Source of the DNA: Modestobacter sp. VKM Ac-2984
GTDB taxonomy: Bacteria > Actinomycetota > Actinomycetes > Mycobacteriales > Geodermatophilaceae
Assembly: GCF_026967985.1 (NCBI RefSeq)
Contig: NZ_JAPVBJ010000009.1
Location: forward strand, 124,001 to 188,000
Reading direction: 5' to 3'
Length of the DNA: 64,000 bases
Part shown: positions 1-64,000 of the stretch, piece after piece
How the letters are laid out: the number at the start of each line of letters is the position of its first letter
Position numbering within the stretch: the stretch's first letter is position 1
Position numbers and translations under genes: made by a program
The notes under the pieces: model-generated
The model's input: only the letters and a program-made list of their open reading frames with translations
Told to the model about the DNA's origin: nothing
Database searches by the model: none

Positions 1-623
1 CGCTGCGCCGGGTCGTTGAGGTAGGCGAGGCTGGTGTCGTCGAGCTGGAGGTAGGTGCACCCCTGGGCGGCGACCGCCTGCACCTGCTGGCGGTAGGCGG
101 CCGACAGCGCGTCCCAGAAGGCGTCCTCGTCCGGGTAGACGGCCGGGTCGATCGCCGCGGCCCCGCCCCGGTAGTGGACCATCGAAGGCGAGGGGATGGT
201 CAGCTTCGCCGTCTGCCCGGGCTGCACCTGGGACTGCAGGAAGGCCAGGTCGGGGCCGAAGATCGGCTCGTCGATCGACAGCGGCCCCTCGACCCGCAGG
301 CCGGCCGGGGTGAAGTCGATCGTCCCGTCGGCGTTCCTGAAGTGGACCTCGATGTTCTCCTGGACCTTGCTGATGCCGTTGATCGCGTAGATGAAGTCCA
401 TGTGCCAGGACGCGCGGCGGAACTCCCCGTCGGTGGCCGTCGACAGGCCGACGTCGGCCTGCATCCGGACGACGTCGGCGATCGCCTCGTCCTCGATCCC
501 GCGCAGCTCGGCGGCGTCGACGTCCCCGGCGGCGAACCGGGCTCGGGCGTCGAGCAGGGCCGGGGGGCGCAGCAGGCTGCCGACGTGGTCGGCGCGGAAC
601 GGTGGGCCGGAACGGTCGGACAT
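1..623 (-). CDS. Cobalamin-independent methionine synthase (MetE) C-terminal-like protein, partial
   Basis: The frame opens with ATG at 623 and runs off the left edge, so only about 207 N-terminal residues are present. It begins MSDRSGPPFRADHVGSLLRP and contains the stretch CTYLQLDDTSLAYL, which is typical of the UROD/MetE barrel fold of stand-alone MetE-II proteins (methyltransferases using folate or related thiol substrates). The HVGS motif and the DD pair in the barrel are conserved in that family. It lacks the N-terminal duplication of full MetE because it starts directly in the catalytic-type barrel. The true substrate cannot be told from this part. It is divergent from the small membrane protein gene at 735. 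Confidence 0.75.
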   Translation of the reverse strand, partial: MSDRSGPPFRADHVGSLLRPPALLDARARFAAGDVDAAELRGIEDEAIADVVRMQADVGLSTATDGEFRRASWHMDFIYAINGISKVQENIEVHFRNADGTIDFTPAGLRVEGPLSIDEPIFGPDLAFLQSQVQPGQTAKLTIPSPSMVHYRGGAAAIDPAVYPDEDAFWDALSAAYRQQVQAVAAQGCTYLQLDDTSLAYLNDPAQ

Positions 624-734
624 CTGCCCAGCATGCTCGACCTGCCGCGCGTCGGCCTGTCCGAACGACGCCGGGCCGCACGGGGTGCCCGAGGCCACGC
701 CGGCTGCACAGCCGGCAGGCGGATACTGGACGGC

Positions 735-1073
735 ATGTCGAAGCGGACCGTCGTCGCCGGGGTGGCCTGGGTCGTCCTCACCGTGCTGGCCTTCGGCACG
801 GACGTCATCCTGGGCTCGGTCGTGCTGATCTTCGGCGCTGCCGCGGTCGTGGTCGTCCAGCTGTCCAGCACCTGGTCCCAGCACCCGGACTTCGAGACCC
901 GCGAGCTCGCCCGCGCCCGGCGGCGCAAGGCCAAGTGGGAGAAGAACGCCCCCCGCCGGGAGAAGGACACCGCCCGCTACGCCGCCCACCAGGCGCGGCA
1001 GGCCGCCAAGGCGCGCGCCGCCGAGGACCGGACGACCGGGGCCTCGACCGCGGACGACCGCACGGCGTCCTGA
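735..1073 (+). CDS. Small two-helix membrane protein with basic C-terminal tail
   Basis: This 112-residue protein starts MSKRTVVAGVAWVVLTVLAF and has two hydrophobic segments (about residues 5-22 and 26-45), then a strongly charged, Arg/Lys/Ala-rich cytoplasmic tail likely to be helical. I do not recognise a named family; similar short proteins are common hypothetical membrane proteins in actinobacteria. The ATG was chosen because the hydrophobic N-terminus begins right after it. The frame upstream of it is antisense to the MetE-like gene and is not coding-like. Confidence 0.6.
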   Translation: MSKRTVVAGVAWVVLTVLAFGTDVILGSVVLIFGAAAVVVVQLSSTWSQHPDFETRELARARRRKAKWEKNAPRREKDTARYAAHQARQAAKARAAEDRTTGASTADDRTAS

Positions 1074-1108
1074 GCCGACAACCGGTGGCCGGCTGAGCCG
1101 ATATCCGG

Positions 1109-1137
1109 TGGACGGGAACGGACGCCGTCCCTACCGT
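1109..1137 (+). promoter_or_regulatory. Putative promoter of a leaderless short ORF
   Basis: A -35-like TGGACG (1109-1114) is followed after 17 bp by a -10-like TACCGT (1132-1137). The -10 ends 7 nt before an ATG at 1145, so transcription would start at or next to the start codon. This is the arrangement of leaderless actinobacterial transcripts. Confidence 0.4.
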
Positions 1138-1144
1138 CCTCGAC

Positions 1145-1186
1145 ATGGGCGACACCTTCCTGCGGCTGCGGCTGCACACCTCCTGA
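1145..1186 (+). CDS. Possible 13-residue leader peptide
   Basis: A tiny frame MGDTFLRLRLHTS lies immediately behind a -10 box and ends 131 nt before the gene at 1318. It has no Shine-Dalgarno sequence, but its position at the putative transcription start suits leaderless translation. It contains repeated Leu-Arg pairs (LRLRL). It could be an attenuation-type leader for 1318-1698, or simply chance. Too short to assign a function. Confidence 0.3.
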   Translation: MGDTFLRLRLHTS

Positions 1187-1317
1187 GCTGATCCGCGGGC
1201 GCTGCTGCGCGGCCCCGCCGTCCGCCGGTCCGACGACCGGCCGAGACCGCTCCTCTCCCTCTCCGGCGTGCCTGCGCCGATGTCGCGGGCTGCCCGCTGC
1301 CCCTCCTGGAGGCCCCC

Positions 1318-1698
1318 GTGTCACGACCCACCCCTGCCCTCGACGGCCCGGCCGGCGCGGCCCGCGGCCGGCTCCCCGACGACGCCCACGACGGCTTCGA
1401 CCGGCTGACGCACGCGGTCCTCGCCGCCCCCGGCGCCGGCCGCCCGGCCGCGCTCGGCGCGGTGCTGCGCGGGCTGCTGCCCGGCACCGCCGGGGTGCGC
1501 TGGTTGCACGCCGAGGGCCTGTCCCCGACCTCACGGGCGAGCGACCTCACTGCTGCGCACTGGCTCTCCCTGCACGAGGCCTGGCTGGCCCACGAACGGG
1601 CGCCGCGTGCCGGGGGCCGGGCCCCCGGTCACGGCCCGCGCCCGGACAGCCGGCACGGCCACGCACCCGGCGCGCAGGCGATCCCGCGCTACTACTGA
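1318..1698 (+). CDS. Hypothetical protein, 126 residues
   Basis: The frame starts with GTG at 1318 behind a good ribosome binding site (GGAGG, 8 nt upstream). It is rich in Ala, Gly, Pro and His, with a moderately ordered central part (about residues 25-93, ending in WLSLHEAWLAHE) and a low-complexity tail. No family is recognised. It ends at a strong hairpin shared with the convergent gene at 1761. Confidence 0.5.
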   Translation: MSRPTPALDGPAGAARGRLPDDAHDGFDRLTHAVLAAPGAGRPAALGAVLRGLLPGTAGVRWLHAEGLSPTSRASDLTAAHWLSLHEAWLAHERAPRAGGRAPGHGPRPDSRHGHAPGAQAIPRYY

Positions 1699-1714
1699 GC
1701 GCGGAGCGCGCCGG

Positions 1715-1756
1715 CCCCGTCCTCCTCCCCACGGAGCTCGCGGGAGGAGGACGGGG
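1715..1756. terminator. Bidirectional hairpin terminator
   Basis: A perfect 15-bp stem (CCCCGTCCTCCTCCC, 1715-1729, with its complement at 1742-1756) and a 12-nt loop lie between convergent genes ending at 1698 (+) and 1761 (-). There is no U-tract, as is usual in high-GC actinobacteria. Confidence 0.7.
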
Positions 1757-1760
1757 ACCG

Positions 1761-4709
1761 TCAGCCGACGGCGTCCTCGGCGGCGAACTCGGCCGCGCGG
1801 TGCGGATGGGCGAACGCCTCGGCCAGCGCCTGGCGCAACGGCCAGGCCCCGGACCGCCAGGCCAGCGCCCGGCCGAGGGCGGCCGGTGTCCCGTCCACCG
1901 CGTCGACGTCGGCGCCGGGCCACCAGGCCACCTCGACCCCGCCGGTCACGGTCAGCGTCGGGTGGACGGCGACCGACCCGGTGAGCTCGGCCAGCCCCAG
2001 CCGGGCGGCGGCCAGTCCGGCACCGGGCACCTCCGCCCAGCCCACGGTCCGAGCCGGGCGACTGGTGACCCGGGCGCCGACCTGCTCGCTGGCCAGCGGC
2101 ACGTCCAGCAGGTCGGCGACCGCGACCGGCCGGCCCCCAGCGGGGACCACGGCCGATGACACCAGTGGCTGTAACCACGGCGCGTCCAGCACGACCGCCT
2201 CGGCGCTGACCTGGTCCGGCGCCGTCCGCACCCGCCGCGGCGGCTCGACGTCCACACCGTCCAGCGCCGCGGCGAGCTGGGCGTACACCGTGCGCAGCAC
2301 GGCTGGGGAGACCGTGCGGGCCGGGTCGCCGAGCCGGTCGAGCAGGTCGATCGCGTCGTCCACGTCGGCCAGCACGTCCGTCACGGTGGCCGGGACGGCG
2401 AGCAGGTCGAGCACCGCGGCGGGGAGGTCCCCGACCGGTTCGTACAGTCCCTGCAACTCGACCGCACCGGGTGCCCGCAGCCGGGCCGGCAGCGCCCTGT
2501 GCAGCACCGGCGAGGTCCGCAGCCACCAGCGCAGGTACCCCGGGACGGCGGTGCCGCCGAGGTCGACGTCGGCCCGGGCAGCCGGGGGCAGGGCGGCCAG
2601 GAGCGGCAGCGCGCGGTCCCAGTCGCGCACCAGCTCGAGGTCCCGCACGCCGGTCAGCACCGGCCACTCCGGCGGTGGCGCATCGGCCGGCAGCCGGTCC
2701 AGGACGGCGTCCGCCCACTCCTCGACCCGGTCCACGTCCAGCTCGTCGGGGTCCTCGGCGGTCACCAGGGCGAAGGTGTCCAGCACCCCCACCGCACGCA
2801 GTGCGTCGACGTCCTGGGCGCGGGCGAACGCCGGGTCGAGCGCGCCGAGCGCCCCGGGTGCGAGCACGTCGGCCAGCGGTGACCCGGGGCGCACCAGCTC
2901 ACCGGCGGGCGCCCAGCCGCCGTCGTCGTCGGGCAGGGCCAGCTCCGCCAGCCACGGGAGCTCGCCGGGGACCGGGCCGGCCGCGGCGACGAGCGCGAGG
3001 ACGGCAACGGCCAGCGGCTCGACGTCCTCCCCGTCGTCCGCCCGGTCCAGCGAGTTCTCCACGGCCGCGCGGACGTCCGGGTCGGCGAGCACCGCCGCCG
3101 CGGTCGCCGGCCGTGCACCCAGTCGTTCCAGCACCCGCCGGGCCGGACCGCTCGCCGCGGCCGGGTCGGCGATCCGCAGCCCGAGCGGAGCCAGTCGCCC
3201 GGCGGGCAGCGACTCGTCGACGAGCAGCACACCGGCCGGGGTCTGCGCCGTCCGCCCGTCGGCCAGCGGCACCGGCAGGGCGGCGAGCTCGTCCCGGTCG
3301 GCGCCGTCCAGCGCGCCGTAGAGCCGGGCCCACCACTCCCCCGGCCGCCGCACCCCGCGAACCGCCTCGACCACGTCGGCCCACCCGGCGCGCCGCACGC
3401 CCAGTGCGGCCAGCACCCGGGCGTCGGTGCGCCGGGACCAGCCCGCGGGCAGCAGACCGGGGAGCACACCGACCAGGGCGGCGACGCGTTCCTCGGTCGG
3501 GTCGTCCAGGACCACGGCCCGGTCCGGGCGCAGCGGCGGCTCCTCCGGGTCGGCGGCCGGCAGCCATGCGGCCGTGGTGAGCCGGCCGAGTACCGCCCGG
3601 CACACCGCGGCGTCCAGTTCGGCGGCCGCCAGCCCGACGGCCGGCACCAGCTGCAGCAGCGCCGGGTCGGCGGGCAGCCCGGCGAGCAGGTCGACGTAGC
3701 CCGCGGCGGCGACCTCGACCAGCGCGTCGGTGACCGGGCCGGGAGCGACGTGCCGGCGGTCCGGGCCCAGCGGGAAGGGGGCGATCAGCCGGGCGGGCAG
3801 CGACAGCGGCTCGTCGCTCGGGGTCGGCGCGTGCAGCACCTGGCGGCCGGCCAACGGGGCCGGCACCCCGTCGTCGTCGACCGGGACGGCCCAGGTGACG
3901 GCGTACCGGCGGCGCTCGCGCTCCTCGACCGGGCGGTCGGCGAACAGGGCCGACGGGAGCTCACCGGTGCGCTGCAGCAGCTGCCAGGTCGTCGTCCTGT
4001 CGTCGTCGCCCAGCCGGACCCGCGGACCGTGGTCGGAGCGGGTGAGGCTGCGCACCCGGCCGTCGAGCACCACCTCGACCCAGGTCAGCGCCGGCAGCGC
4101 CAGCAGCACCTCTGCCTCCAGTGACTGCAACGACGCCCGCACTGCCTCGGCGGCGTCCGGTCGCAGCGGCAGCACGACCTCGGTGGCGAACCCGGCCGCG
4201 GGCCGGCCGTCGACCTCGAACGGCAGCCGCAGCACCGGGACCGCACCGTCCCGACGGGCCAGTTCGGTCTCGAGTGCGGGGACGGCGGCCACCGCCCCCC
4301 GGGTGTCGGCGGCGCTGAACCGCACGGAGCGGCCGGTGGAGAGGACGGCCGGCTCGTCGGTCACCGCGAGCACGGCCGCGAAACCGACCCCGAAGCGGCC
4401 GACGCTGTCGCCGGTGTCCCGCTTGGCCGACGCCCGCAGGGTCGCCAGCGCCTGCACGCCGTCGTCGTCCAGGGGCGCCCCGGTGTTGGCGGCCCGCAGG
4501 ACGCCCTCGGTCAGGTCGAGTCGGAGGTGCCCCGGCACCCCGGCCCGGCTCGCCGCGTCGGCGGCGTTCTGGGCGAGCTCGACGAGGAGGCGGTCGCGGT
4601 AGCCACCGCGGACCAGGTCCTCCTCGGCGTTGGCGTCCTCCCGGAACCGGGCCGGGGAGTCGGTCCAGGCGGCCAGCACCCGGCGGCGGAGTTCGGCGGG
4701 GGTGGACAC
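1761..4709 (-). CDS. Sacsin/Hsp90-type N-terminal ATPase domain protein
   Basis: This 982-residue protein has a GHKL (HATPase) fold at its N-terminus: the helix with LLVELAQNAADAASRAG holds the ATP-lid Asn, ANTGAPLDDDGVQAL is the N2-type loop, and VGRFGVGFAAVL is the glycine-rich box, all within residues 35-115. This is the arrangement of sacsin-repeat and Hsp90-like chaperone ATPases. The remaining ~800 residues are Ala/Leu/Val-rich without a domain I can name. Large proteins with only this N-terminal match are usual in Geodermatophilaceae and relatives. It is probably a cytoplasmic ATP-dependent chaperone-like factor; the client is unknown. It is transcribed alone, with terminators on both sides. 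Confidence 0.75.
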   Translation of the reverse strand: MSTPAELRRRVLAAWTDSPARFREDANAEEDLVRGGYRDRLLVELAQNAADAASRAGVPGHLRLDLTEGVLRAANTGAPLDDDGVQALATLRASAKRDTGDSVGRFGVGFAAVLAVTDEPAVLSTGRSVRFSAADTRGAVAAVPALETELARRDGAVPVLRLPFEVDGRPAAGFATEVVLPLRPDAAEAVRASLQSLEAEVLLALPALTWVEVVLDGRVRSLTRSDHGPRVRLGDDDRTTTWQLLQRTGELPSALFADRPVEERERRRYAVTWAVPVDDDGVPAPLAGRQVLHAPTPSDEPLSLPARLIAPFPLGPDRRHVAPGPVTDALVEVAAAGYVDLLAGLPADPALLQLVPAVGLAAAELDAAVCRAVLGRLTTAAWLPAADPEEPPLRPDRAVVLDDPTEERVAALVGVLPGLLPAGWSRRTDARVLAALGVRRAGWADVVEAVRGVRRPGEWWARLYGALDGADRDELAALPVPLADGRTAQTPAGVLLVDESLPAGRLAPLGLRIADPAAASGPARRVLERLGARPATAAAVLADPDVRAAVENSLDRADDGEDVEPLAVAVLALVAAAGPVPGELPWLAELALPDDDGGWAPAGELVRPGSPLADVLAPGALGALDPAFARAQDVDALRAVGVLDTFALVTAEDPDELDVDRVEEWADAVLDRLPADAPPPEWPVLTGVRDLELVRDWDRALPLLAALPPAARADVDLGGTAVPGYLRWWLRTSPVLHRALPARLRAPGAVELQGLYEPVGDLPAAVLDLLAVPATVTDVLADVDDAIDLLDRLGDPARTVSPAVLRTVYAQLAAALDGVDVEPPRRVRTAPDQVSAEAVVLDAPWLQPLVSSAVVPAGGRPVAVADLLDVPLASEQVGARVTSRPARTVGWAEVPGAGLAAARLGLAELTGSVAVHPTLTVTGGVEVAWWPGADVDAVDGTPAALGRALAWRSGAWPLRQALAEAFAHPHRAAEFAAEDAVG

Positions 4710-4757
4710 CGGGGCAGCATGCCGGAGGACCCGCGCTCGAGGTCCCCGGACAGACGC

Positions 4758-4789
4758 CGAGGGCCCGGCCTGTGCAGGCCGGGCCCTCG
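4758..4789 (-). terminator. Hairpin terminator of the GlsB-type gene
   Basis: A perfect 13-bp stem (CGAGGGCCCGGCC and its complement) with a 6-nt loop lies 24 nt past the stop of 4814-5083. It also insulates the promoter of the gene starting at 4709. Confidence 0.7.
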
Positions 4790-4813
4790 ACGTGTCGGGG
4801 AGTGCGACTCCCG

Positions 4814-5083
4814 TCAGCGGGAGACGTGCTTGCGCCCCGTGACCGCGACGTAGATCCCGAGCACGACGATCGCGCCGATGATCGAACCGATGATGCCGGC
4901 GGTGCCGAGCTCGAAGCCGTTGCCGGTGAACAGGCTCCCGAGCAGGTTGCCGACCAGCGAGCCGACGATGCCGAGCACGATCGTCAGGCCGATGCCGAGG
5001 TCCTGCTTGCCGGGGACGACGGCGCGGGCGATGAACCCGGCGATCAGACCGACCACGATGAGCACGATGATGTTCCAGAGCAC
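4814..5083 (-). CDS. GlsB/YeaQ/YmgE family stress-response membrane protein
   Basis: The 89-residue protein has three hydrophobic segments and the glycine-rich signature of the family (LIAGFIARAVVPGKQDLG, then GIVGSLVGNLLG and GIIGSIIGAIVVL). The GTG at 5083 was chosen because GGAGG lies 5 nt upstream and the protein then starts with the usual short N-terminus before helix 1; a longer in-frame extension to 5188 adds atypical residues. These are small inner-membrane proteins induced by stress; their precise activity is not known. Confidence 0.85.
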   Translation of the reverse strand: MLWNIIVLIVVGLIAGFIARAVVPGKQDLGIGLTIVLGIVGSLVGNLLGSLFTGNGFELGTAGIIGSIIGAIVVLGIYVAVTGRKHVSR

Positions 5084-5184
5084 GAGTGCCTCCTTCTTCC
5101 GACGGCGGACCGTCATGCGTCCTGGCGTCTCCAGAAGCAGATGATCATGTCCCCAGGTGGGAACGTGCCCAAACGCGAAGATGA

Positions 5185-5203
5185 TCAATGTTCATCACAT
5201 TGA
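5185..5203. promoter_or_regulatory. Dyad in divergent intergenic region
   Basis: TCAATGT and ACATTGA flank a 5-nt spacer, a perfect 7-bp inverted repeat in an AT-richer patch between the divergent GlsB-type gene (start 5083) and the aldehyde dehydrogenase (start 5367). It could be an operator for either gene; no regulator is encoded beside it. Confidence 0.35.
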
Positions 5204-5366
5204 GTGACCACGGAGCCCACTGGCGGCCATTCGCTCGCGCACGATCATGGCTCGACCAGCGGTTTCCCTCTGCCGCCGATGATCTCCCTCACGCATCGTG
5301 ACGTGCCCCACCACGGTCTGCTGCACTGCGGCGCATCGGCCCGACCAACTCAGTAACCTGCGTCAC

Positions 5367-6887
5367 ATGTCGCTCAGCGAGCAGGTGCCCGAGGTCTCGG
5401 CCGCGTCCGCCGGCAGCCTGGCCACGTTCGAGTCGACGGACCCGGCCACCGGCGCGGTCGTCGCGGTGTTCCCGGTCCACGACGCCGACGCCGTCCGGGA
5501 GACCGTGACCCGGGCGCACCCCGCCGCCGCCTCCTGGGCCGCCCTCGGCTTCGCCGAACGGCGGCTCCGGCTGGCGGCCTACCGCGGTCACCTCGCCCGG
5601 CGGGTGCACGAGCTCGCCGACCTCGTGCACCGGGAGAACGGCAAGCCGCACGCCGATGCGGTCCTGGAGATCACCCTCGCCATCGACCACCTGGCCTGGG
5701 CCGCCGGCCACGCGGAGAAGACCCTCGGCCCCCGCCGGGTCAGGGCCGGGGCGCTCGCGGCCAACCACGCGGCGTACCTGGAGTACCAGCCGCTGGGCGT
5801 CGTCGGCGTGATCGGACCGTGGAACTACCCGGTCTTCACCCCGATGGGCTCGATCGCCTATGCGCTGGCCGCCGGCAACGCCGTCGTCTTCAAGCCCAGC
5901 GAGTTCACCCCCGCGATCGGCGACTGGCTGGTCGCGGCGTGGCGAGCGGCGGTCCCCGACGTCGCCGACGTCCTGCAGCTGGTGACCGGCTCCGGCGAGA
6001 CCGGTGCGGCGCTCTGCCGGGCCGGGGTCGACAAGCTGGCCTTCACGGGGTCGGCCGCCACCGGCCGGAAGGTGATGGCGGTCTGCGCGGAGACGCTCAC
6101 GCCCGTGCTCATGGAGTGCGGCGGCAAGGACGCGATGATCGTCGACGACGACGCCGACGTGAGCGCCGCCGCCGGCGCCGCGGTGTGGGGCGCGATGAGC
6201 AACGCCGGGCAGACCTGCATCGGCATCGAGCGGGTGTACGCCACCAGCGCCGTCCACGACCGGTTCGTCGCCGAGGTCACCCGGCGGACGGCCGCGCTGC
6301 GTCCCGGCTCGGACGACGGCGCCAGCTACGGCCCGATGACCATGGCGAGCCAGACCGACGTCGTCCGCCGCCACCTGGACGACGCGACGGCCGCCGGTGG
6401 GCGCGCGGTGACCGGGGGCACCGTGGACGGCGGGTTCATCGCCCCCACCGTGCTGCTCGGCGTGCCGGAGAGCTCCGCCGCCGTCCGCGAGGAGACGTTC
6501 GGCCCCACCCTGACCATCACCGAGGTGCCCGACGCCGAGGAGGGCCTGCGGCGGGCCAACGACTCCAGCATGGGGCTGGGCGGTTCGGTGTTCAGCGGGT
6601 CGGCGGACAGGGCGATGGACCTGGCCCGCCGGATGCGCAGCGGGATGACGTCGATCAACTCGGTGCTCACCTTCGTCTCGGTGCCGGCGCTCCCCTTCGG
6701 CGGGGTGGGCGAGAGCGGGTTCGGCCGGATCCACGGCGAGGACGGGCTGCGCGAGTTCACCCGGGCCAAGGCGATCACCCGGCAACGGGTCGGGCTGCCG
6801 GTGGACCTGATGAGCTTCAGCCGTCCGGCCGGCGCGGCCGACGCGCTCGCCCGGGTGATGCGGCTGGTGCACGGTCGCCACCGCTGA
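5367..6887 (+). CDS. NAD(P)-dependent aldehyde dehydrogenase
   Basis: This 506-residue protein of the ALDH superfamily oxidises an aldehyde to the acid. Visible motifs are the cofactor-binding VVGVIGPWNYPV and KPSEFTP, FTGSAATGRK, the general-base region MECGGKDAMIV and the nucleophile region NAGQTCIGIERV with its Cys, then EETFGPTL and a PFGGVGESGFGR C-terminal motif. Length is normal for the family. ATG at 5367 gives a start a little ahead of the N-terminal domain. The substrate cannot be inferred; the gene stands alone. Confidence 0.9.
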   Translation: MSLSEQVPEVSAASAGSLATFESTDPATGAVVAVFPVHDADAVRETVTRAHPAAASWAALGFAERRLRLAAYRGHLARRVHELADLVHRENGKPHADAVLEITLAIDHLAWAAGHAEKTLGPRRVRAGALAANHAAYLEYQPLGVVGVIGPWNYPVFTPMGSIAYALAAGNAVVFKPSEFTPAIGDWLVAAWRAAVPDVADVLQLVTGSGETGAALCRAGVDKLAFTGSAATGRKVMAVCAETLTPVLMECGGKDAMIVDDDADVSAAAGAAVWGAMSNAGQTCIGIERVYATSAVHDRFVAEVTRRTAALRPGSDDGASYGPMTMASQTDVVRRHLDDATAAGGRAVTGGTVDGGFIAPTVLLGVPESSAAVREETFGPTLTITEVPDAEEGLRRANDSSMGLGGSVFSGSADRAMDLARRMRSGMTSINSVLTFVSVPALPFGGVGESGFGRIHGEDGLREFTRAKAITRQRVGLPVDLMSFSRPAGAADALARVMRLVHGRHR

Positions 6888-7145
6888 GGAGCGGTCACGG
6901 GCCCCTCGATGTGACCAGTCCCTCCCCCGGCTGCGCCCGGTGACCGGCCACGTCTGGCAGAGTGAGCGGGACCGGCGCCGCCCCCCGCTCATCCGAGAGC
7001 AGGTGGACTCGACGTCGGCGCGAGGCTGCGCCACCGAGGCGCGCCGGCGACCCGACGTCCGCCCCGGATGACGTTCAGCGGCCCAGCGATGGTGCCCTGC
7101 GCCCGGTGGACGAACGGTGGCCACCGGACTGTTGAGGACCCATAG

Positions 7146-8909
7146 ATGACCAACGCCTTCCCCCCTGCCCAGAACGACAGCGCTGACCGCCCGCGCCGTC
7201 GCGCCACCCGCCCGTCGGCCCCCGCCGGCCAGGCCCCTGCTGGCCAGGCACCTGCTGGCCAGGCACCTGCTGGCCAGGCACCTGCTGGCCATGGCCCCGC
7301 TGGGCACGGCCCCGCCGCACCGTCGGCTGAGGGCAGCTCGGAGGGCAACCGCCGCCGTCGCGGCGGGCGCGGTCGCGGTACCGGCCCCCGCCCGGAGGGC
7401 CAGCCGGCCGACACCCGCACCCCGCAGGACCGGGAGACCCGCGCAGCCGAGGCCGTGCCCGTCGCCCCGGTCGTGCCGGCCGGCGACGTCGCCACCGTGC
7501 TGCCCACCGACACCACCTTCGCCGAGCTCGGGGTGCCTGCGCCCCTGGTCGAGGTGCTCACCGCCAGCGGCATCACCGCGCCGTTCCCGATCCAGGTCGC
7601 CACGCTGCCGGACACCCTGGCCGGCCGGGACGTGCTCGGCCGCGGGCGCACCGGCTCGGGCAAGACGCTGGCCTTCAGCATCCCGCTGGTCGCCCGGCTG
7701 GCCGGCTCCACCACCAAGCGCCAGCCCAAGCGCCCGCGCTCGCTGATCCTGGTGCCGACCCGCGAGCTGGCCAACCAGGTCGCCGCCGTCGTCGACCCGC
7801 TGGCCCGCGCGCTGGGCATGAAGACCACCGTCGTCTTCGGTGGTGTCGGGCAGAACCCGCAGGTGCAGGCGCTCGCCGCCGGCGTCGACGTGCTGATCGC
7901 CTGCCCGGGGCGGCTGGAGGACCTGATCAACCAGCGCCACGCCGACCTCGGCGCGGTGGAGATCACCATCCTGGACGAGGCCGACCACATGGCCGACCTG
8001 GGCTTCCTGCCCGGCGTCAAGCGCCTGCTGGACCGCACCCCCAAGGTCGGTCAGCGGCTGCTGTTCTCCGCCACCCTGGACAACGGCGTCGACGTGCTGA
8101 TCAAGCGCTACCTGTCCAGCCCCACCACGCACTCGGTCGACCCGGCCGTGGCCCCGGTCTCGACGATGACCCACCACGTGTTTCGGGTCGACGCCGCCGA
8201 CAAGGGCCAGATCGTCCAGGAGCTCGCCTCCGGGCTGGGCCGGACGGTGATGTTCACCCGCACCAAGCACCAGGCCAAGAAGCTCGCCAAGCAGCTGACC
8301 GCCGCCGGCGTGCCCGCCGTGGACCTGCACGGCAACCTCAGCCAGAACGCCCGCGAGCGCAACCTCGAGGCGTTCAGCAACGGCGACACCCGGGTGCTCT
8401 GCGCGACCGACATCGCCGCCCGCGGCATCCACGTGGACGACGTGGCGATCGTCGTGCACGTCGACCCGCCGGCCGAGCACAAGGCCTACCTGCACCGCTC
8501 GGGCCGGACCGCCCGGGCCGGTGCCGGCGGCATCGTGGTCACCATCGCCACGCCCGACCAGGCCGGCGAGGTCCGCACCCTGGCCCGGCAGGCCGGGATC
8601 ACCCCGGACGTGTCGGCGATCAAGCCCGGCGCCCGGGAGATCACCGCGCTGACCGGCCCGGCCGCGCCGTACGTCGAGCCGGCCCCGGTGGCGGCCCCGC
8701 AGCCGCAGGGCACCGGCGGGGGCGGCAACGGCGGCCGCCGTCGTCGCTCCGGTGGCGGTGGCGGCGCGGCCCCCGCGTCGTCCTCCGGCGGTGGCCGCGG
8801 CGGGCAGACCCGTTCGGCCGGACCGGCCCGGACCCGCGCCGAGCTCGCCTCCCGGGCCGGTCAGGCCCCCAGCGGTGCCGGCCGCGGCCGCGGGCGCACC
8901 GGACGCTGA
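7146..8909 (+). CDS. DEAD/DEAH-box ATP-dependent RNA helicase
   Basis: The 587-residue protein has a low-complexity N-terminus with APAGQ/H pentapeptide repeats (residues 25-54) and an RG-rich patch, then the two RecA-like helicase domains. Visible motifs are FPIQ (Q motif), GRTGSGKT (motif I), PTRELANQ (Ia), DEAD within TILDEADHM (II), FSATL (III), and RSGRTARAG (VI). The C-terminus is a Gly/Arg/Ser-rich tail typical of RNA-binding extensions. Such helicases remodel RNA duplexes in cold adaptation and ribosome assembly. A strong hairpin follows the stop. Confidence 0.92.
   Translation: MTNAFPPAQNDSADRPRRRATRPSAPAGQAPAGQAPAGQAPAGQAPAGHGPAGHGPAAPSAEGSSEGNRRRRGGRGRGTGPRPEGQPADTRTPQDRETRAAEAVPVAPVVPAGDVATVLPTDTTFAELGVPAPLVEVLTASGITAPFPIQVATLPDTLAGRDVLGRGRTGSGKTLAFSIPLVARLAGSTTKRQPKRPRSLILVPTRELANQVAAVVDPLARALGMKTTVVFGGVGQNPQVQALAAGVDVLIACPGRLEDLINQRHADLGAVEITILDEADHMADLGFLPGVKRLLDRTPKVGQRLLFSATLDNGVDVLIKRYLSSPTTHSVDPAVAPVSTMTHHVFRVDAADKGQIVQELASGLGRTVMFTRTKHQAKKLAKQLTAAGVPAVDLHGNLSQNARERNLEAFSNGDTRVLCATDIAARGIHVDDVAIVVHVDPPAEHKAYLHRSGRTARAGAGGIVVTIATPDQAGEVRTLARQAGITPDVSAIKPGAREITALTGPAAPYVEPAPVAAPQPQGTGGGGNGGRRRRSGGGGGAAPASSSGGGRGGQTRSAGPARTRAELASRAGQAPSGAGRGRGRTGR
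7218..7307 (+). repeat. 15-bp in-frame tandem repeat in helicase gene
   Basis: About six 15-bp units encode the pentapeptide APAGQ (last ones APAGH/GPAGH), residues 25-54 of the helicase. The middle copies are nearly identical in DNA sequence, so length variation between strains is likely. Confidence 0.8.
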
Positions 8910-8928
8910 CCCTGAGCTGATCACCCCG

Positions 8929-8969
8929 GGCTGCGGGCGGTCTCAGCACTGCTGAGGCCGCCCGCAGCC
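8929..8969 (+). terminator. Hairpin terminator after helicase gene
   Basis: A 19-bp stem with one G-U-type mismatch and a 3-nt loop starts 20 nt after the helicase stop. There is no U-tract. Confidence 0.75.
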
Positions 8970-9062
8970 CGTTCTCGTGCCCGGCCCCGGTCGCGGGAGC
9001 CCCCGGCGACCCGGATGATGATGTTGAGAACTGCACCATCCCCGGAACGAGTAGAGGTCGCC

Positions 9063-9521
9063 ATGCGCCTGCCCATCACCCCCAGCGAGATCGCCCCGCG
9101 CATCGCCACCGGCGCGTTCATCCTGAACTCCGGCCTCGGCAAGCGCGGCGCCGACGAGGCCACCGCGGCAGGCCTGCACGGCTTCGCCGCCGGCGCCTAC
9201 CCCGCTCTCAAGAAGGTCCCGGCGACCACCTTCGCCAAGGGGCTGTCCACGACCGAGATCACCATCGGCGCCCTGCTGCTGACCCCGTTCGTCCCCGCCG
9301 CGGTCGCCGGCGCAGCGCTCACCGGCTTCTCCGGCGGGCTGCTGGGGCTCTACCTGCGCACCCCGGGGATGACCAAGCCGGGCCGCAGCGTGGCCCCCAC
9401 CCAGGACGGGCTGTCGATCGCCAAGGACGTCTGGATGTTCGGCATCGGGATCGGCCTGCTCACCGAGGCCCTCACCAGCCGCCGCGCCACCCGCCGGGTC
9501 GTCCGCTCCCGCCGCAAGTAG
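9063..9521 (+). CDS. DoxX-like small membrane protein
   Basis: The 152-residue protein has hydrophobic segments around residues 12-25, 65-95 and 118-135 and begins with a helix containing RIATGAFILNSGLGK, similar to DoxX-type four-helix membrane proteins (PF07681-like topology). It ends in a basic RRATRRVVRSRRK tail. ATG at 9063 has an AGAGG ribosome binding site. The family assignment rests on topology and a short motif and is only moderately sure; the function is unknown. Confidence 0.6.
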   Translation: MRLPITPSEIAPRIATGAFILNSGLGKRGADEATAAGLHGFAAGAYPALKKVPATTFAKGLSTTEITIGALLLTPFVPAAVAGAALTGFSGGLLGLYLRTPGMTKPGRSVAPTQDGLSIAKDVWMFGIGIGLLTEALTSRRATRRVVRSRRK

Positions 9522-9533
9522 GCCGCCGGGCGA

Positions 9534-10214
9534 TCAGCCGGCCTGTTCCTCGGTCACCTCGGCGAGCAGGCCGGCGAGCAGGCCGGCGACGTCGTCCGGG
9601 CGGGTTAGCGGGGTCATGTGGGCGGCTCCGGGCAGCTCGACCAGCCGACCACGAGGGGCCGCCACGGCCAGGTGCGCCGCCCACCCCGCGGGGCACAGGG
9701 CGTCCCGCGTGCCGCGGACGACGACCACCGGCACCACCACCCGGCGCAGCCGCTCGTCGATGCGGTCGTGCACGGTCCGCCGCCACAGGGCGGCCATGTC
9801 CCGGGGTCCGGTCCGCAGCCACTGGGCCACGATCACCGGCACCTGCCACCACTGTTCCCGCAGCGCGGTACGCACCCACCGGCCGGCCAGCACCCGCGTC
9901 CGCCGGGTCGCCGGGTCCGTGGCCGGGCCGAGCAGCAGGACGCCGGCCACCCGGGCGTCCCGTTCCGCGGCCGCGACCGCCACCTGACAGCTCTGCGAGT
10001 GCGCGACCAGCACGCACCGGCCCGGTCCGAGCGCCGCCAGCAGCTGGTCGGTCAGCTCCTCCAGGGTGCCGACGGGCCCTCGGGCGCCCATGCCCGGCAG
10101 CGGCACCACGACGACCCGGGCCCGCCGCCGGACCCGGGCCCAGGACCGTTCGTCGAGACCGAGACCTGGAACGCACACCGCGACGGGAACACCGTTCGCC
10201 TCCAGGCTGCTCAC
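9534..10214 (-). CDS. Alpha/beta-hydrolase fold protein
   Basis: The 226-residue protein has the expected order of a small alpha/beta hydrolase: an oxyanion-hole region VCVPGLGLDERSW near the N-terminus, the nucleophile elbow AHSQS (Ser about residue 88), an acid on the loop after VVVVRGTRDALCP and the histidine in GAAHMTPLTRPDDV. All three catalytic positions are therefore present. The start is GTG at 10214. The substrate is unknown. It is divergent from the NADH dehydrogenase gene. Confidence 0.8.
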   Translation of the reverse strand: MSSLEANGVPVAVCVPGLGLDERSWARVRRRARVVVVPLPGMGARGPVGTLEELTDQLLAALGPGRCVLVAHSQSCQVAVAAAERDARVAGVLLLGPATDPATRRTRVLAGRWVRTALREQWWQVPVIVAQWLRTGPRDMAALWRRTVHDRIDERLRRVVVPVVVVRGTRDALCPAGWAAHLAVAAPRGRLVELPGAAHMTPLTRPDDVAGLLAGLLAEVTEEQAG

Positions 10215-10301
10215 CTGGATGCCGACTGTGTCCGGGACGACGGCGCCCCGCGGCGGAGGGCGCCCGAACGTTCCAGAGCAGTAGTGGGAGGATGAGTCAT
10301 C

Positions 10302-11726
10302 ATGACGACATCAGGAGCCAGTGTGACCCCCGTGACCCAGTCCACCGGACGGCGCCCCCGTGTCGTCATCATCGGGTCCGGGTTCGGCGGTCTCTTCGCC
10401 GCCCAGGGCCTGAAGAAGGCCCCGGTCGACGTCACGCTCGTGGCGAAGACGAGCCATCACCTCTTCCAGCCGCTGCTCTACCAAGTGGCGACCGGCATCC
10501 TCTCCGAGGGCGAGATCGCCCCGGCCACCCGGGAGATCTTGCGCGACCAGGACAACGCCCGGGTGGTGCTCGGTGAGGTCACCGACATCGACCTGACCGC
10601 CCGCACCGTCACCTCCACCGTCCTCGGCCGCACCACGGTGCACGAGTACGACGAGCTCATCGTGGCCGCCGGCGCCGGGCAGTCCTACTTCGGCAACGAC
10701 CAGTTCGCCGAGTACGCCCCGGGCATGAAGAGCATCGACGACGCCCTGGAGCTGCGCGGCCGCATCTTCGGCGCCTTCGAGCTCGCCGAGCTGGCCACCG
10801 ACCCGGCCGAGATCGACCGGCTGCTGACCTTCGTCGTCGTCGGCGCCGGCCCGACCGGGGTGGAGATGGCCGGGCAGATCGCCGAGCTGGCCCGCCGCAC
10901 GCTGCGCAAGGACTTCCGGCGGATCGACCCGACGAGCGCCCGGGTGATCCTGCTCGACGCCGCGCCGAAGGTGCTGCCGCCGTTCGTCGACAAGCTCGGC
11001 CAGAAGGCGCACCGGCAGCTCAACGAGATCGGCGTCGAGGTCCAGCTGGGGGCGATGGTCACCGACGTCGACGCCGACGGCATCGTGGTCAAGGACGGCG
11101 ACGGGCACCAGCGCCGCATCCACGCCGCGACCAAGATCTGGGCGGCGGGCGTGCAGGCCAGCCCGCTGGGCAAGATGCTGGGCGAGCAGTCCGGTGCCGC
11201 GGTCGACCGCGCCGGCCGGATCTCGGTGCAGGACGACCTGACGCTGCCGGGCCACCCCGAGGTGCACGTGGTCGGCGACATGATCTCGCTGAAGCGGCTC
11301 CCCGGCGTCGCCCAGGTCGCCATCCAGGGCGGCAAGTTCGCCGCGGACGCCGTCAAGGCCCGGGTCGCCGGCCGGCCCACCGCCCCGGAGTTCACGTACT
11401 TCGACAAGGGCAGCATGGCGACCATCTCGCGGTTCCACGCGGTCGCCGACACCTGGAAGTTCCAGTTCGGCGGCTTCTTCGCCTGGGTGCTGTGGCTGGG
11501 CGTGCACATCATGTACCAGGTGGGCTTCAAGAACCGCTTCACGACGGCGATCCACTGGGCGGTCAGCTTCCTCGGCCGCGGCCGCTCGCAGCGCACGGCC
11601 ACCCAGCAGCAGGTGTACGGCCGGCTGGCCCTGGAGGAGCTCGGTGCGGACTTCGAGGTCTCCAAGACCGGGGGCCGTCGGCACCTCGGCGAGCCGGTCG
11701 ACGTGACCGGGCGCGACTCCGCCTGA
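10302..11726 (+). CDS. ndh: Type II NADH dehydrogenase (NAD(P)/FAD-dependent oxidoreductase)
   Basis: The 474-residue flavoprotein has two Rossmann motifs: VVIIGSGFGGLFAAQGL near residue 25 for FAD and FVVVGAGPTGVEMAGQI near residue 180 for NADH. HHLFQPLLYQVATG is characteristic of NDH-2. The C-terminal part (YFDKGSMATISR and a hydrophobic GGFFAWVLWLGVHIMY segment) forms the membrane anchor that meets quinone. The enzyme passes electrons from NADH to the quinone pool without pumping protons. ATG at 10302 has a GGGAGGATGAG ribosome binding site. A bidirectional terminator follows. Confidence 0.9.
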   Translation: MTTSGASVTPVTQSTGRRPRVVIIGSGFGGLFAAQGLKKAPVDVTLVAKTSHHLFQPLLYQVATGILSEGEIAPATREILRDQDNARVVLGEVTDIDLTARTVTSTVLGRTTVHEYDELIVAAGAGQSYFGNDQFAEYAPGMKSIDDALELRGRIFGAFELAELATDPAEIDRLLTFVVVGAGPTGVEMAGQIAELARRTLRKDFRRIDPTSARVILLDAAPKVLPPFVDKLGQKAHRQLNEIGVEVQLGAMVTDVDADGIVVKDGDGHQRRIHAATKIWAAGVQASPLGKMLGEQSGAAVDRAGRISVQDDLTLPGHPEVHVVGDMISLKRLPGVAQVAIQGGKFAADAVKARVAGRPTAPEFTYFDKGSMATISRFHAVADTWKFQFGGFFAWVLWLGVHIMYQVGFKNRFTTAIHWAVSFLGRGRSQRTATQQQVYGRLALEELGADFEVSKTGGRRHLGEPVDVTGRDSA

Positions 11727-11752
11727 TCGACCCCGCCTGATCGGCTCCTGCC

Positions 11753-11798
11753 CGACGACGGCCCCGGTCCCGCTGCTGCGGGGCCGGGGCCGTCGTCG
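11753..11798. terminator. Bidirectional hairpin terminator
   Basis: An 18-bp stem with one mismatch (CGACGACGGCCCCGGTCC and its partner) and a 10-nt loop lie between the convergent ndh gene and the aldehyde dehydrogenase gene ending at 11810. Confidence 0.75.
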
Positions 11799-11809
11799 TG
11801 CGGGGAGGG

Positions 11810-13270
11810 TCAGAACGGGTAGGCCGGCAGGTCGCCGCGCACCGTGACCCACTGCGTCTCGGTGAACGCCTCGATGTTGGCCTGCGGGCCGCCGTGCCGG
11901 GAGCCGGTGCCCGAGGCGCCCACCCCACCGAAGGGGGCGACCGCCTCGTCGTTCACCGTCTGGTCGTTGATGTGCACCAGCCCGGACGGGATCCGCTCGG
12001 CCAGCTGCAGGCCGGCGTAGACGTCGCGGGTCAGGATGCCCAGGCTCAATCCGTACTCGGTCCCGGCGGCCATCGCTGCCACCTCCTCCAGCGAGGAGAA
12101 CGGCGTCACCGGTGCCACCGGGCCGAAGATCTCCTCCTGGTAGGCCGGGGAGTCCACCGGCACGTCGCCGAGCACGGTCGGCCGGTAGAACAGGCCCTCG
12201 TACGTGCCGCCGGTGTGCACCGTGGCCCCGCTGTCGATGCTCGCGGTGACCAGGCCGTGCACCCGGTCGCGCTGACCCGCGTCGATGATCGGGCCGAGCG
12301 CCACCTGGTCACGCCAGGTGTCCCCGACCGGCAGGTTCTCGACCTTGCTGGTCAGGATGGCGGTGTACTCCTCGGCGATCGACTCGTGCACCAGGTGCCG
12401 GCTGGTCGCCATGCAGATCTGCCCCTGGTGGGCGAAGGTGCCCCACGCGCCGACCGAGGCGGCGGCGGTCACGTCGACGTCGCCCATCACGATCAGCGCG
12501 GAGTTGCCGCCCAGCTCCAGGTGCGCCCGCTTGAGGTGCTGACCGGCGAGCGCGCCGACCGAGCGGCCGGCCTTGGTGGAGCCGGTGAAGGCGATGATCC
12601 GGACGGCGGGGTCGGTGACCAGCGCCTGCCCGACGTCGGCGCCGCCGGGCAGCACCTGGAACACCCCGGCCGGCACCCCGGCCTCCTCGAACACCCGCGC
12701 GAACACCGCGCCACCGCAGACGGCGGTGCGCGGGTCGGGCTTGAGGACCACCGCGTTGCCCAGCGCCAGCGCCGGGGCGATGGCCCGGATGGCCAGGATG
12801 GTGGGCACGTTGAACGGTGCGATCACCCCCACCACGCCGGCCGGCACCCGCCGGGCGAAGGAGAGCCGCGGTGAGCCGCTGCGCAGCAGCTCGCCGTAGG
12901 GGTGGCTGGGCAGCGCGGAGGCCTCGTAGCACTCCTGGGCGCTGGTGTGCACCTGGAAGTCACCGAAGGGCTGGATGGCGCCGGACTCCCGGGCCAGCCA
13001 CTCCTTGATCTCGGCGGCGTGCGCGGTGAGCAGGTCACCGGCCCGGCGCAGCACCGCGGCGCGCTGCTCGAACGGCAGCGCCGCCCACTCCCGCTGGGCC
13101 TGGGCGGCGCGGGCGCCGGCCTTCTCCACGTCGGCGGGGGTGGCCTTGCCGACCTCACCGAGCTCCGCACCGGTGGCCGGCTCGACCGCGGTGTACGTGC
13201 CCCCGCTGCCGTCGGTCCAGGAACCGGTCCAGATCTTGCCGCGCCACGCGCCGTCCTCGAGCAGTGCCAT
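11810..13270 (-). CDS. Aldehyde dehydrogenase, benzaldehyde dehydrogenase-like
   Basis: The 486-residue ALDH-superfamily protein carries GVVGVIAPFNVPTILA, NAVVLKPDPRTAV, FTGSTKAG, HLELGGNSALIV (general base Glu) and HQGQICMATSRHLV (nucleophile Cys), and ends with PFGGVGASGTGSRHGG. The NVP and QICMATSR forms are those of benzaldehyde-dehydrogenase-type members (XylC group), so an aromatic aldehyde is a reasonable but unproved substrate. ATG at 13270 follows GAGGA by 5 nt; an upstream in-frame ATG at 13315 is less likely. Confidence 0.88.
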   Translation of the reverse strand: MALLEDGAWRGKIWTGSWTDGSGGTYTAVEPATGAELGEVGKATPADVEKAGARAAQAQREWAALPFEQRAAVLRRAGDLLTAHAAEIKEWLARESGAIQPFGDFQVHTSAQECYEASALPSHPYGELLRSGSPRLSFARRVPAGVVGVIAPFNVPTILAIRAIAPALALGNAVVLKPDPRTAVCGGAVFARVFEEAGVPAGVFQVLPGGADVGQALVTDPAVRIIAFTGSTKAGRSVGALAGQHLKRAHLELGGNSALIVMGDVDVTAAASVGAWGTFAHQGQICMATSRHLVHESIAEEYTAILTSKVENLPVGDTWRDQVALGPIIDAGQRDRVHGLVTASIDSGATVHTGGTYEGLFYRPTVLGDVPVDSPAYQEEIFGPVAPVTPFSSLEEVAAMAAGTEYGLSLGILTRDVYAGLQLAERIPSGLVHINDQTVNDEAVAPFGGVGASGTGSRHGGPQANIEAFTETQWVTVRGDLPAYPF

Positions 13271-13420
13271 GTGGTCCTCGTCTCGTCGATGAGCAGTCGA
13301 TGCCGGTTGTGCCATGTGCGCGCCCTCACGTCACCCCTGCTTCCGTCCACCAGAAGTCAGGAGCTGTGAGGGCTCCCGGGTCAGCGCGGCACGAGCCGCC
13401 GGCCGCTTCCCTGCCTCGGC

Positions 13421-14137
13421 TCAGCGGTGCTGCCGGCGACTGCCCCCGTGCCAGTCCTCCTGCTGGCCGGCGGCGCCGGCGGACACACCGAAGGAGGGCA
13501 GCTGGGGCCGCTCCCGCAGGCTCCGCTTGAGCTCGGCGAAACCGGGGAAGCTCGCCAGGCCGACCACGTGGTCCCACAGCGCGACGGCCTCCTCCTCCGA
13601 GGGCAGCCGGCTGATGACCGGGCCGAAGAAGGCGACGCCCTCCGGCGGCTGGAAGTGCAGGATCGGGGTGCCGACGTCCTTGCCGGTCAGCGCGAGCGCC
13701 TCGTCGGTCTCGGCGCGCAGCTCCGCATCCCAGGACTCGTCGTCCAGGGCGGTGGCCAGCTCGGCGGGCAGGCCCAGGTCGGCGAGCACCGGGGCGAGGA
13801 ACTCCCGGGTGCCCCGCCGCCCCGGGTCCTCACCCTCGGTGGGGGCGGTCTCGAAGACCTGCCGGCCCAGGGCCTCGTACAGGTCGCCCACCACGTCCGG
13901 GCCGTGCTCGGCCCGGACCCTGGCCGCCACGCGCAGCAGCCGCAGCCCCGCGGTGTGCCCGGCCTCGTACTCCGGCGGGAACTGGGCGGCGTAGTCGACG
14001 TGGGCGTTGATCAACCGCAGCGAGATGAACCGCCACTCGACCCGGTGGTCGCGCTGGGCGCTGACCATCCGGACCCACTTGCTGGTCATCCAGGCGAAGG
14101 GACACACCGGGTCGAAGTAGAAGCGAAGATCGGCCAT
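13421..14137 (-). CDS. DsbA-family (mycothiol-dependent nitroreductase-like) protein
   Basis: The 238-residue protein starts MADLRFYFDPVCPFAWMTSKW, a thioredoxin-fold start in which the second Cys of a CxxC is replaced (CPFA). This matches the DsbA-like group that includes mycothiol-dependent Rv2466c-type reductases, where a single active cysteine can serve. The large helical insertion and the cis-Pro strand DVGTPILHF further support the fold. It is cytoplasmic, with no signal peptide. Frame extending upstream to 14587 runs through non-coding-like sequence and was not used. Confidence 0.8.
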   Translation of the reverse strand: MADLRFYFDPVCPFAWMTSKWVRMVSAQRDHRVEWRFISLRLINAHVDYAAQFPPEYEAGHTAGLRLLRVAARVRAEHGPDVVGDLYEALGRQVFETAPTEGEDPGRRGTREFLAPVLADLGLPAELATALDDESWDAELRAETDEALALTGKDVGTPILHFQPPEGVAFFGPVISRLPSEEEAVALWDHVVGLASFPGFAELKRSLRERPQLPSFGVSAGAAGQQEDWHGGSRRQHR

Positions 14138-14279
14138 CTCCCGACCGTAGCCCCGCAGCAGCGCGCCCACCCGGGGACGGCGACCCGCCCGGATCACTCG
14201 GAGGGGGCGGCCCGGGGGGGCCGGTGGTGCAGGCTCCTGCCCGGATCGCCGATGCACGCGGTGACATGGAGAGCGGCAG

Positions 14280-15242
14280 GTGGGCGGGGTGACGGCGTAC
14301 CGACGGGTCCCGGCCCGGGTCGGGTTGTTGGCGCTGCTGTACGGGACGGGCGGGCTGTTCTGCGTGGCCGGCGCGCTGCGACCGATGCACCCCGAGACGC
14401 CGGTTGTCCTCACCGGGGTGCTGGCCGCCGTCGGGATCGGTGGTGCTGCGGCGCTCCTCGCGCGCGGCGACCGACTGTCACAGGCCGGCGGGCACACCGC
14501 CCTGGCCGGCGTCTCGCTGCTGGTGGCCCTCCTGGCCTCGCGGTCGGTCACCGCCGTCGGCATCGTCGGACTCGGCCCGGTGCTCATCGCGATCGGGCTC
14601 TACGCGGCACACTTCTGCTCCCTGCCCGCGGCCCGGGCCCACGCCGGGCTGGCGGTCGGCACGGCGAGCCTCGGCGCTGCCGTCGCCCTCCCCTCGGCCG
14701 CGGCGCTCCCGTGGCTGATGACCGCGGTCAGCGCCCTGGTCCTCACCGAGGCACACGCCCGGCTCAACCAGGCCCTGCGCACCGCCGCGGCCACCGATCC
14801 GCTCACCGGCCTGGCCAACCGCCGGTCCTGGGAGGCCGAGGCCGGCCGGAGCCTGGCGCGGGCACTGCGCAGCGACGAACCGCTGACGGTCGCCGTCCTG
14901 GACCTCGACGACTTCAAGGCGGTCAACGACCGCGACGGGCACGGCGCCGGCGACCGGTTGCTGCAGCAGGTGGCCGACCACTGGCAGGCGCGGCTGCGCA
15001 CCGCCGACCTGCTCGGCCGGTACGGCGGCGACGAGTTCGTGCTGTGCCTGCCCGCCACCGACGCCCCGGGCGCCCAGGAGCTCCTCGCACGCCTGGACGG
15101 CGGCCCGATCGGCTGGTCGGTGGGGACGGCGACCGCCCGCGCCGGCGACTCGCTGGCCGTCCTGCTGCAGCGCGCCGACGCCGAGCTGTACGCGGGCAAG
15201 CGACGCCGCCGGACGGCAGGTCGCCCCGACGACGGCAGCTGA
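14280..15242 (+). CDS. Membrane-bound GGDEF diguanylate cyclase
   Basis: The 320-residue protein has about six hydrophobic segments (residues 10-150), a short helix with TDPLTGLANRRSWEAE, and a C-terminal GGDEF domain with the active-site loop RYGGDEFVLCLP. The substrate-contacting DLDDFKAVND is also present, so it should synthesise cyclic di-GMP from GTP. The C-terminal part of the domain is short. No EAL domain is present. Two in-frame GTG starts exist (14280 and 14289), both with plausible ribosome sites. It is divergent from the DsbA-like gene. Confidence 0.85.
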   Translation: MGGVTAYRRVPARVGLLALLYGTGGLFCVAGALRPMHPETPVVLTGVLAAVGIGGAAALLARGDRLSQAGGHTALAGVSLLVALLASRSVTAVGIVGLGPVLIAIGLYAAHFCSLPAARAHAGLAVGTASLGAAVALPSAAALPWLMTAVSALVLTEAHARLNQALRTAAATDPLTGLANRRSWEAEAGRSLARALRSDEPLTVAVLDLDDFKAVNDRDGHGAGDRLLQQVADHWQARLRTADLLGRYGGDEFVLCLPATDAPGAQELLARLDGGPIGWSVGTATARAGDSLAVLLQRADAELYAGKRRRRTAGRPDDGS

Positions 15243-15248
15243 ACCGGC

Positions 15249-16232
15249 TCAGTCGTCGGCGCCCGCGAGCTGCTCCACCCGCGCCGCGGCCCGGTCCCGG
15301 ATCGCCGCGGCGGTGTGCGCGCGGCGGGCGGCGGCGTCCCGCCGGTGCTCGGCCGCCCCCACCGCACCGGCCGCCTCGTCGGCCCGCCGCTCGGCCCGGC
15401 GGAGCTGCTCGGCCAGCTCGGCGACCCGCTCCTGGAGCTCGTCGCGTCGTCCCGCTGCCTCGACCAGTTGCTGTTCGGCCGTCTGCACCGCGGCGTCGGC
15501 GTCCCGGGCCACCCGGGCGGCCCCCTCGGCGTCCCGCCGGGCCTGCTCCACTTCACGACGGCGGCGCTCCTCAGCCTCCCGGCGCCGCTCCTCCTCCTGT
15601 CGCCGCGCCTCCTCCCGCCTCCGCTCCGCCGTCGCGGTGTCCGCTCCCGTCCGGGCCTCCCGTCGCCGGACCGGGGCAGGGCCCGGGGTCGAGGTCGGTC
15701 CGCCGGAGCGGACGGGGGTCGCCACCGCGCCGCTCAGGTCGACCGGCCCGAGGCCGCTGTAGGACAGCGCCGTGGTCAGCCGGCCGGCTCGCAGCGCCGT
15801 CCCGGCGTCGGGATCGGCGATCGCGGCCCGCAGCGTGCTCTCCACCTGCTCGGCGACCGCACTGCTGACGTCGTGCCCCTCCCGGTGCGCCACCGCCCGT
15901 GCCTCGCGCGCCAGCGCGGCCACCACCTGGTTGCGCTGGCGGCCCAGCGCGCGCAGCTGGTCGGCGGAGAGGTCGGCCTGGGCCTGCCGGAGCAGGTCGC
16001 CGAGCTCGAGCAGCTGGTCGACCTCCCCGGGCCGGCGCCGGGCCAGCAGGTTGCACACCCAGGCCGCCGTCGTCGGCTTGGGCAATGCGGCGACCGACTT
16101 CGCCAGCGCCTTGTCCCCGGCGGCCCGGGCCCGGTCCCGAGCGGCGGTGCGGGCGGCGATGAACTCCTCCGGCGCGACGGCGTAGAGCTCCTCGGCGAAG
16201 GCGTGCAGGCCGTCGTCGTCCAGCTCGGGCAC
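15249..16232 (-). CDS. Hypothetical coiled-coil protein
   Basis: This 327-residue cytoplasmic protein has an ordered N-terminal half (residues 1-150, with EEFIAARTAARDRARAAGDK and PKPTTAAWVCNLLAR) and a C-terminal half dominated by an Arg/Glu/Ala-rich coiled coil (about 195-310). Similar architecture is widespread in actinobacteria but I know of no assigned function. Its stop lies 7 nt beyond the convergent GGDEF gene stop, with no hairpin between. Confidence 0.65.
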   Translation of the reverse strand: MPELDDDGLHAFAEELYAVAPEEFIAARTAARDRARAAGDKALAKSVAALPKPTTAAWVCNLLARRRPGEVDQLLELGDLLRQAQADLSADQLRALGRQRNQVVAALAREARAVAHREGHDVSSAVAEQVESTLRAAIADPDAGTALRAGRLTTALSYSGLGPVDLSGAVATPVRSGGPTSTPGPAPVRRREARTGADTATAERRREEARRQEEERRREAEERRRREVEQARRDAEGAARVARDADAAVQTAEQQLVEAAGRRDELQERVAELAEQLRRAERRADEAAGAVGAAEHRRDAAARRAHTAAAIRDRAAARVEQLAGADD

Positions 16233-16245
16233 CCCCTCTGCGCGC

Positions 16246-17057
16246 TCAGGGGCGGCGCCAGTCGTCCGACGTCAGGTCGGAGCCGGCTTGCGGGCCCATC
16301 TGCATCATGCCGCCGTCGACGGCCCAGGACGCACCGGTGACGTAGCCGGCGGCGTCGGAGGCGAGGAACGCCACCACGGCGGCGACCTCGCGGGCATCGC
16401 CGGGGCGGGGCACCGGGATGCCCGGCCGGCGCTTGTCCGGTGCGGTCGGGTCCTCGTCCTCCTGTCCGGTCATCGCCGTGGCGATCTCCCCGGGGGCGAC
16501 GGCGTTGACGGTGATGCCGTACTCACCCAGCTCGAGGGCGGCGACCCGGGTCAGCAGACCGAGCCCGCCCTTGGCCGCGCTGTAGGCGGCGTTGCCCACC
16601 CGCGGCAGGTGCTCGTGCACGCTCGTGATGTTGATGATCCGGCCCCCTCGGCCGGCATCGACCATCCGGCGGGCGGCGCGCTGCAGGCAGAGGAACGCGC
16701 CGTCGAGGTCGGTGGCGAGCACGGTGCGCCAGGTCTCCCAGTCGGTGTCCAGGACGGTGGACATGTGCCCGGTGCCGGCGTCGTTGACCAGCACGTCGAG
16801 GCCGCCGAGCGCGTCTGCCAGGTCGTCGACGACGGCGGCGGCACCGGGCAGCCGGGTGAGGTCCGGTGCCGCAGCTCGGCGCGCCGGCCGGCCTCGCGGA
16901 CCAGCTCGACGGTCTTCTCGCCCATGGCGCGGTCGCGGTACCAGGTGACGCCGACGTCGCAGCCCTGTTCGGCCAGGGCCACGGCGATCGCCTGGCCCAT
17001 GCCCGACTCCGACCCGGTGACGACGGCGACGCGTGACTGCCGGCTGCTCTGGCTCAT
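16246..17057 (-). pseudogene. Short-chain dehydrogenase/reductase, frameshifted
   Basis: The 5' part (from ATG 17057) reads RVAVVTGSESGMGQAIAVAL with the TGxxxGxG NAD(P)-binding motif, through AGRRAELRH. The rest of the SDR continues in a different frame: DLTRLPGAAAVVDDLADALG, LVNDAG, the catalytic SAAYSAAKGGLG-type YxxxK motif and a normal WAVDGGMMQ C-terminus. The switch is at about 16864, where only two bases remain between the codons for H and D, so one base is missing. Repairing it gives a full-length ~270-residue SDR. It is either a true pseudogene or a sequencing/assembly error. It is divergent from the GntR gene. Confidence 0.8.
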
Positions 17058-17101
17058 GGGCGGCCGCTACCCGCTCCCCACGGTCCGGATGCACCGGAGA
17101 C

Positions 17102-17130
17102 TTGTTCTAGTCCGTATAGAACAGTTAGAT
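17102..17130 (+). promoter_or_regulatory. Promoter with embedded GntR-type operator
   Basis: A -35 box TTGTTC (17102-17107), 17-bp spacer and -10 box TTAGAT (17125-17130) end 7 nt before the GTG at 17138, giving a leaderless transcript. The dyad GTTCTA-N7-TAGAAC (17104-17122) sits exactly between and over these boxes, so a bound repressor would block the promoter. It probably serves autoregulation by the GntR protein encoded next. Confidence 0.6.
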
Positions 17131-17137
17131 TGCCGGC

Positions 17138-17491
17138 GTGCTGGTGCGCATCGACCCCGACTCCCCTGCACCGCTGCACGCGCAGATCTCCGCGGCCGTG
17201 CGGCGGGGCATCGCCGTGGGCGAGATCGCCCCGGGTGAGCGCCTGCCCGGCGCCCGCGACCTGGCGGCTGCGCTCGGGGTCAACCTGCACACGGTGCTGC
17301 GGGGCTACCAGGAGCTGCGGGCCGAGGGCCTGGTCGAGCTGCGCCGCGGCCGCGGCGCCCAGGTGCGCCCGGACGCCGCGCCGGCGGTCGCCGCGCTCCG
17401 CCAGGCGGTGCACGCCCTGGTCGACGAGGCACGGCGCCTCGGGCTCAGCACCGCCGAGGTCACCGAGATGGTCAGAGAGGCGATGGCATGA
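17138..17491 (+). CDS. GntR family transcriptional regulator (YtrA-type)
   Basis: The 117-residue protein has an N-terminal winged helix: APLHAQISAAVRRGIAVGEI, GERLPGARDLAAALGVNLHTVLRGYQEL (recognition helix), EGLVELRRGRGAQV (wing). The short C-terminal helix region replaces a large effector domain, as in YtrA-type regulators that control membrane-protein operons. Its stop overlaps the next start by 4 bp, so it is co-translated with the DUF1648 protein. A dyad in its own promoter suggests autorepression. Confidence 0.85.
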   Translation: MLVRIDPDSPAPLHAQISAAVRRGIAVGEIAPGERLPGARDLAAALGVNLHTVLRGYQELRAEGLVELRRGRGAQVRPDAAPAVAALRQAVHALVDEARRLGLSTAEVTEMVREAMA

Positions 17492-18492
17492 GCGAGCACA
17501 TGAACACCCCCACTGGACGGAGCCCGTTCCGCCGGGCCCGTGAGGTCGCGGCCGTGGCGCTGCCGCTGGGTGTCTGGGCCGCCGGGGCGGCCCTGGTGGC
17601 CGCCTGGCGGCCGGAGCTGCCGACGCCGGTCGCGGTGCACTGGGGCGCCGGCGGCGAGGCCGACGGCTTCGCCGACCCGCTGCGCGCGGTGCTCCTCACC
17701 GGCGTGGTCCCCGTGCTCGGTTCGCTGGTCACCGGCCTGGTGCTGCGCGCCCGGCGCGTCGCCGCACAGGAGCGCCGACTGGTCGCCGGTTCGGCGACCG
17801 GGATCTCCGTCTTCTGCGTCGGGCTCGCCGTGGGCAGCATCGCCGGGCAGCGCGGCCTGGCCGACCCCGCGGCGGCCCCCTCCCCCATGCTGGCCGCGCT
17901 CGTCGCCGGTCTGCTCGCCGTCCTCGGCGGGGTGGCCGCCGCCCGACTGCTGCCCGCCCCGCCGCGCGGCGCCGCCCGGGCGTCCAGCGCCCCGCCGGAG
18001 ACCGCGCCCCGGCTGCCCGTCGCCGAGGGCGAGCGGGCCGTCTGGTCCCGCCGGGCGACGATGGGTCCTCCCGCCCTCGCCGCACTCGGCGTCGGCGGAC
18101 TGGTGCTCGGCGGACTGGTGCTCATCGGCACTGCCCCCGCCCCGCTGCTGCTGGCCCCGGCAGTGCTGCTCGGCGTCGGCCTGCTGTTCGGTTCCGTCCG
18201 GGTGTGGGTCGACGAGCGCGGGCTGACGGTGCGCTCCCCACTGGGGCGGCCGTCCTGGCAGGTGCCGCTCGCCGACGTCGCCGAGGCCACCGTCGTCGAC
18301 GTCCGGCCGATGCGGGAGTTCGGCGGCTGGGGCTACCGGGTGGGCCGGGACGGGCGCCGGGGCGTGGTGCTTCGCCGGGGCGAGGCGCTCGAGGTGGTCC
18401 AGGGCGACGGACGGCGCTTCACCGTCACCGTGCCGGGCGCCGATCAGGGCGCCGCGCTCCTCAACACCCTCGCCACCCGGCAGCACAGCTGA
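17488..18492 (+). CDS. DUF1648-domain integral membrane protein
   Basis: The 334-residue protein starts 4 bp inside the GntR gene (ATGA overlap). Residues 40-60 carry the DUF1648 signature PTPVAVHWGAGGEADGF, followed by several transmembrane segments (about 20-38, 70-90, 105-125, 130-150, 195-235) and a cytoplasmic C-terminal domain. This partnership of a YtrA-type GntR regulator with a DUF1648 membrane protein is common in actinobacteria and firmicutes. The function is unknown, perhaps envelope-stress related. Confidence 0.8.
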   Translation: MSEHMNTPTGRSPFRRAREVAAVALPLGVWAAGAALVAAWRPELPTPVAVHWGAGGEADGFADPLRAVLLTGVVPVLGSLVTGLVLRARRVAAQERRLVAGSATGISVFCVGLAVGSIAGQRGLADPAAAPSPMLAALVAGLLAVLGGVAAARLLPAPPRGAARASSAPPETAPRLPVAEGERAVWSRRATMGPPALAALGVGGLVLGGLVLIGTAPAPLLLAPAVLLGVGLLFGSVRVWVDERGLTVRSPLGRPSWQVPLADVAEATVVDVRPMREFGGWGYRVGRDGRRGVVLRRGEALEVVQGDGRRFTVTVPGADQGAALLNTLATRQHS

Positions 18493-18579
18493 CCCGACCG
18501 GCCGGGCACCACGCCGGGCACCGTGCCCAGCTGGTGGGAGACGCGGGGGGCCCGGCCGGCGCCTCCTGGTGAACGCGGG

Positions 18580-19542
18580 TCAGCCGGCGACGGCGCGGGC
18601 GAAGCGCTGCGACCACTCCGCGAGCCGCACGCGCAGCTCGTCCGGGGCGACCACGGTGAACTCCGCCCGGACGGCGCCCAACACCAGGGCGGGCCAGTCC
18701 AGGTCGTCGGTCTCCAGGTGCAGCCGGCAGCGGTCCGGACCCTCGTCGGTGACCCGCACCCACCGGCCGACCCGGTCGCGGACGACCGCCGCCGGGGCCT
18801 CGACCACCGCCTCCACGACGGTCGGCCTGCGGAACTGGTCCATGCCGGCCCGGACGAACGCGGCGGCGTCCTCGGCCGGCAGCGGTCGCGGCGCGAACCG
18901 GGACCCAGTGCCCCGCGGCCCGGACATCCGGTCCAGCCGGAAGGTGCGCCAGTCACCCCGGGAGGGGTCGTAGGCGACGAGGTACCAGCGGCGGCCCAGC
19001 GGCACGAGCCGGTGCGGCTCCACCAGCCGGTCCGCCGGTGGTCTCCCGGCCGCGGTGTAGACGAACTCCAGCCGCTCGGTCTCCCGGCAGGCCTGGGCGG
19101 CCGCCACCAGCACGCCCGGGTCGACCGCGGGGCCACCGTCGGACCAGGGCGGGGCGGGCACGGTCATCGCCCGCAGCGCCTCCACCCGACGGCGCAGCCG
19201 GGCGGGCAGCACCGGCACCACCTTCGTCAGGGCCCGCACCGAGGCCTCGGCCATCCCAGCGCCCGCCCCGGCCGCCGCGGCCTGCAGCCCCACGGTGAGC
19301 GCCACCGCCTCGTCGTCGTCGAGCACCAGCGGCGGCAGCGCGGCCCCGGCGGCCAACCGGTAGCCGCCGTCGACCCCGGGGCGCGCCTCCACCGGGTAGC
19401 CGAGCTCGCGCAGCCGGTCCACGTCCCGGCGCAGGGTGCGCAGCGAGACGCCCAACCGGCCGGCCAGGTCGGCGCCGGCCCAGTCGCGTCGGCCCTGCAT
19501 CAGCGACAGCAGGCGCAGCGCACGGGACGTGGGGTCGACCAT
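18580..19542 (-). CDS. WYL-domain transcriptional regulator (YafY/PafC type)
   Basis: The 320-residue protein has an N-terminal HTH (RALRLLSLMQGRRDWAGADLA and VSLRTLRRDVDRLRELGYPV) and a central WYL domain with RRWYLVAYDPSRGDWRTFRLDRM; the C-terminal region is the WCX-type extension. The start ATG at 19542 has a GAGGG ribosome site. These regulators sense ligands, often nucleic acid, and frequently control a divergent gene, here the DinB-family gene 92 bp away. Confidence 0.88.
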   Translation of the reverse strand: MVDPTSRALRLLSLMQGRRDWAGADLAGRLGVSLRTLRRDVDRLRELGYPVEARPGVDGGYRLAAGAALPPLVLDDDEAVALTVGLQAAAAGAGAGMAEASVRALTKVVPVLPARLRRRVEALRAMTVPAPPWSDGGPAVDPGVLVAAAQACRETERLEFVYTAAGRPPADRLVEPHRLVPLGRRWYLVAYDPSRGDWRTFRLDRMSGPRGTGSRFAPRPLPAEDAAAFVRAGMDQFRRPTVVEAVVEAPAAVVRDRVGRWVRVTDEGPDRCRLHLETDDLDWPALVLGAVRAEFTVVAPDELRVRLAEWSQRFARAVAG

Positions 19543-19634
19543 GCCCTCAGACTGCCATCGATCGCGGACAGGATCTGGCACCGATGCCCGGCAGCATCGT
19601 CGGTACGAGATCCCATCGACGAGAGGGCACACCG

Positions 19635-20168
19635 ATGACCACCACCGAGACCACCACCCCCACCCCTGTGACCGGCGAACGGGCCGACCTCCTCGAGTCG
19701 CTCACCAAGCACCGCTGGTTCCTGGCGCACACGGTGCAGGGACTGACCGACGAGCAGGCCCGGCTGCGGCCCACCGTCAGCGAGCTGACCCTGGGCGGCC
19801 TGCTCAAGCACGTCACCGCCATGGAACGGATGTGGGCGGAGTTCATGGTGACCGGCCCGGCCACCTTCCCGGCGTTCGACGAGTCGACGGCGGAGGAGTG
19901 GGCCGCGGAGTTCGTCATGGGCCCGGACGAGACGCTGGCCGGCCTGCTCGCCGACCAGGCCGCGGTGGCGCAGCGCACCGACGAGCTGGTCCGGACCCTG
20001 CCGAGCCTGGACGTCGCGCACGAACTGCCGCCGGCGCCGTGGTTCGAGCCGGGCGCCCGGTGGTCCGCCCGGCGGGTGGTGCTGCACGTGATCGCCGAGA
20101 TCGCCCAGCACGCCGGCCACGCGGACGTCCTGCGCGAGACGATCGACGGCCAGAAGTCGATGGGCTGA
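19635..20168 (+). CDS. DinB/DUF664 family protein (possible mycothiol-dependent transferase)
   Basis: The 177-residue four-helix bundle protein has LGGLLKHVTAMERMW and the C-terminal HVIAEIAQHAGHADVLRETIDG, supplying the conserved metal-binding histidines of the DUF664/DinB_2 fold. Members are metal-dependent enzymes that often use mycothiol or other low-molecular-weight thiols. The gene is preceded by GAGAGG and is divergent from the WYL regulator, which is the likely controller. Confidence 0.85.
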   Translation: MTTTETTTPTPVTGERADLLESLTKHRWFLAHTVQGLTDEQARLRPTVSELTLGGLLKHVTAMERMWAEFMVTGPATFPAFDESTAEEWAAEFVMGPDETLAGLLADQAAVAQRTDELVRTLPSLDVAHELPPAPWFEPGARWSARRVVLHVIAEIAQHAGHADVLRETIDGQKSMG

Positions 20169-20336
20169 ACCCGGACCGGCGCAGCCGGTCGATTCGCGGG
20201 CCGGCGGACGGGGAGCTGCGCACCGACGTGCTCCCCGGCCGCGCGGTGCGCTCGGGCCGGGTCCGGCCGGTCACGGAACGGCCGCGATGGAGGCCGGCGG
20301 CGGCTGACCGGGCCCGTGGACGGGTAGGGACACCGG

Positions 20337-20960
20337 GTGACCCGCATCCGCGGCGCGCTCGTCGCCGTCGTCCTGACCGTGCTGTCCGGCACCACCGGCT
20401 GCGTCGTCGCCTCCACCTCGTCCGGGTCCGGCCCCCTGATCGCCTCCGCACCGGAACCGCAGTCGGCGCCAGCCGGGGGCCCGGAGGCGTCGGCCGAGGA
20501 GCAGGTCGCCCGGGCGGTGTTCGACCGGGTGAACGCCGAGCGGGAGGCCCGCGGGCTGGAACCGGTGGCCTGGAACGACGCACTGGCCGCGGTCGGCCGC
20601 GACTGGAGCGCGGAGATGGCCGACACCGGCGAGTTCCAGCACCAGGACATCCATGCGCTGGTGCAGGGCGACGAGCTCTCCGGGTTCCGCGCCGTGGGCG
20701 AGAACATCTTCTCCGCAACCGGCCCGGTGCCGGCCGGGACGATCCACGCCGGCTGGATGCGTTCGGACGGCCACCGGGCCAACGTCCTCAACCCCGGCTG
20801 GGACCGGCTCGGGGTGGGCGTCTTCTGCGCCCCCGACGGCTCGGTGTGGGCCACCCAGGAGTTCGGCCGGACGGCGGGTTCGGAGCGACCGGCGGTCGCC
20901 ACCACCACTCCTCCGGCCGAGCCGATCACCCGCCCGGACGACGACGGCCCGACCTGCTGA
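20337..20960 (+). CDS. Secreted CAP/SCP-domain protein
   Basis: The 207-residue protein has an N-terminal signal peptide (GALVAVVLTVLSGTTGC; the cysteine may be lipidated although the lipobox is not ideal) and a Ser/Ala/Pro linker, then a CAP domain at about residues 58-185. Visible are RVNAEREARGLEPVAW, GENIF, HAGWMRSDGHRANVL (HNxx-type motif) and GVGVFCAPDGSVWATQEFG. CAP proteins are extracellular with diverse or unknown roles. The start is GTG at 20337. Confidence 0.85.
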   Translation: MTRIRGALVAVVLTVLSGTTGCVVASTSSGSGPLIASAPEPQSAPAGGPEASAEEQVARAVFDRVNAEREARGLEPVAWNDALAAVGRDWSAEMADTGEFQHQDIHALVQGDELSGFRAVGENIFSATGPVPAGTIHAGWMRSDGHRANVLNPGWDRLGVGVFCAPDGSVWATQEFGRTAGSERPAVATTTPPAEPITRPDDDGPTC

Positions 20961-21276
20961 CGCCACCACCCGCCGGGATTGACGACGGCCTGCATCCGGG
21001 TACGGCCCTCGTCGACCACCCAGCCTGCCTCACGCTCCAGGCCGAGGAGCGGACGATCGGGGACCGCCCCCGGCGACCCTGTCCGGCCAGGAACCGGCTG
21101 GGCAGCACCAACATCCGGGCACCGGTAGGCCACGACCGCGTCATTGCTGGGATCGTGTCTCCTGCCGGTGGCACCGCACCTTCCGGTGAGGTGCCGGCCG
21201 GCGCCGCACCGGGCACTGCACCGGCAGCGAACGGAAGGGACGTGATCGTGCCGAGCACGGGAGCCAGGAGCGCACG
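20961..21276. other. Intergenic stretch without recognisable gene
   Basis: Between the CAP gene and the AI-2E-type gene I see no frame with family features. A GGAG ribosome site lies just before the ATG at 21277. The Pro/Ala/Gly-rich frames here look like chance in high-GC DNA. Confidence 0.5.
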
Positions 21277-22635
21277 ATGATCCGACTGTCCAGGAACATC
21301 ACCCGCCCAGCTCAGCCGCCGATGACCGCCCGACCGGCCGGTACGCCAGCGACCGGCGGAGCCCCAGCGACCGGCGGCCCACCGGCGACCGGCGACGCAC
21401 CGCGGGTTGACGGCGTCCCCGTGGTCAACGGCGCGTCGGCCGCCGGCGGCACGACCGAGACCCGGCCCGCGCCGACACCAGCAGTCCCCACAGCCTCGAC
21501 CCCCTCCCCCCGCACCCCCGGCTTCCCCGGCACCCTGGACCCGGTACGGATCAGCGCGGTGCCGCCCTGGGCGCTGCGCGTGATGGCCGTGGGCGGGGCG
21601 ACGCTGGCGGGGGCGGCCGTCGTCTGGCTGGGGTTCTGGCTGCTGTTCCGGCTGCCCATGCTCACCTTCGCAGTGGCCGTCGCGATCCTGCTCACCGCGA
21701 TCAGCGCACCGGTCGCCGGACGGCTGCGCCGGGTCGGCGCACCGGCGTCGCTGGCCGCACTGGCGGCCGTGCTGCTGCTGGTGGGTGTACTGACCGGCAT
21801 CGGCTTCCTGATCGGCTTCCGGGCGGCCGCCACGCTGCAGGACCTGACCCGGCCGCTGGCCGCCGGCATCGACCGCATCCGCGTCTGGGCGATCGAAGGC
21901 CCGCTGCAGTTGGACCCGGAGCAGGTCGCCGACGTCCGCAACGACATCGTCACCCGGCTCTACGAGGCCACTCCCAGCCCCGGTGCGGGGGCCCAGCTCG
22001 GCCTGGTCGCGCTGGGCGCACTGGTGCTGATCGTGTTCCTGGTCTTCTTCCTGCTCAAGGACGGCGCCCAGATGTGGGCCTGGGCGCTGGCCCGGGTGCC
22101 GGAACGGACCAGGGGGCGAATGGACGGTGCCGGGCTCGCGGCCTGGGACACGTTGGCCGGCTACGTGCGCGGCGTGATCATCGTGGCGCTGATCGACGCC
22201 GTCGGCATCGGCCTGGCGCTGCTGCTGCTGGGCGTGCCGCTGTGGTTGTCGTTGACGTTGCTGACCTTCGTCGGTGCGTTCGTCCCGATCGTCGGTGCGA
22301 CCGTCAGCGGCGCGGTGGCCGTGCTGGTCACCCTGGTCACCAACGGGGTGCCCGACGCGGTCATCGTGCTCGTCGTCGTGCTGGTGGTCCAGCAGGTCGA
22401 GGGGAACGTCCTGCAACCGCTGATCATGGGCCGGGCGGTCCGGCTGCACCCGATCGTCATCCTGCTGGGGGTCACCGCCGGGGGACTGATCGCCGGCATA
22501 CCCGGCGCCCTGCTCGCGGTCCCGATGCTGGCGGTGACCTACCGCGTGGTGGAGCACCTGCGGACGCATCCGGCGCCCGCCGAGCACCCCGAGGGGGCGG
22601 CTCACCCGCTCCCGGCCAGCACTCCCCCGGGCTGA
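21277..22635 (+). CDS. AI-2E (YdiK/PerM-like) family transporter
   Basis: The 452-residue protein has a disordered N-terminus with PATGG-type repeats (residues 20-45), then eight hydrophobic segments. The signature is in LVVFFLLKDGAQMWAWAL and the C-terminal LQPLIMGRAVRLHPIVILLGV, with the TM6-7 loop EGNVLQPLIMG typical of PF01594 proteins. The family exports small molecules or ions (some act as Na+(Li+)/H+ antiporters). The substrate here is unknown. Confidence 0.88.
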   Translation: MIRLSRNITRPAQPPMTARPAGTPATGGAPATGGPPATGDAPRVDGVPVVNGASAAGGTTETRPAPTPAVPTASTPSPRTPGFPGTLDPVRISAVPPWALRVMAVGGATLAGAAVVWLGFWLLFRLPMLTFAVAVAILLTAISAPVAGRLRRVGAPASLAALAAVLLLVGVLTGIGFLIGFRAAATLQDLTRPLAAGIDRIRVWAIEGPLQLDPEQVADVRNDIVTRLYEATPSPGAGAQLGLVALGALVLIVFLVFFLLKDGAQMWAWALARVPERTRGRMDGAGLAAWDTLAGYVRGVIIVALIDAVGIGLALLLLGVPLWLSLTLLTFVGAFVPIVGATVSGAVAVLVTLVTNGVPDAVIVLVVVLVVQQVEGNVLQPLIMGRAVRLHPIVILLGVTAGGLIAGIPGALLAVPMLAVTYRVVEHLRTHPAPAEHPEGAAHPLPASTPPG

Positions 22636-22693
22636 CCCACCGGCCGCTACCGGCACCGAACCTGCCAGACCGCAGCACGTCCGGTAAGCCCCA

Positions 22694-23323
22694 TTAGTCG
22701 ACGGCCGCCTCCTCGAGCAGCTCGACCTGGTCGGCGGCGATGGCGATCTGCTCCGCCTCCCCGGTGAAGAAGGCCTCCGGGTCGTCGAAGATCACCGACG
22801 GGGCGATCCCGAAGTCCCGCTCGAAGGTCTCCCGGTCCACCGCCGTCGCCGTCCCGGAGACCCGGACGACGTCCTGGACCTCCAGCGGCTGTACCGGGGT
22901 CGCCGACACCACCGCGACGGCCCGCCCGGACCCGGTCGAGACGCGGAACGCGGTCCCGATGTCGGTGGTGGCGATCAGGCCGACGACCTCGGCCCGGATG
23001 GACACGTTCTCCCCCTCGGTGAACTGCGGAGTCGCCTCCGCAGGCGGTGAGGTCTCCGGGGCCTCGGTGTCCGGCGCAGCGGGATCGGCCGTCGGGTCGG
23101 TCGCGCCGTCGGCCTCCAGCGCCTCGACCCGCCGCTCCAGCGCGCTGACGTCGTCCCGCACGTCCTCGAGCTCCTCGGCCGTGACCTCGGGCTGCAACGG
23201 ATCGGGGTCCTGCCCGCAGCCGACGAGCCCCGCCGAGGCGAGGAGCACCACGCCGAGTGGGAGGGCGCGACGCCGCCAGCCGGGAACCGGCCCACTCGGC
23301 ACGCGATGGTGGTCTCTGGTCAT
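22694..23323 (-). CDS. Putative lipoprotein with OB-like C-terminal domain
   Basis: The 209-residue protein has a basic N-region and a lipobox LVGC (Cys about residue 36), then a short predicted coiled coil (VTAEELEDVRDDVSALERRVEAL), a Pro/Thr/Ala linker and a C-terminal beta-rich domain of about 100 residues. No named family is recognised; the strand pattern in the last part (VSIRAEVVGLI, VVRVSGTATAV) resembles a small OB-type barrel, which is inference. It is probably anchored to the outer face of the membrane. Confidence 0.65.
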   Translation of the reverse strand: MTRDHHRVPSGPVPGWRRRALPLGVVLLASAGLVGCGQDPDPLQPEVTAEELEDVRDDVSALERRVEALEADGATDPTADPAAPDTEAPETSPPAEATPQFTEGENVSIRAEVVGLIATTDIGTAFRVSTGSGRAVAVVSATPVQPLEVQDVVRVSGTATAVDRETFERDFGIAPSVIFDDPEAFFTGEAEQIAIAADQVELLEEAAVD

Positions 23324-23400
23324 CTCACTCCTCTGCTCCCCGCTGGCCGCCCGGCGCCGGGGGCCTCCGGGTCGGTCGCCGTCGCCGTCGCCCTACCCGG

Positions 23401-23817
23401 TCAGGGCAGCGTGTAGGCCGCCGGACGGATCTCCAGCCTGCCGTCCGTGGGATCCGCGGAGAACAGCAGGGCCCCTGACTGCCGGCTGCCCGGGGCGAGG
23501 TAGGAGAACGTGGCGGTCGCCTGCTGGACCTCGGTGCCGTCGCGGGAGAGCACGCCGGTCACCTCGACCTGTTCAGCGGTCTGGCCGCCCTCGTTGACCA
23601 CCTCGACGGGCACCGCCCAACCGCCCTCCACCTGCTGGGCCTCCGCCGCCGCGACCGACAGCTGGGGACGTCCGTCGCGCACGACGACGGCCTGGTGGGC
23701 GAGGAAGGCGAGCACCAGGAGGACCACCACGGCCCCGAGGGCGCCGAGCAGGTACTCGCCGCGGCTGGTGTCGCTGTCGGGGGTCCCGGTCTCGTCCCGG
23801 TCCGCGGCGTCGCTCAC
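23401..23817 (-). CDS. TIGR02588 family protein
   Basis: The 138-residue protein has one N-terminal transmembrane helix (GALGAVVVLLVLAFLAHQAVV) and an extracytoplasmic beta domain with WAVPVEVVNEGGQTAEQVEVTG. This matches the small protein family TIGR02588, which is nearly always encoded next to TIGR02587, as it is here: the gap to the upstream gene is only 7 nt. The two likely form a membrane complex of unknown function. Confidence 0.8.
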   Translation of the reverse strand: MSDAADRDETGTPDSDTSRGEYLLGALGAVVVLLVLAFLAHQAVVVRDGRPQLSVAAAEAQQVEGGWAVPVEVVNEGGQTAEQVEVTGVLSRDGTEVQQATATFSYLAPGSRQSGALLFSADPTDGRLEIRPAAYTLP

Positions 23818-23824
23818 GTCGTCC

Positions 23825-24661
23825 TCACAGGATCAGCCGGGCGGCCGCCGCACCCAGGCTCGCCGGCAGAGCCAGGACGACGGCCTCGGTGACGACCATG
23901 GCCGGACCCACCCCGTCGAACCGGCCGAAGGTCCACAGCAGGAAGGCCGAGACGGCAAGCGCGATCACGTAGCCGATGACGGTCAGGGTGAGGAACGAGT
24001 GGAGCACCCCGCCGACGGCCGCCTCCTGTCCCCGGAACCCGACCCAGTACACGAAGCCGTGCGTCAGGGCCAGGCACAGGACGACGAGGGCCACCGGGTG
24101 CCAGGCGCCCATCTTGGCTGCGAGCAGCACGACCTCCTCGGTGGGCGCGATGTTGGCCGCGAAGACGACCGCACCCGCCGCCATCAGGAGCAGCTCGCCG
24201 CCGTAGGTGGAGGTCGGGGTCCGCCGGCCGCCGACGCCCAGCTGGCTGCGCGCGAACGACGCACCGACGGCGGCCGGGAGCATCGCCAGGCTGATGACCG
24301 ACAGGGAGTCCTGCCAGCCCTGCACGGGCCTGATCACCGCGAGCACCCCGAGAACCAGCGCCGTCGCCACCGCGGCCATCACGAACGCCACGCCCGCGTC
24401 GGCCAGGGAGCCGGGCCAGCCGACCCCGGGCATCCCGGCGCCGAAGTGGTGGGAGAGGAAGACGACGAGCAGCACGGTCGCCGCCAGGAGGAGGCCGAGG
24501 CGGTACCTCGGGATGGTCAGCCCGAGCTCCCAGATCTCCATGGTCATCAGCAGCGGGAGCGCGAACAGCAGTGCACCGCCGAAGGCACGGCCGCTGCTCT
24601 TGGCCAGCAGGTGTTCGTCCTCGGTCTGCGGTGGCGCCTGCTGGTCACCCCGATCCACCAC
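23825..24661 (-). CDS. TIGR02587 family integral membrane protein
   Basis: The 278-residue protein has about seven transmembrane segments and the N-terminal family pattern SGRAFGGALLFALPLLMTME. It lies just before the TIGR02588 gene, the known partner arrangement. GTG at 24661 was chosen because it opens shortly before the conserved region and a -10-like TACGTT lies 6 nt upstream (leaderless); longer frames to 25006 look non-coding. The function of the pair is not established. Confidence 0.8.
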   Translation of the reverse strand: MVDRGDQQAPPQTEDEHLLAKSSGRAFGGALLFALPLLMTMEIWELGLTIPRYRLGLLLAATVLLVVFLSHHFGAGMPGVGWPGSLADAGVAFVMAAVATALVLGVLAVIRPVQGWQDSLSVISLAMLPAAVGASFARSQLGVGGRRTPTSTYGGELLLMAAGAVVFAANIAPTEEVVLLAAKMGAWHPVALVVLCLALTHGFVYWVGFRGQEAAVGGVLHSFLTLTVIGYVIALAVSAFLLWTFGRFDGVGPAMVVTEAVVLALPASLGAAAARLIL

Positions 24662-24926
24662 GCGGCCAACGTAGTCGGGCGCCCCCGGTGGTGAGGCCTG
24701 GGGGACGACCGAGCCGGGCCCGGGAGACGGTGTCGTGCACGCCACGGTGGCGCACCCGGACTGCGGCGGCGACCACGGGGCCAGACCGCCCGGGCGATCC
24801 CACCGACGGGTCGCCTCACCGCGTCGACGGGCGCGACCGCCGCACGGCGCCGCACACCGGCGCGCGTCCCGCTCTGCCCCGCCGGGACGGTCCTCGAGTC
24901 GGCGACGAGCTCCCCCGCGGCGGGGA

Positions 24927-25109
24927 CTACTCGACCGGTTCCGCCGTCGGGTCGACCGGTGCCATGGTGTCCTCCACCGGGTTGATGTCCTCGTTCTCGG
25001 CTTCACCGCCCCCGCAACCGGTCGCGGTGACGCTGACCGCGCCCGCCATCAGGATCGGGACGAGGAGACGGCGGAAGCCGCCCTGCGGGCCGGGACGGTG
25101 CGTGTGCAT
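24927..25109 (-). CDS. Small putative lipoprotein, 60 residues
   Basis: A short frame from ATG 25109 with GGAGG 6 nt upstream encodes a signal peptide (FRRLLVPILMAGAVSVTATGC) followed by GGGEAENEDINPVEDTMAP and a short acidic tail. The cysteine is followed by Gly residues, as in lipoproteins. Annotation pipelines often miss genes this short. The function is unknown. Confidence 0.6.
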   Translation of the reverse strand: MHTHRPGPQGGFRRLLVPILMAGAVSVTATGCGGGEAENEDINPVEDTMAPVDPTAEPVE

Positions 25110-25398
25110 GGCTGCCTCCGGGACGTGACCGGTCTGGGTCCCGGGACCTACCCGCCCACCGATGAGCCCATGCTCGCCGCGGCGGGATGACGGTTCCCGC
25201 GCCGACGACGGGAGTCGTGAGTTCCCGGTCGTGAGTTCCACGAGGGGCGAGGCGGAAGGCCCTCGTCGTGATGGTCGATGGAACACCGAGAGGCGCGGCC
25301 ATCGCTGAGCTGCCGGGCGTACCCGGACCGTGCCGGGGTACCGCGTGGGAGACCGCGACCCCGGCACAGGGCCGACCCTGACGAGGGGAGATGGCAGC

Positions 25399-26043
25399 GT
25401 GGCCCAGCAGTTGACCCAGGACGAGGTGCTGCGGCACCTGAGCGATGTGGACTACCCGGCCGGCAAGGACGACCTGCTGGCGGCCACCCAGCAGAAGGGC
25501 GCCACCGCGGAGGTGCTGCGGGCGATCCCGGCCATCCCGCCGGTCGACTACCGCAACGAGGGCGAGGTCGGATCGTCGCTGCGGGTGGACGACGGCCCCG
25601 GACCGGTGCGAGGGCAGGCCGCCGAACAGGCCCGCTACGACAGCAAGCCGGGCATCGCGCAGCCCTCGCGCGATCCTCACCAGGATCGCGTGGCCGGGAA
25701 GGCTCGCACGGGGGTCTCGTGCACCAGGCTGGGCTCGCTGTTCATCAGCCGGTGCAGGGACGCGCGCGTCTCCTCCGCGTCGAGGCCGGCCCGGCTGGCG
25801 ATGTCCTGCAGATGCGGCGCCGAGCTGGCGTCCTCCAGCTCGGCCACCACCCGGTACACCCTGGCGTCGTTCCCGGACAGGTCCTCCACGCGCAGGGACG
25901 TTCCTCCTCGAGGTTGCTGTGTGGACGCCTCGTCGGTACCCGGTCGCTGCGGCGGGACCCGGTGGCTTGCCCTCTCCCCCGGGCGGGCTCACGACCGAGG
26001 TCCGGTCGCGACGCGGGTCGCCCTTGCGCGTGTCGGCAGGTGA
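25399..26043 (+). CDS. DUF2795-domain protein with anomalous long tail
   Basis: From GTG 25399 (ribosome site GAGGGGAG) the first ~60 residues match DUF2795: LTQDEVLRHLSDVDYPAGKDDLLAA, IPPVDYRN. Normal members end around residue 90-100. Here the frame stays open for 214 residues, and everything after about 25677 is antisense to the minus-strand gene 25677-25889 and Ser/Arg-rich. The real product may once have ended near the hairpin at 25669-25690. DUF2795 is a small domain of unknown function common in actinobacteria. Confidence 0.65.
   Translation: MAQQLTQDEVLRHLSDVDYPAGKDDLLAATQQKGATAEVLRAIPAIPPVDYRNEGEVGSSLRVDDGPGPVRGQAAEQARYDSKPGIAQPSRDPHQDRVAGKARTGVSCTRLGSLFISRCRDARVSSASRPARLAMSCRCGAELASSSSATTRYTLASFPDRSSTRRDVPPRGCCVDASSVPGRCGGTRWLALSPGRAHDRGPVATRVALARVGR
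25669..25690. terminator. Hairpin at overlapping gene ends
   Basis: A perfect 9-bp stem (CGCGATCCT and its complement) with a 4-nt loop includes the stop codon of the minus-strand gene ending at 25677. It also falls in the DUF2795 frame where similarity to that family ends, so it may terminate transcription from both sides. Confidence 0.5.
25677..25889 (-). CDS. Small winged-helix-like protein, 70 residues
   Basis: The product reads VEDLSGNDARVYRVVAELED and then HLQDIASRAGLDAEETRASLHRLM, a helix-turn-helix pattern with an IAxxAGL core, so it is probably a small DNA-binding or adaptor domain. The start is GTG at 25889; AGGAGG lies about 14 nt upstream, a rather long spacing. The gene overlaps the anomalous tail of the DUF2795 frame on the other strand. 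It ends in a hairpin. Confidence 0.55.
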   Translation of the reverse strand: MEDLSGNDARVYRVVAELEDASSAPHLQDIASRAGLDAEETRASLHRLMNSEPSLVHETPVRAFPATRSW

Positions 26044-26225
26044 CACGGGGAAAGGCGAGGCCCATCGCTGGACCTCACCTCGCGCCGCCACTGCCGCTGC
26101 GCACGATCCCCGGGGAGTCCGTGCACGGTTCGCGCTGCCCGCACCGGCCGAGCGACCCGCACGCCGAGCACAGCCGCCCGCTGGGCGCTGCGCGGAACCG
26201 ACGCGGGTGACTTCCAGGGGCCGAG
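25890..26225. other. Stretch without convincing gene
   Basis: Apart from the doubtful tail of the DUF2795 frame (to 26043), no frame here has recognisable features on either strand. It should hold the promoter of the minus-strand gene at 25889. Confidence 0.4.
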
Positions 26226-27101
26226 TCAGAAGGCCGACGTGCTCAGCCCGGTGGCACCCAGCCAGGCCCGCAGCCAGATCATCAGCGCGTCCCACCAGCC
26301 GGTCAGCAGGAGGATCCCCAGGGCGATCATCAGGCCTCCGCCGATCCGCATGACCACAGGCGCGTGCCGGCGGGCCAGGGCGGACAACGCCAGGGCGCGC
26401 CGGGCGCCGAGGGCGACCAGGACGAAGGGGACGCCCAGCCCCAGGCAGTAGGCGAGGGCGAGGACGGCGCCACGGCCGGCCGAGGCCTGGGTGTAGGCGA
26501 GGGTGTTCACCGCGGCGAGCGTCGGGCCCAGGCAGGGCGTCCACCCGAGGCCGAACACGACGCCGAGGACGGGGGCGCCGGCCAGGCCGGCCGGCGGCCG
26601 GTGGTGGACGCGGCGTTCGCGCATCAGCCAGGGGATCGCGCCGAGGAAGGACAGGCCCATCGCGATCACGACGACGCCGGCGACCCGGGTGAGCACCGGG
26701 GACCACTCGAGCAGCAGCCGGCCCAGGCCGCCGAAGAGGGCGCCGAAGGAGACGAATACCGCGCTGAACCCGGCGATGAACAGGAGGGACCCGGCCAGCA
26801 CCCGGCCACGGCCGGCGGCTGCCGGGGCCGCCGTCGGGGTGGGGATGGCGCCGGCCTCAGCGGAGCAGCCGGCTGACGTCGCACCGGCAGCCCCGCCACC
26901 GGCGACCTGCGGAACTCGGGCGGCACCAGCAGTGACCTGCGAGCCGGCGAGCCCGGCGACGTAGCTGACGTAGCCGGGGATCAGCGGCAGACAGCAGGGC
27001 GAGGCGAAACTGATCAGCCCGACCAGCGCGGCCACGGCGATGGCCACCAGCAGCGGGCCGTCGGTGACGATGCCGGCGAAGGTCGCTGCGAGCTCGCTCA
27101 C
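26226..27101 (-). CDS. CcdA-type cytochrome c biogenesis / thiol-transfer membrane protein
   Basis: The 291-residue protein has six hydrophobic segments with the two functional motifs of CcdA: SFASPCCLPLIPGYVSYVAG near residue 35 and LGWTPCLGPTLAAVNTL near residue 180. These cysteines carry electrons from cytoplasmic thioredoxin to extracytoplasmic thioredoxin-like partners. An Ala/Gly/Pro-rich loop (about 60-95) is inserted after the first helices. GTG at 27101 overlaps the stop of the TlpA-like gene (GTGA), so the two are coupled: CcdA probably re-reduces that TlpA. Confidence 0.88.
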   Translation of the reverse strand: MSELAATFAGIVTDGPLLVAIAVAALVGLISFASPCCLPLIPGYVSYVAGLAGSQVTAGAARVPQVAGGGAAGATSAGCSAEAGAIPTPTAAPAAAGRGRVLAGSLLFIAGFSAVFVSFGALFGGLGRLLLEWSPVLTRVAGVVVIAMGLSFLGAIPWLMRERRVHHRPPAGLAGAPVLGVVFGLGWTPCLGPTLAAVNTLAYTQASAGRGAVLALAYCLGLGVPFVLVALGARRALALSALARRHAPVVMRIGGGLMIALGILLLTGWWDALMIWLRAWLGATGLSTSAF

Positions 27102-27694
27102 GGCTGGTCCTCGGCGAGCAGTCGCTCGACGGCGATCCGCAGGTCCTCGCCGCGGACCTGGCCGGTGTAGACGGCGGCGACCCGGCCGTCGCGGTCGAGC
27201 AGGATGGTGGACGGCACCACGTTGGCCGGGAACCCGCGGAAGGCCATCGCCACCTCACCGCGCGGATCGAACACCGACGGGTAGGCCACCCCCAGCCGCT
27301 CGACGAAGGCGATGGCCAGTTGCCGCTGGTCCTTGACGTCGACGCCGAGGAACTGCGCGCCGCGGTCGGTGACGTCGGCGTGCACGGCCTGGAACTCCGG
27401 GGTCTCCACCCGGCACGGCACGCACCAGGATCCCCAGAAGTTGATCACGACGACGTCCCCGGTCAGCGACGAGGAGTCGAACGCGGTGCCGTCGAGCAGC
27501 TCACCGGAGAAGGCCGGGGCCGGTGCCCGCTGGTCCTCGGCGATGACCGTCGCCGCCGGCGTGGGCTCGGTGAACTCGAACTCGCGGGCGGCGCCGGCGG
27601 TGTCGTCGCCGCCGGTGGCGCAGCCGGCCAGCGCCACTGCGGCGGCGCCACCGGCGGCCAGCAGCAGGGTCCGGCGGCTGAACGGCCGGCTCAT
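27098..27694 (-). CDS. TlpA-like thioredoxin lipoprotein
   Basis: The 198-residue protein has an RR-containing signal sequence (FSRRTLLLAAGGAAAV; possibly Tat) ending in the lipobox LAGC, and a thioredoxin/TlpA domain with VVINFWGSWCVPCRVETPEF (active-site WCVPC) and a cis-Pro in NVVPSTILLDRDG. It acts outside the membrane as a thiol-disulfide reductase, for cytochrome c maturation or copper delivery. It overlaps the CcdA gene by 4 bp. Two copies of the island's dyad lie 74-116 bp upstream. Confidence 0.88.
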   Translation of the reverse strand: MSRPFSRRTLLLAAGGAAAVALAGCATGGDDTAGAAREFEFTEPTPAATVIAEDQRAPAPAFSGELLDGTAFDSSSLTGDVVVINFWGSWCVPCRVETPEFQAVHADVTDRGAQFLGVDVKDQRQLAIAFVERLGVAYPSVFDPRGEVAMAFRGFPANVVPSTILLDRDGRVAAVYTGQVRGEDLRIAVERLLAEDQP

Positions 27695-27767
27695 CGGCGT
27701 GCCGCCGGGGTGGGACGCGACCGGCGGCGGCTGGCTGTGCGACTGAGCTGCTCCCTCTCCACATCGC

Positions 27768-27784
27768 TACTATGACAGCTAGGA
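27768..27784. promoter_or_regulatory. Weak copy of island operator (site 1)
   Basis: TACTAT-N5-CTAGGA keeps ACTA-N7-TAG of the consensus found six times in this island. It lies 74 bp before the TlpA/CcdA operon start and 26 bp from site 2, about 2.5 helical turns. Confidence 0.45.
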
Positions 27785-27793
27785 GCAGCCATC

Positions 27794-27810
27794 TACTATC
27801 GGGTGTAGTG
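27794..27810. promoter_or_regulatory. Island operator (site 2)
   Basis: TACTAT-N5-GTAGTG, an ACTA-N7-TAGT dyad 40 bp before the small membrane protein gene at 27850 and 100 bp from the divergent TlpA gene. The left half (TACTAT) also fits a -10 box. Confidence 0.6.
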
Positions 27811-27849
27811 GCTCCGTCGCGGCGCCGCACGACCCCCGTGGAGGCACCG

Positions 27850-28062
27850 ATGTCGGAGCTGCTGTACCTGCTGGTCCTGCTGGCCTGTCCGGTCGGCATG
27901 GGCGCGATGATGTGGTGGATGAGCCGCAGTCACGGATCGGCGCCGCAGCCGAACGAGGACGACCACGCCGAGCTCGCCGGGCTGCGTGCCGAGGTCGACG
28001 AGCTGCGCGCCGAACGATCGACCACCGACAGCCACCCGGGGCGGGCCGAGCGGAGCCGATGA
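27850..28062 (+). CDS. Small Met-rich membrane protein, 70 residues
   Basis: The protein begins MSELLYLLVLLACPVGMGAM and continues MWWMSRSHG: a single hydrophobic helix with a Cys and four Met residues at its end, then an acidic cytoplasmic tail with a short coiled coil (AELAGLRAEVDELRAE). Short CPxGMGxMMW proteins are frequently found in copper-responsive clusters. GGAGG precedes ATG 27850 by 6 nt. It may bind Cu(I) through Cys/Met; that is inference. Downstream of operator site 2. Confidence 0.65.
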   Translation: MSELLYLLVLLACPVGMGAMMWWMSRSHGSAPQPNEDDHAELAGLRAEVDELRAERSTTDSHPGRAERSR

Positions 28063-28174
28063 GCGCTTCCCTGCGCCGACTCTGATCCTGGCGGGGGCCT
28101 GGCCGCCACCTGTCTGCGCCGCCTGCGGCCCATGCCCGCCGAGGCTGCCGCCGTACTCGGCGGCGGACGACGAC

Positions 28175-28315
28175 ATGACGCGGCAGCTGCACCAGGCGGC
28201 GGTGTTCGGGTCGACCCATCCGCAACTGTGGTCAGCGCTGCCGGTTGCCGTGGGAGTGGCCCTGCTGGCGATCGGGCCGCTGCGGGACCGGCCGCCTGCG
28301 GGGTGCCGGCAGTGA
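28175..28315 (+). CDS. Possible tiny membrane protein, 46 residues
   Basis: A frame from ATG 28175 encodes a protein with one hydrophobic helix (LWSALPVAVGVALLAIGPL). There is no clear ribosome site and no family. It is placed between the small Met-rich protein and the BlaI-type gene and may be chance. Confidence 0.28.
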   Translation: MTRQLHQAAVFGSTHPQLWSALPVAVGVALLAIGPLRDRPPAGCRQ

Positions 28316-28355
28316 TGAGGTGACGCCGGGCCGACCCACAGACAGGGACGTCGTC

Positions 28356-28372
28356 CACTACCACCACTAGTA
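28356..28372. promoter_or_regulatory. Island operator before the repressor gene (site 3)
   Basis: CACTAC-N5-CTAGTA keeps the ACTA-N7-TAGT core. It lies 86 bp before the BlaI-type gene, which suggests autoregulation. Confidence 0.5.
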
Positions 28373-28457
28373 CTGTGTCGGGAAGCTCGCTTCGGCCGGC
28401 GGGTTGGTGTGGCTGACCGGGTCGCCCAGCGGCGCGGTGGAGATGAGGAGGTGGCGG

Positions 28458-28826
28458 GTGCGCCCGTTCGGTGACCTGGAAGCCGTCGTCATGGACGTGC
28501 TGTGGCGACGCGCAGCAGCGACCACCGTCCGTGAGGTGCTCGCCGAGCTGACCCCGTCCCGCCCGCTCGCCTACACCACCGTGATGACGGTCATGGACAA
28601 CCTGCACCGCAAGGGCGCCCTGAGCCGGGAGATGGAAGGGCGGGCCTGGCGGTACCGCGCCACCCGCAGCCGAGCGGAGCACTCCGCGGCGATGCTCCAG
28701 GACGTGCTGAGCGCGGCCGGGGACCGCGACGAGGTGCTCATGCACTTCGTCGCCGACCTCGACGCCGACGCGGTGGCCAGCCTGCGGACCGCGGTCGAAG
28801 CGGCCCGGCAGGCACAGAGCTCGTGA
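28458..28826 (+). CDS. BlaI/MecI/CopY family repressor
   Basis: The 122-residue winged-helix protein starts VRPFGDLEAVVMDVLWRR, followed by TVREVLAEL and the recognition helix LAYTTVMTVMDNLHRKGAL, with EMEGRAWRYRAT as wing. The C-terminal helices form the dimer domain that is cut or released in this family. GTG at 28458 has GAGGAGG 6 nt upstream; an in-frame ATG at 28443 is the alternative. It is co-translated with the M56 protease (GTGA overlap), the typical BlaI-BlaR1-like pair. It is the natural candidate to bind the ACTA-N7-TAGT dyads in this island. Confidence 0.88.
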   Translation: MRPFGDLEAVVMDVLWRRAAATTVREVLAELTPSRPLAYTTVMTVMDNLHRKGALSREMEGRAWRYRATRSRAEHSAAMLQDVLSAAGDRDEVLMHFVADLDADAVASLRTAVEAARQAQSS

Positions 28827-29782
28827 CCACCACCGTCGCACTGCTGGGCTTCGCCACGGCGCTGGTGGTACTGGCGCCACGGGCGATCGGTGCCGGCTGG
28901 GCCGACCGGTCTCCGCGGCTGGCGGTCGCCGCCTGGCAGGCGGCTTCCGCCGGTGTGCTCGCGTCCGTGGTGCTCGCCGGCCTGGCGCTGCTGGTGCCGG
29001 CCGGTGCGGTCGCCGGTGGCCTGGCGTCGATCCTCGATGCCTGCGCGGCGACCATCGCCGCCGTCTACCGCTCCCCCGGGCAGCTGGCCGCGGTGCTCGC
29101 CGGCGTCGTGCTGTCGGGCGGGGTGTCCCTTCGCCTGGGCTGGGTCGCCGCCCGCAGCCGTCTGCGCGACCAGCGGGAGCGGCGCCGCCTGCGCGCGGGA
29201 ATCCTGACCGGTGCTCGCCCCGAGCAGTCGCTGGGGGCGGTGGTGCTGGAGTCCGACCACGCGGCCGCCTTCTGCCTGCCCGGACGGCGGCGCACCGTCG
29301 TGGTGACGACCGCAGCTCTGGACACGTTGTCCGCCGACGAGCTCGCCGCCGTCCTGGCCCACGAGCGGTGCCATCTGCGCGGCCGTCACCACCTGGCCGT
29401 CGGCGCTGCCCGAGTCCTCGACCGGGCGTTCCCGAGGGTGCCCCTCTTCTCCCGGGGCCGTGCGGAGACCGAACGACTGGTCGAACTGCTGGCCGACGAC
29501 GCCGCAGCCCGGCAGGTTAACCGGGTGGAGGTCGCCTCCGCCCTGGTCACCCTCGCCGACATGCGGGCCCCCGCCCCGACACTGGCCGCCGCCCAGGGGG
29601 CCGGCGTGCACCGGGTGACACGGTTGCTCCGGCCGGCCGCCCCCCTCGGCGCCGTACAGCGGATCGTCGCGGCAACGGCGACGGTGCTGGTGGTGGCCGG
29701 GCCGGTCGCGCTGGCCGCTTGGCCGCTGGCCTCCGCGGTTGCCAGCGGGTTGTGCGTCCTGCCCGGAACTGGCTGGGTCTGA
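28823..29782 (+). CDS. M56-family membrane metalloprotease (BlaR1-like)
   Basis: The 319-residue protein has N-terminal transmembrane helices (about residues 4-20, 40-60, 92-108), a cytoplasmic zinc-protease domain with LAHERCHLRGRHH (HExxH motif) and a downstream ELLADDAAAR with the third ligand, and a final hydrophobic helix (about 285-305). It lacks the penicillin-sensing domain of BlaR1. M56 proteins of this short type are thought to inactivate the co-encoded BlaI-type repressor by proteolysis in response to a signal. Confidence 0.85.
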   Translation: MTTTVALLGFATALVVLAPRAIGAGWADRSPRLAVAAWQAASAGVLASVVLAGLALLVPAGAVAGGLASILDACAATIAAVYRSPGQLAAVLAGVVLSGGVSLRLGWVAARSRLRDQRERRRLRAGILTGARPEQSLGAVVLESDHAAAFCLPGRRRTVVVTTAALDTLSADELAAVLAHERCHLRGRHHLAVGAARVLDRAFPRVPLFSRGRAETERLVELLADDAAARQVNRVEVASALVTLADMRAPAPTLAAAQGAGVHRVTRLLRPAAPLGAVQRIVAATATVLVVAGPVALAAWPLASAVASGLCVLPGTGWV

Positions 29783-29803
29783 CCCGCTCGTCGCTGGACG
29801 CAC

Positions 29804-29820
29804 TACTATGGAGAGTAGTA
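29804..29820. promoter_or_regulatory. Island operator (site 4)
   Basis: TACTAT-N5-GTAGTA, ending 28 bp before the ATG at 29849. ACTACT and AGTAGT form perfect 6-bp arms. Confidence 0.65.
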
Positions 29821-29848
29821 ACAATTCGTCCGGTTTCCTGGGGAGCTC

Positions 29849-30742
29849 ATGCGATCGTCCGCACCGTCCACCCGACCCGCCCGCCGTGCCCGGCGGTGGG
29901 GGCTGCCCGGCGCCGCCGCGGCGGGCGCACTCGTCCTCGCCGGCTGCGGCGCGGACCCGGCCGCCGGAGGTGACGGTGAGGCGCGCGCGGACGGCGGCGA
30001 GATCACCCTGGAGCACGTGCACGGCCTCGGCGTCGACCCGGCCGACGACGGCCTGTACGCCGGCACCCACTACGGGGTGGTGCGCATCTCCCCGGACGGG
30101 GAGCTCACCCGCATCGCCGACCGGGTGCAGGACTTCATGGGCTTCACCGTCGTCGGCCCCCAGCACTACCTGGCCAGCGGCCACCCCGGCGCGGGTCAGG
30201 ACGGCCCGGGCGACCTCGGTCTGATCGAGAGCACCGACGGCGGGCAGACCTGGGAGACGCTGTCGCTGGCCGGGGAGGCCGACTTCCACGCCCTGGATGC
30301 CGCCGACGGCTTGGTCTACGGCTACAGCGGCGGCCGGCTGCTGGTCAGCGAGGACGGCATCGAATGGGCCGACCGGGGGGACATGCGGATCGCCGACCTG
30401 GCCGCCGACCCGACCGATCCGCAACGAGTGCTCGCCACCACCGAGGCCGGCCTGGTGGTCAGCGAGGACGCCGGGAGGAACTTCACCGCCGTCGCCGGCG
30501 CCCCGCTGCTCGCGCTGGTCGACATCACGGCCGACGGTGGCACAGCAGCTGGCGTCGCTCCGGACGGGACGGTGTTCGTCAGCACCGACGGCGGGCGGAC
30601 CTGGGAAGAGCGCGGGAGTACCGGTGGCCCGCCGGCGGCGGTGACCGTGGAGGGGGACGAGGTCTACGTGGCCGTCGAGGGCGCAGTCCTGGCCTCCACC
30701 GACGGCGGGGAGACCTTCACCGAGCTGTACCAGGAGTCCTGA
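29849..30742 (+). CDS. F510_1955-family glycosylhydrolase-like lipoprotein (BNR/sortilin-type repeats)
   Basis: The 297-residue protein has a lipoprotein signal (GALVLAGC, Cys about residue 33) and a beta-propeller of repeats with the Asp-box pattern: STDGGQTWETL, SEDGIEWADRG, SEDAGRNFTAV, STDGGRTWEER and STDGGETFTEL. HVHGLGVDPADDGLY at its start is typical of the F510_1955 type, often seen in copper/sco clusters. Despite the family name, hydrolase activity is unproved; it is likely an extracytoplasmic binding propeller. The stop overlaps the next ATG by 1 nt. Confidence 0.82.
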   Translation: MRSSAPSTRPARRARRWGLPGAAAAGALVLAGCGADPAAGGDGEARADGGEITLEHVHGLGVDPADDGLYAGTHYGVVRISPDGELTRIADRVQDFMGFTVVGPQHYLASGHPGAGQDGPGDLGLIESTDGGQTWETLSLAGEADFHALDAADGLVYGYSGGRLLVSEDGIEWADRGDMRIADLAADPTDPQRVLATTEAGLVVSEDAGRNFTAVAGAPLLALVDITADGGTAAGVAPDGTVFVSTDGGRTWEERGSTGGPPAAVTVEGDEVYVAVEGAVLASTDGGETFTELYQES

Positions 30743-31329
30743 TGCGGGTGCGGCTGGTCGGCGGACTGCTGACCGCCGCCCTGCTGGCCGGCTGTGCCAC
30801 CACTGAGCCGAGCGCCACCACGTCGAGGACCGAGCCGGCGCCCGCCGGGGAGGCTCCCCCCGCACCGGCCTGCGAGCACCTGCCCGAGGAGATCGTGCCG
30901 GCTGGCGTGGACGCCCTGCCGCCGCTCACCCTGCCTTGCCTGGGCCCTGGGCCGGACGTGGCGCTGGACCGGCTGACCGGCCGCCCGACCCTGGTCAACC
31001 TGTGGGCGACCTGGTGTGCCCCGTGCCGGGAGGAGATGCCGATGCTGCAGGACGCCCACGCTCGACACGACGAGCAGGTCCGTTTCCTGGGCGTGGACGT
31101 ACAGGACGACCCCGACGCTGCCCGCTGGTTCCTCGACGAGCACGACATCGACTACCCGCACGCCGTCGACGCCGGCGGGGAGCTGCTCCGCGAGCTGGGG
31201 ATGCGCGGCCTGCCGGTGACCCTCGCCCTCGATCCCGACGGCCGCGTCATCGACCGGGTGGTGGGTCAGCTGACGTCCGAGGACCTGCAGCGCCTGATCG
31301 ACGCACTCCTCCGCTCCGGGGGCGCCTGA
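30742..31329 (+). CDS. TlpA-like thioredoxin lipoprotein (second copy)
   Basis: The 195-residue protein has a lipobox LLAGC (Cys 18), a linker with an extra cysteine pair (ACEHLPEEI and LTLPCLG), and a thioredoxin domain with LVNLWATWCAPCREEMPML (active-site WCAPC), GVDVQDDPDAARWF and the cis-Pro loop GLPVTLALDPDG. It should act as an extracytoplasmic thiol-disulfide oxidoreductase, perhaps reducing copper sites on SCO or apocytochromes. It is translationally coupled to the propeller lipoprotein under operator site 4. Confidence 0.87.
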   Translation: MRVRLVGGLLTAALLAGCATTEPSATTSRTEPAPAGEAPPAPACEHLPEEIVPAGVDALPPLTLPCLGPGPDVALDRLTGRPTLVNLWATWCAPCREEMPMLQDAHARHDEQVRFLGVDVQDDPDAARWFLDEHDIDYPHAVDAGGELLRELGMRGLPVTLALDPDGRVIDRVVGQLTSEDLQRLIDALLRSGGA

Positions 31330-31367
31330 GCGGCCTCAGCCCCGCTCGACCGCCGGCGCTCCCGAGA

Positions 31368-31667
31368 TCAGCTGTCGGCACCGGTCCGGGCGGGTGAGTG
31401 GGAGCCGGTGGTCGGCCAGTGGGTGGACCACCGACTGACGCGGAGGTCGGGTCCGAGCCGGCGCGCGGCTCTCCCGCAGGCCCAGCTGTACTGGTCGCAG
31501 TTCTCCTGCTGGTTGAACCGCAGCCGCACCGGCGCGCCGACCTGCACCCGGATGGGGTTCGGGGAGCAGCCGCCCTCCACGGCGATGTCGATGACCGGGT
31601 GCCCGGCCTCGACGTGCCAGTGCGTCGCCTCCCGGGACGCGAAGGAGCACCAGGCCAGCGTGGCCAT
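31368..31667 (-). pseudogene. Decayed cupredoxin-domain gene
   Basis: The minus-strand frame contains VIDIAVEGGCSPNPIRVQVG and APVRLRF, the first strands of a cupredoxin domain like those found alone or fused to copper P-type ATPases. The expected later part with the copper-ligand pattern (FTCxMGM) is missing; after about QENCDQYSW the frame turns into unrelated residues, and another frame gives weak echoes (LPLTR, QLISG). It appears truncated and frame-damaged. No start or ribosome site is convincing. It fits the metal theme of the island. Confidence 0.5.
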
Positions 31668-31709
31668 CAGCTACGGCCACTGCCCCAGCGGGCCCCGTCG
31701 GAGCGGGCG

Positions 31710-31726
31710 TACTATTCCTGATAGTA
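31710..31726. promoter_or_regulatory. Island operator, perfect dyad (site 5)
   Basis: TACTAT-N5-ATAGTA is a perfect 6-bp inverted repeat, 42 bp before the ATG at 31769. It is the best copy of the six and defines the consensus. Confidence 0.7.
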
Positions 31727-31768
31727 GACGAGGACGATCACAACGCAGGTGAGATTGGGGAGCACATC

Positions 31769-32017
31769 ATGGGAAAGTCCCTGCTGGTTGCAGCACTGTT
31801 CACAGGGGTGATCGCCGTTCCCGTCGGGGTGGCCCAGGCCCACTCCGACGACGAGGGCCGAACGCCGGGCGCGCCTGCTGGAATGGCGCAGATGCACGAG
31901 CTCATGGAGCAGGGCAACCCGGGCATGGCGCGGATGCACGAGCTCATGGAGGAAGGCGACCCCGCCATGACGCGGATGTGCGAGCAGATGCACGAGAGCA
32001 CCGCCGATCACGCCTGA
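31769..32017 (+). CDS. Secreted Met/His-rich repeat protein
   Basis: The 82-residue protein has a clear signal peptide (SLLVAALFTGVIAVPVGVAQA, cleavage before HSDDEG) and then three tandem ~14-residue repeats of the form GMAQMHELMEQGNP, GMARMHELMEEGDP and AMTRMCEQMHES. The regularly spaced Met, His and one Cys could bind Cu(I) or Ag(I). The gene sits behind the perfect operator site 5. No named family is recognised; a role as an extracellular copper-binding or chaperone peptide is inferred. Confidence 0.72.
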   Translation: MGKSLLVAALFTGVIAVPVGVAQAHSDDEGRTPGAPAGMAQMHELMEQGNPGMARMHELMEEGDPAMTRMCEQMHESTADHA

Positions 32018-32104
32018 TCGGTCAACCGGCCACAGACAGCGGCTGGCGACAAGGGGTGGGGCGCTCCAGGGGACGCCCTGCCGACTCGAGGGAAGGGGTG
32101 GCCC

Positions 32105-32359
32105 ATGGGTCATGACGGCGGGATGATGGAAGACGGGATGATGGGGATGATGGGCGGCTGGATGCTGCTCTGGATCCTGGTCGGGATCGCCCTGCTGGTG
32201 GTTGCCGTCCTGGCGGCCGTCCGGCTGGTCAGGCACCACACGCCGACCCAGCCGGACGCATCCCCCAGTGCGCAGGAACTGTTGCGCCGTCGCTACGCGG
32301 CGGGCGAGATCCAACGCGAGGAGTACCTCCGCGCGCAGCGCGACCTGTCCGGGGGCTGA
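32105..32359 (+). CDS. SHOCT-domain membrane protein with Met-rich N-terminus
   Basis: The 84-residue protein begins MGHDGGMMEDGMMGMMGGWM (ten Met among the first 23 residues), has one transmembrane helix (LLWILVGIALLVVAVLAAVRL) and a C-terminal SHOCT motif (AQELLRRRYAAGEIQREEYLRAQRDL). Such short Met-rich SHOCT proteins are regular companions of copper-resistance genes. It follows the secreted repeat protein by 88 nt and is likely in the same unit. Confidence 0.8.
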   Translation: MGHDGGMMEDGMMGMMGGWMLLWILVGIALLVVAVLAAVRLVRHHTPTQPDASPSAQELLRRRYAAGEIQREEYLRAQRDLSGG

Positions 32360-32445
32360 CCGCGACCGACCGCCGCAAGTCCGCTCACGTACTGCGCCGT
32401 CCCCGCCACCGCCTCAGCCCCGGAGCCGGGACGGGGCGGTCGGGC

Positions 32446-33180
32446 TCAATCGGTGGCGGCCAGCCGGGCGAGGTCCTCGGCGTACTGGCCCGGCGCGGTT
32501 CCGCCGGTGTAGACCACCGACTGGCCGTCAGGGCCCCAGGCGTACACGGCTCCGGCGTGGTCGACCCCGTAGTCCCCATGACTGTCTCCGCCACCGCCCT
32601 GCTCGTGCTCAGCGGCGTGTTCGCCGCCCTCGTGCGGGTGCACGATCGCTGTCGAGGGGTCGGCCACCTGGGCGCTCTCGGGCAGGTACAGCTCCCGCAG
32701 GGCAGCGGCGGTCGCCTCGTTGCCGCCGATGAGCCCGGTGAACTCCGGGTCGAACCGGTCCAGCCACTCCCGCAGCGCCTCCGGGGTGTCCCGCGCCGGG
32801 TCCTCGGTCACGAACACCACCTGCACCCGGTCGCGGATCCCGGGGTCGAGCATGTCCCGCGCCAGTGCCAGGTCGGCCATCGTGGTCGGGCACAGGTCCG
32901 GGCAGTGGGTGTAGCCGAAGAACAGCAGCGTGATCTCGTCCTCAGGGCGGTCCCCGAGGTCGAACAGCTCCCCGCTGGTGGTGGGCAGCGTCAGATCCGG
33001 ACGGGGCTGGGCCTGCTGCACCAGCGTGCCGTGGAACCCATCGTCGTCCGCGGAGATGCTGGCGCCGCCCGCGGCCGAGGCCTGGGCCGCTCCGGTGGCA
33101 CCCTGACCACATCCGGTCAGCAGCAGGCCGCCGACCAGGATGGCCGAGCCGAGGGCTGCTCGACCTGGGACTGCGCGCAC
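32446..33180 (-). CDS. SCO1/SenC family copper-chaperone lipoprotein
   Basis: The 244-residue protein has a lipobox LLTGC, and a thioredoxin-fold domain with LLFFGYTHCPDLCPTTMADL (CxxxC copper site), VFVTEDPARDTPEALREWL and a C-terminal histidine-rich loop (HPHEGGEHAAEHEQ, HGDYGVDHAG), including the distal His ligand region. SCO proteins deliver Cu to the CuA site of cytochrome oxidase. The insertion of the His/Gly-rich segment is larger than usual. GTG at 33180 follows GGAGG; operator site 6 lies 43 bp upstream. Confidence 0.88.
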   Translation of the reverse strand: MRAVPGRAALGSAILVGGLLLTGCGQGATGAAQASAAGGASISADDDGFHGTLVQQAQPRPDLTLPTTSGELFDLGDRPEDEITLLFFGYTHCPDLCPTTMADLALARDMLDPGIRDRVQVVFVTEDPARDTPEALREWLDRFDPEFTGLIGGNEATAAALRELYLPESAQVADPSTAIVHPHEGGEHAAEHEQGGGGDSHGDYGVDHAGAVYAWGPDGQSVVYTGGTAPGQYAEDLARLAATD

Positions 33181-33222
33181 GAGACCTCCTGAGTTGGCGG
33201 GCCGGCCGGATCGCCATCACTC

Positions 33223-33239
33223 TACTATTGCGTATCGTA
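33223..33239. promoter_or_regulatory. Island operator before SCO gene (site 6)
   Basis: TACTAT-N5-ATCGTA, one mismatch from the perfect dyad, 42 bp before the SCO start on the minus strand. Confidence 0.6.
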
Positions 33240-33455
33240 GGAGACGTTCGCCCCTGGTCGACCGCGTTCGGCGCGGCCGACCCCGGACGTCAGGTCGATG
33301 ACGAGCTCGGGCTGCACGGCCCCAGGGTGCGAGGTGTGCCACCGGACCCAACCGGCGAGAGGTCCAGCTGTCGGCCGGCGGGCAGCAGCGCGCAGCCGTG
33401 GTGTGGCTGCCCCCGGCTCGCCCCGATCAGCCGATGGCCACCCTGCGGACCGGAG

Positions 33456-34043
33456 TCAGCCCGGCTCTCCGGCGGTGAACCGCACAGCCTGCCCACCGAC
33501 CGTCGACCGGACGCTCACGGACTCGAAGCCGACCTGCGACAGGGCCGACTCCAGCTCGTGGCGGCCGATGAGCTGGTGCGGTGAACGTTCTGCCCTGTGC
33601 GCCCACTCGGTCAGCGGCGCGGCGGCCACGTCATAGCCGACGAACTGGCCACCCGGTCGCAGCACGCGGCTGACCTCCCCGAGCGCCTGCCGCCACGCGA
33701 TGACGTGGTGCAGCATCAGGTAGCTCACCACGACGTCGAACGATCCGTCGGCGAACGGCAACCCGCTGGCATCGGCCTGACGCACCGTGACCTGCGGCTC
33801 GTCGGCGAAGCGCCGCTGTGCAGCGGTCACCATCGCCGGATCGACGTCGGTGACGGTCAGCTGACACTCGGGATGGCGCCGGATCGTCTCCGCCGCCATC
33901 GCACCACTGCCGCTGCCCAGCTCCAGGACGGCCCCCCGCGCGGTAACCCCCTGCAGGGCCCAGCCGAGGATCAGCCGGCCGGCCATCCATCCCCACGGTG
34001 CGCTCTGGCAGAACCACCGCTCGGCGGTCGACATGACGGGCAT
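33456..34043 (-). CDS. Class I SAM-dependent methyltransferase
   Basis: The 195-residue protein has the SAM-binding motif I VLELGSGSGAMAAETI, motif II region LTVTDVDPAMV, QADASGLPFADGSFDVVVSYLMLHHV (motifs III-IV of UbiE/MenG-type enzymes) and LRPGGQFVGYD. ATG at 34043 has GAGGAG 8 nt upstream. The substrate is unknown. It lies beside the copper island but no operator copy precedes it. Confidence 0.85.
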   Translation of the reverse strand: MPVMSTAERWFCQSAPWGWMAGRLILGWALQGVTARGAVLELGSGSGAMAAETIRRHPECQLTVTDVDPAMVTAAQRRFADEPQVTVRQADASGLPFADGSFDVVVSYLMLHHVIAWRQALGEVSRVLRPGGQFVGYDVAAAPLTEWAHRAERSPHQLIGRHELESALSQVGFESVSVRSTVGGQAVRFTAGEPG

Positions 34044-34410
34044 GCGCGTCTCCTCAGTTCCCGGCAAACCCGTTGCTGCCGGCCCTGCACCGGCCATCAT
34101 GGGTCGGCCAGTGCGGCACCGACAGCTGCGATGGCGAGCCGATCGCCAGGCGCCGCACGGCATGACCGCGTCCGGATGCCGCTACGGCTACCGCGGCCCA
34201 ACACCCGAGGGCCCCACCATCCCGGCGTAGCAGTCCATGGCCACCACGCCGCCGTGGCGTGCCGACGCCGCAGCGATGCCCTCCCGCGGGCGGCGCACAG
34301 CGTCCCTCGCCCCGCCGGCGCTCCCGCGCCACCCCGGCGAGTTCCTCGCGTGGCCTGGGCCCAGACCGAGCAGGCTCCGGCAGTGGACATGCGCTCAGCT
34401 GGTCACTGAA

Positions 34411-34435
34411 GTCGTCCAGCAGGCTGCTGGACGAC
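34411..34435. repeat. Perfect 25-nt palindrome
   Basis: Two 12-nt arms (GTCGTCCAGCAG and its complement) flank a single central G. The core CAGCAGGCTGCTG resembles the core CAACAGGCTGTTG of the palindrome at 46285-46313. Confidence 0.65.
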
Positions 34436-34802
34436 CCGGGACCGCGACGAGGGCGGCGGGCAATCTCCCCAACAGGTTGCTGGGACCCTTCCGCAGGGTC
34501 CTGGGACCGGTGGTCACCAGGTGCGGACACCGCGGGCTCAGCGATGCGTGGCGCCATGCGACTCGATGGTCACCGCCGCAGGCCAGGAAGGAGCACCCAC
34601 GACATGTCGGTGTTTCGCGGTTCGACTGCTCCAGGAGGCGGACGATGCTGTGGAGCCGCTGCTCACCCTCGGACTGCGTGCGGTACCTCCGGCGCGCTCG
34701 CGTCCGTACATGGGAGGGACACCACCGGCCCGGCCCTCGTTCAGGAGCCGGGCCGATGGACATGCCGCATCAGCCGAGGGAGTGTCCCGCTGGCCACGTC
34801 CG

Positions 34803-34837
34803 GGACATTGCTGTCCGGACTCTGGACACTGCTGTCC
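34803..34837. promoter_or_regulatory. Tandem dyads 21 bp apart
   Basis: GGACA-N4-TGTCC occurs at 34803-34816 and again at 34824-34837, a 21-bp period (two helical turns), which suits cooperative binding of a repressor on one DNA face. Confidence 0.45.
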
Positions 34838-34926
34838 GCGCCAGCAGGGACACTTCCTGATTCACATCAGCTGGCGAGGCTTGTCCAAGTGTCATTCCGA
34901 GACTTGCGGGTGACATTCGGTATCGA

Positions 34927-34954
34927 GTATCAAGTTCGTTTGCTATCTTGATAC
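34927..34954 (+). promoter_or_regulatory. Operator/promoter of the HTH gene at 34958
   Basis: GTATCAAG and CTTGATAC form perfect 8-bp arms with a 12-nt spacer, and the right arm overlaps an extended -10-like TGCTATCT. The motif TGATACAC is repeated directly at 34949 and 34959, over the start codon. It suggests tight autoregulation. Confidence 0.5.
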
Positions 34955-34957
34955 ACC

Positions 34958-35371
34958 GTGATACACGATTCCGAGGCTCAACGAGCTGCGGCCCGGCAGC
35001 GGGCGAAGGAGCTCGCCGTGGCCGACGCGCTGGTGTCGGTGGGCCGCGCGCTGTCGCTGCTCGGCACTCGACTGTCGGCTGTCCACGACGAGGACACCGG
35101 CGGCGAGGCCGCGGCAGCGGTGGGGCAGGCGGTGGCCGGCGCGGACGTCCCCCGGGGCGGCCTCGGACCGCGGCAGCTGGCCGTGCTGGCTCTTGGCGGC
35201 CTGGAGAGCCCGGCTGGCTTGGCAGCCGCCGACGTGGAGACCGCGACCGGCCTGAAGCGGCCGAACGTGCACAAGATGCTGCAGCGCCTCACCGAGCTCG
35301 GCCACCTGGAGCAGGTGCCCGACGAACGGCCCGCCCGCTGGCGGCGCCCCTTCGGAGTGGTTGGCCGGTAG
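34958..35371 (+). CDS. Winged-helix (MarR-like) DNA-binding protein
   Basis: The 137-residue protein has an N-terminal helical part (RAKELAVADALVSVGRALSLLG) and a C-terminal winged helix: LGPRQLAVLALGG, LAAADVETATGLKRPNVHKMLQRLTELGHLE, with a basic wing RPARWRRP. The GTG start lies within a few bases of the likely transcription start and inside a dyad, so it is probably autoregulated. No neighbouring target is obvious. MarR-like is the closest description; the exact family is unclear. Confidence 0.65.
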   Translation: MIHDSEAQRAAARQRAKELAVADALVSVGRALSLLGTRLSAVHDEDTGGEAAAAVGQAVAGADVPRGGLGPRQLAVLALGGLESPAGLAAADVETATGLKRPNVHKMLQRLTELGHLEQVPDERPARWRRPFGVVGR

Positions 35372-35517
35372 GCGAAGGCGCCGGTTCTCGTCGAAGTGGG
35401 CCCGCCAGTCAGGCGGCAGGCCCATCTCGGGGTGAGTGGGCAGCCAGGGGCCTCCGGCCAGGACCCACAGCTCGCATGCCATCTCCGGGCTTCGTTCCGC
35501 TCCTGCAGAAGAGCCTG

Positions 35518-35679
35518 CTACTGCGCCACGTCGGCGGTGTGGTCGGCGTCGCCGTCGACGACTGGGCCAGCGGACGCATCACGCAGGTAGTCGCGGCAGC
35601 GGTGCACGTGGTCGCCGTCGGCGCCCTCCAGCTGGCACAGCGGCCGCTCGCGGCTGCAGCCGCCGCAGTAGTCCGGCTG
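35518..35679 (-). other. In-frame Cys-rich continuation after a TAG stop
   Basis: Directly after the TAG (35680-35682) ending the gene at 35680-35940, the same frame continues for 53 codons to another TAG at 35518: QPDYCGGCSRERPLCQLEG, DGDHVHRCRDYLRDA. The CxxC-x6-C-x12-C spacing with a histidine pair looks like a small zinc-binding module and is not chance-like. Either the gene was broken by an amber mutation or this is the remnant of a longer protein. A further minus-strand frame (MACELWVLAGGPWLPTHPEM, to about 35385) follows in another phase. Confidence 0.45.
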
Positions 35680-35940
35680 CTATGGCTCCGGGAGGCGGGA
35701 CACGAGCGGATGATGCCGGGTGGGTACGACGACCGCACCGGACTTCTGCCCGAGCGGGCTGGTGGTGCCGTCCGGGTAATACCGCGTGAGCCGGCCGTGC
35801 TCGTTGAGGGCGGCCGTTGCCTCGCCGCGGGCAGCGAGGACCTCGCCGAAGCGGATGGTGCAGGCCGTCGCCGAGAGCGATGCGTCCAGCTCGGCGTTCA
35901 ACTCGGCCACCTCGTCGCTGCGGCGGTCAGAAGTCGTCAT
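35680..35940 (-). CDS. Hypothetical protein downstream of XRE regulator, possibly truncated
   Basis: The 86-residue product starts MTTSDRRSDEVAELNAELDA and contains CTIRFGEVLAARGEATAALNEHG and GRLTRYYPDGTTSPLG. It overlaps the upstream XRE gene by 14 nt, so the two form an operon. The frame stays coding-like after its TAG stop (see 35518-35679), so the full protein may once have had about 140 residues. No family is recognised; with an XRE partner a toxin-antitoxin-like pair is possible but unsupported by motifs. Confidence 0.55.
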   Translation of the reverse strand: MTTSDRRSDEVAELNAELDASLSATACTIRFGEVLAARGEATAALNEHGRLTRYYPDGTTSPLGQKSGAVVVPTRHHPLVSRLPEP

Positions 35941-36253
35941 CGACGGCCTGCGCCCGGACCCGCTGCGGGAGCAGGGCCAGCGTGCGGCGGTTGTCCGCGG
36001 CCCGCGTGGCGGCGGCGGCCGGGCCGCCGAGCAGGTCGATCCCGAGAACGGTGGCCGCCTCGACCGCCACGCCGAAGGTGACCGACGGCGCCCCCTTCTC
36101 GACGGCGCGGATCGTGCCGAGCGCGACCCCGACTCGCTCGGCAAGCTCGGTCTGGGACCAGCGGCGCTCGCGGCGGACCCGAGCGACCTCCGAACCGAGA
36201 GCGGCGCAGACATCGCGCGTGGGCGTGGAGTAGACCGTCACGCGACGGGACAT
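35927..36253 (-). CDS. XRE-family HTH regulator (HipB-like)
   Basis: The 108-residue protein has a classical Cro/CI HTH: LGSEVARVRRERRWSQTELAERVGVALGTIRAVEKG, then SVTFGVAVEAATVLGIDLLG, with a disordered C-terminal tail. ATG at 36253 has AGGAGG 7 nt upstream. A long dyad (36275-36315) in its promoter indicates autoregulation. HTH proteins of this type with VGVALGTIRAVEKG often act as antitoxins, but no HipA-like toxin is adjacent. Confidence 0.82.
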   Translation of the reverse strand: MSRRVTVYSTPTRDVCAALGSEVARVRRERRWSQTELAERVGVALGTIRAVEKGAPSVTFGVAVEAATVLGIDLLGGPAAAATRAADNRRTLALLPQRVRAQAVDDDF

Positions 36254-36274
36254 CGGACCACCTCCTACGATTGG

Positions 36275-36315
36275 CAAACCATTGCGCCTTACCTGGTCTA
36301 AAACCCAATGGTTTG
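36275..36315. promoter_or_regulatory. Long inverted repeat upstream of XRE gene
   Basis: CAAACCATTG and CAATGGTTTG form perfect 10-bp arms separated by 21 bp, in an AT-richer patch 21 bp before the XRE start. It is probably the operator pair for the XRE protein. Confidence 0.6.
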
Positions 36316-36436
36316 TAAGTACACGGCGGTTGACGCCATGGCGATGGCGTCGGCTAGTCGATCACCTGCGGGACCGACGCCCCGACCTGTGCCGCAGCAC
36401 CGGCGGATGCCCGCCGGCCCGCTACGGTCCGGCACC

Positions 36437-37165
36437 GTGACCACCCCTCCCCCACCCGACGTTCCTGACGACTGGCCGCGGCCGGAGCCCAGCGAGCTGC
36501 AGTACGCCAGGCGGGTGGCCATCGAGGCCCTCGCCGACGACACGGCCCGGCCGGCCATCGAGAGGCTCGCCCGGCACTACGACCCGACCGGTCGGGGCGC
36601 CGGGACGACCTTCCTCGAGCTACCACCGGTCGACCCGGCCACCATCACCGCCGCCGACCTACACGCGCTCACTGTCCTCAACGCCCCCGTTGCGGCGCTG
36701 GTCACGCGCCGGCTACTGACCGACTCCGCCATCCGTGCGGGCATCGACGAGGCCTTGGAGGGGCTACCGACCGACGTCGATCTCGCCGCCGCCGACCGCG
36801 CCACGTTCGCGGCGATGGAGACCCTGGCGCAGGCAGTTCACGCCGGCTGCTGCGACCCGCGAGTGGCCAACCCCAACCCGTGGGTGACCTCGGCGAAGCT
36901 GTGCACCCGCAAGCGCCCTCGACTGTTCCCCGTACGTGACCGAGTGGTCTGCGAGGGACTGGGGCTGTACGGGACCGCCATCCGGCGGTACGGAAACCGC
37001 CGGGTCGACTGGCAGGTGTTCGCGTTCCTGATCGGGGAGCCGGACATCCTTCAGCGGCTCGATGAGCTCACCGAGCAGGTGCAAACCACGCACGGGGTGC
37101 GCTGCGACGCGGTGCCGCTGCGCGTCCTCGATGTCGCCCTGTGGACCTGGCTGCCCCGCGCCTGA
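36437..37165 (+). CDS. DUF6308 family protein
   Basis: The 242-residue cytoplasmic protein has FLELPPVDPATITAADLHALTVLN, SAKLCTRKRPRLFPVRDRVVC and a C-terminal RVDWQVFAFLIGEPDI with PLRVLDVALWTWL, the pattern of DUF6308 proteins found across actinobacteria. The function is unknown. GTG at 36437 lies 8 nt after TACGGT, a leaderless arrangement; a longer frame to 36308 adds atypical residues. A hairpin follows the stop. Confidence 0.75.
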   Translation: MTTPPPPDVPDDWPRPEPSELQYARRVAIEALADDTARPAIERLARHYDPTGRGAGTTFLELPPVDPATITAADLHALTVLNAPVAALVTRRLLTDSAIRAGIDEALEGLPTDVDLAAADRATFAAMETLAQAVHAGCCDPRVANPNPWVTSAKLCTRKRPRLFPVRDRVVCEGLGLYGTAIRRYGNRRVDWQVFAFLIGEPDILQRLDELTEQVQTTHGVRCDAVPLRVLDVALWTWLPRA

Positions 37166-37184
37166 GCTCCCCCGTCCGACCCGG

Positions 37185-37213
37185 GTTTCGTCGAAGCGTG
37201 TCGTCGACGAAAC
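37185..37213 (+). terminator. Hairpin after DUF6308 gene
   Basis: GTTTCGTCGA and TCGACGAAAC form a perfect 10-bp stem with a 9-nt loop, 20 nt after the stop. Confidence 0.6.
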
Positions 37214-37531
37214 GGTCCGCTCGCCTGCGCCCGCGGTAGAGCCGGTTGACCCGTGGGTCGGCGGACAGCCACCGCCGTAGTTGGGTCGTCCGACCGGATG
37301 TGGCGCCGGCGGCGAACCTGTCGACGTCGGCGGCGCAGGATGTGCAGGCTGTCCGAAGTGCCGTGCCCGCCCCACCCGCACCTGCGCGCCCAGCCGGCAG
37401 AATCAGCCGCTGACCTGCCGGAGTTCGCCACCGCGGCAGGCCACCATGTCGGGCATGGCAGCGCACTGCCATGCCTACCTCGCCGCACCGCCGCCGGGCG
37501 GGCCCGCGGCTCGACCCGACGGGAGGAACCC
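37214..37531. other. Intergenic stretch without recognisable gene
   Basis: Nothing coding-like is visible on either strand. A GGAGG ribosome site at its right end serves the lipoprotein gene at 37532. Confidence 0.45.
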
Positions 37532-38455
37532 GTGCCCCGCACGGTCGCCACCACCGGCCTGCTGCTGGCTGCGCTGCTCACTGCAGGCTGCGCCGACACA
37601 TCCTCGCCCGAGCCCGAGGCGGCACCGCGCGCCTCTGAGGCGGCGCCCGCCACCACCGAGCCGCCGGCCGAGCCCTTCCTCGCGCCCGGCTACCCGACCC
37701 CGGCCGATGCTGACAGCGCGTTCGTCAGCGAGGTCGCCGCCCTCGACGGCGTCCGGGCGTTCCTGACCCGTGACCCGTTCATCCTTCCCACCGACCTCAC
37801 CGCGGCCTCGGCCGGCATCGCCCGGCTCGGCCGCGGCGTCTGCGCCTCCTACACCGGCGCCAACATCGACTCGGTCGCCGGGGAACTGCTGACCACCTAC
37901 GAGGTCGACAACACAGTCGACCCGATGACGCTGGACCCGATCGACGCGGCCGCCTTCGTCGTCGCCGCGGTCGGCGTCTACTGCCCGCAGAAGCTCGTCG
38001 ACCTCGGCCAAGGAGCCGCGATGACGGATGGCGTCGAAGTCCAGCCGGTGGCCCCGCAGTGCCCCACCGAACTGCCGGTCACCGTCACCGCCAGCCCCAT
38101 CACGCTCACCGGGGAGTCGAACGTCGAGCGCTACGGCGACCTTGGCGAGGACAACGACCTGGTCTACGGCGACACCGACGGCATGTACGACGGTGACTGG
38201 ACCTACACGATCACCAACACCTCCGACTACGACGTGCTCGTGATGCTGGAGGAACAGGTCGCCTCCCCCCGGTACACCACCGAGTGGCATGCCCCCGAGG
38301 GCGACCTCGGCCCCAGCCCGCATGCCCCCTTCTACGTGCCGGCCCACGGCACGGCGACCGGCACCGGCAACATCTCCGGCGTGTACGCCTGGCAGTCCGC
38401 CGCCTACCGCGTCGCCACCGGGCTCCCCATCTCCTGCCAGGTGACGCTCCAGTAG
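37532..38455 (+). CDS. DUF732-domain lipoprotein
   Basis: The 307-residue protein has a lipobox LTAGC (Cys about 18), a Pro/Ala/Glu linker, a DUF732-type helical domain (residues 60-155: DSAFVSEVAALDGV, GIARLGRGVCASYTGAN, AAFVVAAVGVYCPQ, with two cysteines) and a C-terminal beta domain of about 130 residues with PVTVTASPITLTGES and DWTYTITNTSDYDVLVM. DUF732 is common in exported actinobacterial proteins; the function is unknown. GTG at 37532 follows GGAGG. Confidence 0.75.
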   Translation: MPRTVATTGLLLAALLTAGCADTSSPEPEAAPRASEAAPATTEPPAEPFLAPGYPTPADADSAFVSEVAALDGVRAFLTRDPFILPTDLTAASAGIARLGRGVCASYTGANIDSVAGELLTTYEVDNTVDPMTLDPIDAAAFVVAAVGVYCPQKLVDLGQGAAMTDGVEVQPVAPQCPTELPVTVTASPITLTGESNVERYGDLGEDNDLVYGDTDGMYDGDWTYTITNTSDYDVLVMLEEQVASPRYTTEWHAPEGDLGPSPHAPFYVPAHGTATGTGNISGVYAWQSAAYRVATGLPISCQVTLQ

Positions 38456-38459
38456 CCGA

Positions 38460-38565
38460 GGCAGGCGAAACTTCTGGCACGTGCAGCTCTTGCCGAGGCA
38501 GCTTCTGGCAGTTCGGGCAACGTTTGTCAGCGGTGCAACTTCTGGCACTCGCAGCTTCGCCTGCC
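38460..38565. repeat. Inverted-repeat element with internal CTTCTGGCA repeats
   Basis: Perfect 10-bp outer arms GGCAGGCGAA (38460-38469) and TTCGCCTGCC (38556-38565) enclose three direct copies of CTTCTGGCA at 38471, 38502 and 38539. It lies between convergent genes, so it may act as a structured terminator or be a small non-coding repeat element. Confidence 0.55.
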
Positions 38566-38612
38566 ATTCCGGTGAAACCTCTCAACCGGCTGTGACACGC
38601 AGGTCCGAGGCG

Positions 38613-39518
38613 CTACGCGGCCTGCTCGCTGGCGAGCACCCTCTGCATGCTTGAGGACCAGCTGGGTGGCCACAGGCTCCTGGTCCTTCGGTGTGGCCGC
38701 TGTACCGTCGAGGTAGCGGGCGGCGTTGCTCGCGGTAGGCCCCATCGGGTCGGGAACTGGCTACCCCAGCTGGTCATGCCGTGGTCCGGGCACAGGAGGT
38801 CCAGCGCGCCGGTGGACGCCTGCACCGGACAGGCGCCGCGCAGGATGCGCGACTCCAACGCATGCTCGTTCTGCCGGACCTCGCCGTCGGAGACCGGCTC
38901 ACGGAGCCAGCTCTGGGCGAACGCCGAAAGCGTCGTGCTGGCGTGATCGACGGACCCGTCGTCGTCGGTGGTCACTGTCAGCCGGGTCCCTGCGGCGGCC
39001 TCACCTACCGCTGCCCGCCACACCTGACGAGCCTCACTCTCCTTGCCGGTGCGACCGACCCTGCCGACGTCCAGCCAGCCGCGGCCCGGCCGTATGCGAC
39101 CGACCTCCAGCCCTTCCAGCCGCAGCGACCAGGCGGGGTGACCGGTCAACCGGCCGATGGAGCTCGCGAGGTCCCCCATCAGCCCACCACTCCACGGTTG
39201 CCCCACCGGCGGCAGATCGAGCGCGGTAGGAGCGGCCCGCTCGAAGGTGGCAGCGTCGAGCACGGGGCACGTAGCGAGATCGAGGGACAGGTCGGAGGAC
39301 GCCCGGTCGGTGAAGGACTCGAGCAACTGCTCCATCGGGCCGGTGTCCAACCGACCAACGCCTGCGTCATCGCCGGTGGCTGCACCGCAGCCCGACAGGG
39401 TGGCCGCCACAACCTCGGCGGCCAGCCACGGCCCCGCAGGAGCCCGACGAGGCCGTTGTTGAGGTGGGCCGGTCCGGCGGGTGCACGACCAGCAGTGTGC
39501 GGTGGCGAGCCCGCCCAC
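38613..39518 (-). CDS. Hypothetical putative lipoprotein
   Basis: The 301-residue frame has a hydrophobic stretch and possible lipobox at the end of LAAEVVAATLSGC (Cys about 44), then an ordered domain with LLESFTDRASSDLSLDLATC, FERAAPTALDLPPVGQPWSG, GEAAAGTRLTVTTDDDG and QNEHALESRILRGACPV, containing four cysteines. The signal N-region is unusually long and basic, so the start (GTG 39518) is uncertain. The last 50 residues are Ser/Arg-rich and less protein-like. No family is recognised. Confidence 0.5.
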   Translation of the reverse strand: MGGLATAHCWSCTRRTGPPQQRPRRAPAGPWLAAEVVAATLSGCGAATGDDAGVGRLDTGPMEQLLESFTDRASSDLSLDLATCPVLDAATFERAAPTALDLPPVGQPWSGGLMGDLASSIGRLTGHPAWSLRLEGLEVGRIRPGRGWLDVGRVGRTGKESEARQVWRAAVGEAAAGTRLTVTTDDDGSVDHASTTLSAFAQSWLREPVSDGEVRQNEHALESRILRGACPVQASTGALDLLCPDHGMTSWGSQFPTRWGLPRATPPATSTVQRPHRRTRSLWPPSWSSSMQRVLASEQAA

Positions 39519-39632
39519 CCCAGGAAGGCACCGGCACCGGAGTGACTGGCGTGGCCGAAGTCGCCGACGCGCCGCCGGTGACGCCCGCTGGGATGTGACG
39601 CGCGACGAGGACGGTCAGCGACCAGGCTCCGA

Positions 39633-40220
39633 TCACTGCTCCTCTTCGCTGCCCTCCTCCCACGGTGGCCACTCGCCACGGGCCATGAGGTCGTGCGCGT
39701 AGTCGGCAGCCTCCTGCTCGAGGCGGTCGGCGGTGGTGACGATGGCCAGCGCTCGGCGTTCGAGGTCAGCCGGGTCGACGAGCCCGAACAGCCGGCTTGC
39801 GCCGAACGCGCCGATGTACAACTGGCCGCCGGGCAGCTTCCGCAGCGAGCGGTTGTTCCTCCCGGGACCGGCTGATGCCGTGTCGTCGTCCAGGACGGCG
39901 TCGTCGAGATGCTCGAGCGCATCCCGTAGCGCGGTGAGTTCCGGATCGGCGGGAATCTCCGGCTGCCCTTGTTCCTTGGCGAGCCGGCGCACCCACCGCT
40001 CGAGCTGGTTGGCCGCCCACACGAGGTGGTGCTGGCGGGCCCACAGTCGCCGACCGCATGCCATCAGATCGTGCTCGGTGATGGTCCACTCACCCCGCTC
40101 GTAGGCGCGGTCCAACTCGTCGAGCCGCTGACGGTCAGCTCGCACGTCATGGACCAGACTGCGCACCTCGTCAGCCCAGAGGTCGACGAACCACTGGGCG
40201 CTCTCCTGGGCCGAGGTCAC
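39633..40220 (-). CDS. Hypothetical helical protein, 195 residues
   Basis: The protein is mostly helical and charged: MTSAQESAQWFVDLWADEVR, HHLVWAANQLERWVRRLAKE, then RSLRKLPGGQLYIGAFGASR and a final helix ending WPPWEEGSEEEQ. No signal peptide or membrane segment is seen. It looks like a genuine cytoplasmic protein by composition, but the family is unknown. The start is GTG at 40220 with a GGAG-type ribosome site. Confidence 0.6.
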   Translation of the reverse strand: MTSAQESAQWFVDLWADEVRSLVHDVRADRQRLDELDRAYERGEWTITEHDLMACGRRLWARQHHLVWAANQLERWVRRLAKEQGQPEIPADPELTALRDALEHLDDAVLDDDTASAGPGRNNRSLRKLPGGQLYIGAFGASRLFGLVDPADLERRALAIVTTADRLEQEAADYAHDLMARGEWPPWEEGSEEEQ

Positions 40221-40279
40221 GGCAGCTCCTCCGCTGATCTGTGTCGTGATGCCAGTCGAAGGTCAACGCATGACCTGGT

Positions 40280-41155
40280 TCAGACGCCGGGAATGGCACC
40301 GGGCGGCTCAGGGCAAGCGACGCTTCCTTGCACCAGAGCCCAGGTGACCGCGGCGTCGGGGTCGATCGTCGAGTGGTACGTCAGGGGCACGGTGACTGCC
40401 GAGAAGGCGAACGTGCGGTTGTCCGGCGACGCTGCGACGGAGATCTGTTGCTCATCGCTGTCGACCACGCCGGTGCTGTCCCACATCTCGTAGTGCTCGT
40501 CGGTGGCCGTCCGACTCCAGAGCTTGACCTCGGTCTCGATCGGCCGGTCCCCATGCCCGGCGCGGCGGACGATGCTCACGTAGTACTCGCCGACGTCGAC
40601 GAACTGGGAGAACTCCCCGTCAGAGCTGACCTCGTACCAGAGGCGATCGCCACCCATCCGCGGGCTCGCATGGATGACCTGGCATCGCACGAACGGGGCG
40701 GCCCGCAGACCCGCTGTCTGCAGCCCACCGGTCCAGCCGCCGCTGATGGTCAGCGTCGCGGACGGACCCGGTGCGGTCGGGAGGGGCGGCAGCGGAGCCT
40801 GGAGCGGCTCGTCCTCGACTTTGGACACAAACGTGAGGGGCTGAACGGTCACTGGCGGTGGCGGTGGCGGTGGCGGCGGTGGCGGCGGTGGCGGTGGCGG
40901 TGGCGGTGGCGGCGGTGGCGGTGGCGGCGGTGGCGGTGGCGGCGTCGTCGTCCGCGACGGCGCGACCGATGGGGTGCGGGTGGCGGTGGCCGATGGGGAG
41001 TTCGATGGCCGTGCGCGCACGGACGAGGGGGCAGGGGCCGAGCTGGTCACGGCTGAGGCCTGGTCTGCCGCCGGCTCAGAGCGGTCGGAGTCCTCGTTGC
41101 AGGCTCCGACGACGGCGAAGACAGCAACCACCGCCAACAGCCGTCTCCCCCGCAC
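40280..41155 (-). CDS. Polyproline-linker lipoprotein
   Basis: The 291-residue protein has a signal peptide with a cysteine at VVGAC (residue 19), a Ser/Thr/Pro-rich stretch, an uninterrupted run of about 30 prolines (about residues 72-101) and a C-terminal beta-rich domain (FVRCQVIHASPRMGG, LWYEVSSDGEFSQFVDVGEY, HYEMWDSTGVVDSDEQQISV). The polyproline run would form a stiff rod holding the domain off the membrane or across the cell wall. The function is unknown. The start is GTG 41155. Confidence 0.65.
   Translation of the reverse strand: MRGRRLLAVVAVFAVVGACNEDSDRSEPAADQASAVTSSAPAPSSVRARPSNSPSATATRTPSVAPSRTTTPPPPPPPPPPPPPPPPPPPPPPPPPPPPPPVTVQPLTFVSKVEDEPLQAPLPPLPTAPGPSATLTISGGWTGGLQTAGLRAAPFVRCQVIHASPRMGGDRLWYEVSSDGEFSQFVDVGEYYVSIVRRAGHGDRPIETEVKLWSRTATDEHYEMWDSTGVVDSDEQQISVAASPDNRTFAFSAVTVPLTYHSTIDPDAAVTWALVQGSVACPEPPGAIPGV
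40853..40945 (-). repeat. GGTGGC/GGCGGT microsatellite coding polyproline
   Basis: About 93 bp of GGTGGC/GGCGGT units (read CCGCCA/CCACCG on the coding strand) encode the proline run of the lipoprotein. The tract is prone to slippage, and a change not divisible by three would switch the gene off. Confidence 0.8.
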
Positions 41156-41315
41156 GCGACGACGGTAGCCGTGACCACCGGCTAGTCCTGAGAGCGACCG
41201 CGGGACGCCGCATCACCAGCACCGACTGCCTCGTCGCCCGACCGACTTGAGGCCGTGCGGGCAGCCCGACTGGGCCGGGCGCGGCGGCGGCGCCGCTCCC
41301 GCGCCGGTGTCGCTG

Positions 41316-42338
41316 TCAGATCCACATGACGGTCTCGGCCGGGATGTACTCTGCGCCGAGCGTCGGATGGGGCGGGACGGTGTGCAACGCCGTCACCAAC
41401 GCCTCACCCAGGGGCTGCCCGTCGGGACAGGCCACGAGCGCGTTGAACGGGAAGGCTCCGGGCCGGCCGTAGTCCAGGAAGCTGTCGCGCTGGTCAAGTG
41501 GCGGCCGGTTGGCCATCCCCTCGACGAACTGATGTTGATGGCGCAGAAGTACGAGGGCGTCGACGTTGGGGTAGGTCCGGCGGCTGCCGTCGGACAACTT
41601 GTCGAAGCTGTTCGGCGTCAGGAGCCCGGAGCTCGGCGACAGCAGCGCGCTGAGCGGTTCGTTGATGAAGTCGTCCCACACGATGATCAGAACGGACCTG
41701 AAGGTCGGGTCGTCGGCACGGAAGCCGGCGAACTTGCTGTCGGCACTGCGCAGGAAGTCCTTGATGGGGTTGTCCTGTGGCAGGGCCACGTCCCCAGACA
41801 GCGACTCCCTCATGCCGGGCATGCGGTCGAGGAGCTGCCAGTCGGCGCTCTTGCGCCGCTCGCCGAGGGCGCGCAGGTCGGGCGTCTTGACCTCGATGCC
41901 CAGCCGGAAGCTCGGGGCGTTGACGGTCATCTCCGGGTTCTGCTTGGAGCCGTCGGCCACCGGCTCGTGGTCGAAGGTGACCGGGGAGGTCCAGGGGTAG
42001 GTGACGAAGTGGTGCACGACCAACAGCTCGCCGAGCCACTGCTTGATCTGCTCGTAGTCGTCGAGGTTTCTGTCCCGACCGCCGATGCGTTCGAGGCGCC
42101 CGAGCATGTCGTCGGCGAACCCGCTCATCGCCCGATCGCAGGCCAGCAGGGCATCGAGTGTGACTCGCGCGAAGTAGGGCTCGCGGTAGTGGTGCGGGGA
42201 GAAGTTGTACTGCAGCCAGTGCCACTTCTCGAACATGGGCCCGGAGCGCAAGCGCTGGAGCAGCGGCTGCCAGTCATCCTCGGTGTGCGCCATGTCGCCC
42301 AGTCTGCCCAGGCCGTTCACCAGGTCATCTGGTCGCAC
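41316..42338 (-). CDS. Hypothetical protein with possible PD-(D/E)XK motif
   Basis: The protein is about 340 residues. After a helical N-terminal part (WQPLLQRLRSGPMFEKWHWL) comes LGELLVVHHFVTYPW, TFDHEPVADGSKQNPE and FRLGIEVKTPDLRALGE, which fits the D-(x)n-ExK arrangement of restriction-endonuclease-like nucleases; IIVWDDFINEPLSALL follows. It is cytoplasmic and its family is unknown. The start is uncertain: GTG 42338 is used here, with GTG 42413 and ATG 42293 in frame. It could belong to a defence or mobile-element function. Confidence 0.6.
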   Translation of the reverse strand: MRPDDLVNGLGRLGDMAHTEDDWQPLLQRLRSGPMFEKWHWLQYNFSPHHYREPYFARVTLDALLACDRAMSGFADDMLGRLERIGGRDRNLDDYEQIKQWLGELLVVHHFVTYPWTSPVTFDHEPVADGSKQNPEMTVNAPSFRLGIEVKTPDLRALGERRKSADWQLLDRMPGMRESLSGDVALPQDNPIKDFLRSADSKFAGFRADDPTFRSVLIIVWDDFINEPLSALLSPSSGLLTPNSFDKLSDGSRRTYPNVDALVLLRHQHQFVEGMANRPPLDQRDSFLDYGRPGAFPFNALVACPDGQPLGEALVTALHTVPPHPTLGAEYIPAETVMWI

Positions 42339-42540
42339 GGTGACGCCCCGGACTGCTCCAATGTCGTCGGCGCCCCCGCCGATCCTGCGGCTCAGCTTGG
42401 CCCGGCGCCGCACCGCACCGGCGCCGCGTCAGCGTGTTCTCGGTGGTCCACAGCACGACCCCTGCTGGTGGCGGGGCGACCCGGGGTCGGCTCTGACCTG
42501 CGAGCCTGCACCGTGAGGTCGGGGACTGGCAGCTGACCGG

Positions 42541-43374
42541 TCAGCACCAGCGCGTCGGGCACGCCCAACCAGGCACGTTGAAGTCGCCGTCGTCCCCGTC
42601 GCCGTAGCCGTAGCCGCCACCCCCACCGCCGGAGCTGTAGTAGGCGTCGGGGTCGTCGCCGACGGTGACGGTGAGGATCTGCCCCGTCCGCAGCGGCGCC
42701 CCTTCTGCGGGGATCGTGGCGATCGACGGCGCGTCGGTGTTCGTCGCCGCCTCCACCAGCGCCAGGCGAGGCGCGCGCTCGCTGTCCGGCTCCAGGGACG
42801 GGTCGTCGACCAGGTCATCGGTCGGGTAGTCGCTGCCCCCGATCGCCGACATGTTCGGCGGTTCGTGGCCGGGTGCGTAGCGGAGGTCGGTGAGCTCGGC
42901 GACGTCGTGCAGCAGCTGCCCTTCCTCGAGCAGCTGCCCGCCCGGCACCCCGGACGGCACGTCCGGCATCGTCGGGTGCGCGAGGAACCACTGCCACTCG
43001 GCCGTCTGCAGCGCGAACAGGTAGATGGGCTCACCGACCGGCCACGACTGTCCGGCAGCTGGCCGGGTCGTGACGACCGTCCACTGCTCCTGGTAGCCGC
43101 CGACCCCGCGGTTGTTCGGAGACAGGTCCTCCTGCTCGGGCACGCCGTGGGAGTGCCAGTCGCGGTGCCCGAGGGCCCGCAGCTGCTCCTCGGCCGCCTC
43201 GGGATCGACCCCGGTCAGGTCGGGGACCGTCACCGCCACCGGCTCGGGTTCCGCGGCGGCAGCGTCCTCGTCGTCGTTGTCGTGGCCGAACAGCTGGGAC
43301 ACCAGCATGAGGACCGCGACGATCCCCGCCATCGGCAAGCACCCGCTGGACTGCTGCTTCCGAGCGGCAGCCAT
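42541..43374 (-). CDS. Membrane-anchored PASTA-like domain protein
   Basis: The 277-residue protein has one N-terminal transmembrane segment (GCLPMAGIVAVLMLVSQLF), an acidic linker, a PASTA-like domain (VTVPDLTGVDPEAAEEQLRALG ... TTRPAAGQSWPVGEPIYLFAL), a middle unknown region, and a second PASTA-like end (IPAEGAPLRTGQILTVTVGDD), closing in a Gly/Tyr/Asp-rich tail. PASTA domains bind cell-wall fragments or beta-lactams in kinases and PBPs; here no kinase is fused. ATG at 43374 was chosen. Confidence 0.65.
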   Translation of the reverse strand: MAAARKQQSSGCLPMAGIVAVLMLVSQLFGHDNDDEDAAAAEPEPVAVTVPDLTGVDPEAAEEQLRALGHRDWHSHGVPEQEDLSPNNRGVGGYQEQWTVVTTRPAAGQSWPVGEPIYLFALQTAEWQWFLAHPTMPDVPSGVPGGQLLEEGQLLHDVAELTDLRYAPGHEPPNMSAIGGSDYPTDDLVDDPSLEPDSERAPRLALVEAATNTDAPSIATIPAEGAPLRTGQILTVTVGDDPDAYYSSGGGGGGYGYGDGDDGDFNVPGWACPTRWC

Positions 43375-43566
43375 CACCAACCACCCCGACCCAGGCCCAG
43401 TAGCGCAGTCACGAGCCGAGAGTCACATGCGGCACCGGATCGGCCGGTGACGCGGCCGCTGGTGTCGTCCCAGCAGACTCACCGGCACCACCGGCCAACT
43501 GCCGGTCACCGGGGTCGTGCCGTATCGCCTGTCCCGGCTAGCCAACCGGCGCCTTCCGCACTCCGG

Positions 43567-45228
43567 TCAGTGGCTGCTGCCTTCGTTCTGCGCGTGGCGG
43601 TAGGCCTCGGTCACCTCGGAGGGCAGGCGCCCCCGCTCCCCCACCTCGTAGCCGTTGGCGCGCGCCCACGCGCGTACGGCAGCCGGAGACGGGCTGATGT
43701 GTGCTGCCGGGACCGTGCGCCCCTCGGAGACCACCGGCGTAGGGGACGCAACAGCAGCCACCGAGTCGCCACTACGGCGCGGCCGGGGGGTGGCGATGGT
43801 CGACTTGCTGACCGCGGGCTGCAAGTGGTCCAGGAGGAGTGCGAACTCGTCGGGGTGCACGAGGCGGGTGCCCAGGGTGGTCGCGTTGTCGGCCTTGCCG
43901 CCCTCGAAGCTGCCGTCGGTGACGAGCAGTGCCGTGCGGGAGGAGACGTTGTTCATCACCCGGACCCCGAGCCGGTCAGCGCGTTGCTCGAGGCGCTCGC
44001 GCACCGCCCAGTCGCAGCCGGTGAAGGCGACCTTGTCCCCGACTCGCAGCGGTTCCCCGAGGGACCAGTCGGCCGGCAGTGGACCTAGATCGGCGGACAG
44101 GCGGGCGTGGCGGGCCCGCTCCGCGGCGTCCAGCACGTTCGTGACCACGTTCACCGGCACGTCCAGGAGCTCGGCGGTGGCTGTCAGCTCCGCCTTCTCC
44201 GCGCGGCTCACCCGGCCGTCGTCAAGCGCGAGGTGGGCCAGGGCGAGCAGGAGTCCGCGGTGGGCGGCTGCGACTGCCGTGGCGTCGAGGTCGTAGATGG
44301 CCGCGAGGTCGACCAGCGCGGCGCGCTCCTCGTCGTCGAGGACGCCGTCTTCGAGCACCTCGGACAGCAGCTGCAGGTACGGCAGGGAGCCGTCGGGGGC
44401 ACCGTCGTCGAGGGCGTCGGCGAGCCGGAAGCGCTCGAGCAGCTGCACCAGCGGGACCGCCGGCGGCTTGGGCGGGGCGCTCCACCGCTGCACCCATGCG
44501 GGGGCGTCTGCGCCGAGCGGCTCGACGCCACCAGGCGCGGTTGGCCAGGCGACGTTCCGGGCCAGCTGCGGGAGCGCGAGGAGCTTGGCCGTCGGCGGCT
44601 GGGCGAAGCCGTGGCCGAGGTAGCCGGCCAGCAGTGCGGCGGTCGCTCGGGCGTCGCCGAGGGCGGAGTGGGCGCCGGTGTGCCGGATGTCGGCGGCCTC
44701 GCAGCAGTCGGGCAGTCGGCGACGGGCGAGGTGGGGCAGGTGGTCCCAGCTGGCTGCCAGCGTGCATGCGGCCGGCAGGTGCGGCACCGCCCATCCGGCG
44801 CGGGCGTATTCGGCGCGCAGGAAGGCCAGGTCGAACTTGACGTTGTGCCCGGCGATCGCAGCGCCGGCGAGTCGGTCGCTGATCTCCTCCAGCACGTGAG
44901 CGAAGCGGGGGGCGCGGGCCACGTCCGCTGCGGTGATGCCGTGGATGTGCGTGGCGCCGACGGGTCCCTCCGGGTTGAACCGGCTCACCCACTCGTCCAG
45001 CACCCGGCCCGCGGGATCGGTTCGGACGATGGCCAGTTCAAGCACCCGGTGGCCGGCGGCCGACAAGCCGGTCGTCTCCACGTCGATGACCGCGAACCCC
45101 GGCACCCGGGCTGCGCTTGAGGCCGACGCTTGAGCCGGCCTCACCACTCCGGGCGAAGCAGGCGGCGGACCGCCCGCCGGTGCGGCGTGCCGCGGCTTGC
45201 TCTTGCGGAACCTGTCGAAGAACCCCAT
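43567..45228 (-). CDS. DnaQ-like 3'-5' exonuclease with BRCT and Lsr2-type DNA-binding domains
   Basis: The 553-residue protein has a DEDDh exonuclease domain (about residues 44-205): FAVIDVETTGL (ExoI Asp/Glu), GHNVKFDLAFLRAEY (ExoII) and HSALGDARATAALL (ExoIII, H...D). A helical TerB-like middle (PYLQLLSEVLEDGVLDDEERAAL) is followed by a BRCT-like domain (LRVGDKVAFTGCDWAVRERLEQ, about 400-470) and a C-terminal Lsr2-type DNA-binding unit (AVRAWARANGYEVGERGRLP). The combination suggests a nuclease acting on DNA ends or repair intermediates. ATG 45228 has GGGGGA upstream; ATG 45234 is the alternative. Confidence 0.8.
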   Translation of the reverse strand: MGFFDRFRKSKPRHAAPAGGPPPASPGVVRPAQASASSAARVPGFAVIDVETTGLSAAGHRVLELAIVRTDPAGRVLDEWVSRFNPEGPVGATHIHGITAADVARAPRFAHVLEEISDRLAGAAIAGHNVKFDLAFLRAEYARAGWAVPHLPAACTLAASWDHLPHLARRRLPDCCEAADIRHTGAHSALGDARATAALLAGYLGHGFAQPPTAKLLALPQLARNVAWPTAPGGVEPLGADAPAWVQRWSAPPKPPAVPLVQLLERFRLADALDDGAPDGSLPYLQLLSEVLEDGVLDDEERAALVDLAAIYDLDATAVAAAHRGLLLALAHLALDDGRVSRAEKAELTATAELLDVPVNVVTNVLDAAERARHARLSADLGPLPADWSLGEPLRVGDKVAFTGCDWAVRERLEQRADRLGVRVMNNVSSRTALLVTDGSFEGGKADNATTLGTRLVHPDEFALLLDHLQPAVSKSTIATPRPRRSGDSVAAVASPTPVVSEGRTVPAAHISPSPAAVRAWARANGYEVGERGRLPSEVTEAYRHAQNEGSSH

Positions 45229-45428
45229 CGCCATCCCCCGTCGCTCGACTGTCCGGGCAGCATGTCAGCGGACGAAGACGTTCCGTCAGAGCCAGGAGCA
45301 CCCGTGCCCCACCAGCACCGCCAGCCCCGGGAGGTTGGTCTGCGCCATGCGGCCGGCGGCGCCCCGCGCGACCTGCACGACATCGCGGCGCTCACGTGGC
45401 GGTCAGCCATCTGCTGACCGCCACTGGC

Positions 45429-45434
45429 TACGGT
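45429..45434 (+). promoter_or_regulatory. -10 box of leaderless HIRAN gene
   Basis: TACGGT ends 7 nt before the ATG at 45442. No Shine-Dalgarno sequence is present. Confidence 0.4.
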
Positions 45435-45441
45435 CCCCGGC

Positions 45442-46155
45442 ATGGGGCTGCTCGACCGACTGCTGGGCCGAACACGCGAAGACCGGACGACCTTGGCGCC
45501 GGTCGCTGTTCCTCCACCGCCGCCCCCGATGGTCGACCGGACCGCAGGTTCAAGGTCGACGCCGCAGCCCGCGGCAGCGTCGACGTTCCGTCAGCGCAGC
45601 GCGTCGGCTGCCGACATCGACGACGAGTCCAACCCCCGGTGGTACGCAGCCCCCGACGGCAACAACCAGCGGTTCATCGGTACCGACGGGCGCCCCACCG
45701 TGCACCTCATCCGGTACGACGGGGTGCTGCGGTTCTGCGAGGACAGCACCGGCCTGCTCGTCGGCCCGACCGATCGCCGCCTGCTGCCCGCGGGCCTGCT
45801 GGTCTCCAACCTGCGCGGCGGCCGGTACTACGAGGCTGACTGCCGCGCCGGGGACTTCTCCCCCGGCGCCACGGTGCGCCTGGTGCCCGAACCGGACAAC
45901 CCGCACGACGACCGGGCGGTGGCGGTCTTCGACCGCACCGGCCGGTACCGCGCCGGGTACGTCAACAAGATGAAGGCACGCGCCTACCTCAAGCGGCTGG
46001 CCGGCGGGGAGGAGCTGGTCGCGATCTCCCTGCGCGGCTCACGCCCCGGGGGCGACGCCGGCGTGGTGTCGATCCTGGCCGCAGCTCCGGACGTAATCGC
46101 CCACGTGCGTGCGTCTCGACCGGCCGGCTCACCACCGCCCACCTACACCCGGTAG
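45442..46155 (+). CDS. HIRAN-domain protein
   Basis: The 237-residue protein begins MGLLDRLLGRTREDR, strikingly like the N-terminus of the divergent exonuclease (MGFFDRFRKSK), has a Pro/Ser linker, a middle region (WYAAPDGNNQRFIGTDG), and a C-terminal HIRAN domain (about residues 118-200): NLRGGRYYEADCRAGDF, VRLVPEPDNPHDDRAVAVFD, GRYRAGYVNKMKARAYLKRL. HIRAN domains recognise 3' ends of single-stranded DNA in damaged or stalled structures. Placed back to back with a DnaQ-BRCT-Lsr2 nuclease, it probably works in the same DNA-repair or defence process. Confidence 0.8.
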   Translation: MGLLDRLLGRTREDRTTLAPVAVPPPPPPMVDRTAGSRSTPQPAAASTFRQRSASAADIDDESNPRWYAAPDGNNQRFIGTDGRPTVHLIRYDGVLRFCEDSTGLLVGPTDRRLLPAGLLVSNLRGGRYYEADCRAGDFSPGATVRLVPEPDNPHDDRAVAVFDRTGRYRAGYVNKMKARAYLKRLAGGEELVAISLRGSRPGGDAGVVSILAAAPDVIAHVRASRPAGSPPPTYTR

Positions 46156-46533
46156 TCACAGGTTGAGCCCGTCGGCGGCTTGCCAGGCTGCTCGACCATG
46201 AGCCGGACCCGGCGGTGGCTCGCTGCGGTCCCCTGGGCAGGGGTCCACGGGGCCGGGCGCGCATTCGGGCAACAGCTTGTTGCACAGTTGGTCAACAGGC
46301 TGTTGGCCAACTGGGCATAGAGCGAACGGTCCGCGTTCGCCGCGCCGCCCGGCGGCTCCGTGTCAGTCCGGCAGGTGCACCAAGCGACGGCCCACTCTTC
46401 TACACGCGGCGCTGCGGCCGACCGGACGCTGGCCGCCGAGATCTGCGTCCCCTCGTTCGGGCCCGCAGATGTGTCGAACATGCGTACGGCGACACGCGGA
46501 GGGATCCCGTCGCCCGGTCCTAGCGTCGAAGGT
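46156..46533. other. Stretch without gene, containing palindromes
   Basis: No convincing frame is seen. It holds CAACAGC-type palindromes at 46270-46282 and 46285-46313. Confidence 0.45.
46285..46313. repeat. Near-perfect 29-nt palindrome
   Basis: 14-nt arms with one mismatch (CAGTTGGTCAACAG and its partner) surround a central G. An extra palindrome CAACA-GCT-TGTTG lies just upstream (46270-46282). Compare 34411-34435. Confidence 0.6.
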
Positions 46534-46809
46534 GTGTGGACGCCGACGCCGGATGAGCAGCTTGTCGCTGAGCTTCAGGCGGCGTTGGCTCGGCCGACCG
46601 CGTCCTACGTGAGCCCTCCGCGACCTGTTGCCCTCTCGACGAGCGGAGTGGACGAGGGAAGCCCTGGCAAGGTCGTCGGCTGGCTGTGGGGCCGGCTGAA
46701 GACGCCGGACGGGACCTGGCTGGGCTTGGCCACTGTGTGGAGGGGGCGCTTCTTCGACGGTGCCGAGCTTGGCTGGCATCCCGCGGACAAGCTCCGACTG
46801 CTCGACTGA
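46534..46809 (+). CDS. Hypothetical protein, 91 residues
   Basis: The frame from GTG 46534 reads VWTPTPDEQLVAELQAALARP, then GSPGKVVGWLWGRLKTPDGTWLGLATVWRGRFFDGAEL and GWHPADKLRLLD. The Trp/Gly-rich C-terminal half looks like a small beta-barrel. TAGCGT lies 7 nt before the GTG, suggesting a leaderless transcript. No family is recognised. Confidence 0.55.
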   Translation: MWTPTPDEQLVAELQAALARPTASYVSPPRPVALSTSGVDEGSPGKVVGWLWGRLKTPDGTWLGLATVWRGRFFDGAELGWHPADKLRLLD

Positions 46810-46859
46810 CCGGTCCACAGGGCGGTCCACGGTGAGCGCGGTGCTACTACGGTGCGGCC

Positions 46860-47129
46860 GTGGACGGCGAGCAGCGGGGCCGCGGCTTGGCCGAGCTGCG
46901 CGATGCTGCCGCCGACCGCAGGCAGGCCCGCCGGCACATCGCCGACCTCACCGCCACACATGGCCGCGGATCTGCCGAGCAGGTGGCGGCCTGGGAGGCG
47001 TACCGCGCGGTGAACGACCGCTGGTCGGCGCTGATCCGTCAGGCCGCCTCCGCGGGGCACACGGTGGCCGACCTGGCCCGGGCGGCCGGCTGTGCCCGGG
47101 CGTCGCTGTACCAGCATCTGCGTGGCTGA
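46860..47129 (+). CDS. Small HTH protein, 89 residues
   Basis: The product has a charged N-terminal helix pair (GLAELRDAAADRRQARRHIA, AAWEAYRAVNDRWSALI) and a C-terminal HTH of resolvase/Hin type: GHTVADLARAAGCARASLYQHLRG. It is probably DNA-binding. GTG 46860 follows TACGGT by 6 nt, again leaderless. Similar small helical proteins with this C-terminal HTH are frequent in actinobacterial accessory regions. Confidence 0.6.
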   Translation: MDGEQRGRGLAELRDAAADRRQARRHIADLTATHGRGSAEQVAAWEAYRAVNDRWSALIRQAASAGHTVADLARAAGCARASLYQHLRG

Positions 47130-47715
47130 CCGCGTCGCCCGCCTGCTGTGGCTGGCCACCGTGGTCAGGGCACCACCGACAAGACCCGGCCCGGGCCGGG
47201 TGTTGGACTTCCCTCACCACCGGTGATGGTCTGGCCGTCGGCCAGCCCATGTGCCGATGCCGGCGTTGAGGAGGCGTCGGCGAAGGTTTTCTACCGTCGT
47301 GGCCAGCCGGAGCAGTCGACGAGGCGTCCTGATCGGTGCGCTGCTCGTCGATCCAGGAGTGGGCGTGTCTCCCCGGACGACCACCAGGCTCGAGCACGGA
47401 TTGACGTCGGTCGCCATGCAGTACCTGCGATGGCGGCGGCGGAAGCACATCTTCGCGTCCCAGGTCCGCCCGAATGATCGGCGTCAGCCGCGCGCGCATC
47501 GGCGCCCGCGGGCACAGTAAGAACTGGCCGCGATGGACCTGCTGAAGAGCTGCGCGTCCTGCCCGACGCCTACCAGGGCTGACCCGAGAACCGAGGCTCA
47601 CGCGTAGTGCCACGACTTGTGGCACAACAGCTCCGAGGGCAGTTCTGCGGCTTCGGAAGTCCCGAAAAGACACCTCCACCGGTCCTAGCGGTCAGGTCGA
47701 GGGAGCTTGGAGGGT
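47130..47715. other. 586-bp stretch without recognisable gene
   Basis: Frames on both strands are Arg/Ser-rich and lack motifs or ribosome sites. It may contain decayed coding sequence. Confidence 0.45.
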
Positions 47716-47779
47716 GCTCGGGCTTGACAAGGGCTAAACGGTGCTCCATGCTTCTTCCAGCGAGCACAAGGAGTGCTCG
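47716..47779 (+). promoter_or_regulatory. Promoter with repeated GTGCTC operator-like sites
   Basis: TTGACA (47726-47731), a 17-bp spacer and CATGCT (47749-47754) form a consensus-like promoter, rare in this window. GTGCTC occurs at 47716, 47743 and 47773, and CGAGCAC-N5-GTGCTCG is a perfect 7-bp dyad at 47761-47779 near the likely transcription start. Two copies flank the -35 box closely. This is a well-built regulated promoter for 47810-48214. Confidence 0.55.
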
Positions 47780-47809
47780 GAGGTAGCTCGAAGCACTAGG
47801 AGACCAGAC

Positions 47810-48214
47810 ATGCCCGACCTGACGTTCCGCGACCTGACCACGATGCAAGCGCAGGCCCTGCTGGCCGCCCACCAGGACATCGTCAACCCGGTCGCCGAAG
47901 TCACCTCGACACCCGAGGAGATCATCGCCTGGGTGGTGGAGAACGCCACCGAGCTGCAGGCGGGCATGCTCAACGCCATCGCCGCCGGTTCGCCTGACTG
48001 GGTCCCGGCGACGGAGCTCGGCGAGAAGACCGGCCTCAACTACGCCCAGATGGGCGGCACGATGAGCCGGCTGCACCTCAAGGTCGTCCACCGCTACGGC
48101 CCCGAGGTGAACTACCCGTGGGAGCGGGAGGAAAAGGCCGACATCGTCCGCTACCGCGTGACCGAGTCCGTCGCCGCGATCATCCTCGACTCCGGGAACC
48201 AGCCGACCGCCTGA
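47810..48214 (+). CDS. Hypothetical winged-helix-like protein, 134 residues
   Basis: The product begins MPDLTFRDLTTMQAQALLAA, continues TSTPEEIIAWVVENATELQAGMLNAI, then VPATELGEKTGLNYAQMGGTMSRLHLKV, which fits a helix-turn-helix, and closes with RYRVTESVAAIILD. It is probably a small DNA-binding protein. ATG 47810 has AGGAG 8 nt upstream. A repeat-rich promoter precedes it and a strong terminator follows, so it is a monocistronic, probably autoregulated or stress-responsive gene. Confidence 0.65.
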   Translation: MPDLTFRDLTTMQAQALLAAHQDIVNPVAEVTSTPEEIIAWVVENATELQAGMLNAIAAGSPDWVPATELGEKTGLNYAQMGGTMSRLHLKVVHRYGPEVNYPWEREEKADIVRYRVTESVAAIILDSGNQPTA

Positions 48215-48227
48215 GCCCCTCTGTACC

Positions 48228-48261
48228 GCCGAGGCCCCGGGCTGCTCCCCGGGGCCTCGGC
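48228..48261 (+). terminator. Strong hairpin terminator
   Basis: A perfect 14-bp stem (GCCGAGGCCCCGGG and its complement) with a 6-nt loop, 13 nt after the stop of 47810-48214. Confidence 0.75.
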
Positions 48262-48575
48262 CCGTTCACGGTTGCACAGCAAGCTGCTGCACGACCGGGA
48301 ACACCAGACCCTCGGCAAGCCCGCGGGTCGTGGAGCGAACGTCGTCAGCGCACGTCCCGATGATGCGCCTGCCGGACGGGGCGCCGGTACGGACTGCTGC
48401 AACGTCGATCGCTGGCCGCACCCCCCTGCGATCGGCGCGCACAGTCGAGACGTCGCCGGTGAACCGGCAACGTCGACCTACGCGCCGGCCTGAAGCACGG
48501 CCAGCACCGAGAGCACCACCCGACCAAGGAACGGCTAACGCGGGTGCGCAGCCTCGGTTCCGGCTCGGTGGAGGA

Positions 48576-48960
48576 TCACCTGCGACACCGATACGTCGAG
48601 CAGCGGTGGATGGTGGACGCCATCGGCCCGGAAGTGTGCACCAGCGTGCCGGTGAGCAGGTCGGTTCCCGCACCGGTCCAGATGGGCTCGCGGGCGGTAC
48701 ACCCGGTCCACGCCTCGGCGACGGCGTCCTCGAGCGCGCCGGGGCCGTCGCCGGGGCCGACCACGCGGCGGCGATCCTCCCGGCCAGTGTCGGCGCCGCG
48801 TCGACGCCGAGCTGACTGCCGTCGATGCGGTCGTCAGGAAGCCACCCGCCGGCCACCACGGGCACCGCGGCGACTGCCGGCCTCGCCCGCTCGGCCAGGG
48901 CAGCCCCGCCGTGGACAACGACGCGGTCGTCCTGAGTGGCACGCCGACGGACTCTGACAC
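48576..48960 (-). pseudogene. Decayed gene beside the putative transposon end
   Basis: Three minus-strand segments in successive frames read like one protein: VSESVGVPLR, then DDRVVVHGGAALAERARPAV and VVAGGWLPDDRIDGSQLGVD through LAGRIAAAW, then VVGPGDGPGALEDAVAEAWTG and GTDLLTGTLVHTSGPMAS. At least two frameshifts (near 48930 and 48760) are needed to join them. I do not recognise the family. Between 48262 and 48575 nothing else is visible. Confidence 0.4.
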
Positions 48961-49065
48961 GTCACTTTGATCTGGGCTCGCGCAGCCTGACCGGACCCTG
49001 CGGCACATCGGCTTCCCAGGCGCCGAGGACGACACAGGCTCGAGGTCGGCCACCTCAACATCGCC

Positions 49066-49110
49066 CACTGTCAGACATCTTGATCTTGCGCACTGTCGGT
49101 GTCTTGGTCG
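49066..49110 (+). repeat. Candidate transposon left end (direct repeats)
   Basis: Two similar ~19-nt repeats with a 25-bp period: CACTGTCAGACATCTTGATC at 49066 and CACTGTCGGTGTCTTGGTCG at 49091. They lie ~240 bp before the first gene of the integrase operon, read TGTC at the outer side and fall just inside a decayed gene. Multiple short repeats at the ends are typical binding sites for TnsB/MuA-type integrases. No matching right end was found within the window. Confidence 0.45.
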
Positions 49111-49310
49111 AACATACGTTCGAACACCTGATAGACGACTGGGCGCTCCGACGCCCGGAACGAGCCGCGCTGTGCCGTTGGCCGTTTCGAGCACTTGGAC
49201 TCGGGGGGCCAACCGGTCGCGCATCAGGGATCGCTGTACCCGATCCACGGGAGCACGGTCCCGACCTGCTGCGCCAACCGGCAAGCACTCAACCGAGAGG
49301 ACCACCACAC

Positions 49311-49928
49311 GTGAACGCCGTCATCGACCGCCCCCCGGCGACCGGACCCACCCCGGCCACCGCCGCGCTTGCGCGGCCAGCCGGGGAGAAGGGCTACCGC
49401 GGATTTCACCAGGCGCTGAATGGCCGGTGCGAGCTCGCCCTCGCCGAGCACCTGGACACTCCAGCCGGTGGACCCGCGTGGGAGCGGGCCGCTGACGCAC
49501 TGGCACTGGCCGGCCGCATCGTCGCCACGCACGGCATGCCGGCCCGGCACGCCGCAACCCGCCAGCAGCTGGCTGCCTTCCTCGGCGTGTACGACCGCTT
49601 CTTCCGGCTGCCCGCCGGCTGGGAGCTGGACGCTGTTGCGCCGCTGGAGGCGCCGCTGACCTGGCGCAGCGCGGCCGGAGCGGTGTTGGTCGATGTGGTG
49701 CGCACCGCTCCGCCGAGTCACCCGCTGGCCGACGCCGACTCCTTCGCCCGCATTTCCCAGGCCACCGCCTGGGCGGAGCGCTGCGGGCTGCGGCTGGCCG
49801 GTGTTCGGCTGCTGGCGCTGTCGGCGCCGGCGACCTCGCTGCTGCACGACCCGGTCGGCGGGCTGGTGCCGCTGGCCGGCACCCGGTACGCCGGCGCGCT
49901 CGTGACTCCTGCCGGGGTGGCGGCGTGA
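49311..49928 (+). CDS. Unknown first protein of the Tn7/Mu-like operon
   Basis: The 205-residue protein starts VNAVIDRPPATGPTPATAAL, with helical KGYRGFHQALNGRCELALAEH and ARHAATRQQLAAFLGVYDRF, then alternating strands and helices: LTWRSAAGAVLVDVVRT, FARISQATAWAERCGLRLAGVRLLAL. The last part has the strand-helix-strand order of restriction-endonuclease-like folds, and its position before the integrase is where TnsA sits, but the catalytic E/D/ExK residues are not evident. I therefore do not call it TnsA. GAGAGG precedes GTG 49311; a GTGA overlap couples it to the integrase. Confidence 0.6.
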   Translation: MNAVIDRPPATGPTPATAALARPAGEKGYRGFHQALNGRCELALAEHLDTPAGGPAWERAADALALAGRIVATHGMPARHAATRQQLAAFLGVYDRFFRLPAGWELDAVAPLEAPLTWRSAAGAVLVDVVRTAPPSHPLADADSFARISQATAWAERCGLRLAGVRLLALSAPATSLLHDPVGGLVPLAGTRYAGALVTPAGVAA

Positions 49929-51634
49929 CCGCCGGCTGGCTGCGGCGTGCGGCGCTGGCCATCGCGGTCGCCGCGCAGCGGCCCGATGGCAGCGTGCCCG
50001 ACGAGGCGGTCCGGCGTGCCGCGGTCGCCGCCGGAGTGAGCCCTCGCCAGGTGCGCCGCTGGCTGACCGGTCACGCCGAGCACCTCACCGGCGGCGTGGC
50101 GGGGGTGGCCAACGTGCCCGACCCGGCACCCCGCACCGGCTGGCAGGTCAGCCCGCAAGTACTCGGCGTGGTGTCGGCGACGCACACCCTCAAGCAGGCC
50201 TGGCAGCAGCTGCGCGCCACCGACCCGACCACCCCCTCCTACCAGGCGTTCACCGCCGCGCTGCGCAACTACGACGACAACGGCATCGCCCGTGCGGTCA
50301 AGGGTGACGGGGCCAAGACCCTCATCGCCTCCCGCATGTACCTGAAGGTCGAGGTCGCCGAGCGCAACGCCGTCTGGGAGCTCGACAGCCAGGAGGTGCC
50401 GGTGTTCGTCATCCCGACCCGCGGCGCCAAGCCGGTGAAGCTGCACCAGACCACCGCCATCGAGTCCAAGCACCGGATGGTCATGGCCACCGTGTTCACC
50501 CCGGGTCCACCGCGCGCCGAGGACGTCGCCGCCTGCATCGCCCGCGGCGTGCTCGGCCGGCCCTACCTGCTGGACGGCCAGGAGGTGTGGGTCGGTGGCA
50601 TTCCCGACCAGATTGTGTGGGACAACGCCAAGGCCAACCTCGCCGAGCTGGTCACCGCACTGGTCGTGTCGCTGGCCACGATGGGGTCGGCCGTGACCCC
50701 GTACGCCGGCTGGGAGAAGGGCAAGATCGAGTCCTGGCACGGCATCAGCCAGAGCGAGTGCTACAGCACCATGCCCGGCTACGCCTACGGTCCGCAGTCC
50801 TTCACGGGGCACGCCTACTGGGGCAACCACACCAGCGGGACGGCACTGCTGGGCGAAGACCTGCTCATCAGCCAGGCCGAGCGGTGGGCGCTGGAGGAGT
50901 ACAACACCGCCCGCGTGCACGGAGCTCTGAACACCACTCCGCTGCGCTCCTGGGCCGCCGACACCAACCAGCTGCGACAGGCCACCATCGAGCAGCTGAT
51001 GCCGGCGATGCTGTCCACGCAGCATCTCCGCACGGTCAACAAGAACGGCGTCCGCTTCCAGGGCGTTGACTACGTCGCCGCCGGGCTCAACCGGCTCGTC
51101 GGCCGCAAGGTCACGGTCCGCTACCTGCCCAACATGGAACTGGAGCGCCAGTTCATCGAGGTGTTCAGCGGCGACGAGTGGGTGTGCACCGCCTACCCCT
51201 CGGCCACCCTCACCCCCGCGCAGCGGACCGCGCTGCTGGTCGAGCGCCGCCGGCAGTACGAGCAGCTGCGGGAGGCCGAACGCGACGGGGCGCGGATGCG
51301 CCGCGCCGTCGCCGAGCGGGCGAAGGCCACCGGCGGGGCCGAGACCACCTACGGGCAGAACGCCGCCGAGTACGCCCGCGACGACCTGGCCGCCAACCTC
51401 GATGACCTGTTCGACGCACCGTCCGACGACCTGAGTGCCGACCTCGATGCCATGTTCAGCGCTGACTCCGTCGTCGCCGAAGTCGCCGAGTCCTCCACAG
51501 ACCTCAGCTCGAGGCCCGGGGACCTGGCCGACGAGCTGGACGACGAACTGGACGACGAACTGGCCGACGAGCTCGGCTATGAGTTCGCCCGCGACCTGGA
51601 CGACGGCCTCAGCAGCGGGCCGGTGGCGCCGTGA
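49925..51634 (+). CDS. DDE integrase/transposase, TnsB/MuA-like
   Basis: The 569-residue protein has an N-terminal HTH (AVRRAAVAAGVSPRQVRRWL), an RNase H-like integrase core with D154 (AVWELDSQEV), D233 (IVWDNAKANL) and E269 (GWEKGKIESWHG), an exact D,D(35)E spacing, and a Mu-type C-terminal beta-barrel (NGVRFQGVDYVAAGLNRLVG, KVTVRYLPN). The last ~90 residues are acidic with EL/DD repeats (ADELDDELDDELADELG), as in regions contacting an AAA ATPase. It should catalyse strand transfer of the element. It is coupled to genes on both sides by 4-bp overlaps. Confidence 0.87.
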   Translation: MTAGWLRRAALAIAVAAQRPDGSVPDEAVRRAAVAAGVSPRQVRRWLTGHAEHLTGGVAGVANVPDPAPRTGWQVSPQVLGVVSATHTLKQAWQQLRATDPTTPSYQAFTAALRNYDDNGIARAVKGDGAKTLIASRMYLKVEVAERNAVWELDSQEVPVFVIPTRGAKPVKLHQTTAIESKHRMVMATVFTPGPPRAEDVAACIARGVLGRPYLLDGQEVWVGGIPDQIVWDNAKANLAELVTALVVSLATMGSAVTPYAGWEKGKIESWHGISQSECYSTMPGYAYGPQSFTGHAYWGNHTSGTALLGEDLLISQAERWALEEYNTARVHGALNTTPLRSWAADTNQLRQATIEQLMPAMLSTQHLRTVNKNGVRFQGVDYVAAGLNRLVGRKVTVRYLPNMELERQFIEVFSGDEWVCTAYPSATLTPAQRTALLVERRRQYEQLREAERDGARMRRAVAERAKATGGAETTYGQNAAEYARDDLAANLDDLFDAPSDDLSADLDAMFSADSVVAEVAESSTDLSSRPGDLADELDDELDDELADELGYEFARDLDDGLSSGPVAP

Positions 51635-52407
51635 ACAGCAAGCACCTGCGCGGCCTCACCGGCGGCGCAGACGTGCCGACCACCGCCTACAACCGGGCGA
51701 TGCTCGTGCTGCGGCGCGCGGCCAGCGACAACGACCTCGCCGCGCTGCTGGGCGAGGCCGGGACCGGCAAGACGTTCTGCGCGCTGTCCTTCCTTGAGGG
51801 CATGACTGCCGCGGGCCGGCTCGCGGTCTACCTGCAGCCCGAACCGACCGCCACGCACACGCAGATGACGACCCGGCTGCTGCAGAAGCTCACCGGCGGC
51901 CGCCCGACCGGCGAGTCCTACTACCGCACCGACGACCTGGCCGAGCTGCTCACCGAGCACTCGCCGGTCATCGTCGTCGACGAGGCCCACCGCGCCCAGG
52001 CCCGCGGACTGGACCAGCTCATCTACCTGAAGGAAACCGCTCCGGAGTGGACGCTCGTCCTCGTCGGCAGCGAGCTGCCGGCCGCGGCCGCCCGGGTCCC
52101 CGGTGTCCGCAGCCGGCTGCGCGGCCGCACCGCCGCCTTCGACGTGCTCACCGGCGCGGAGCTGCTGAAGACGCTGCAGGCGTGGCATCCGCTGCTGCGC
52201 GGAGCCGACCCCCAGCTGCTGCAGCGCATCGACGCCCGCTACTGCGCCGGCCGGTTCCGGAGCTGGGCGCAGCTGATGCGCGCAGCCGAGAACGCCAACG
52301 ACGAGCTGGGCGCCCGCGGCAAGCCCACCCACTCCACGCTCACCACCCGCCTACTCGGCAGCGCGGTCGTGCTCGCTGGCTTCGACGCCTGGGAGGTCCC
52401 GGCATGA
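51631..52407 (+). CDS. AAA ATPase, TnsC/MuB/TniB-like
   Basis: The 258-residue protein has a Walker A GEAGTGKT (residues 41-48), Walker B VIVVDEAHRAQ (113-118) and a sensor-type VLVGSELPAAA; the arginine-rich RVPGVRSRLRGRT follows. Size and order match transposition ATPases that form filaments on target DNA and activate the integrase. It directly follows the integrase (GTGA overlap), as in tnsB-tnsC and tniA-tniB, and overlaps the next gene by 4 bp (ATGA). Confidence 0.87.
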   Translation: MNSKHLRGLTGGADVPTTAYNRAMLVLRRAASDNDLAALLGEAGTGKTFCALSFLEGMTAAGRLAVYLQPEPTATHTQMTTRLLQKLTGGRPTGESYYRTDDLAELLTEHSPVIVVDEAHRAQARGLDQLIYLKETAPEWTLVLVGSELPAAAARVPGVRSRLRGRTAAFDVLTGAELLKTLQAWHPLLRGADPQLLQRIDARYCAGRFRSWAQLMRAAENANDELGARGKPTHSTLTTRLLGSAVVLAGFDAWEVPA

Positions 52408-54612
52408 CCACCGCCCTCATCCAGCCGGTGCCGGCGAGCGCACCGCCCGCCGGGTTCACGGTGCTGCACGTGGCCAACGATGACGACGTCGTGCTGCGGC
52501 CGGCATCGGCCAACGACCCCGATCATGGGCGCATCGCGGTGCGGGTGCGACCCGGCCTGCGCCGCACCGACTGGCTCACCCGCGACCTGCTCGCCGCACT
52601 CGGCGTCGACTTCACCGTCACCGGCGCCGGCCGCAACGGCGATGAGAACCTGCAGCTACTGCCGGTCCGGCTGGTCGCCGGCCGCATCACCGACGTGCTG
52701 GTCGCCGGCGCCGAGTCCCTGACCCACAGCACCCTCACCGACCTGGTGCTGCTGGCCGCCGCCGCCCGCGCCCGGCTGTGGCTGGTCACCGCTCCCCCGG
52801 TCACCGAGACCGTCACCACCACCCTGGGCGACTGGTGCGCCGCCGAGGTGACCGTCGCCGACACCGCAGCGGCGTGGCCCGGCCTGCTGGAAGACCCCAA
52901 CAGCCCTCCAGACGACCCGGCCGCCGAACAGGTACCCGCTCCCTCCGCCAGCGCCGTCGAGCCGCGGCAGCTGCCACTGGTCGACGCCACCACCCTGCTG
53001 GCCGCCAGCCGCCGGCTGCTCACCCCACCGGAGGCGACCTGGGTGCACCGACGACTGGCCGCCGCCGTCACCGACGCCGGTGACCAGCTCGACGCCGCCA
53101 CCGACCCGGGCGACCTCACCGGAATCCTCGCCACCTGGCTGCTGGCCCGCTACGACGTCGCCGGCACCCTCACCCAGTTCCTCTGCGACGTCCGCGGCCT
53201 GCAGGTCGCCGGCCTGTGGCGTGGCCTGCTCATCCAGGTCGACGTCCCCGCTCTCCTGGGCACCGCCTCCGCGGCCCCGTCGGCGACCGCCCGCACGCCC
53301 GAGGTGTGGCAGCGGCTGCGGGCCTACCGGCTGCCGGTCCGGGCCGCGGCGTGCGCGCTGGCCGCGGCCCGCCTCGGGTCGGCTGCCATCTGCGCGCTCA
53401 CCGTCGCCGACGTCGTACTCGACGGAACCACCGTCACCACCGGCGGCTCTACCGTGACGATCGAGCCTGACGCTGCCTGCTACCTCGCCGAGCAGCGGCT
53501 GCTGCGCTTGGCCTCCGGCGCTCCACCTGACGCACCGCTGCTGACGACCAGCGTCGGCACCCAGCTGTCGGACAAGGGCCTGGCCCGGCTGCTCTCGGAG
53601 GCGCGGACCGAGCTCGGTGTCGTGGTCACCAGCCGGCTGGTGGAGCGGCAGGCTCCCGACGGTGCGACGACGCTGCGCCGCTGGGGCGTGACCGTCACCG
53701 CCCTCGGCACGCCGGTGCCAGGCACACCAGACACCACACCGGGCGTCATGACACCGGCCGCACGTGCGACCACCGTGGACTCCCGAACGGCCGCGGCGGC
53801 GCCGCTGCTGGACGTCGACCTGCTCCGCCGGCGGAAGATGGAACTGCGACTGTCCCGCCACGACATCGCCAAGCGCCTGGGTGTCACCACCGCCGTCGTC
53901 GGCCGGCTGGAGTCCGGCGCCAACCACGCCGAACAGCCCCTGGGCCTGCTGCTGCGGCTCGCCGGGCTGCTCGGGCTCGACCTCGCCGACCTGCTCCCCC
54001 GCCACCGGGCGCAGGCCACACCGCCGACCGTCCCGGCCGGTCAGACCACCGGGCTCGGCACCAGCGACGAGGGCGCCGAGGACGTGCGGCTGGTCGGCGC
54101 TGCGCTGCACGCGCTCGGCGTGCTGGTGCCGACCGAGACCCTCGCCGACGTGCTGGGCTGGACCGCCGAGCGGCTGGCCGCCGCCATCGACGGCCTGGCA
54201 CTGACCGCGCCGGCGGCCGGATTGCGGGTGCACCGGCTGCAGAACCGCGTGTCGCTCATCCGGGCCGCCGACGCACTGCCTGCCGAGGCCCTGGCCGCCG
54301 TGCTGCGCTACGACGCCGCTCGCACCGGGCTGGCACCTCACCCAGGCGCGGTTGGTGCACGCCGCCCTCACCCGCGCCGTCGCACCTCCCTCCGGTCGCG
54401 GCGGGCACCACCTGCTCGCCCGCTCCAACGCCGACAAGGTCGCCGCCGGGTCCCTCGCCGGCGCCGGCATCCTCACCAGCGACGACGTCGGCGACCTGCG
54501 CCTGACCGACGACGCCGCGGTGTCCCTCCTCGTGCCCGCCCCGACCCGTGCGGAGCCAGCCGTTCCCGCCGACGCCCACGCCGCGCTCGACCCTTCGCAG
54601 GAGGACCAGTGA
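52404..54612 (+). CDS. Large XRE-HTH / recombinase-like accessory protein, frameshifted
   Basis: With one frameshift corrected the product has about 735 residues. Residues 1-130 are alpha/beta (RIAVRVRPGLRRTDWLTRDL). Residues ~305-430 resemble a tyrosine-recombinase core without clear catalytic residues (ARLGSAAICALTVADVVLDG). Residues ~475-535 are a Cro/CI HTH (RRRKMELRLSRHDIAKRLGV, TAVVGRLESGAN). The end is winged-helix-like (LVHAALTRAVAPPSGRG, LLARSNADKVAAGSLAGAGI). At 54336 an extra C shifts the frame; uncorrected, the frame runs on through Arg-rich nonsense and continues, in the frame of the next gene, to 55754. By position it could be the target-selection factor (TniQ/TnsD role); inference. 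Confidence 0.6.
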
Positions 54613-55754
54613 CCACCACCTCGCCCGGCCAGCCCGGACCAGACGCACCGGACGCCGCAGCCGTAGGCCCCGGCGTAGAGGAGGCCGGCCGCCTGCGCGC
54701 TGAGCTGACCGCCGTCCGCGCCGAGCGGGACGACCTCGCCCGCCGCTTGGCCGAGGCGCTCGGTGAACATCGCACGGCCGCCGGGGCCGGGCAGCTGCCG
54801 TTGCCCGGGCTGACCGTCCCATTACCGCCTGTCCGCATCGACCTGCCGTTGGACGTGCAGTCCACCTCCGAGCGGGACCTGCCGTGGGCGTTCGCCGACG
54901 AGGCCCGGGACTTCGCTCAGGTACGACCGGGGGCCTACCTGCTGGCCGGTGACGAGGCTGAGCCGGTGCTCGTCCAGGTCGTCGAGGTCACCAGCGACGG
55001 CCGGGTGCATGTTCGGATCGTCGGCCCAGGCCCGTTCATCCCCGCCGACCTGAACTTCGAGGCCGCGGAGCCGGGCACCGTGTGGGCGCGGGTGCCTACA
55101 GCGGGCGCGCCGGCGGTTGGTGCGGTGGTGCTAGCCGGGTCGCCGGCCGCCTGGTCGTGGGTCCGTGTCGCATCCGTCGAGGACGGGTGGCTGCTCCTGC
55201 GGCGGCAGGCCGGACCCGCGCTGCGATCGGCCCGCGACGACCGGTTCGTCAACGTCACCGGCGTCGAGCTGGCCGGCGGGTACACCCTGCGCCTGACCTG
55301 GGCCGACGGTGCGGTGACCGTCGTCGACGTCGAGCCCTACCTGTGGGGCGACGTCGGCGCTCCACTCCGGGACCCCGAGCTGTTCGCCACCGTCATCGTC
55401 GACCCCGAGGCCGGCACCGTCGTCTGGCCGGCCACCGGCCTGGACATCTCCCCGGTCGAGCTGCGCCGGGTCGGCCGACCGGTGACGGACGTGGCTCCGC
55501 CGGGACTGCGCACGGCCACCCGCGACCAGGTGCTCGCCGCCGGCCCGCGGCTACTGCACCTGGCCGACATGCACGGACTGACCGACCCGGGCGTCGACGA
55601 GCTCGGCGACCTAGTCGTCACGCTGACGGCCGGCGAGGCCGGCTACCAGGCGCTGCGGACGTTCGCCGCGGCTGCTGCGGACGCGGTGGGCGCCTGGGTG
55701 AACGTTGTCGCTGCTGACGCCCCGGGCGCAGCGACGGCCACGACACCGTTGTGA
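54609..55754 (+). CDS. DUF2442-domain protein, last gene of integrase operon
   Basis: The 381-residue protein has a disordered N-terminus and a coiled coil (EEAGRLRAELTAVRAERDDLARRL cut to about residues 25-55), a beta-rich middle (WAFADEARDFAQVRPGAYLL, VLVQVVEVTSDGRVHVRIVG), and a DUF2442 domain at about residues 220-290 (GYTLRLTWADGAVTVVDVEP, DPELFATVIVDPEAGTVVW, GLDISPVEL). DUF2442 is a small beta domain often linked with toxin-antitoxin or mobile-element genes. GTG 54609 overlaps the preceding stop by 4 bp. The C-terminus is helical. Function in transposition unknown. Confidence 0.75.
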   Translation: MTTTSPGQPGPDAPDAAAVGPGVEEAGRLRAELTAVRAERDDLARRLAEALGEHRTAAGAGQLPLPGLTVPLPPVRIDLPLDVQSTSERDLPWAFADEARDFAQVRPGAYLLAGDEAEPVLVQVVEVTSDGRVHVRIVGPGPFIPADLNFEAAEPGTVWARVPTAGAPAVGAVVLAGSPAAWSWVRVASVEDGWLLLRRQAGPALRSARDDRFVNVTGVELAGGYTLRLTWADGAVTVVDVEPYLWGDVGAPLRDPELFATVIVDPEAGTVVWPATGLDISPVELRRVGRPVTDVAPPGLRTATRDQVLAAGPRLLHLADMHGLTDPGVDELGDLVVTLTAGEAGYQALRTFAAAAADAVGAWVNVVAADAPGAATATTPL

Positions 55755-55773
55755 CCGCCCAGCGACACCGAGA

Positions 55774-56043
55774 TCAGTTGAGCTGGCTTCCCGCGTCGGT
55801 CTCGTCGGTGAGCCGGGGGGCTCCCGTGCCTCTTCGACGTATGCCACGTCGGTCGAGGATGTTGCGGATCGCACTGAAGCTGCGATCTGTCTCCTCGGCC
55901 AGGACGCGCAGACTCGCCCCGGCCTGGTACCGCTCAACGATGTAGGCCTCCACTCGCTGCTGCAGCAGCGGGTCAGGGCGAGGACTGGCGGAACCCCGGA
56001 GCTCCGGCCGAACCCCCGCTTCTGGACGGGGCGGGTACGGCAC
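55774..56043 (-). CDS. Small helix-turn-helix protein
   Basis: The 89-residue product has QQRVEAYIVERYQAGASLRV and LAEETDRSFSAIRNILDRRG followed by IRRRGTGAPRL, the short HTH repeated in many actinobacterial helix-turn-helix domain proteins (RAGASIRxLAxxTGRSYxxV). GTG 56043 lies 6 nt after TACCGT (complement of 56050-56055), so the transcript is probably leaderless; the longer frame overlaps the neighbouring gene. It is likely a regulator, perhaps of the facing operon. Confidence 0.65.
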   Translation of the reverse strand: MPYPPRPEAGVRPELRGSASPRPDPLLQQRVEAYIVERYQAGASLRVLAEETDRSFSAIRNILDRRGIRRRGTGAPRLTDETDAGSQLN

Positions 56044-56105
56044 GAGCCGACGGTAGCGAGGTGCCCCACGCTGCGCGTCCCCCAGGGAGGTGACGCGCAG
56101 TGACC

Positions 56106-56570
56106 TCAGCTGGCGACGCCGCCCTCGCGGGCATCCGGGCCGAGCTTGCCCCCATGGGGCAGCGCGACCGGGCCCCCGTCGGGCCGGACCAGCGGGATCC
56201 CGCAGTCGGCGCAGATGATCCATGCGCCTGCGTCTTCTCCCTCGGTGTGCGCGCCGCGGGTCTGGCACGCAGCGGCGAGCCGGTCCATCTCCTCGTTGTG
56301 GCTGACCATCATGGCGACCATCTCGTCAGCGACGATGAAGTAGCCCTCGTCGCGCCGCTGCCACATGCCGGCGGCTTCCAGTTCCAGCGCGGTGACGCTG
56401 GTCTCGGCGCTGATTGCGTTGAGGTAGTCGTCGCTGACGAAGCCAGGGTGACCGGCCTGGATGCTGTTCAGCGCGGCGAAGCTGTGCAGCTGGAAGGCCG
56501 ACCTGCTGAGCACGGGAAGCCCATCGAAGTGCAGGAACGTACGGCTGCCGTCGTCGTCTGACTCGCTCAC
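56106..56570 (-). CDS. Hypothetical protein with C-terminal zinc-ribbon-like end
   Basis: The 154-residue product starts VSESDDDGSRTFLHFDGLPV and has a helical DNA-binding-like domain (SDDYLNAISAETSVTALELE, MWQRRDEGYFIVADEMVAMM), then an acidic linker and WIICADCGIPLVRPDGGP with one CxxC pair near the end. The N-terminal part resembles small phage or plasmid proteins with an embedded winged helix, but I cannot name a family. GTG 56570 is 7 nt after TAGGAT, suggesting a leaderless transcript. Confidence 0.6.
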   Translation of the reverse strand: MSESDDDGSRTFLHFDGLPVLSRSAFQLHSFAALNSIQAGHPGFVSDDYLNAISAETSVTALELEAAGMWQRRDEGYFIVADEMVAMMVSHNEEMDRLAAACQTRGAHTEGEDAGAWIICADCGIPLVRPDGGPVALPHGGKLGPDAREGGVAS

Positions 56571-56619
56571 GGGCCGCATCCTAGGATCCAGCGCGCGACA
56601 GGGCAGGGCTCCCGGTGGG

Positions 56620-57951
56620 TCAGGCGAGCCAGGCTCCGTCAGGGGCCATGCGCGTGGCCAGTCCGCGCCCGGCGTCCGAGAACGGGGTGTGCCAGGCAAC
56701 CTCCGACACTGCGACGTCAGCGTCTGTGGCAATGGCCCGGACCAGCTCCTGGGCAACACCGCGGCGGCGCCAGATGCCCGCTGTGAAGATCACGTTCACG
56801 GTCGGGCGCAGCTGACCGTCGGTTGGCTGGACCACCCCCTCTGACGTCTCCATGGGCCGCGGGTACCACCGGGCGTGCGCGGTGTCGAAGACCGAGACGA
56901 AGCCGACCACCCGCCTGCCAGACCGGTACAGGTAGGCCCGCGCGTTGTCCTCAGCAGGCTCACCGTCACCGACGGCGAACGAGGGGAAGTCGTAGTGGTT
57001 CTCCCGCCTTGGCAGCAGCGCGCACCCGTAGGCCAGCTTGCGCCACCCGACCGGTGACGTGGCGTTGACCACGGCGATGTGTCCGCCGTACCAGGTCAGG
57101 TTGCGCGGGATCAGCACCCCGGTCGACCACCGCATGTGACCCTGCAGGTGGCCGGCGTTGTTGTCGTCGGTCTCCGCTCCGGGGAAGCCGCACGGGCACT
57201 GCTCAGAACTCAGTGACGCCGACTGTGGCTGCAGGAACACGACCGGAGTCGCGTCCCGGGACGGCCGCTCCGACCTTGCGCCGACGTAGGGCCTCAGCGG
57301 CCCGCCATCATCGTCGGCAGGTTGTGCGTACAAGGCTGGGTCGGGGTAGTGGCCGAACCGGTCGGGATAGCGGTCCCGAAGCTCCGCGGCTTCCGGCGGC
57401 ATCGTGGGGTGCACCCACACCGCACCGGGTTCAGCGCGGCCGTTGAGCCGAAGACCTCTCGCTCGCGCTCTCGCCCGTAGGAACTGCAGGAACGCTGACG
57501 GCGCGGACGTGAAGTCGACACCTTGGCGCAGCTGCCGCTCGCCCGGCTGCAACCACTCGTCCAGTGGCACGGTCACGGCCTCGGTCAGCGCCTCGAGCCC
57601 GGTTAAGTCGCCGTCCATCTCGGCCGCGCGCAGCGCCTCCGCAGCCTGGTCGGCCAGCGGGAACGGCACGGACATGGAGATGGTCCCAGGGCCCGGCGAG
57701 TGGACGAAGCCGCCGGCGTAGCCGTGCACCCACAGGTAGTCCGACGCGGCGTCGACGCACTTCTTCACCGCGTCCGCGAACCCCGGCCGCAGCTCTGCCT
57801 CGGCACCCCGCCCCTGCTGGCGGGCCGTGTAGACGTAGTTGTCGCGGTCCAGGGTCACCCTGGTGAAGAAGCGGCCCGGTTCGACGTCGATGCGCCGCGC
57901 GGTGCGGTGACCGCCGCTGGCCGTCGGGTCCAGCCAGATGCGTGTGCTCAT
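56620..57951 (-). CDS. Zinc-finger GNAT protein resembling ESCO/Eco1 acetyltransferases
   Basis: The 443-residue protein has an unknown N-terminal half (MSTRIWLDPTASGGHR ... WVHPTMPPEAAELRDRYPDR). From about residue 255 it shows SSEQCPCGFPGAETDDNN-type CxC, then HLQGH, a CC-HH zinc finger, followed by VGWRKLAYGCALLPRRENHY, a strand RAYLYRSGRRVVGFVSVF, the acetyl-CoA loop region IFTAGIWRRRGVAQELVRAI and the end AWHTPFSDAGRGLATRMA. Finger-then-GNAT order and the FSD...G..LAT ending are the hallmarks of eukaryotic cohesin acetyltransferases (ESCO). It lies 136 bp after jetD on the same strand. The family similarity is my reading of motifs; activity is unproved. Confidence 0.65.
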   Translation of the reverse strand: MSTRIWLDPTASGGHRTARRIDVEPGRFFTRVTLDRDNYVYTARQQGRGAEAELRPGFADAVKKCVDAASDYLWVHGYAGGFVHSPGPGTISMSVPFPLADQAAEALRAAEMDGDLTGLEALTEAVTVPLDEWLQPGERQLRQGVDFTSAPSAFLQFLRARARARGLRLNGRAEPGAVWVHPTMPPEAAELRDRYPDRFGHYPDPALYAQPADDDGGPLRPYVGARSERPSRDATPVVFLQPQSASLSSEQCPCGFPGAETDDNNAGHLQGHMRWSTGVLIPRNLTWYGGHIAVVNATSPVGWRKLAYGCALLPRRENHYDFPSFAVGDGEPAEDNARAYLYRSGRRVVGFVSVFDTAHARWYPRPMETSEGVVQPTDGQLRPTVNVIFTAGIWRRRGVAQELVRAIATDADVAVSEVAWHTPFSDAGRGLATRMAPDGAWLA

Positions 57952-58087
57952 CGGGAGTTCCGCCGTGGTCCGGCGGGCCGGGCAAAGACGGCGACGGGTG
58001 GGCGGTCACTCACGTCTGGACATGGTGCCCGCCGGCGGGGCGCCGGTGAAGGTCGGCCACGGGCGCGCCAACTGCCGGCGGGTGGCA

Positions 58088-59263
58088 TCACCCCACGGAT
58101 CGGGGCGCAGGCAGCGCCACCCGGTGCACGTGCTCAAGCGCCACGCCCAGCGGGATGCGTTCCTGCTCGATTCGGCGGTGCCGGGTCCAGCCCGGTGAGG
58201 CGAGCTGCTCGTACAGCAGCCGTTCGGGTTCGGTCAGGTGCGGCACCGGTCGTGGTGGGCGCGGCCCCAGCGGTTTGCCGTTCTTGTCCACGTTGGTGCC
58301 GTAGGGCTCCCAGGCGTCGTAGGTGGCCGGGTCCATGAGGATCGACGCGGCGGGCACCCCGGCGGCACGGAACCCGTCGAGGATCTCCAGGCCGTCGGCG
58401 TCCATGTCGCCCCAGTAGATGACGCGCGGCGCCCCGGTGATCCAGTCGAAACTCGCCGCGGTCCGGCCACCGCGACCCACACCCTCCACCGACACCCCTC
58501 CCGGCACCGGCGAGAAGTGGATGGCGGTGTCCTTGTTCTCCGAGATGACCACCACCTGCGGCCGGTACGGCAGCTGCATCTTGTCTCCGACCGTCGCGGA
58601 GTCGTGCACGCGGCCGCCAGCGGCCCGGTACGCCGGGTCGAGGTAGGTGAAGTGGATGCGGGCCGGGTGGTCGGGCAGGAGCCCGAGCTCGTCGACGCCG
58701 GCGAGCTCACGGACCAGCGCCTGCCGGGTGTTGAGCCACTTGGCGTGCATGCCGGCGATGGGCACCTGCCGGGGCGTGAACCCGGTCGCATCGTTGTGGG
58801 CGAACCAGTCCGCGGCGCGGCACAGCAGGTCGAAGTCGACGTCGGAGAGCTTGTCGACCGCGGTGAGCGTGCTGGCCGGTGCGAGCAGATGGGGGTAGCG
58901 GCCGGTGAGGACCGCGGCCCGGGAGCGGGCCCGGTCGAGCCTGGCCGGCCACGGCCCGGCGCACAGCCGCGCGGCGGTGTCCAGGTCGGGGACCGTCAGG
59001 TGCGTGGGCAGCTGCTGCGGCGTGCCGGAAACACGGCGGCCGCGGTAGGCCACCTCCAGGCCGTGCTGCGCCGCCCAGCTGCGCCAGCTGTCCACCAGCC
59101 GCATCGTCGTGGTGAAGTCGGCGGCCAGCTCAACCGAGGTCGGCTCACCGATGGGGAACGGGTGCGGCCAGGCCGGTGCGTCCTCGGTTCCGGTGAGGGC
59201 ACCGGCCCAGGACTTCCCCAGCCGCCGGTCGATGTCGGCCAGGAGCTGCTGAGGGCTCTTCAC
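58088..59263 (-). CDS. jetD: Wadjet JetD nuclease (DUF3322/DUF2220)
   Basis: The 391-residue protein has an N-terminal DUF3322 arm domain and a C-terminal DUF2220 TOPRIM-like nuclease: VVVISENKDTAIHFSPVPGG supplies the catalytic Glu and VIYWGDMDADGLEILDGFRA the DxD. In type I Wadjet systems JetD cleaves small circular DNA captured by the JetABC SMC complex and so excludes plasmids. Its start overlaps the jetC stop by 4 bp, and it is the last gene in the conserved jetABCD order. Confidence 0.9.
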   Translation of the reverse strand: MKSPQQLLADIDRRLGKSWAGALTGTEDAPAWPHPFPIGEPTSVELAADFTTTMRLVDSWRSWAAQHGLEVAYRGRRVSGTPQQLPTHLTVPDLDTAARLCAGPWPARLDRARSRAAVLTGRYPHLLAPASTLTAVDKLSDVDFDLLCRAADWFAHNDATGFTPRQVPIAGMHAKWLNTRQALVRELAGVDELGLLPDHPARIHFTYLDPAYRAAGGRVHDSATVGDKMQLPYRPQVVVISENKDTAIHFSPVPGGVSVEGVGRGGRTAASFDWITGAPRVIYWGDMDADGLEILDGFRAAGVPAASILMDPATYDAWEPYGTNVDKNGKPLGPRPPRPVPHLTEPERLLYEQLASPGWTRHRRIEQERIPLGVALEHVHRVALPAPRSVG

Positions 59264-62200
59264 GACTGGTCGCCGGGGGCGTCCTCGACGCGGTCGACGA
59301 AGGCGTACCCGGTCGCGGTGTTCTTGGTGATGGCCAGGAAGTCGTCCATGTGCGGCTCCAGCGCGGTGACCTTGTCCAGCGGCGCCCCGACGATGAGCTG
59401 GAAGCCAAGACCCTTCCAGGCTTGCACAGCACGGCCGGCGAACTCGGCGTCGGCCTTCACGAAGCCCTCATCGAGGAACACCGGGGCGAACCGGGGACGG
59501 GCGCGCAGCTCATCGCCGAGGCGGAACCGCAACGCGGCGCCGACGATGAACGCGACCAGCTCCTGGCTCTCCCCACCGCTCTTGCCGCCGAGGGCGGAGT
59601 GCACGCTCTGCACCTGCCCGGCGTCGTTGTACCGCTCGGCGGTGATGTCCACATGGCGGCGCACGTCCAGCAGCCTGTCTCGGTCAGACAGCTCTGCGGT
59701 GGCCCGCGGGTCCTCCCGGCGCCGGATCTGGGCCATGAACTGCTGCAGCTCGGCGAACCGGCGTTCCATCTGGGCGTCGTCGAGGCCGGCGGTGGCCACC
59801 GAGGACAGCTGCGCCAGGTCTCGACGGAACTGGGTGACGTGCTCAGGGGTCAGGCGCCGCAGCTTGATGCGCAGCCGATCCTGGCCGGCGCCGAAGGGCA
59901 GCGTGGCCAGGATGTCGTTGATCGGGGCGAGCCGGTCCTCGATCTCCTCCACCGCGGCGCGCATCGCGCCGTTGAGCGGCACCAGGTCCTGACCGCTCCA
60001 CAGCGTGAGGCGCCGGCGCCACTCCTCGCGGCGGGCGTGCAGGCCGGTGGTGATGATGTTGTCCAGCACGCGGGCGTAGTCGGGGTAGGACTCCGCGGTG
60101 ATGCCGAAGTTGGGGTCGGGCCAGCTGTGTTGGTAGGAGATGAAGATCCGCCCGAGCTCTGCCGCGGTGCGCTCGGCGTCTTGACGTGCACCGTCGACGG
60201 CGTCGTTGAGCCGGCGGTACAGCCGGGCCATGTTCTTGGTGAAGTCCGTCAGGTTGGCCGGGTCACCCGGCGCGGCGGCCGCGGCGAACTCCTTGTCCAG
60301 CCGGGTGGTCTGCTCATCACCGAGGACGACCCGATGCTCGTCGTCGATCCGGATGAGCTCGACGGTGACCTCGTCCTGCCGTTCGGCGAGTTCACCATGG
60401 CGGGCGTCGAGGTCCTTCTTGCTGGCCTGCAACGCGAACCGCTGCTGCTGGGCGGTCTCCAGGCGGGCCTTGAGTGCCTTGATGTGCGCTTCGATGGCGC
60501 GCAGCCGGTCGTCGGACTCCAGGATGGTGCGGCGGTTGCTCTCCAGCTCCGCGATGCGCGCCTCGACGCCGGCGACGTCGATGTCCTCCCAGCGGGCGGC
60601 CTGCACCGCCTCGTATGCCAGCTGCCTACGCCCGAGGCCGGCGAGCTTCTGGTCCACCTCCGCCCGCCGCTGGTCGAGCTCGTGTAGCTGCGTGGTGAGC
60701 TTCCGCAGCTGGGCGTCGATGTCTTCGATTGCGTCGGCGTTGGAGAACCCGATGACGTTGGCGGTGTCGTTGCGGCCATGGCTGCCTCGGCTGCCCGAGC
60801 GGGTCTGCCCGGCGCGGGTGACCCGGTAGCCGTCGCCGGCGAGGTCGGCTGCGGTTTCCACGCACAGCGCGTTGCGGGCCGGCTCGGACACGTGCCGGGT
60901 GACCCAGCCGCTGAAAGGGTGGTCGGCGTACAGCAGCTTTCCCGCCACGCGCGCCCGGTCGCTGCTGGGCGTGTGCGGCAGGTGGGAGGGGACGCCCTCG
61001 AACTGCAAGCGTCCGCGCAGGTGCAGCGGGTCGATCGCTGCCGAGAAGTGCCCCAGCCGCTCACGGGGCACCAACAGCAGCCGGGCGCTGGCGCCCAGGA
61101 CGGTCTCGATGGCGGTGCGCCACCGGTCATCCTCGGCGGCCACGTCGATGAGCTCAGCGAGGAACGGCAGCTCACTGGGGTCCATACCGGCCGCCGCGGC
61201 GACCTGCCGGCGCATCTCGTCCAGTGCTCGGGGGACGCGGCCGGCCCGGCCGGCGAAGGAGTCCCGGTCAGCGGTCAGCTGGGCCTTGCGCTCAGACAGC
61301 GGGAACTGCTCGCGCATCAGGTCATCACGCTGCTTCTGCTCCCGCGCCTGTCTACCGGTGAACGTGCCCAGGAAGGCGTCGGCGTCTGCGCGCAGCCGGT
61401 CGAAGTCCTCCCGGGTGGCCAGCGGCGCGGCCAGCGCGGTCGTCCGCTCCGCGAGGGTGGCCCGGCGGGCCAGCCGGTCCTCGCGCAGCCGCTGCTTGTC
61501 CTCGATCTCGCGGGCAAGCCGCGCCAGGTCGTCCCCACCGTTGCGGCGGTGCTCCTCCTGGGCCACTTCGAGCTCGCCGGTGAGACCCTGCTCGGCCTCG
61601 CGGGCGCCGCGCAGCCGGTCGGTGTTCAGCTGCCGCGCCGTCCCGTTGGCGTCCACGGCGTCGGTCAGCAGCGTGGCCTCGGTGCGCAGGCTCCACAGCT
61701 TGACCGGGGTGTCTCCGGGGTGCGTCAGGCCGAAGGTGTCGATCGTCTCCACCTCGGCGCGGGCGGTGAGCAGCCGCTGGTGCAGGTCGGTGATCGGGGT
61801 CAGCAGCGTGGCCTTGTCCTGCTCGGTCTGCATGGCCAGGTAGGCGGCTTCGAGGTCGTCAAAGTGCTCGATGGCGCGGTCGGCGGCGGCGTAGGTGGCC
61901 GGCCGCTCGAGAACCATCTCCTTGTACAGCTCATCGACGGTCTTGATCTGCTGCCCGGACTGGATGCGCACCAGCAGGCGCAGCGCCTTCTCCCCGTCGC
62001 CGTTGGCACCGATGCCCAGCTTCGTGTGCAGGGTGGTGGCGAACGCGGCGTAGCTGTCGTGGGTCTTCAGCCCCGGGAAGGCGGCCTTGAGCGCCTTGGG
62101 CACGAAATGCTGGTCACCGGCGCCGATGTGCTCGGCCAGGTCGGCGAAGTCGAGCACGCCGTCGTAGGTGGCCATCCGCATCGTCACCTGACCGCTGACC

Positions 62201-62733
62201 TGACGTGCTCGGGCGGGCACGTAGTAGACGCGGAACGCGGTGAACCGCCGGCCGTGGTCGTCGATGAACGTCATCCCGATTGCGCCCCACGTGGCGGTGC
62301 GCTCTCCGCGCAGCACCTTGGCCGTCTCCCGGCCATCGGCGTCCGCGGTGGTGTCGGTCTGCCCCCGCAGGTAGCTGAGCAGGTTGCGCTGGTCGGCGCT
62401 GCGGGCGCGCCCACCGACAGCGTCGTTGGACGCGCCGTTGAAGGAGGTGTCCGAGGGCATCATCAGCGCGATGTAGGCGTCCAGCAGCGTGCTCTTGCCG
62501 GTGCCCGATGCGCCGGAGATGAGGGTCGCGCCGGGGTGGAAGTCGAACCGGACGCGACCTTCGAACCCACCCCAGTTGACCAGCTGGAAGGTCTCGGCCT
62601 TCCACTGCGTGGTGCCCTCGGTGGCGCCGTCGACGTGGAACAGCAGTCCGGCGTCGGCCACCAGGCCGTCGGATGCCGGCCCGACGGGACGTGGTGCGGG
62701 GGCGAGCAGATCGCCGAGTTCACTGGTGGTCAT
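59260..62733 (-). CDS. jetC: Wadjet JetC, MukB-like SMC ATPase
   Basis: The 1157-residue protein has the Walker A GASGTGKS at residues 74-81, long coiled coils (about 290-450 and 640-860) flanking a hinge-like middle domain (about 460-640), the ABC signature SGGES at 1052-1056 (GGKSGGESQELVAFIVGAAL) and Walker B FAPVFLDEGFVKAD at about 1082-1095. This is the architecture of MksB/EptC/JetC, which extrudes DNA loops. ATG 62733 starts 4 nt after the jetB stop. Length is normal for JetC. Confidence 0.93.
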   Translation of the reverse strand: MTTSELGDLLAPAPRPVGPASDGLVADAGLLFHVDGATEGTTQWKAETFQLVNWGGFEGRVRFDFHPGATLISGASGTGKSTLLDAYIALMMPSDTSFNGASNDAVGGRARSADQRNLLSYLRGQTDTTADADGRETAKVLRGERTATWGAIGMTFIDDHGRRFTAFRVYYVPARARQVSGQVTMRMATYDGVLDFADLAEHIGAGDQHFVPKALKAAFPGLKTHDSYAAFATTLHTKLGIGANGDGEKALRLLVRIQSGQQIKTVDELYKEMVLERPATYAAADRAIEHFDDLEAAYLAMQTEQDKATLLTPITDLHQRLLTARAEVETIDTFGLTHPGDTPVKLWSLRTEATLLTDAVDANGTARQLNTDRLRGAREAEQGLTGELEVAQEEHRRNGGDDLARLAREIEDKQRLREDRLARRATLAERTTALAAPLATREDFDRLRADADAFLGTFTGRQAREQKQRDDLMREQFPLSERKAQLTADRDSFAGRAGRVPRALDEMRRQVAAAAGMDPSELPFLAELIDVAAEDDRWRTAIETVLGASARLLLVPRERLGHFSAAIDPLHLRGRLQFEGVPSHLPHTPSSDRARVAGKLLYADHPFSGWVTRHVSEPARNALCVETAADLAGDGYRVTRAGQTRSGSRGSHGRNDTANVIGFSNADAIEDIDAQLRKLTTQLHELDQRRAEVDQKLAGLGRRQLAYEAVQAARWEDIDVAGVEARIAELESNRRTILESDDRLRAIEAHIKALKARLETAQQQRFALQASKKDLDARHGELAERQDEVTVELIRIDDEHRVVLGDEQTTRLDKEFAAAAAPGDPANLTDFTKNMARLYRRLNDAVDGARQDAERTAAELGRIFISYQHSWPDPNFGITAESYPDYARVLDNIITTGLHARREEWRRRLTLWSGQDLVPLNGAMRAAVEEIEDRLAPINDILATLPFGAGQDRLRIKLRRLTPEHVTQFRRDLAQLSSVATAGLDDAQMERRFAELQQFMAQIRRREDPRATAELSDRDRLLDVRRHVDITAERYNDAGQVQSVHSALGGKSGGESQELVAFIVGAALRFRLGDELRARPRFAPVFLDEGFVKADAEFAGRAVQAWKGLGFQLIVGAPLDKVTALEPHMDDFLAITKNTATGYAFVDRVEDAPGDQS

Positions 62734-62737
62734 CGGG

Positions 62738-63580
62738 TCAGCTCTCGTTCTCGTCGGCCGCGACGCCGCCGGGCTCGGCGGACGTGTCGGCACCGGCACC
62801 GGTCCCGGTGTCGGTGTTGGTCGAGCCGTTGTGCTCGCGCAGCCACGTCAGCAGGTGCTGCAGCTTGAACATCGGCAGCAGCACCTCGATGGCGTTGCTG
62901 ACCTCGAACCGGTCGGCGTCGCTGCGGCCGACGAGCAGGCCTGCGCTGTAGAGGGTGTCGATGGCCCTGGCGGCGCGGCGGGCGTCACCGGCCTGGTCGG
63001 TGGCGTGCGCGGGCCGGTGCTGAGCGACGTACTCGAGCATGTCGAGGCGGTCGACGAACACCCGGTCGGCGCCGGCGGCCTGCTCGCTACGGAACCGGGT
63101 TCGGAGGAACACCAGCAGGATGGTGTCCTCCCTGCCCCAGGGCGCGTCGTAGAGCAGCGTGGGGAATGGTCGGCCGCCACCTTCGGGGCTCACCTGCCGC
63201 TTGTAGGCGATCTCCCGCTCACGGTCCAGGTGCAGCTCGAGGAACTGGTCGTTGAGCCGGGCCCGGATGGGGCGCGGATTGCGGGTCAGCGCCTGCCACT
63301 CCTTGGGATGGGTCCGCCCGCTGATGAACCGCTGTTTGAGCAGCACGACCAGTGCCTTGCGCTGGTCCAGTTCCAGACCGCCCTCATCGCCCTCGAACAG
63401 CGAGACGCTCGCGGTGCTCTCCCGCTCCGGGTCCTCGACGTCCAGCTCGTCGAGGCCCGGGGTCTCCCCGCCGGGCGCCTCGAGGCGATCGAAGCCGCCC
63501 CCGCGCGCATCGTCCCGGTAGCTGTCGTCGATCGAGACGTCGTCCGGGGCGATGTCGGCGGGCTGGTCGAAGTCGTTCAT
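62738..63580 (-). CDS. jetB: Wadjet JetB (DUF4194, kleisin-partner KITE-like)
   Basis: The 280-residue protein has an acidic disordered N-terminus (SIDDSYRDDARGGGFDRLEA), a DUF4194 domain (RKALVVLLKQRFISGRTHPK, YKRQVSPEGGGRPFPTLLYD, WGREDTILLVFLRTRFRSEQ, LDMLEYVAQHRP), and a Thr/Gly-rich tail. JetB corresponds to MukE/MksE, the winged-helix dimer that binds the kleisin JetA and DNA. ATGA overlap with jetA at its start; 4 nt to jetC at its end. Confidence 0.9.
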   Translation of the reverse strand: MNDFDQPADIAPDDVSIDDSYRDDARGGGFDRLEAPGGETPGLDELDVEDPERESTASVSLFEGDEGGLELDQRKALVVLLKQRFISGRTHPKEWQALTRNPRPIRARLNDQFLELHLDREREIAYKRQVSPEGGGRPFPTLLYDAPWGREDTILLVFLRTRFRSEQAAGADRVFVDRLDMLEYVAQHRPAHATDQAGDARRAARAIDTLYSAGLLVGRSDADRFEVSNAIEVLLPMFKLQHLLTWLREHNGSTNTDTGTGAGADTSAEPGGVAADENES

Positions 63581-64000
63581 CGGAGCTCCTGCGTCCCGGG
63601 CCGGTCGGCCGGAGTGTGGTCGTGGCTGACGTCGGTGTCGGGGTTGTCGGCGGTACCGGGGTCGGGTGTGGCACGTCCGTCGGGGTGCGGTGCCACGCGG
63701 GGCACCGCGAGCTGGCGAGTGGTCCCGTCGGGCCGGATGGTCCGGTAGGTCTCCACCAGCTCGTCGCGATCCATGCCGGGTAGGTTGGTCGCCAGGTGCA
63801 GCAACCCGAAGATCTCCACCGGGCGTCGCAGCGCCGGGTCCAGGCCGTCGAACATCGCACCCAGCGAGGTGAGCGGATCCGGCCCGGTGAGCGCCTGGGT
63901 CAGCTCCTGGCGCAGCGCGTCCAGCGACGGACCGCCCTGGGCCAGCAGGTCGGTCAGCGACACCCCGTCGGGTCGGTGCTCGCTGACGTCAGCCAGTGGC
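63577..64000 (-). CDS. jetA: Wadjet JetA (DUF3375 kleisin), C-terminal part
   Basis: Only the last ~140 residues lie in the window; the frame is open to the right edge. It contains LADVSEHRPDG, then SLTDLLAQGGPSLDALRQEL, FDGLDPALRRPVEIFGLLHL and MDRDELVETYRTIRPDG, consistent with the C-terminal winged-helix region of the kleisin JetA (MukF/MksF counterpart) that contacts the SMC head. It is assigned mainly by its conserved place directly before jetB, with an ATGA overlap. The Asp/Pro/Thr-rich tail is probably disordered. Confidence 0.82.
   Translation of the reverse strand, partial: PLADVSEHRPDGVSLTDLLAQGGPSLDALRQELTQALTGPDPLTSLGAMFDGLDPALRRPVEIFGLLHLATNLPGMDRDELVETYRTIRPDGTTRQLAVPRVAPHPDGRATPDPGTADNPDTDVSHDHTPADRPGTQELR

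Follow-up and report, generated by a model that had tools for sequence, protein, structure and literature searches.

Tn7, in its TnsABCD pathway, is inserted in one orientation at the glmS site, with 22-bp sites and a 5-bp target-site duplication (TSD). Tn7-like elements with defence cargo, Wadjet included, have been surveyed, and JetD is reported in 34 elements of Proteobacteria and Actinobacteria (Benler et al., 2021; PMC8649781). That survey describes an actinobacteria-dominated TnsB clade as experimentally uncharacterised, links TnsA loss to replicative transposition and gives TniQ/TnsD in 73-97% of the elements per clade. To search for elements it relied on Pfam models (TnsA-E, TniQ) together with CAST-derived ones. 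In Tn6022, the target selector TnsF comes from an inactivated tyrosine recombinase; it has N-terminal zinc fingers, acts via TniQ and targets comM (Faure et al., 2023; PMC10293859).

We analysed a stretch of 64,000 nucleotides (the window), of which 49066-64000 had been read in a first-pass annotation as a Tn7/Mu-like element with Wadjet cargo. The contig was extended past the window and compared with relatives. According to these comparisons, the element actually spans 34872-69728 (34,857 bp), and its insertion point is the stop codon of nrdJ, which encodes the B12-dependent ribonucleotide reductase. Terminal inverted repeats bound the element; across 103 kb, each strand has their motif a single time. 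At the right end, TnsB-type sites lie 22 bp apart. The 5-bp TSD spans the nrdJ stop codon, and it is present on both sides in all three elements with a known left end, those of the window genome (G000), M. excelsi (G010) and G068; the latter two have the same ends as the window element. The rightward extension, which the annotation had proposed as a check, yielded both the inverted repeats and the TSD. As these enclose the jet genes, the placing of Wadjet inside the element holds. In relatives without this element, the nrdJ junction is unoccupied or filled by something else. Within the window no tRNA was found, and no Rfam family reached its gathering score.

The left flanks differ among the three elements, though all are inserted at the same nucleotide. 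The G000 flank corresponds to the post-nrdJ sequence of G030 (79%, 160 columns), and it also matches that of G524, G511, G536 and G512. The flank in G068 corresponds to the post-nrdJ sequence of G523 (89%, 74 columns), and that in G010 to G005 (95%, 291 columns, with 44 bp fewer near the junction). As the flanks differ and each matches post-nrdJ sequence of other genomes, the three elements are probably three independent insertions.

Table 1. Coordinates of features of the element and its flanks (window positions).
Feature	Position	Strand	Evidence or remark
Left flank, resembling the right end of another Tn7-like element type, then TCAGC copy	34716..34866	.	as after nrdJ in G030, G511, G512
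TSD left copy TCAGC	34867..34871	.	identical in G000, G010, G068
Left end: terminal repeat TGGCGAGGCTTG, TnsB-type site at 34878, subterminal palindrome TATCAAG..CTTGATA (34928/34947)	34872..34957	+	
Left-end gene, 3' end approximate	34958..35350	+	start read by eye
DUF6308 protein, common to G068 and G516 elements	36308..37165	+	E 9.6e-27; 82%
DnaQ-type exonuclease with Lsr2 DNA-binding domain	43567..45234	-	PADLOC candidate PDC-S48; also in G010
HIRAN-domain protein	45442..46155	+	
TGTC direct repeats	49066..49098	+	ACTGTC at 49067 and 49092
Predicted LexA (SOS) box TCGAACATACGTTCGA, upstream of transposition operon	49108..49123	.	sequence match
Gene A: TnsA-like, PD-(D/E)xK residues apparently lost	49311..49928	+	alignment; weak fold evidence
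Gene B: TnsB/MuA-like DDE transposase, 569 aa	49925..51634	+	Pfam, PHROG, invariant DDE
Gene C: TnsC/MuB-like AAA ATPase	51631..52407	+	AAA_22; PHROG
Gene D: D1 (about 470 aa, possibly tyrosine recombinase-derived) fused to D2 (HTH_3 and C-terminal domain)	52404..54612	+	
Gene E: DUF2442 protein, accessory	54609..55754	+	C-terminus resembles that of right-end XRE protein
Small protein, also in G010	55774..56268	-	
Small protein, without significant family	56106..56759	-	
GNAT-like protein, weak	56620..57951	-	E 0.013, under Pfam cut-off
jetD, type I Wadjet	58088..59263	-	JetD1
jetC, type I, MukB-like	59260..62799	-	JetC1
jetB, type I, MukE-like	62738..63580	-	JetB1
jetA, type I, DUF3375	63577..65142, past window end (64000)	-	JetA1, 591 bits
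TSD right copy TCAGC, contains nrdJ stop	69729-69733		beyond window

The coupled plus-strand operon (49311-55754) was confirmed. Its B protein had been described as a DD35E integrase with a Mu-type barrel, and this is borne out by the matches to Mu-transpos_C (Pfam, E 3.5e-9) and the PHROG transposase family phrog_310 (148 bits) and by D154, D233 and E269, which are invariant across three homologues in DD35E spacing. The best PDB matches of B are TnsB, weak at E 0.21. The naming of C as a TnsC/MuB-like AAA ATPase also stands, with matches to AAA_22 (Pfam) and the PHROG 'DNA transposition protein' family phrog_296 (67 bits). No Pfam TniB/TnsC model is among the 16 matches of the Pfam scan (E<=1), and the single PDB match of C at E<=0.1 is IMP dehydrogenase (E 0.052). 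According to an alignment of low-identity groups, A is a TnsA-like protein whose catalytic residues seem lost: the motif DE[IL]K is present in 6/6 aligned distant elements and in 0/4 close elements. Foldseek with the AF2 model of A (pLDDT 50.6) gave nothing at E<=0.001, the top matches being nuclease folds, and no solved relative of A was found. The D frame changes near 54330 in this assembly and is a single open frame in G010 and G068. Because its D is interrupted, the window copy may be immobile.

As the first-pass annotation had proposed, the operon was sought in other genomes and the cargo was tabulated. Twelve elements contain the module A-B-C-D1-D2, always with the same gene order and orientation; rows used to build each profile match by construction. 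B relatives also occur at three places away from nrdJ (G508, G058, G500:C4) and in two genomes of other families (G086 and G088), all outside this count. In 11 of the 12 the module stands beside nrdJ and shares its contig, B being 3-18 kb away from the nrdJ end. The twelfth (G513:C192) is flanked by TCAGC and the apparent left end of another nrdJ-type element. G003 has B only, and in G516 both B and D are split into two frames. The DUF2442 gene occurs in just two of the four close elements (G000 and G010) and is therefore not part of the conserved module. The cargo differs in each element scanned: Wadjet I, Wadjet III with a reverse transcriptase, or a CBASS-type cyclase. In these comparisons the module stays constant and the cargo varies; Wadjet would be exchangeable cargo.

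The minus-strand block that faces the operon contains a complete type I Wadjet, with all four JetABCD genes of that type side by side and strong PADLOC matches. The two small genes described there are present as well; of the zinc-finger GNAT protein, the GNAT match lies under the cut-off, and no zinc-finger family matched at 56620-57951. jetC was found at 22 places in 21/112 genomes. On the nrdJ contig and less than 20 kb from nrdJ it occurs only in G000 and G512, and both have the module there, so no jetC without the integrase operon was seen at this locus within that range. The closest jetC homologues (71% in G509, 42% in G537) are on contigs other than that of nrdJ, and their distance is not measurable. 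The system is an ordinary Wadjet, and only its vehicle is unusual. The left-end gene is present in all three elements with a known left end (79% for G000 and 45% for G068 against the G010 protein).

Of 92 genomes, 14 showed periodic repeats directly after the nrdJ stop; the control windows, placed 150, 300, 450 and 600 bp further, had them in 0, 1, 1 and 1 genomes. The test does not pick up the close family (z 2.9, 3.6, 3.2, 0.7). A first run had given 16 of 92, among them G003, which is unconvincing by eye. No left ends of distant elements were found in the stretches scanned. Several kinds of related Tn7-like element appear to use the nrdJ site in this bacterial family. In the class-wide search, D had matches at E<=0.001 in 9 of 394 genomes, one of them its own. 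Outside that genome G164 ranks first (E 2.4e-12), and most of the other matches are short and cover the HTH region. Relatives of B were absent from viral contigs and were found in 586 plasmid records, all below 60% identity. Of two plasmids inspected, that of Pseudonocardia has B, C and a weak D1-like protein, and that of Streptomyces has B and C only.

The element is classed as Tn7-like by its DDE transposase of TnsB type with a Mu C-terminal domain, the adjacent AAA regulator of TnsC type, the TnsA-like protein, the arrays of ~22-bp sites, the 5-bp TSD and the site-specific insertion in one orientation at the 3' end of a conserved gene. It differs from Tn7 in the site, which is the nrdJ stop codon itself, and in its LexA box. 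It also has no recognisable TniQ/TnsD selector and apparently no active TnsA nuclease, the residues seeming lost in its branch; some parts of the family can dispense with this nuclease. Phage families for transposases and DNA transposition proteins are matched by B and C, as in phage Mu (MuA/MuB), whereas the window element inserts site-specifically and has defence cargo. Wadjet in Tn7-like elements is already published (PMC8649781), and nrdJ as a transposon insertion site did not turn up in the literature searched; the term 'Ribonucleotide reductase' is absent from the main text of that survey. As C has no Pfam TnsC/TniB match and no TniQ was seen, such elements may have escaped the models it describes (PMC8649781).

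In hmmscan against Pfam, no TniQ was found in C, D, D1, D2 or E, and zinc-finger families were likewise absent from the matches. A whole-genome TniQ search gave 0/12 genomes, but its control was also without a match, so this count cannot show absence. D1 was compared with tyrosine recombinases by hhalign, and the link is weak (P 0.0021, probability 13%); of 8 recombinases found in the genome, six loci were tried and four used, two being dropped as they had no frame-picking motif. No convincing solved relative of D1 was found (best E 0.09), and the AF2 model of D (pLDDT 31) gave nothing usable. D1 may be analogous to TnsF (PMC10293859). It differs from TnsF in having no invariant cysteine in the alignment and no TniQ partner, and in being joined to or followed by D2.

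We infer that D is the target selector. Against this, the target may be chosen by C, B or a host factor, as the link of D to DNA is putative and D1 has no solved relative below E 0.09. We regard such a choice as unlikely: D1 and D2 are the sole further genes of the module, HTH_3 (Pfam) is matched by the close-family D2, and in Tn7 this job is done by TnsD or TnsE (PMC8649781).

With D as selector, the following mechanism is proposed. Upon DNA damage, LexA repression of the operon would be lifted. D (D1 and D2), in place of TniQ/TnsD, would recognise the conserved nrdJ 3' end and recruit the ATPase C, and C would bring the transposase B, itself bound to the 22-bp sites. A 5-bp staggered cut would be made at GCTGA, and the insertion would restore the nrdJ stop codon. 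The displaced nrdJ terminator would be replaced by a hairpin of terminator type, located ~130 bp into the element. As the nuclease residues of gene A appear to be lost, the close branch would probably move by copying, and host recombination would resolve the cointegrates. Different elements would then stack at nrdJ, forming a defence island. We are fairly confident that the locus is a 34,857-bp Tn7-like transposon at the nrdJ stop, with a complete type I Wadjet and other defence-like genes, and that it would move in this way.

The LexA box motif has 7 sites in the genome, one of them upstream of lexA, and the LexA gene lies at window coordinates 74618-75445. The exact box is upstream of the operon in 4/4 close elements, and it is missing in 7/8 distant stretches scanned. 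If the promoter-region box is functional, the operon would be LexA (SOS)-regulated. The conserved box, the lost TnsA-like residues and the split frames (D in the window, B and D in G516) would also fit a domesticated operon, induced by SOS for repair or defence, in which transposition is lost. However, three elements with different left flanks have matched ends and intact TSDs, G010 and G068 have an uninterrupted D frame, and the cargo is different in each element. Domestication is thus improbable.

A passenger role of the transposase operon, with the island moved by a site-specific recombinase or by homologous recombination at nrdJ, appears even a little less probable. The operon lies mid-element in G000, tyrosine recombinases are present elsewhere in the genome, and stacked nrdJ ends could recombine with each other. 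These points are outweighed by the Tn7-type ends with 22-bp-spaced sites and the 5-bp TSD, by the constant module with changing cargo, and by the genomic Phage_integrase matches, 0/8 of which are on C21, the contig of the window.

It is very improbable that the element begins at the TGTC repeats (49066): similarity to G010 begins at 49081, which gives the operon block the appearance of a unit, but the repeats, present as described, are absent in G010, the conserved feature at this place being the LexA box, the DNA to their left belongs to the same TSD-bounded element, its DnaQ and DUF6308 genes recur in sister elements, and two other genomes have counterparts of the inverted repeat and TSD at 34872. 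Direct repeats of att type with the motif GATCTTGCG were also considered, until the discovery of the inverted ends led us to reject them.

Returning to movement by the transposase operon, we put forward a wider reading tentatively, as falling just short of probable. In a TniQ-free Tn7-like branch, a selector made of two parts, an inactivated recombinase (D1) and an HTH protein (D2), would read the nrdJ end and rebuild the stop. One lineage would be damage-switched and, with TnsA catalysis lost, would copy itself, SOS-induced RecA resolving the products. Many element types would stack at the same codon, assembling exchangeable defence islands beside lexA-nrdR-nrdJ.

Target selection is central for Tn7-like elements and the gene-insertion tools derived from them. 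The module without a recognisable TniQ, found in 12 elements, offers a direct test of whether another protein can select the target. Repeated precise insertions at nrdJ, by different elements that each add defence genes of their own, would be a mechanism for defence-island formation that does not break nrdJ. The bacterial family of the window is known to survive radiation and desiccation. UV-C resistance is mentioned in PMC3035280. With a functional SOS box, elements of the close family would move upon DNA damage.

Similarity between the elements of Modestobacter sp. VKM Ac-2984 (genome G000), G010 (same genus, taken as Modestobacter excelsi) and G068 is found at the operon, resumes at about 68.8 kb and runs rightwards into nrdJ, identified by Pfam as a B12-dependent ribonucleotide reductase gene, which ends at 69729. 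Immediately past the nrdJ stop, the nrdJ strand reads the 22-bp-spaced sites GGCTCGCCGGGATGTCC, ATTCTCGCGGAATGTCC and GGCTCGTCCAAATGTCA. Scanning with a weight matrix built from 11 right-end sites of four genomes, including these three, located a copy at 34878 of G000 on the plus strand and its counterparts in G010 and G068 (ranked 4, 6 and 4, respectively, among the matches listed). In all three, the left end begins with TGGCGAGGCT, preceded directly by TCAGC, and the right end is the mirror image, followed by TCAGC. The elements are 34,857 bp (G000), 29,195 bp (G010) and 23,201 bp (G068) long, and the motif TGGCGAGGCTYG occurs once per strand within 103 kb. Thus, the boundaries 49066-64000 of the first-pass annotation, which began the element at TGTC repeats, were not borne out. 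The duplicated sequence on the nrdJ strand, GCTGA, includes the stop codon TGA, and therefore nrdJ is left intact.

The fourth close element, that of G516, shares this right end; the fetched stretch stops before its left end. Subterminal palindromes near both ends match within one element and differ between elements (TATCAAG/CTTGATA in G000; TTGCCAAG/CTTGGCAA in G068). The pattern is consistent with a candidate binding site that may evolve together with its protein. A terminator-like hairpin some 130 bp inward of the right end in the close family possibly replaces the terminator lost by nrdJ on insertion.

Features of the elements and of the nrdJ region (window coordinates, the window being C21:124001-188000 of G000, continued beyond 64000; L018, fetched stretch of G010; L004, fetched stretch of the nrdJ region)
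Feature	Position	Strand	Size or assignment
LexA box	49108		upstream of operon
Operon A-E	49311-55754	+	five genes
A			205 aa
B			569 aa; DDE transposase, Mu C-terminal domain (Pfam match; phrog_310, 148 bits)
C			258 aa; AAA ATPase; matches phage DNA transposition proteins, 67 bits
Predicted protein	40280-41155		run of roughly 30 prolines
Complete type I Wadjet, G000	jetD from 58088, jetA to 65142	-	
Other cargo, G000			PDC-M36A-like protein; PDC-S48
Right-end XRE gene	68819-69529		
Terminator-like hairpin	69562-69600		by eye
nrdJ, nrdR-like gene (by eye), lexA	69729-75445 (L004 6730-12446)		clustered
LexA box	74384		upstream of lexA
lexA	74618-75445		Pfam LexA
Wadjet III, G010	L018 11706-19467		JetA3 565 bits; JetC3 1253; JetD3 341
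Other cargo, G010			reverse transcriptase of DRT type; kinase-like defence protein
Cargo, G068			oligonucleotide cyclase, 273 bits
Cargo, G512			JetA1 + JetB1; distant jetC relative (27%) 12 kb from nrdJ

The transposase, AAA ATPase and Wadjet block named earlier agree with the family matches, and the presumed role of Wadjet as cargo holds, as jetD to jetA lie within the G000 element. The cargo scan covered part of each element's cargo. The G010 sister element, at the same nrdJ site, has Wadjet of another type (III), whose jetB position is occupied by an unrecognised gene. Other jetC relatives with 42% identity or more were confined to G509 and G537, where jetC and nrdJ lie on different contigs. 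The remaining jetC places show 27-29% identity and lie at least 98 kb from nrdJ where the contig is the same. Wadjet in Tn7-like elements is already published, with JetD in 34 elements (PMC8649781).

In the alignment of A, which covered six distant and four close elements (G511, G512 and G513:C192 excepted), a GRVDL...DE[IL]K pattern of the PD-(D/E)xK kind is common to the six distant elements and missing from all four close ones. In the close elements, A may be inactive to some degree. Active-site mutations of TnsA are reported to abolish cut-and-paste but not replicative transposition (PMC8649781). In G000, a frame change near 54330 breaks up D, which is a single frame in G010 and G068. In G516 (stretch L073), B and D are each split over two reading frames in the assembly, by decay or sequencing error. 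The close family has D1 and D2 joined in the single gene D; in G500, G041, G513 and G066 they read as two genes. D1 is kept across element types with 26-31% identity to the first alignment row; it gave no significant Pfam family and no convincing PDB relative. When its profile was set against four tyrosine recombinases encoded by the same genome, D1 gave P 0.0021 and a probability of 13%, versus P 0.33 and 0.49 for two control profiles. D1 and the recombinases align collinearly through the core-binding region and into the beginning of the catalytic domain. The kinship is suggestive only, and D is a putative site chooser. A precedent for D1 is TnsF, which derives from a tyrosine recombinase that has lost its activity and which, jointly with TniQ, selects comM (PMC10293859). 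The right-end XRE gene is present in all four close elements, and the C-terminus of its protein resembles that of E (38% over about 78 aa).

Modestobacter belongs to the Geodermatophilaceae. B homologues were detected at 18 places in 15 of 112 family genomes (the B of G516 counted as two), and nrdJ was located in 95 of the 112. Profiles of the five module parts were run on 14 fetched stretches, leaving out G508, G058, G500:C4, and G086 and G088, which are members of other families. A-B-C-D1-D2 were found in order in 12 of the 14; rows used in building a profile match by construction, and G511, G512 and G513:C192 are in no profile. The module stands beside nrdJ, on the same contig with B 3-18 kb from the nrdJ end, in G000, G010, G068, G516, G500 and G041, and likewise in G509, G512, G511, G513:C79 and G066. 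The twelfth carrier is G513:C192, a contig from which nrdJ is absent. Beyond its right end come TCAGC and the apparent left end of another nrdJ-type element, which suggests that it was probably pushed away from nrdJ by a later insertion. The G021 stretch stops within D1, and G003 holds B alone. In the Pseudonocardia plasmid pLS2-2 (L076), B and C, together with a protein of weak similarity to D1, adjoin a MobF relaxase; thus, mobilizable plasmids may spread related modules.

Starting at TCAGC and reading away from the element, each left flank was matched against the sequence that follows the nrdJ stop (up to 600 bp) in 92 genomes of the family. The G068 flank resembles the post-nrdJ sequence of G523 (89%, 74 columns, with a terminator-like hairpin), and the G000 flank resembles that of G030 (79%, 160 columns), with G511 and G512 also matching. 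The G010 flank resembles that of G005 (95%, 291 columns), with about 44 bp fewer near the junction and therefore a shorter site array there. The element thus sits between nrdJ and its former neighbour sequence in all three genomes. The prior states differ, which argues that three separate insertions probably occurred at one nucleotide. The older neighbour in G000 and G010 looks like one end of a previously inserted element, and thus the elements appear to stack. To the left of the G000 element, about 10 kb of genes looking redox-related by eye (24730-34866) terminates in an apparent right end of another element type; module genes were looked for in this region and none was found.

The census comprised 93 nrdJ junctions, one without a visible stop. 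TG directly follows the nrdJ stop in 35 of 92 junctions, and at least six end types were distinguished by eye. Periodicity at z>=4 was observed in 14 of 92, compared with 0, 1, 1 and 1 of 92 in controls 150, 300, 450 and 600 bp further. The count was 16 in an earlier run, one of them unconvincing by eye. The close family scores low in this test, and therefore the test undercounts.

The LexA box TCGAACN4GTTCGA occurs at seven places in the G000 genome, with no control matches. The box upstream of the operon is present in all four close elements and G509, and absent from the other seven distant stretches; LexA binding is putative. Some 5 kb separate the box upstream of lexA from the nrdJ end, and the attachment site lies at a similar distance from lexA (about 5 kb).

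Among the literature matches listed, with subscription papers mostly and preprints wholly outside the scope, nrdJ or ribonucleotide reductase was not found as a transposon or island insertion site, nor was the nrdJ site found in the listed Geodermatophilaceae transposon literature. The term 'ribonucleotide reductase' is absent from the main text of PMC8649781 and PMC10293859. The stronger finding is the TniQ-free, Tn7-like and putatively moving module, which sequence comparison ties to one nrdJ codon, where several element types stack.
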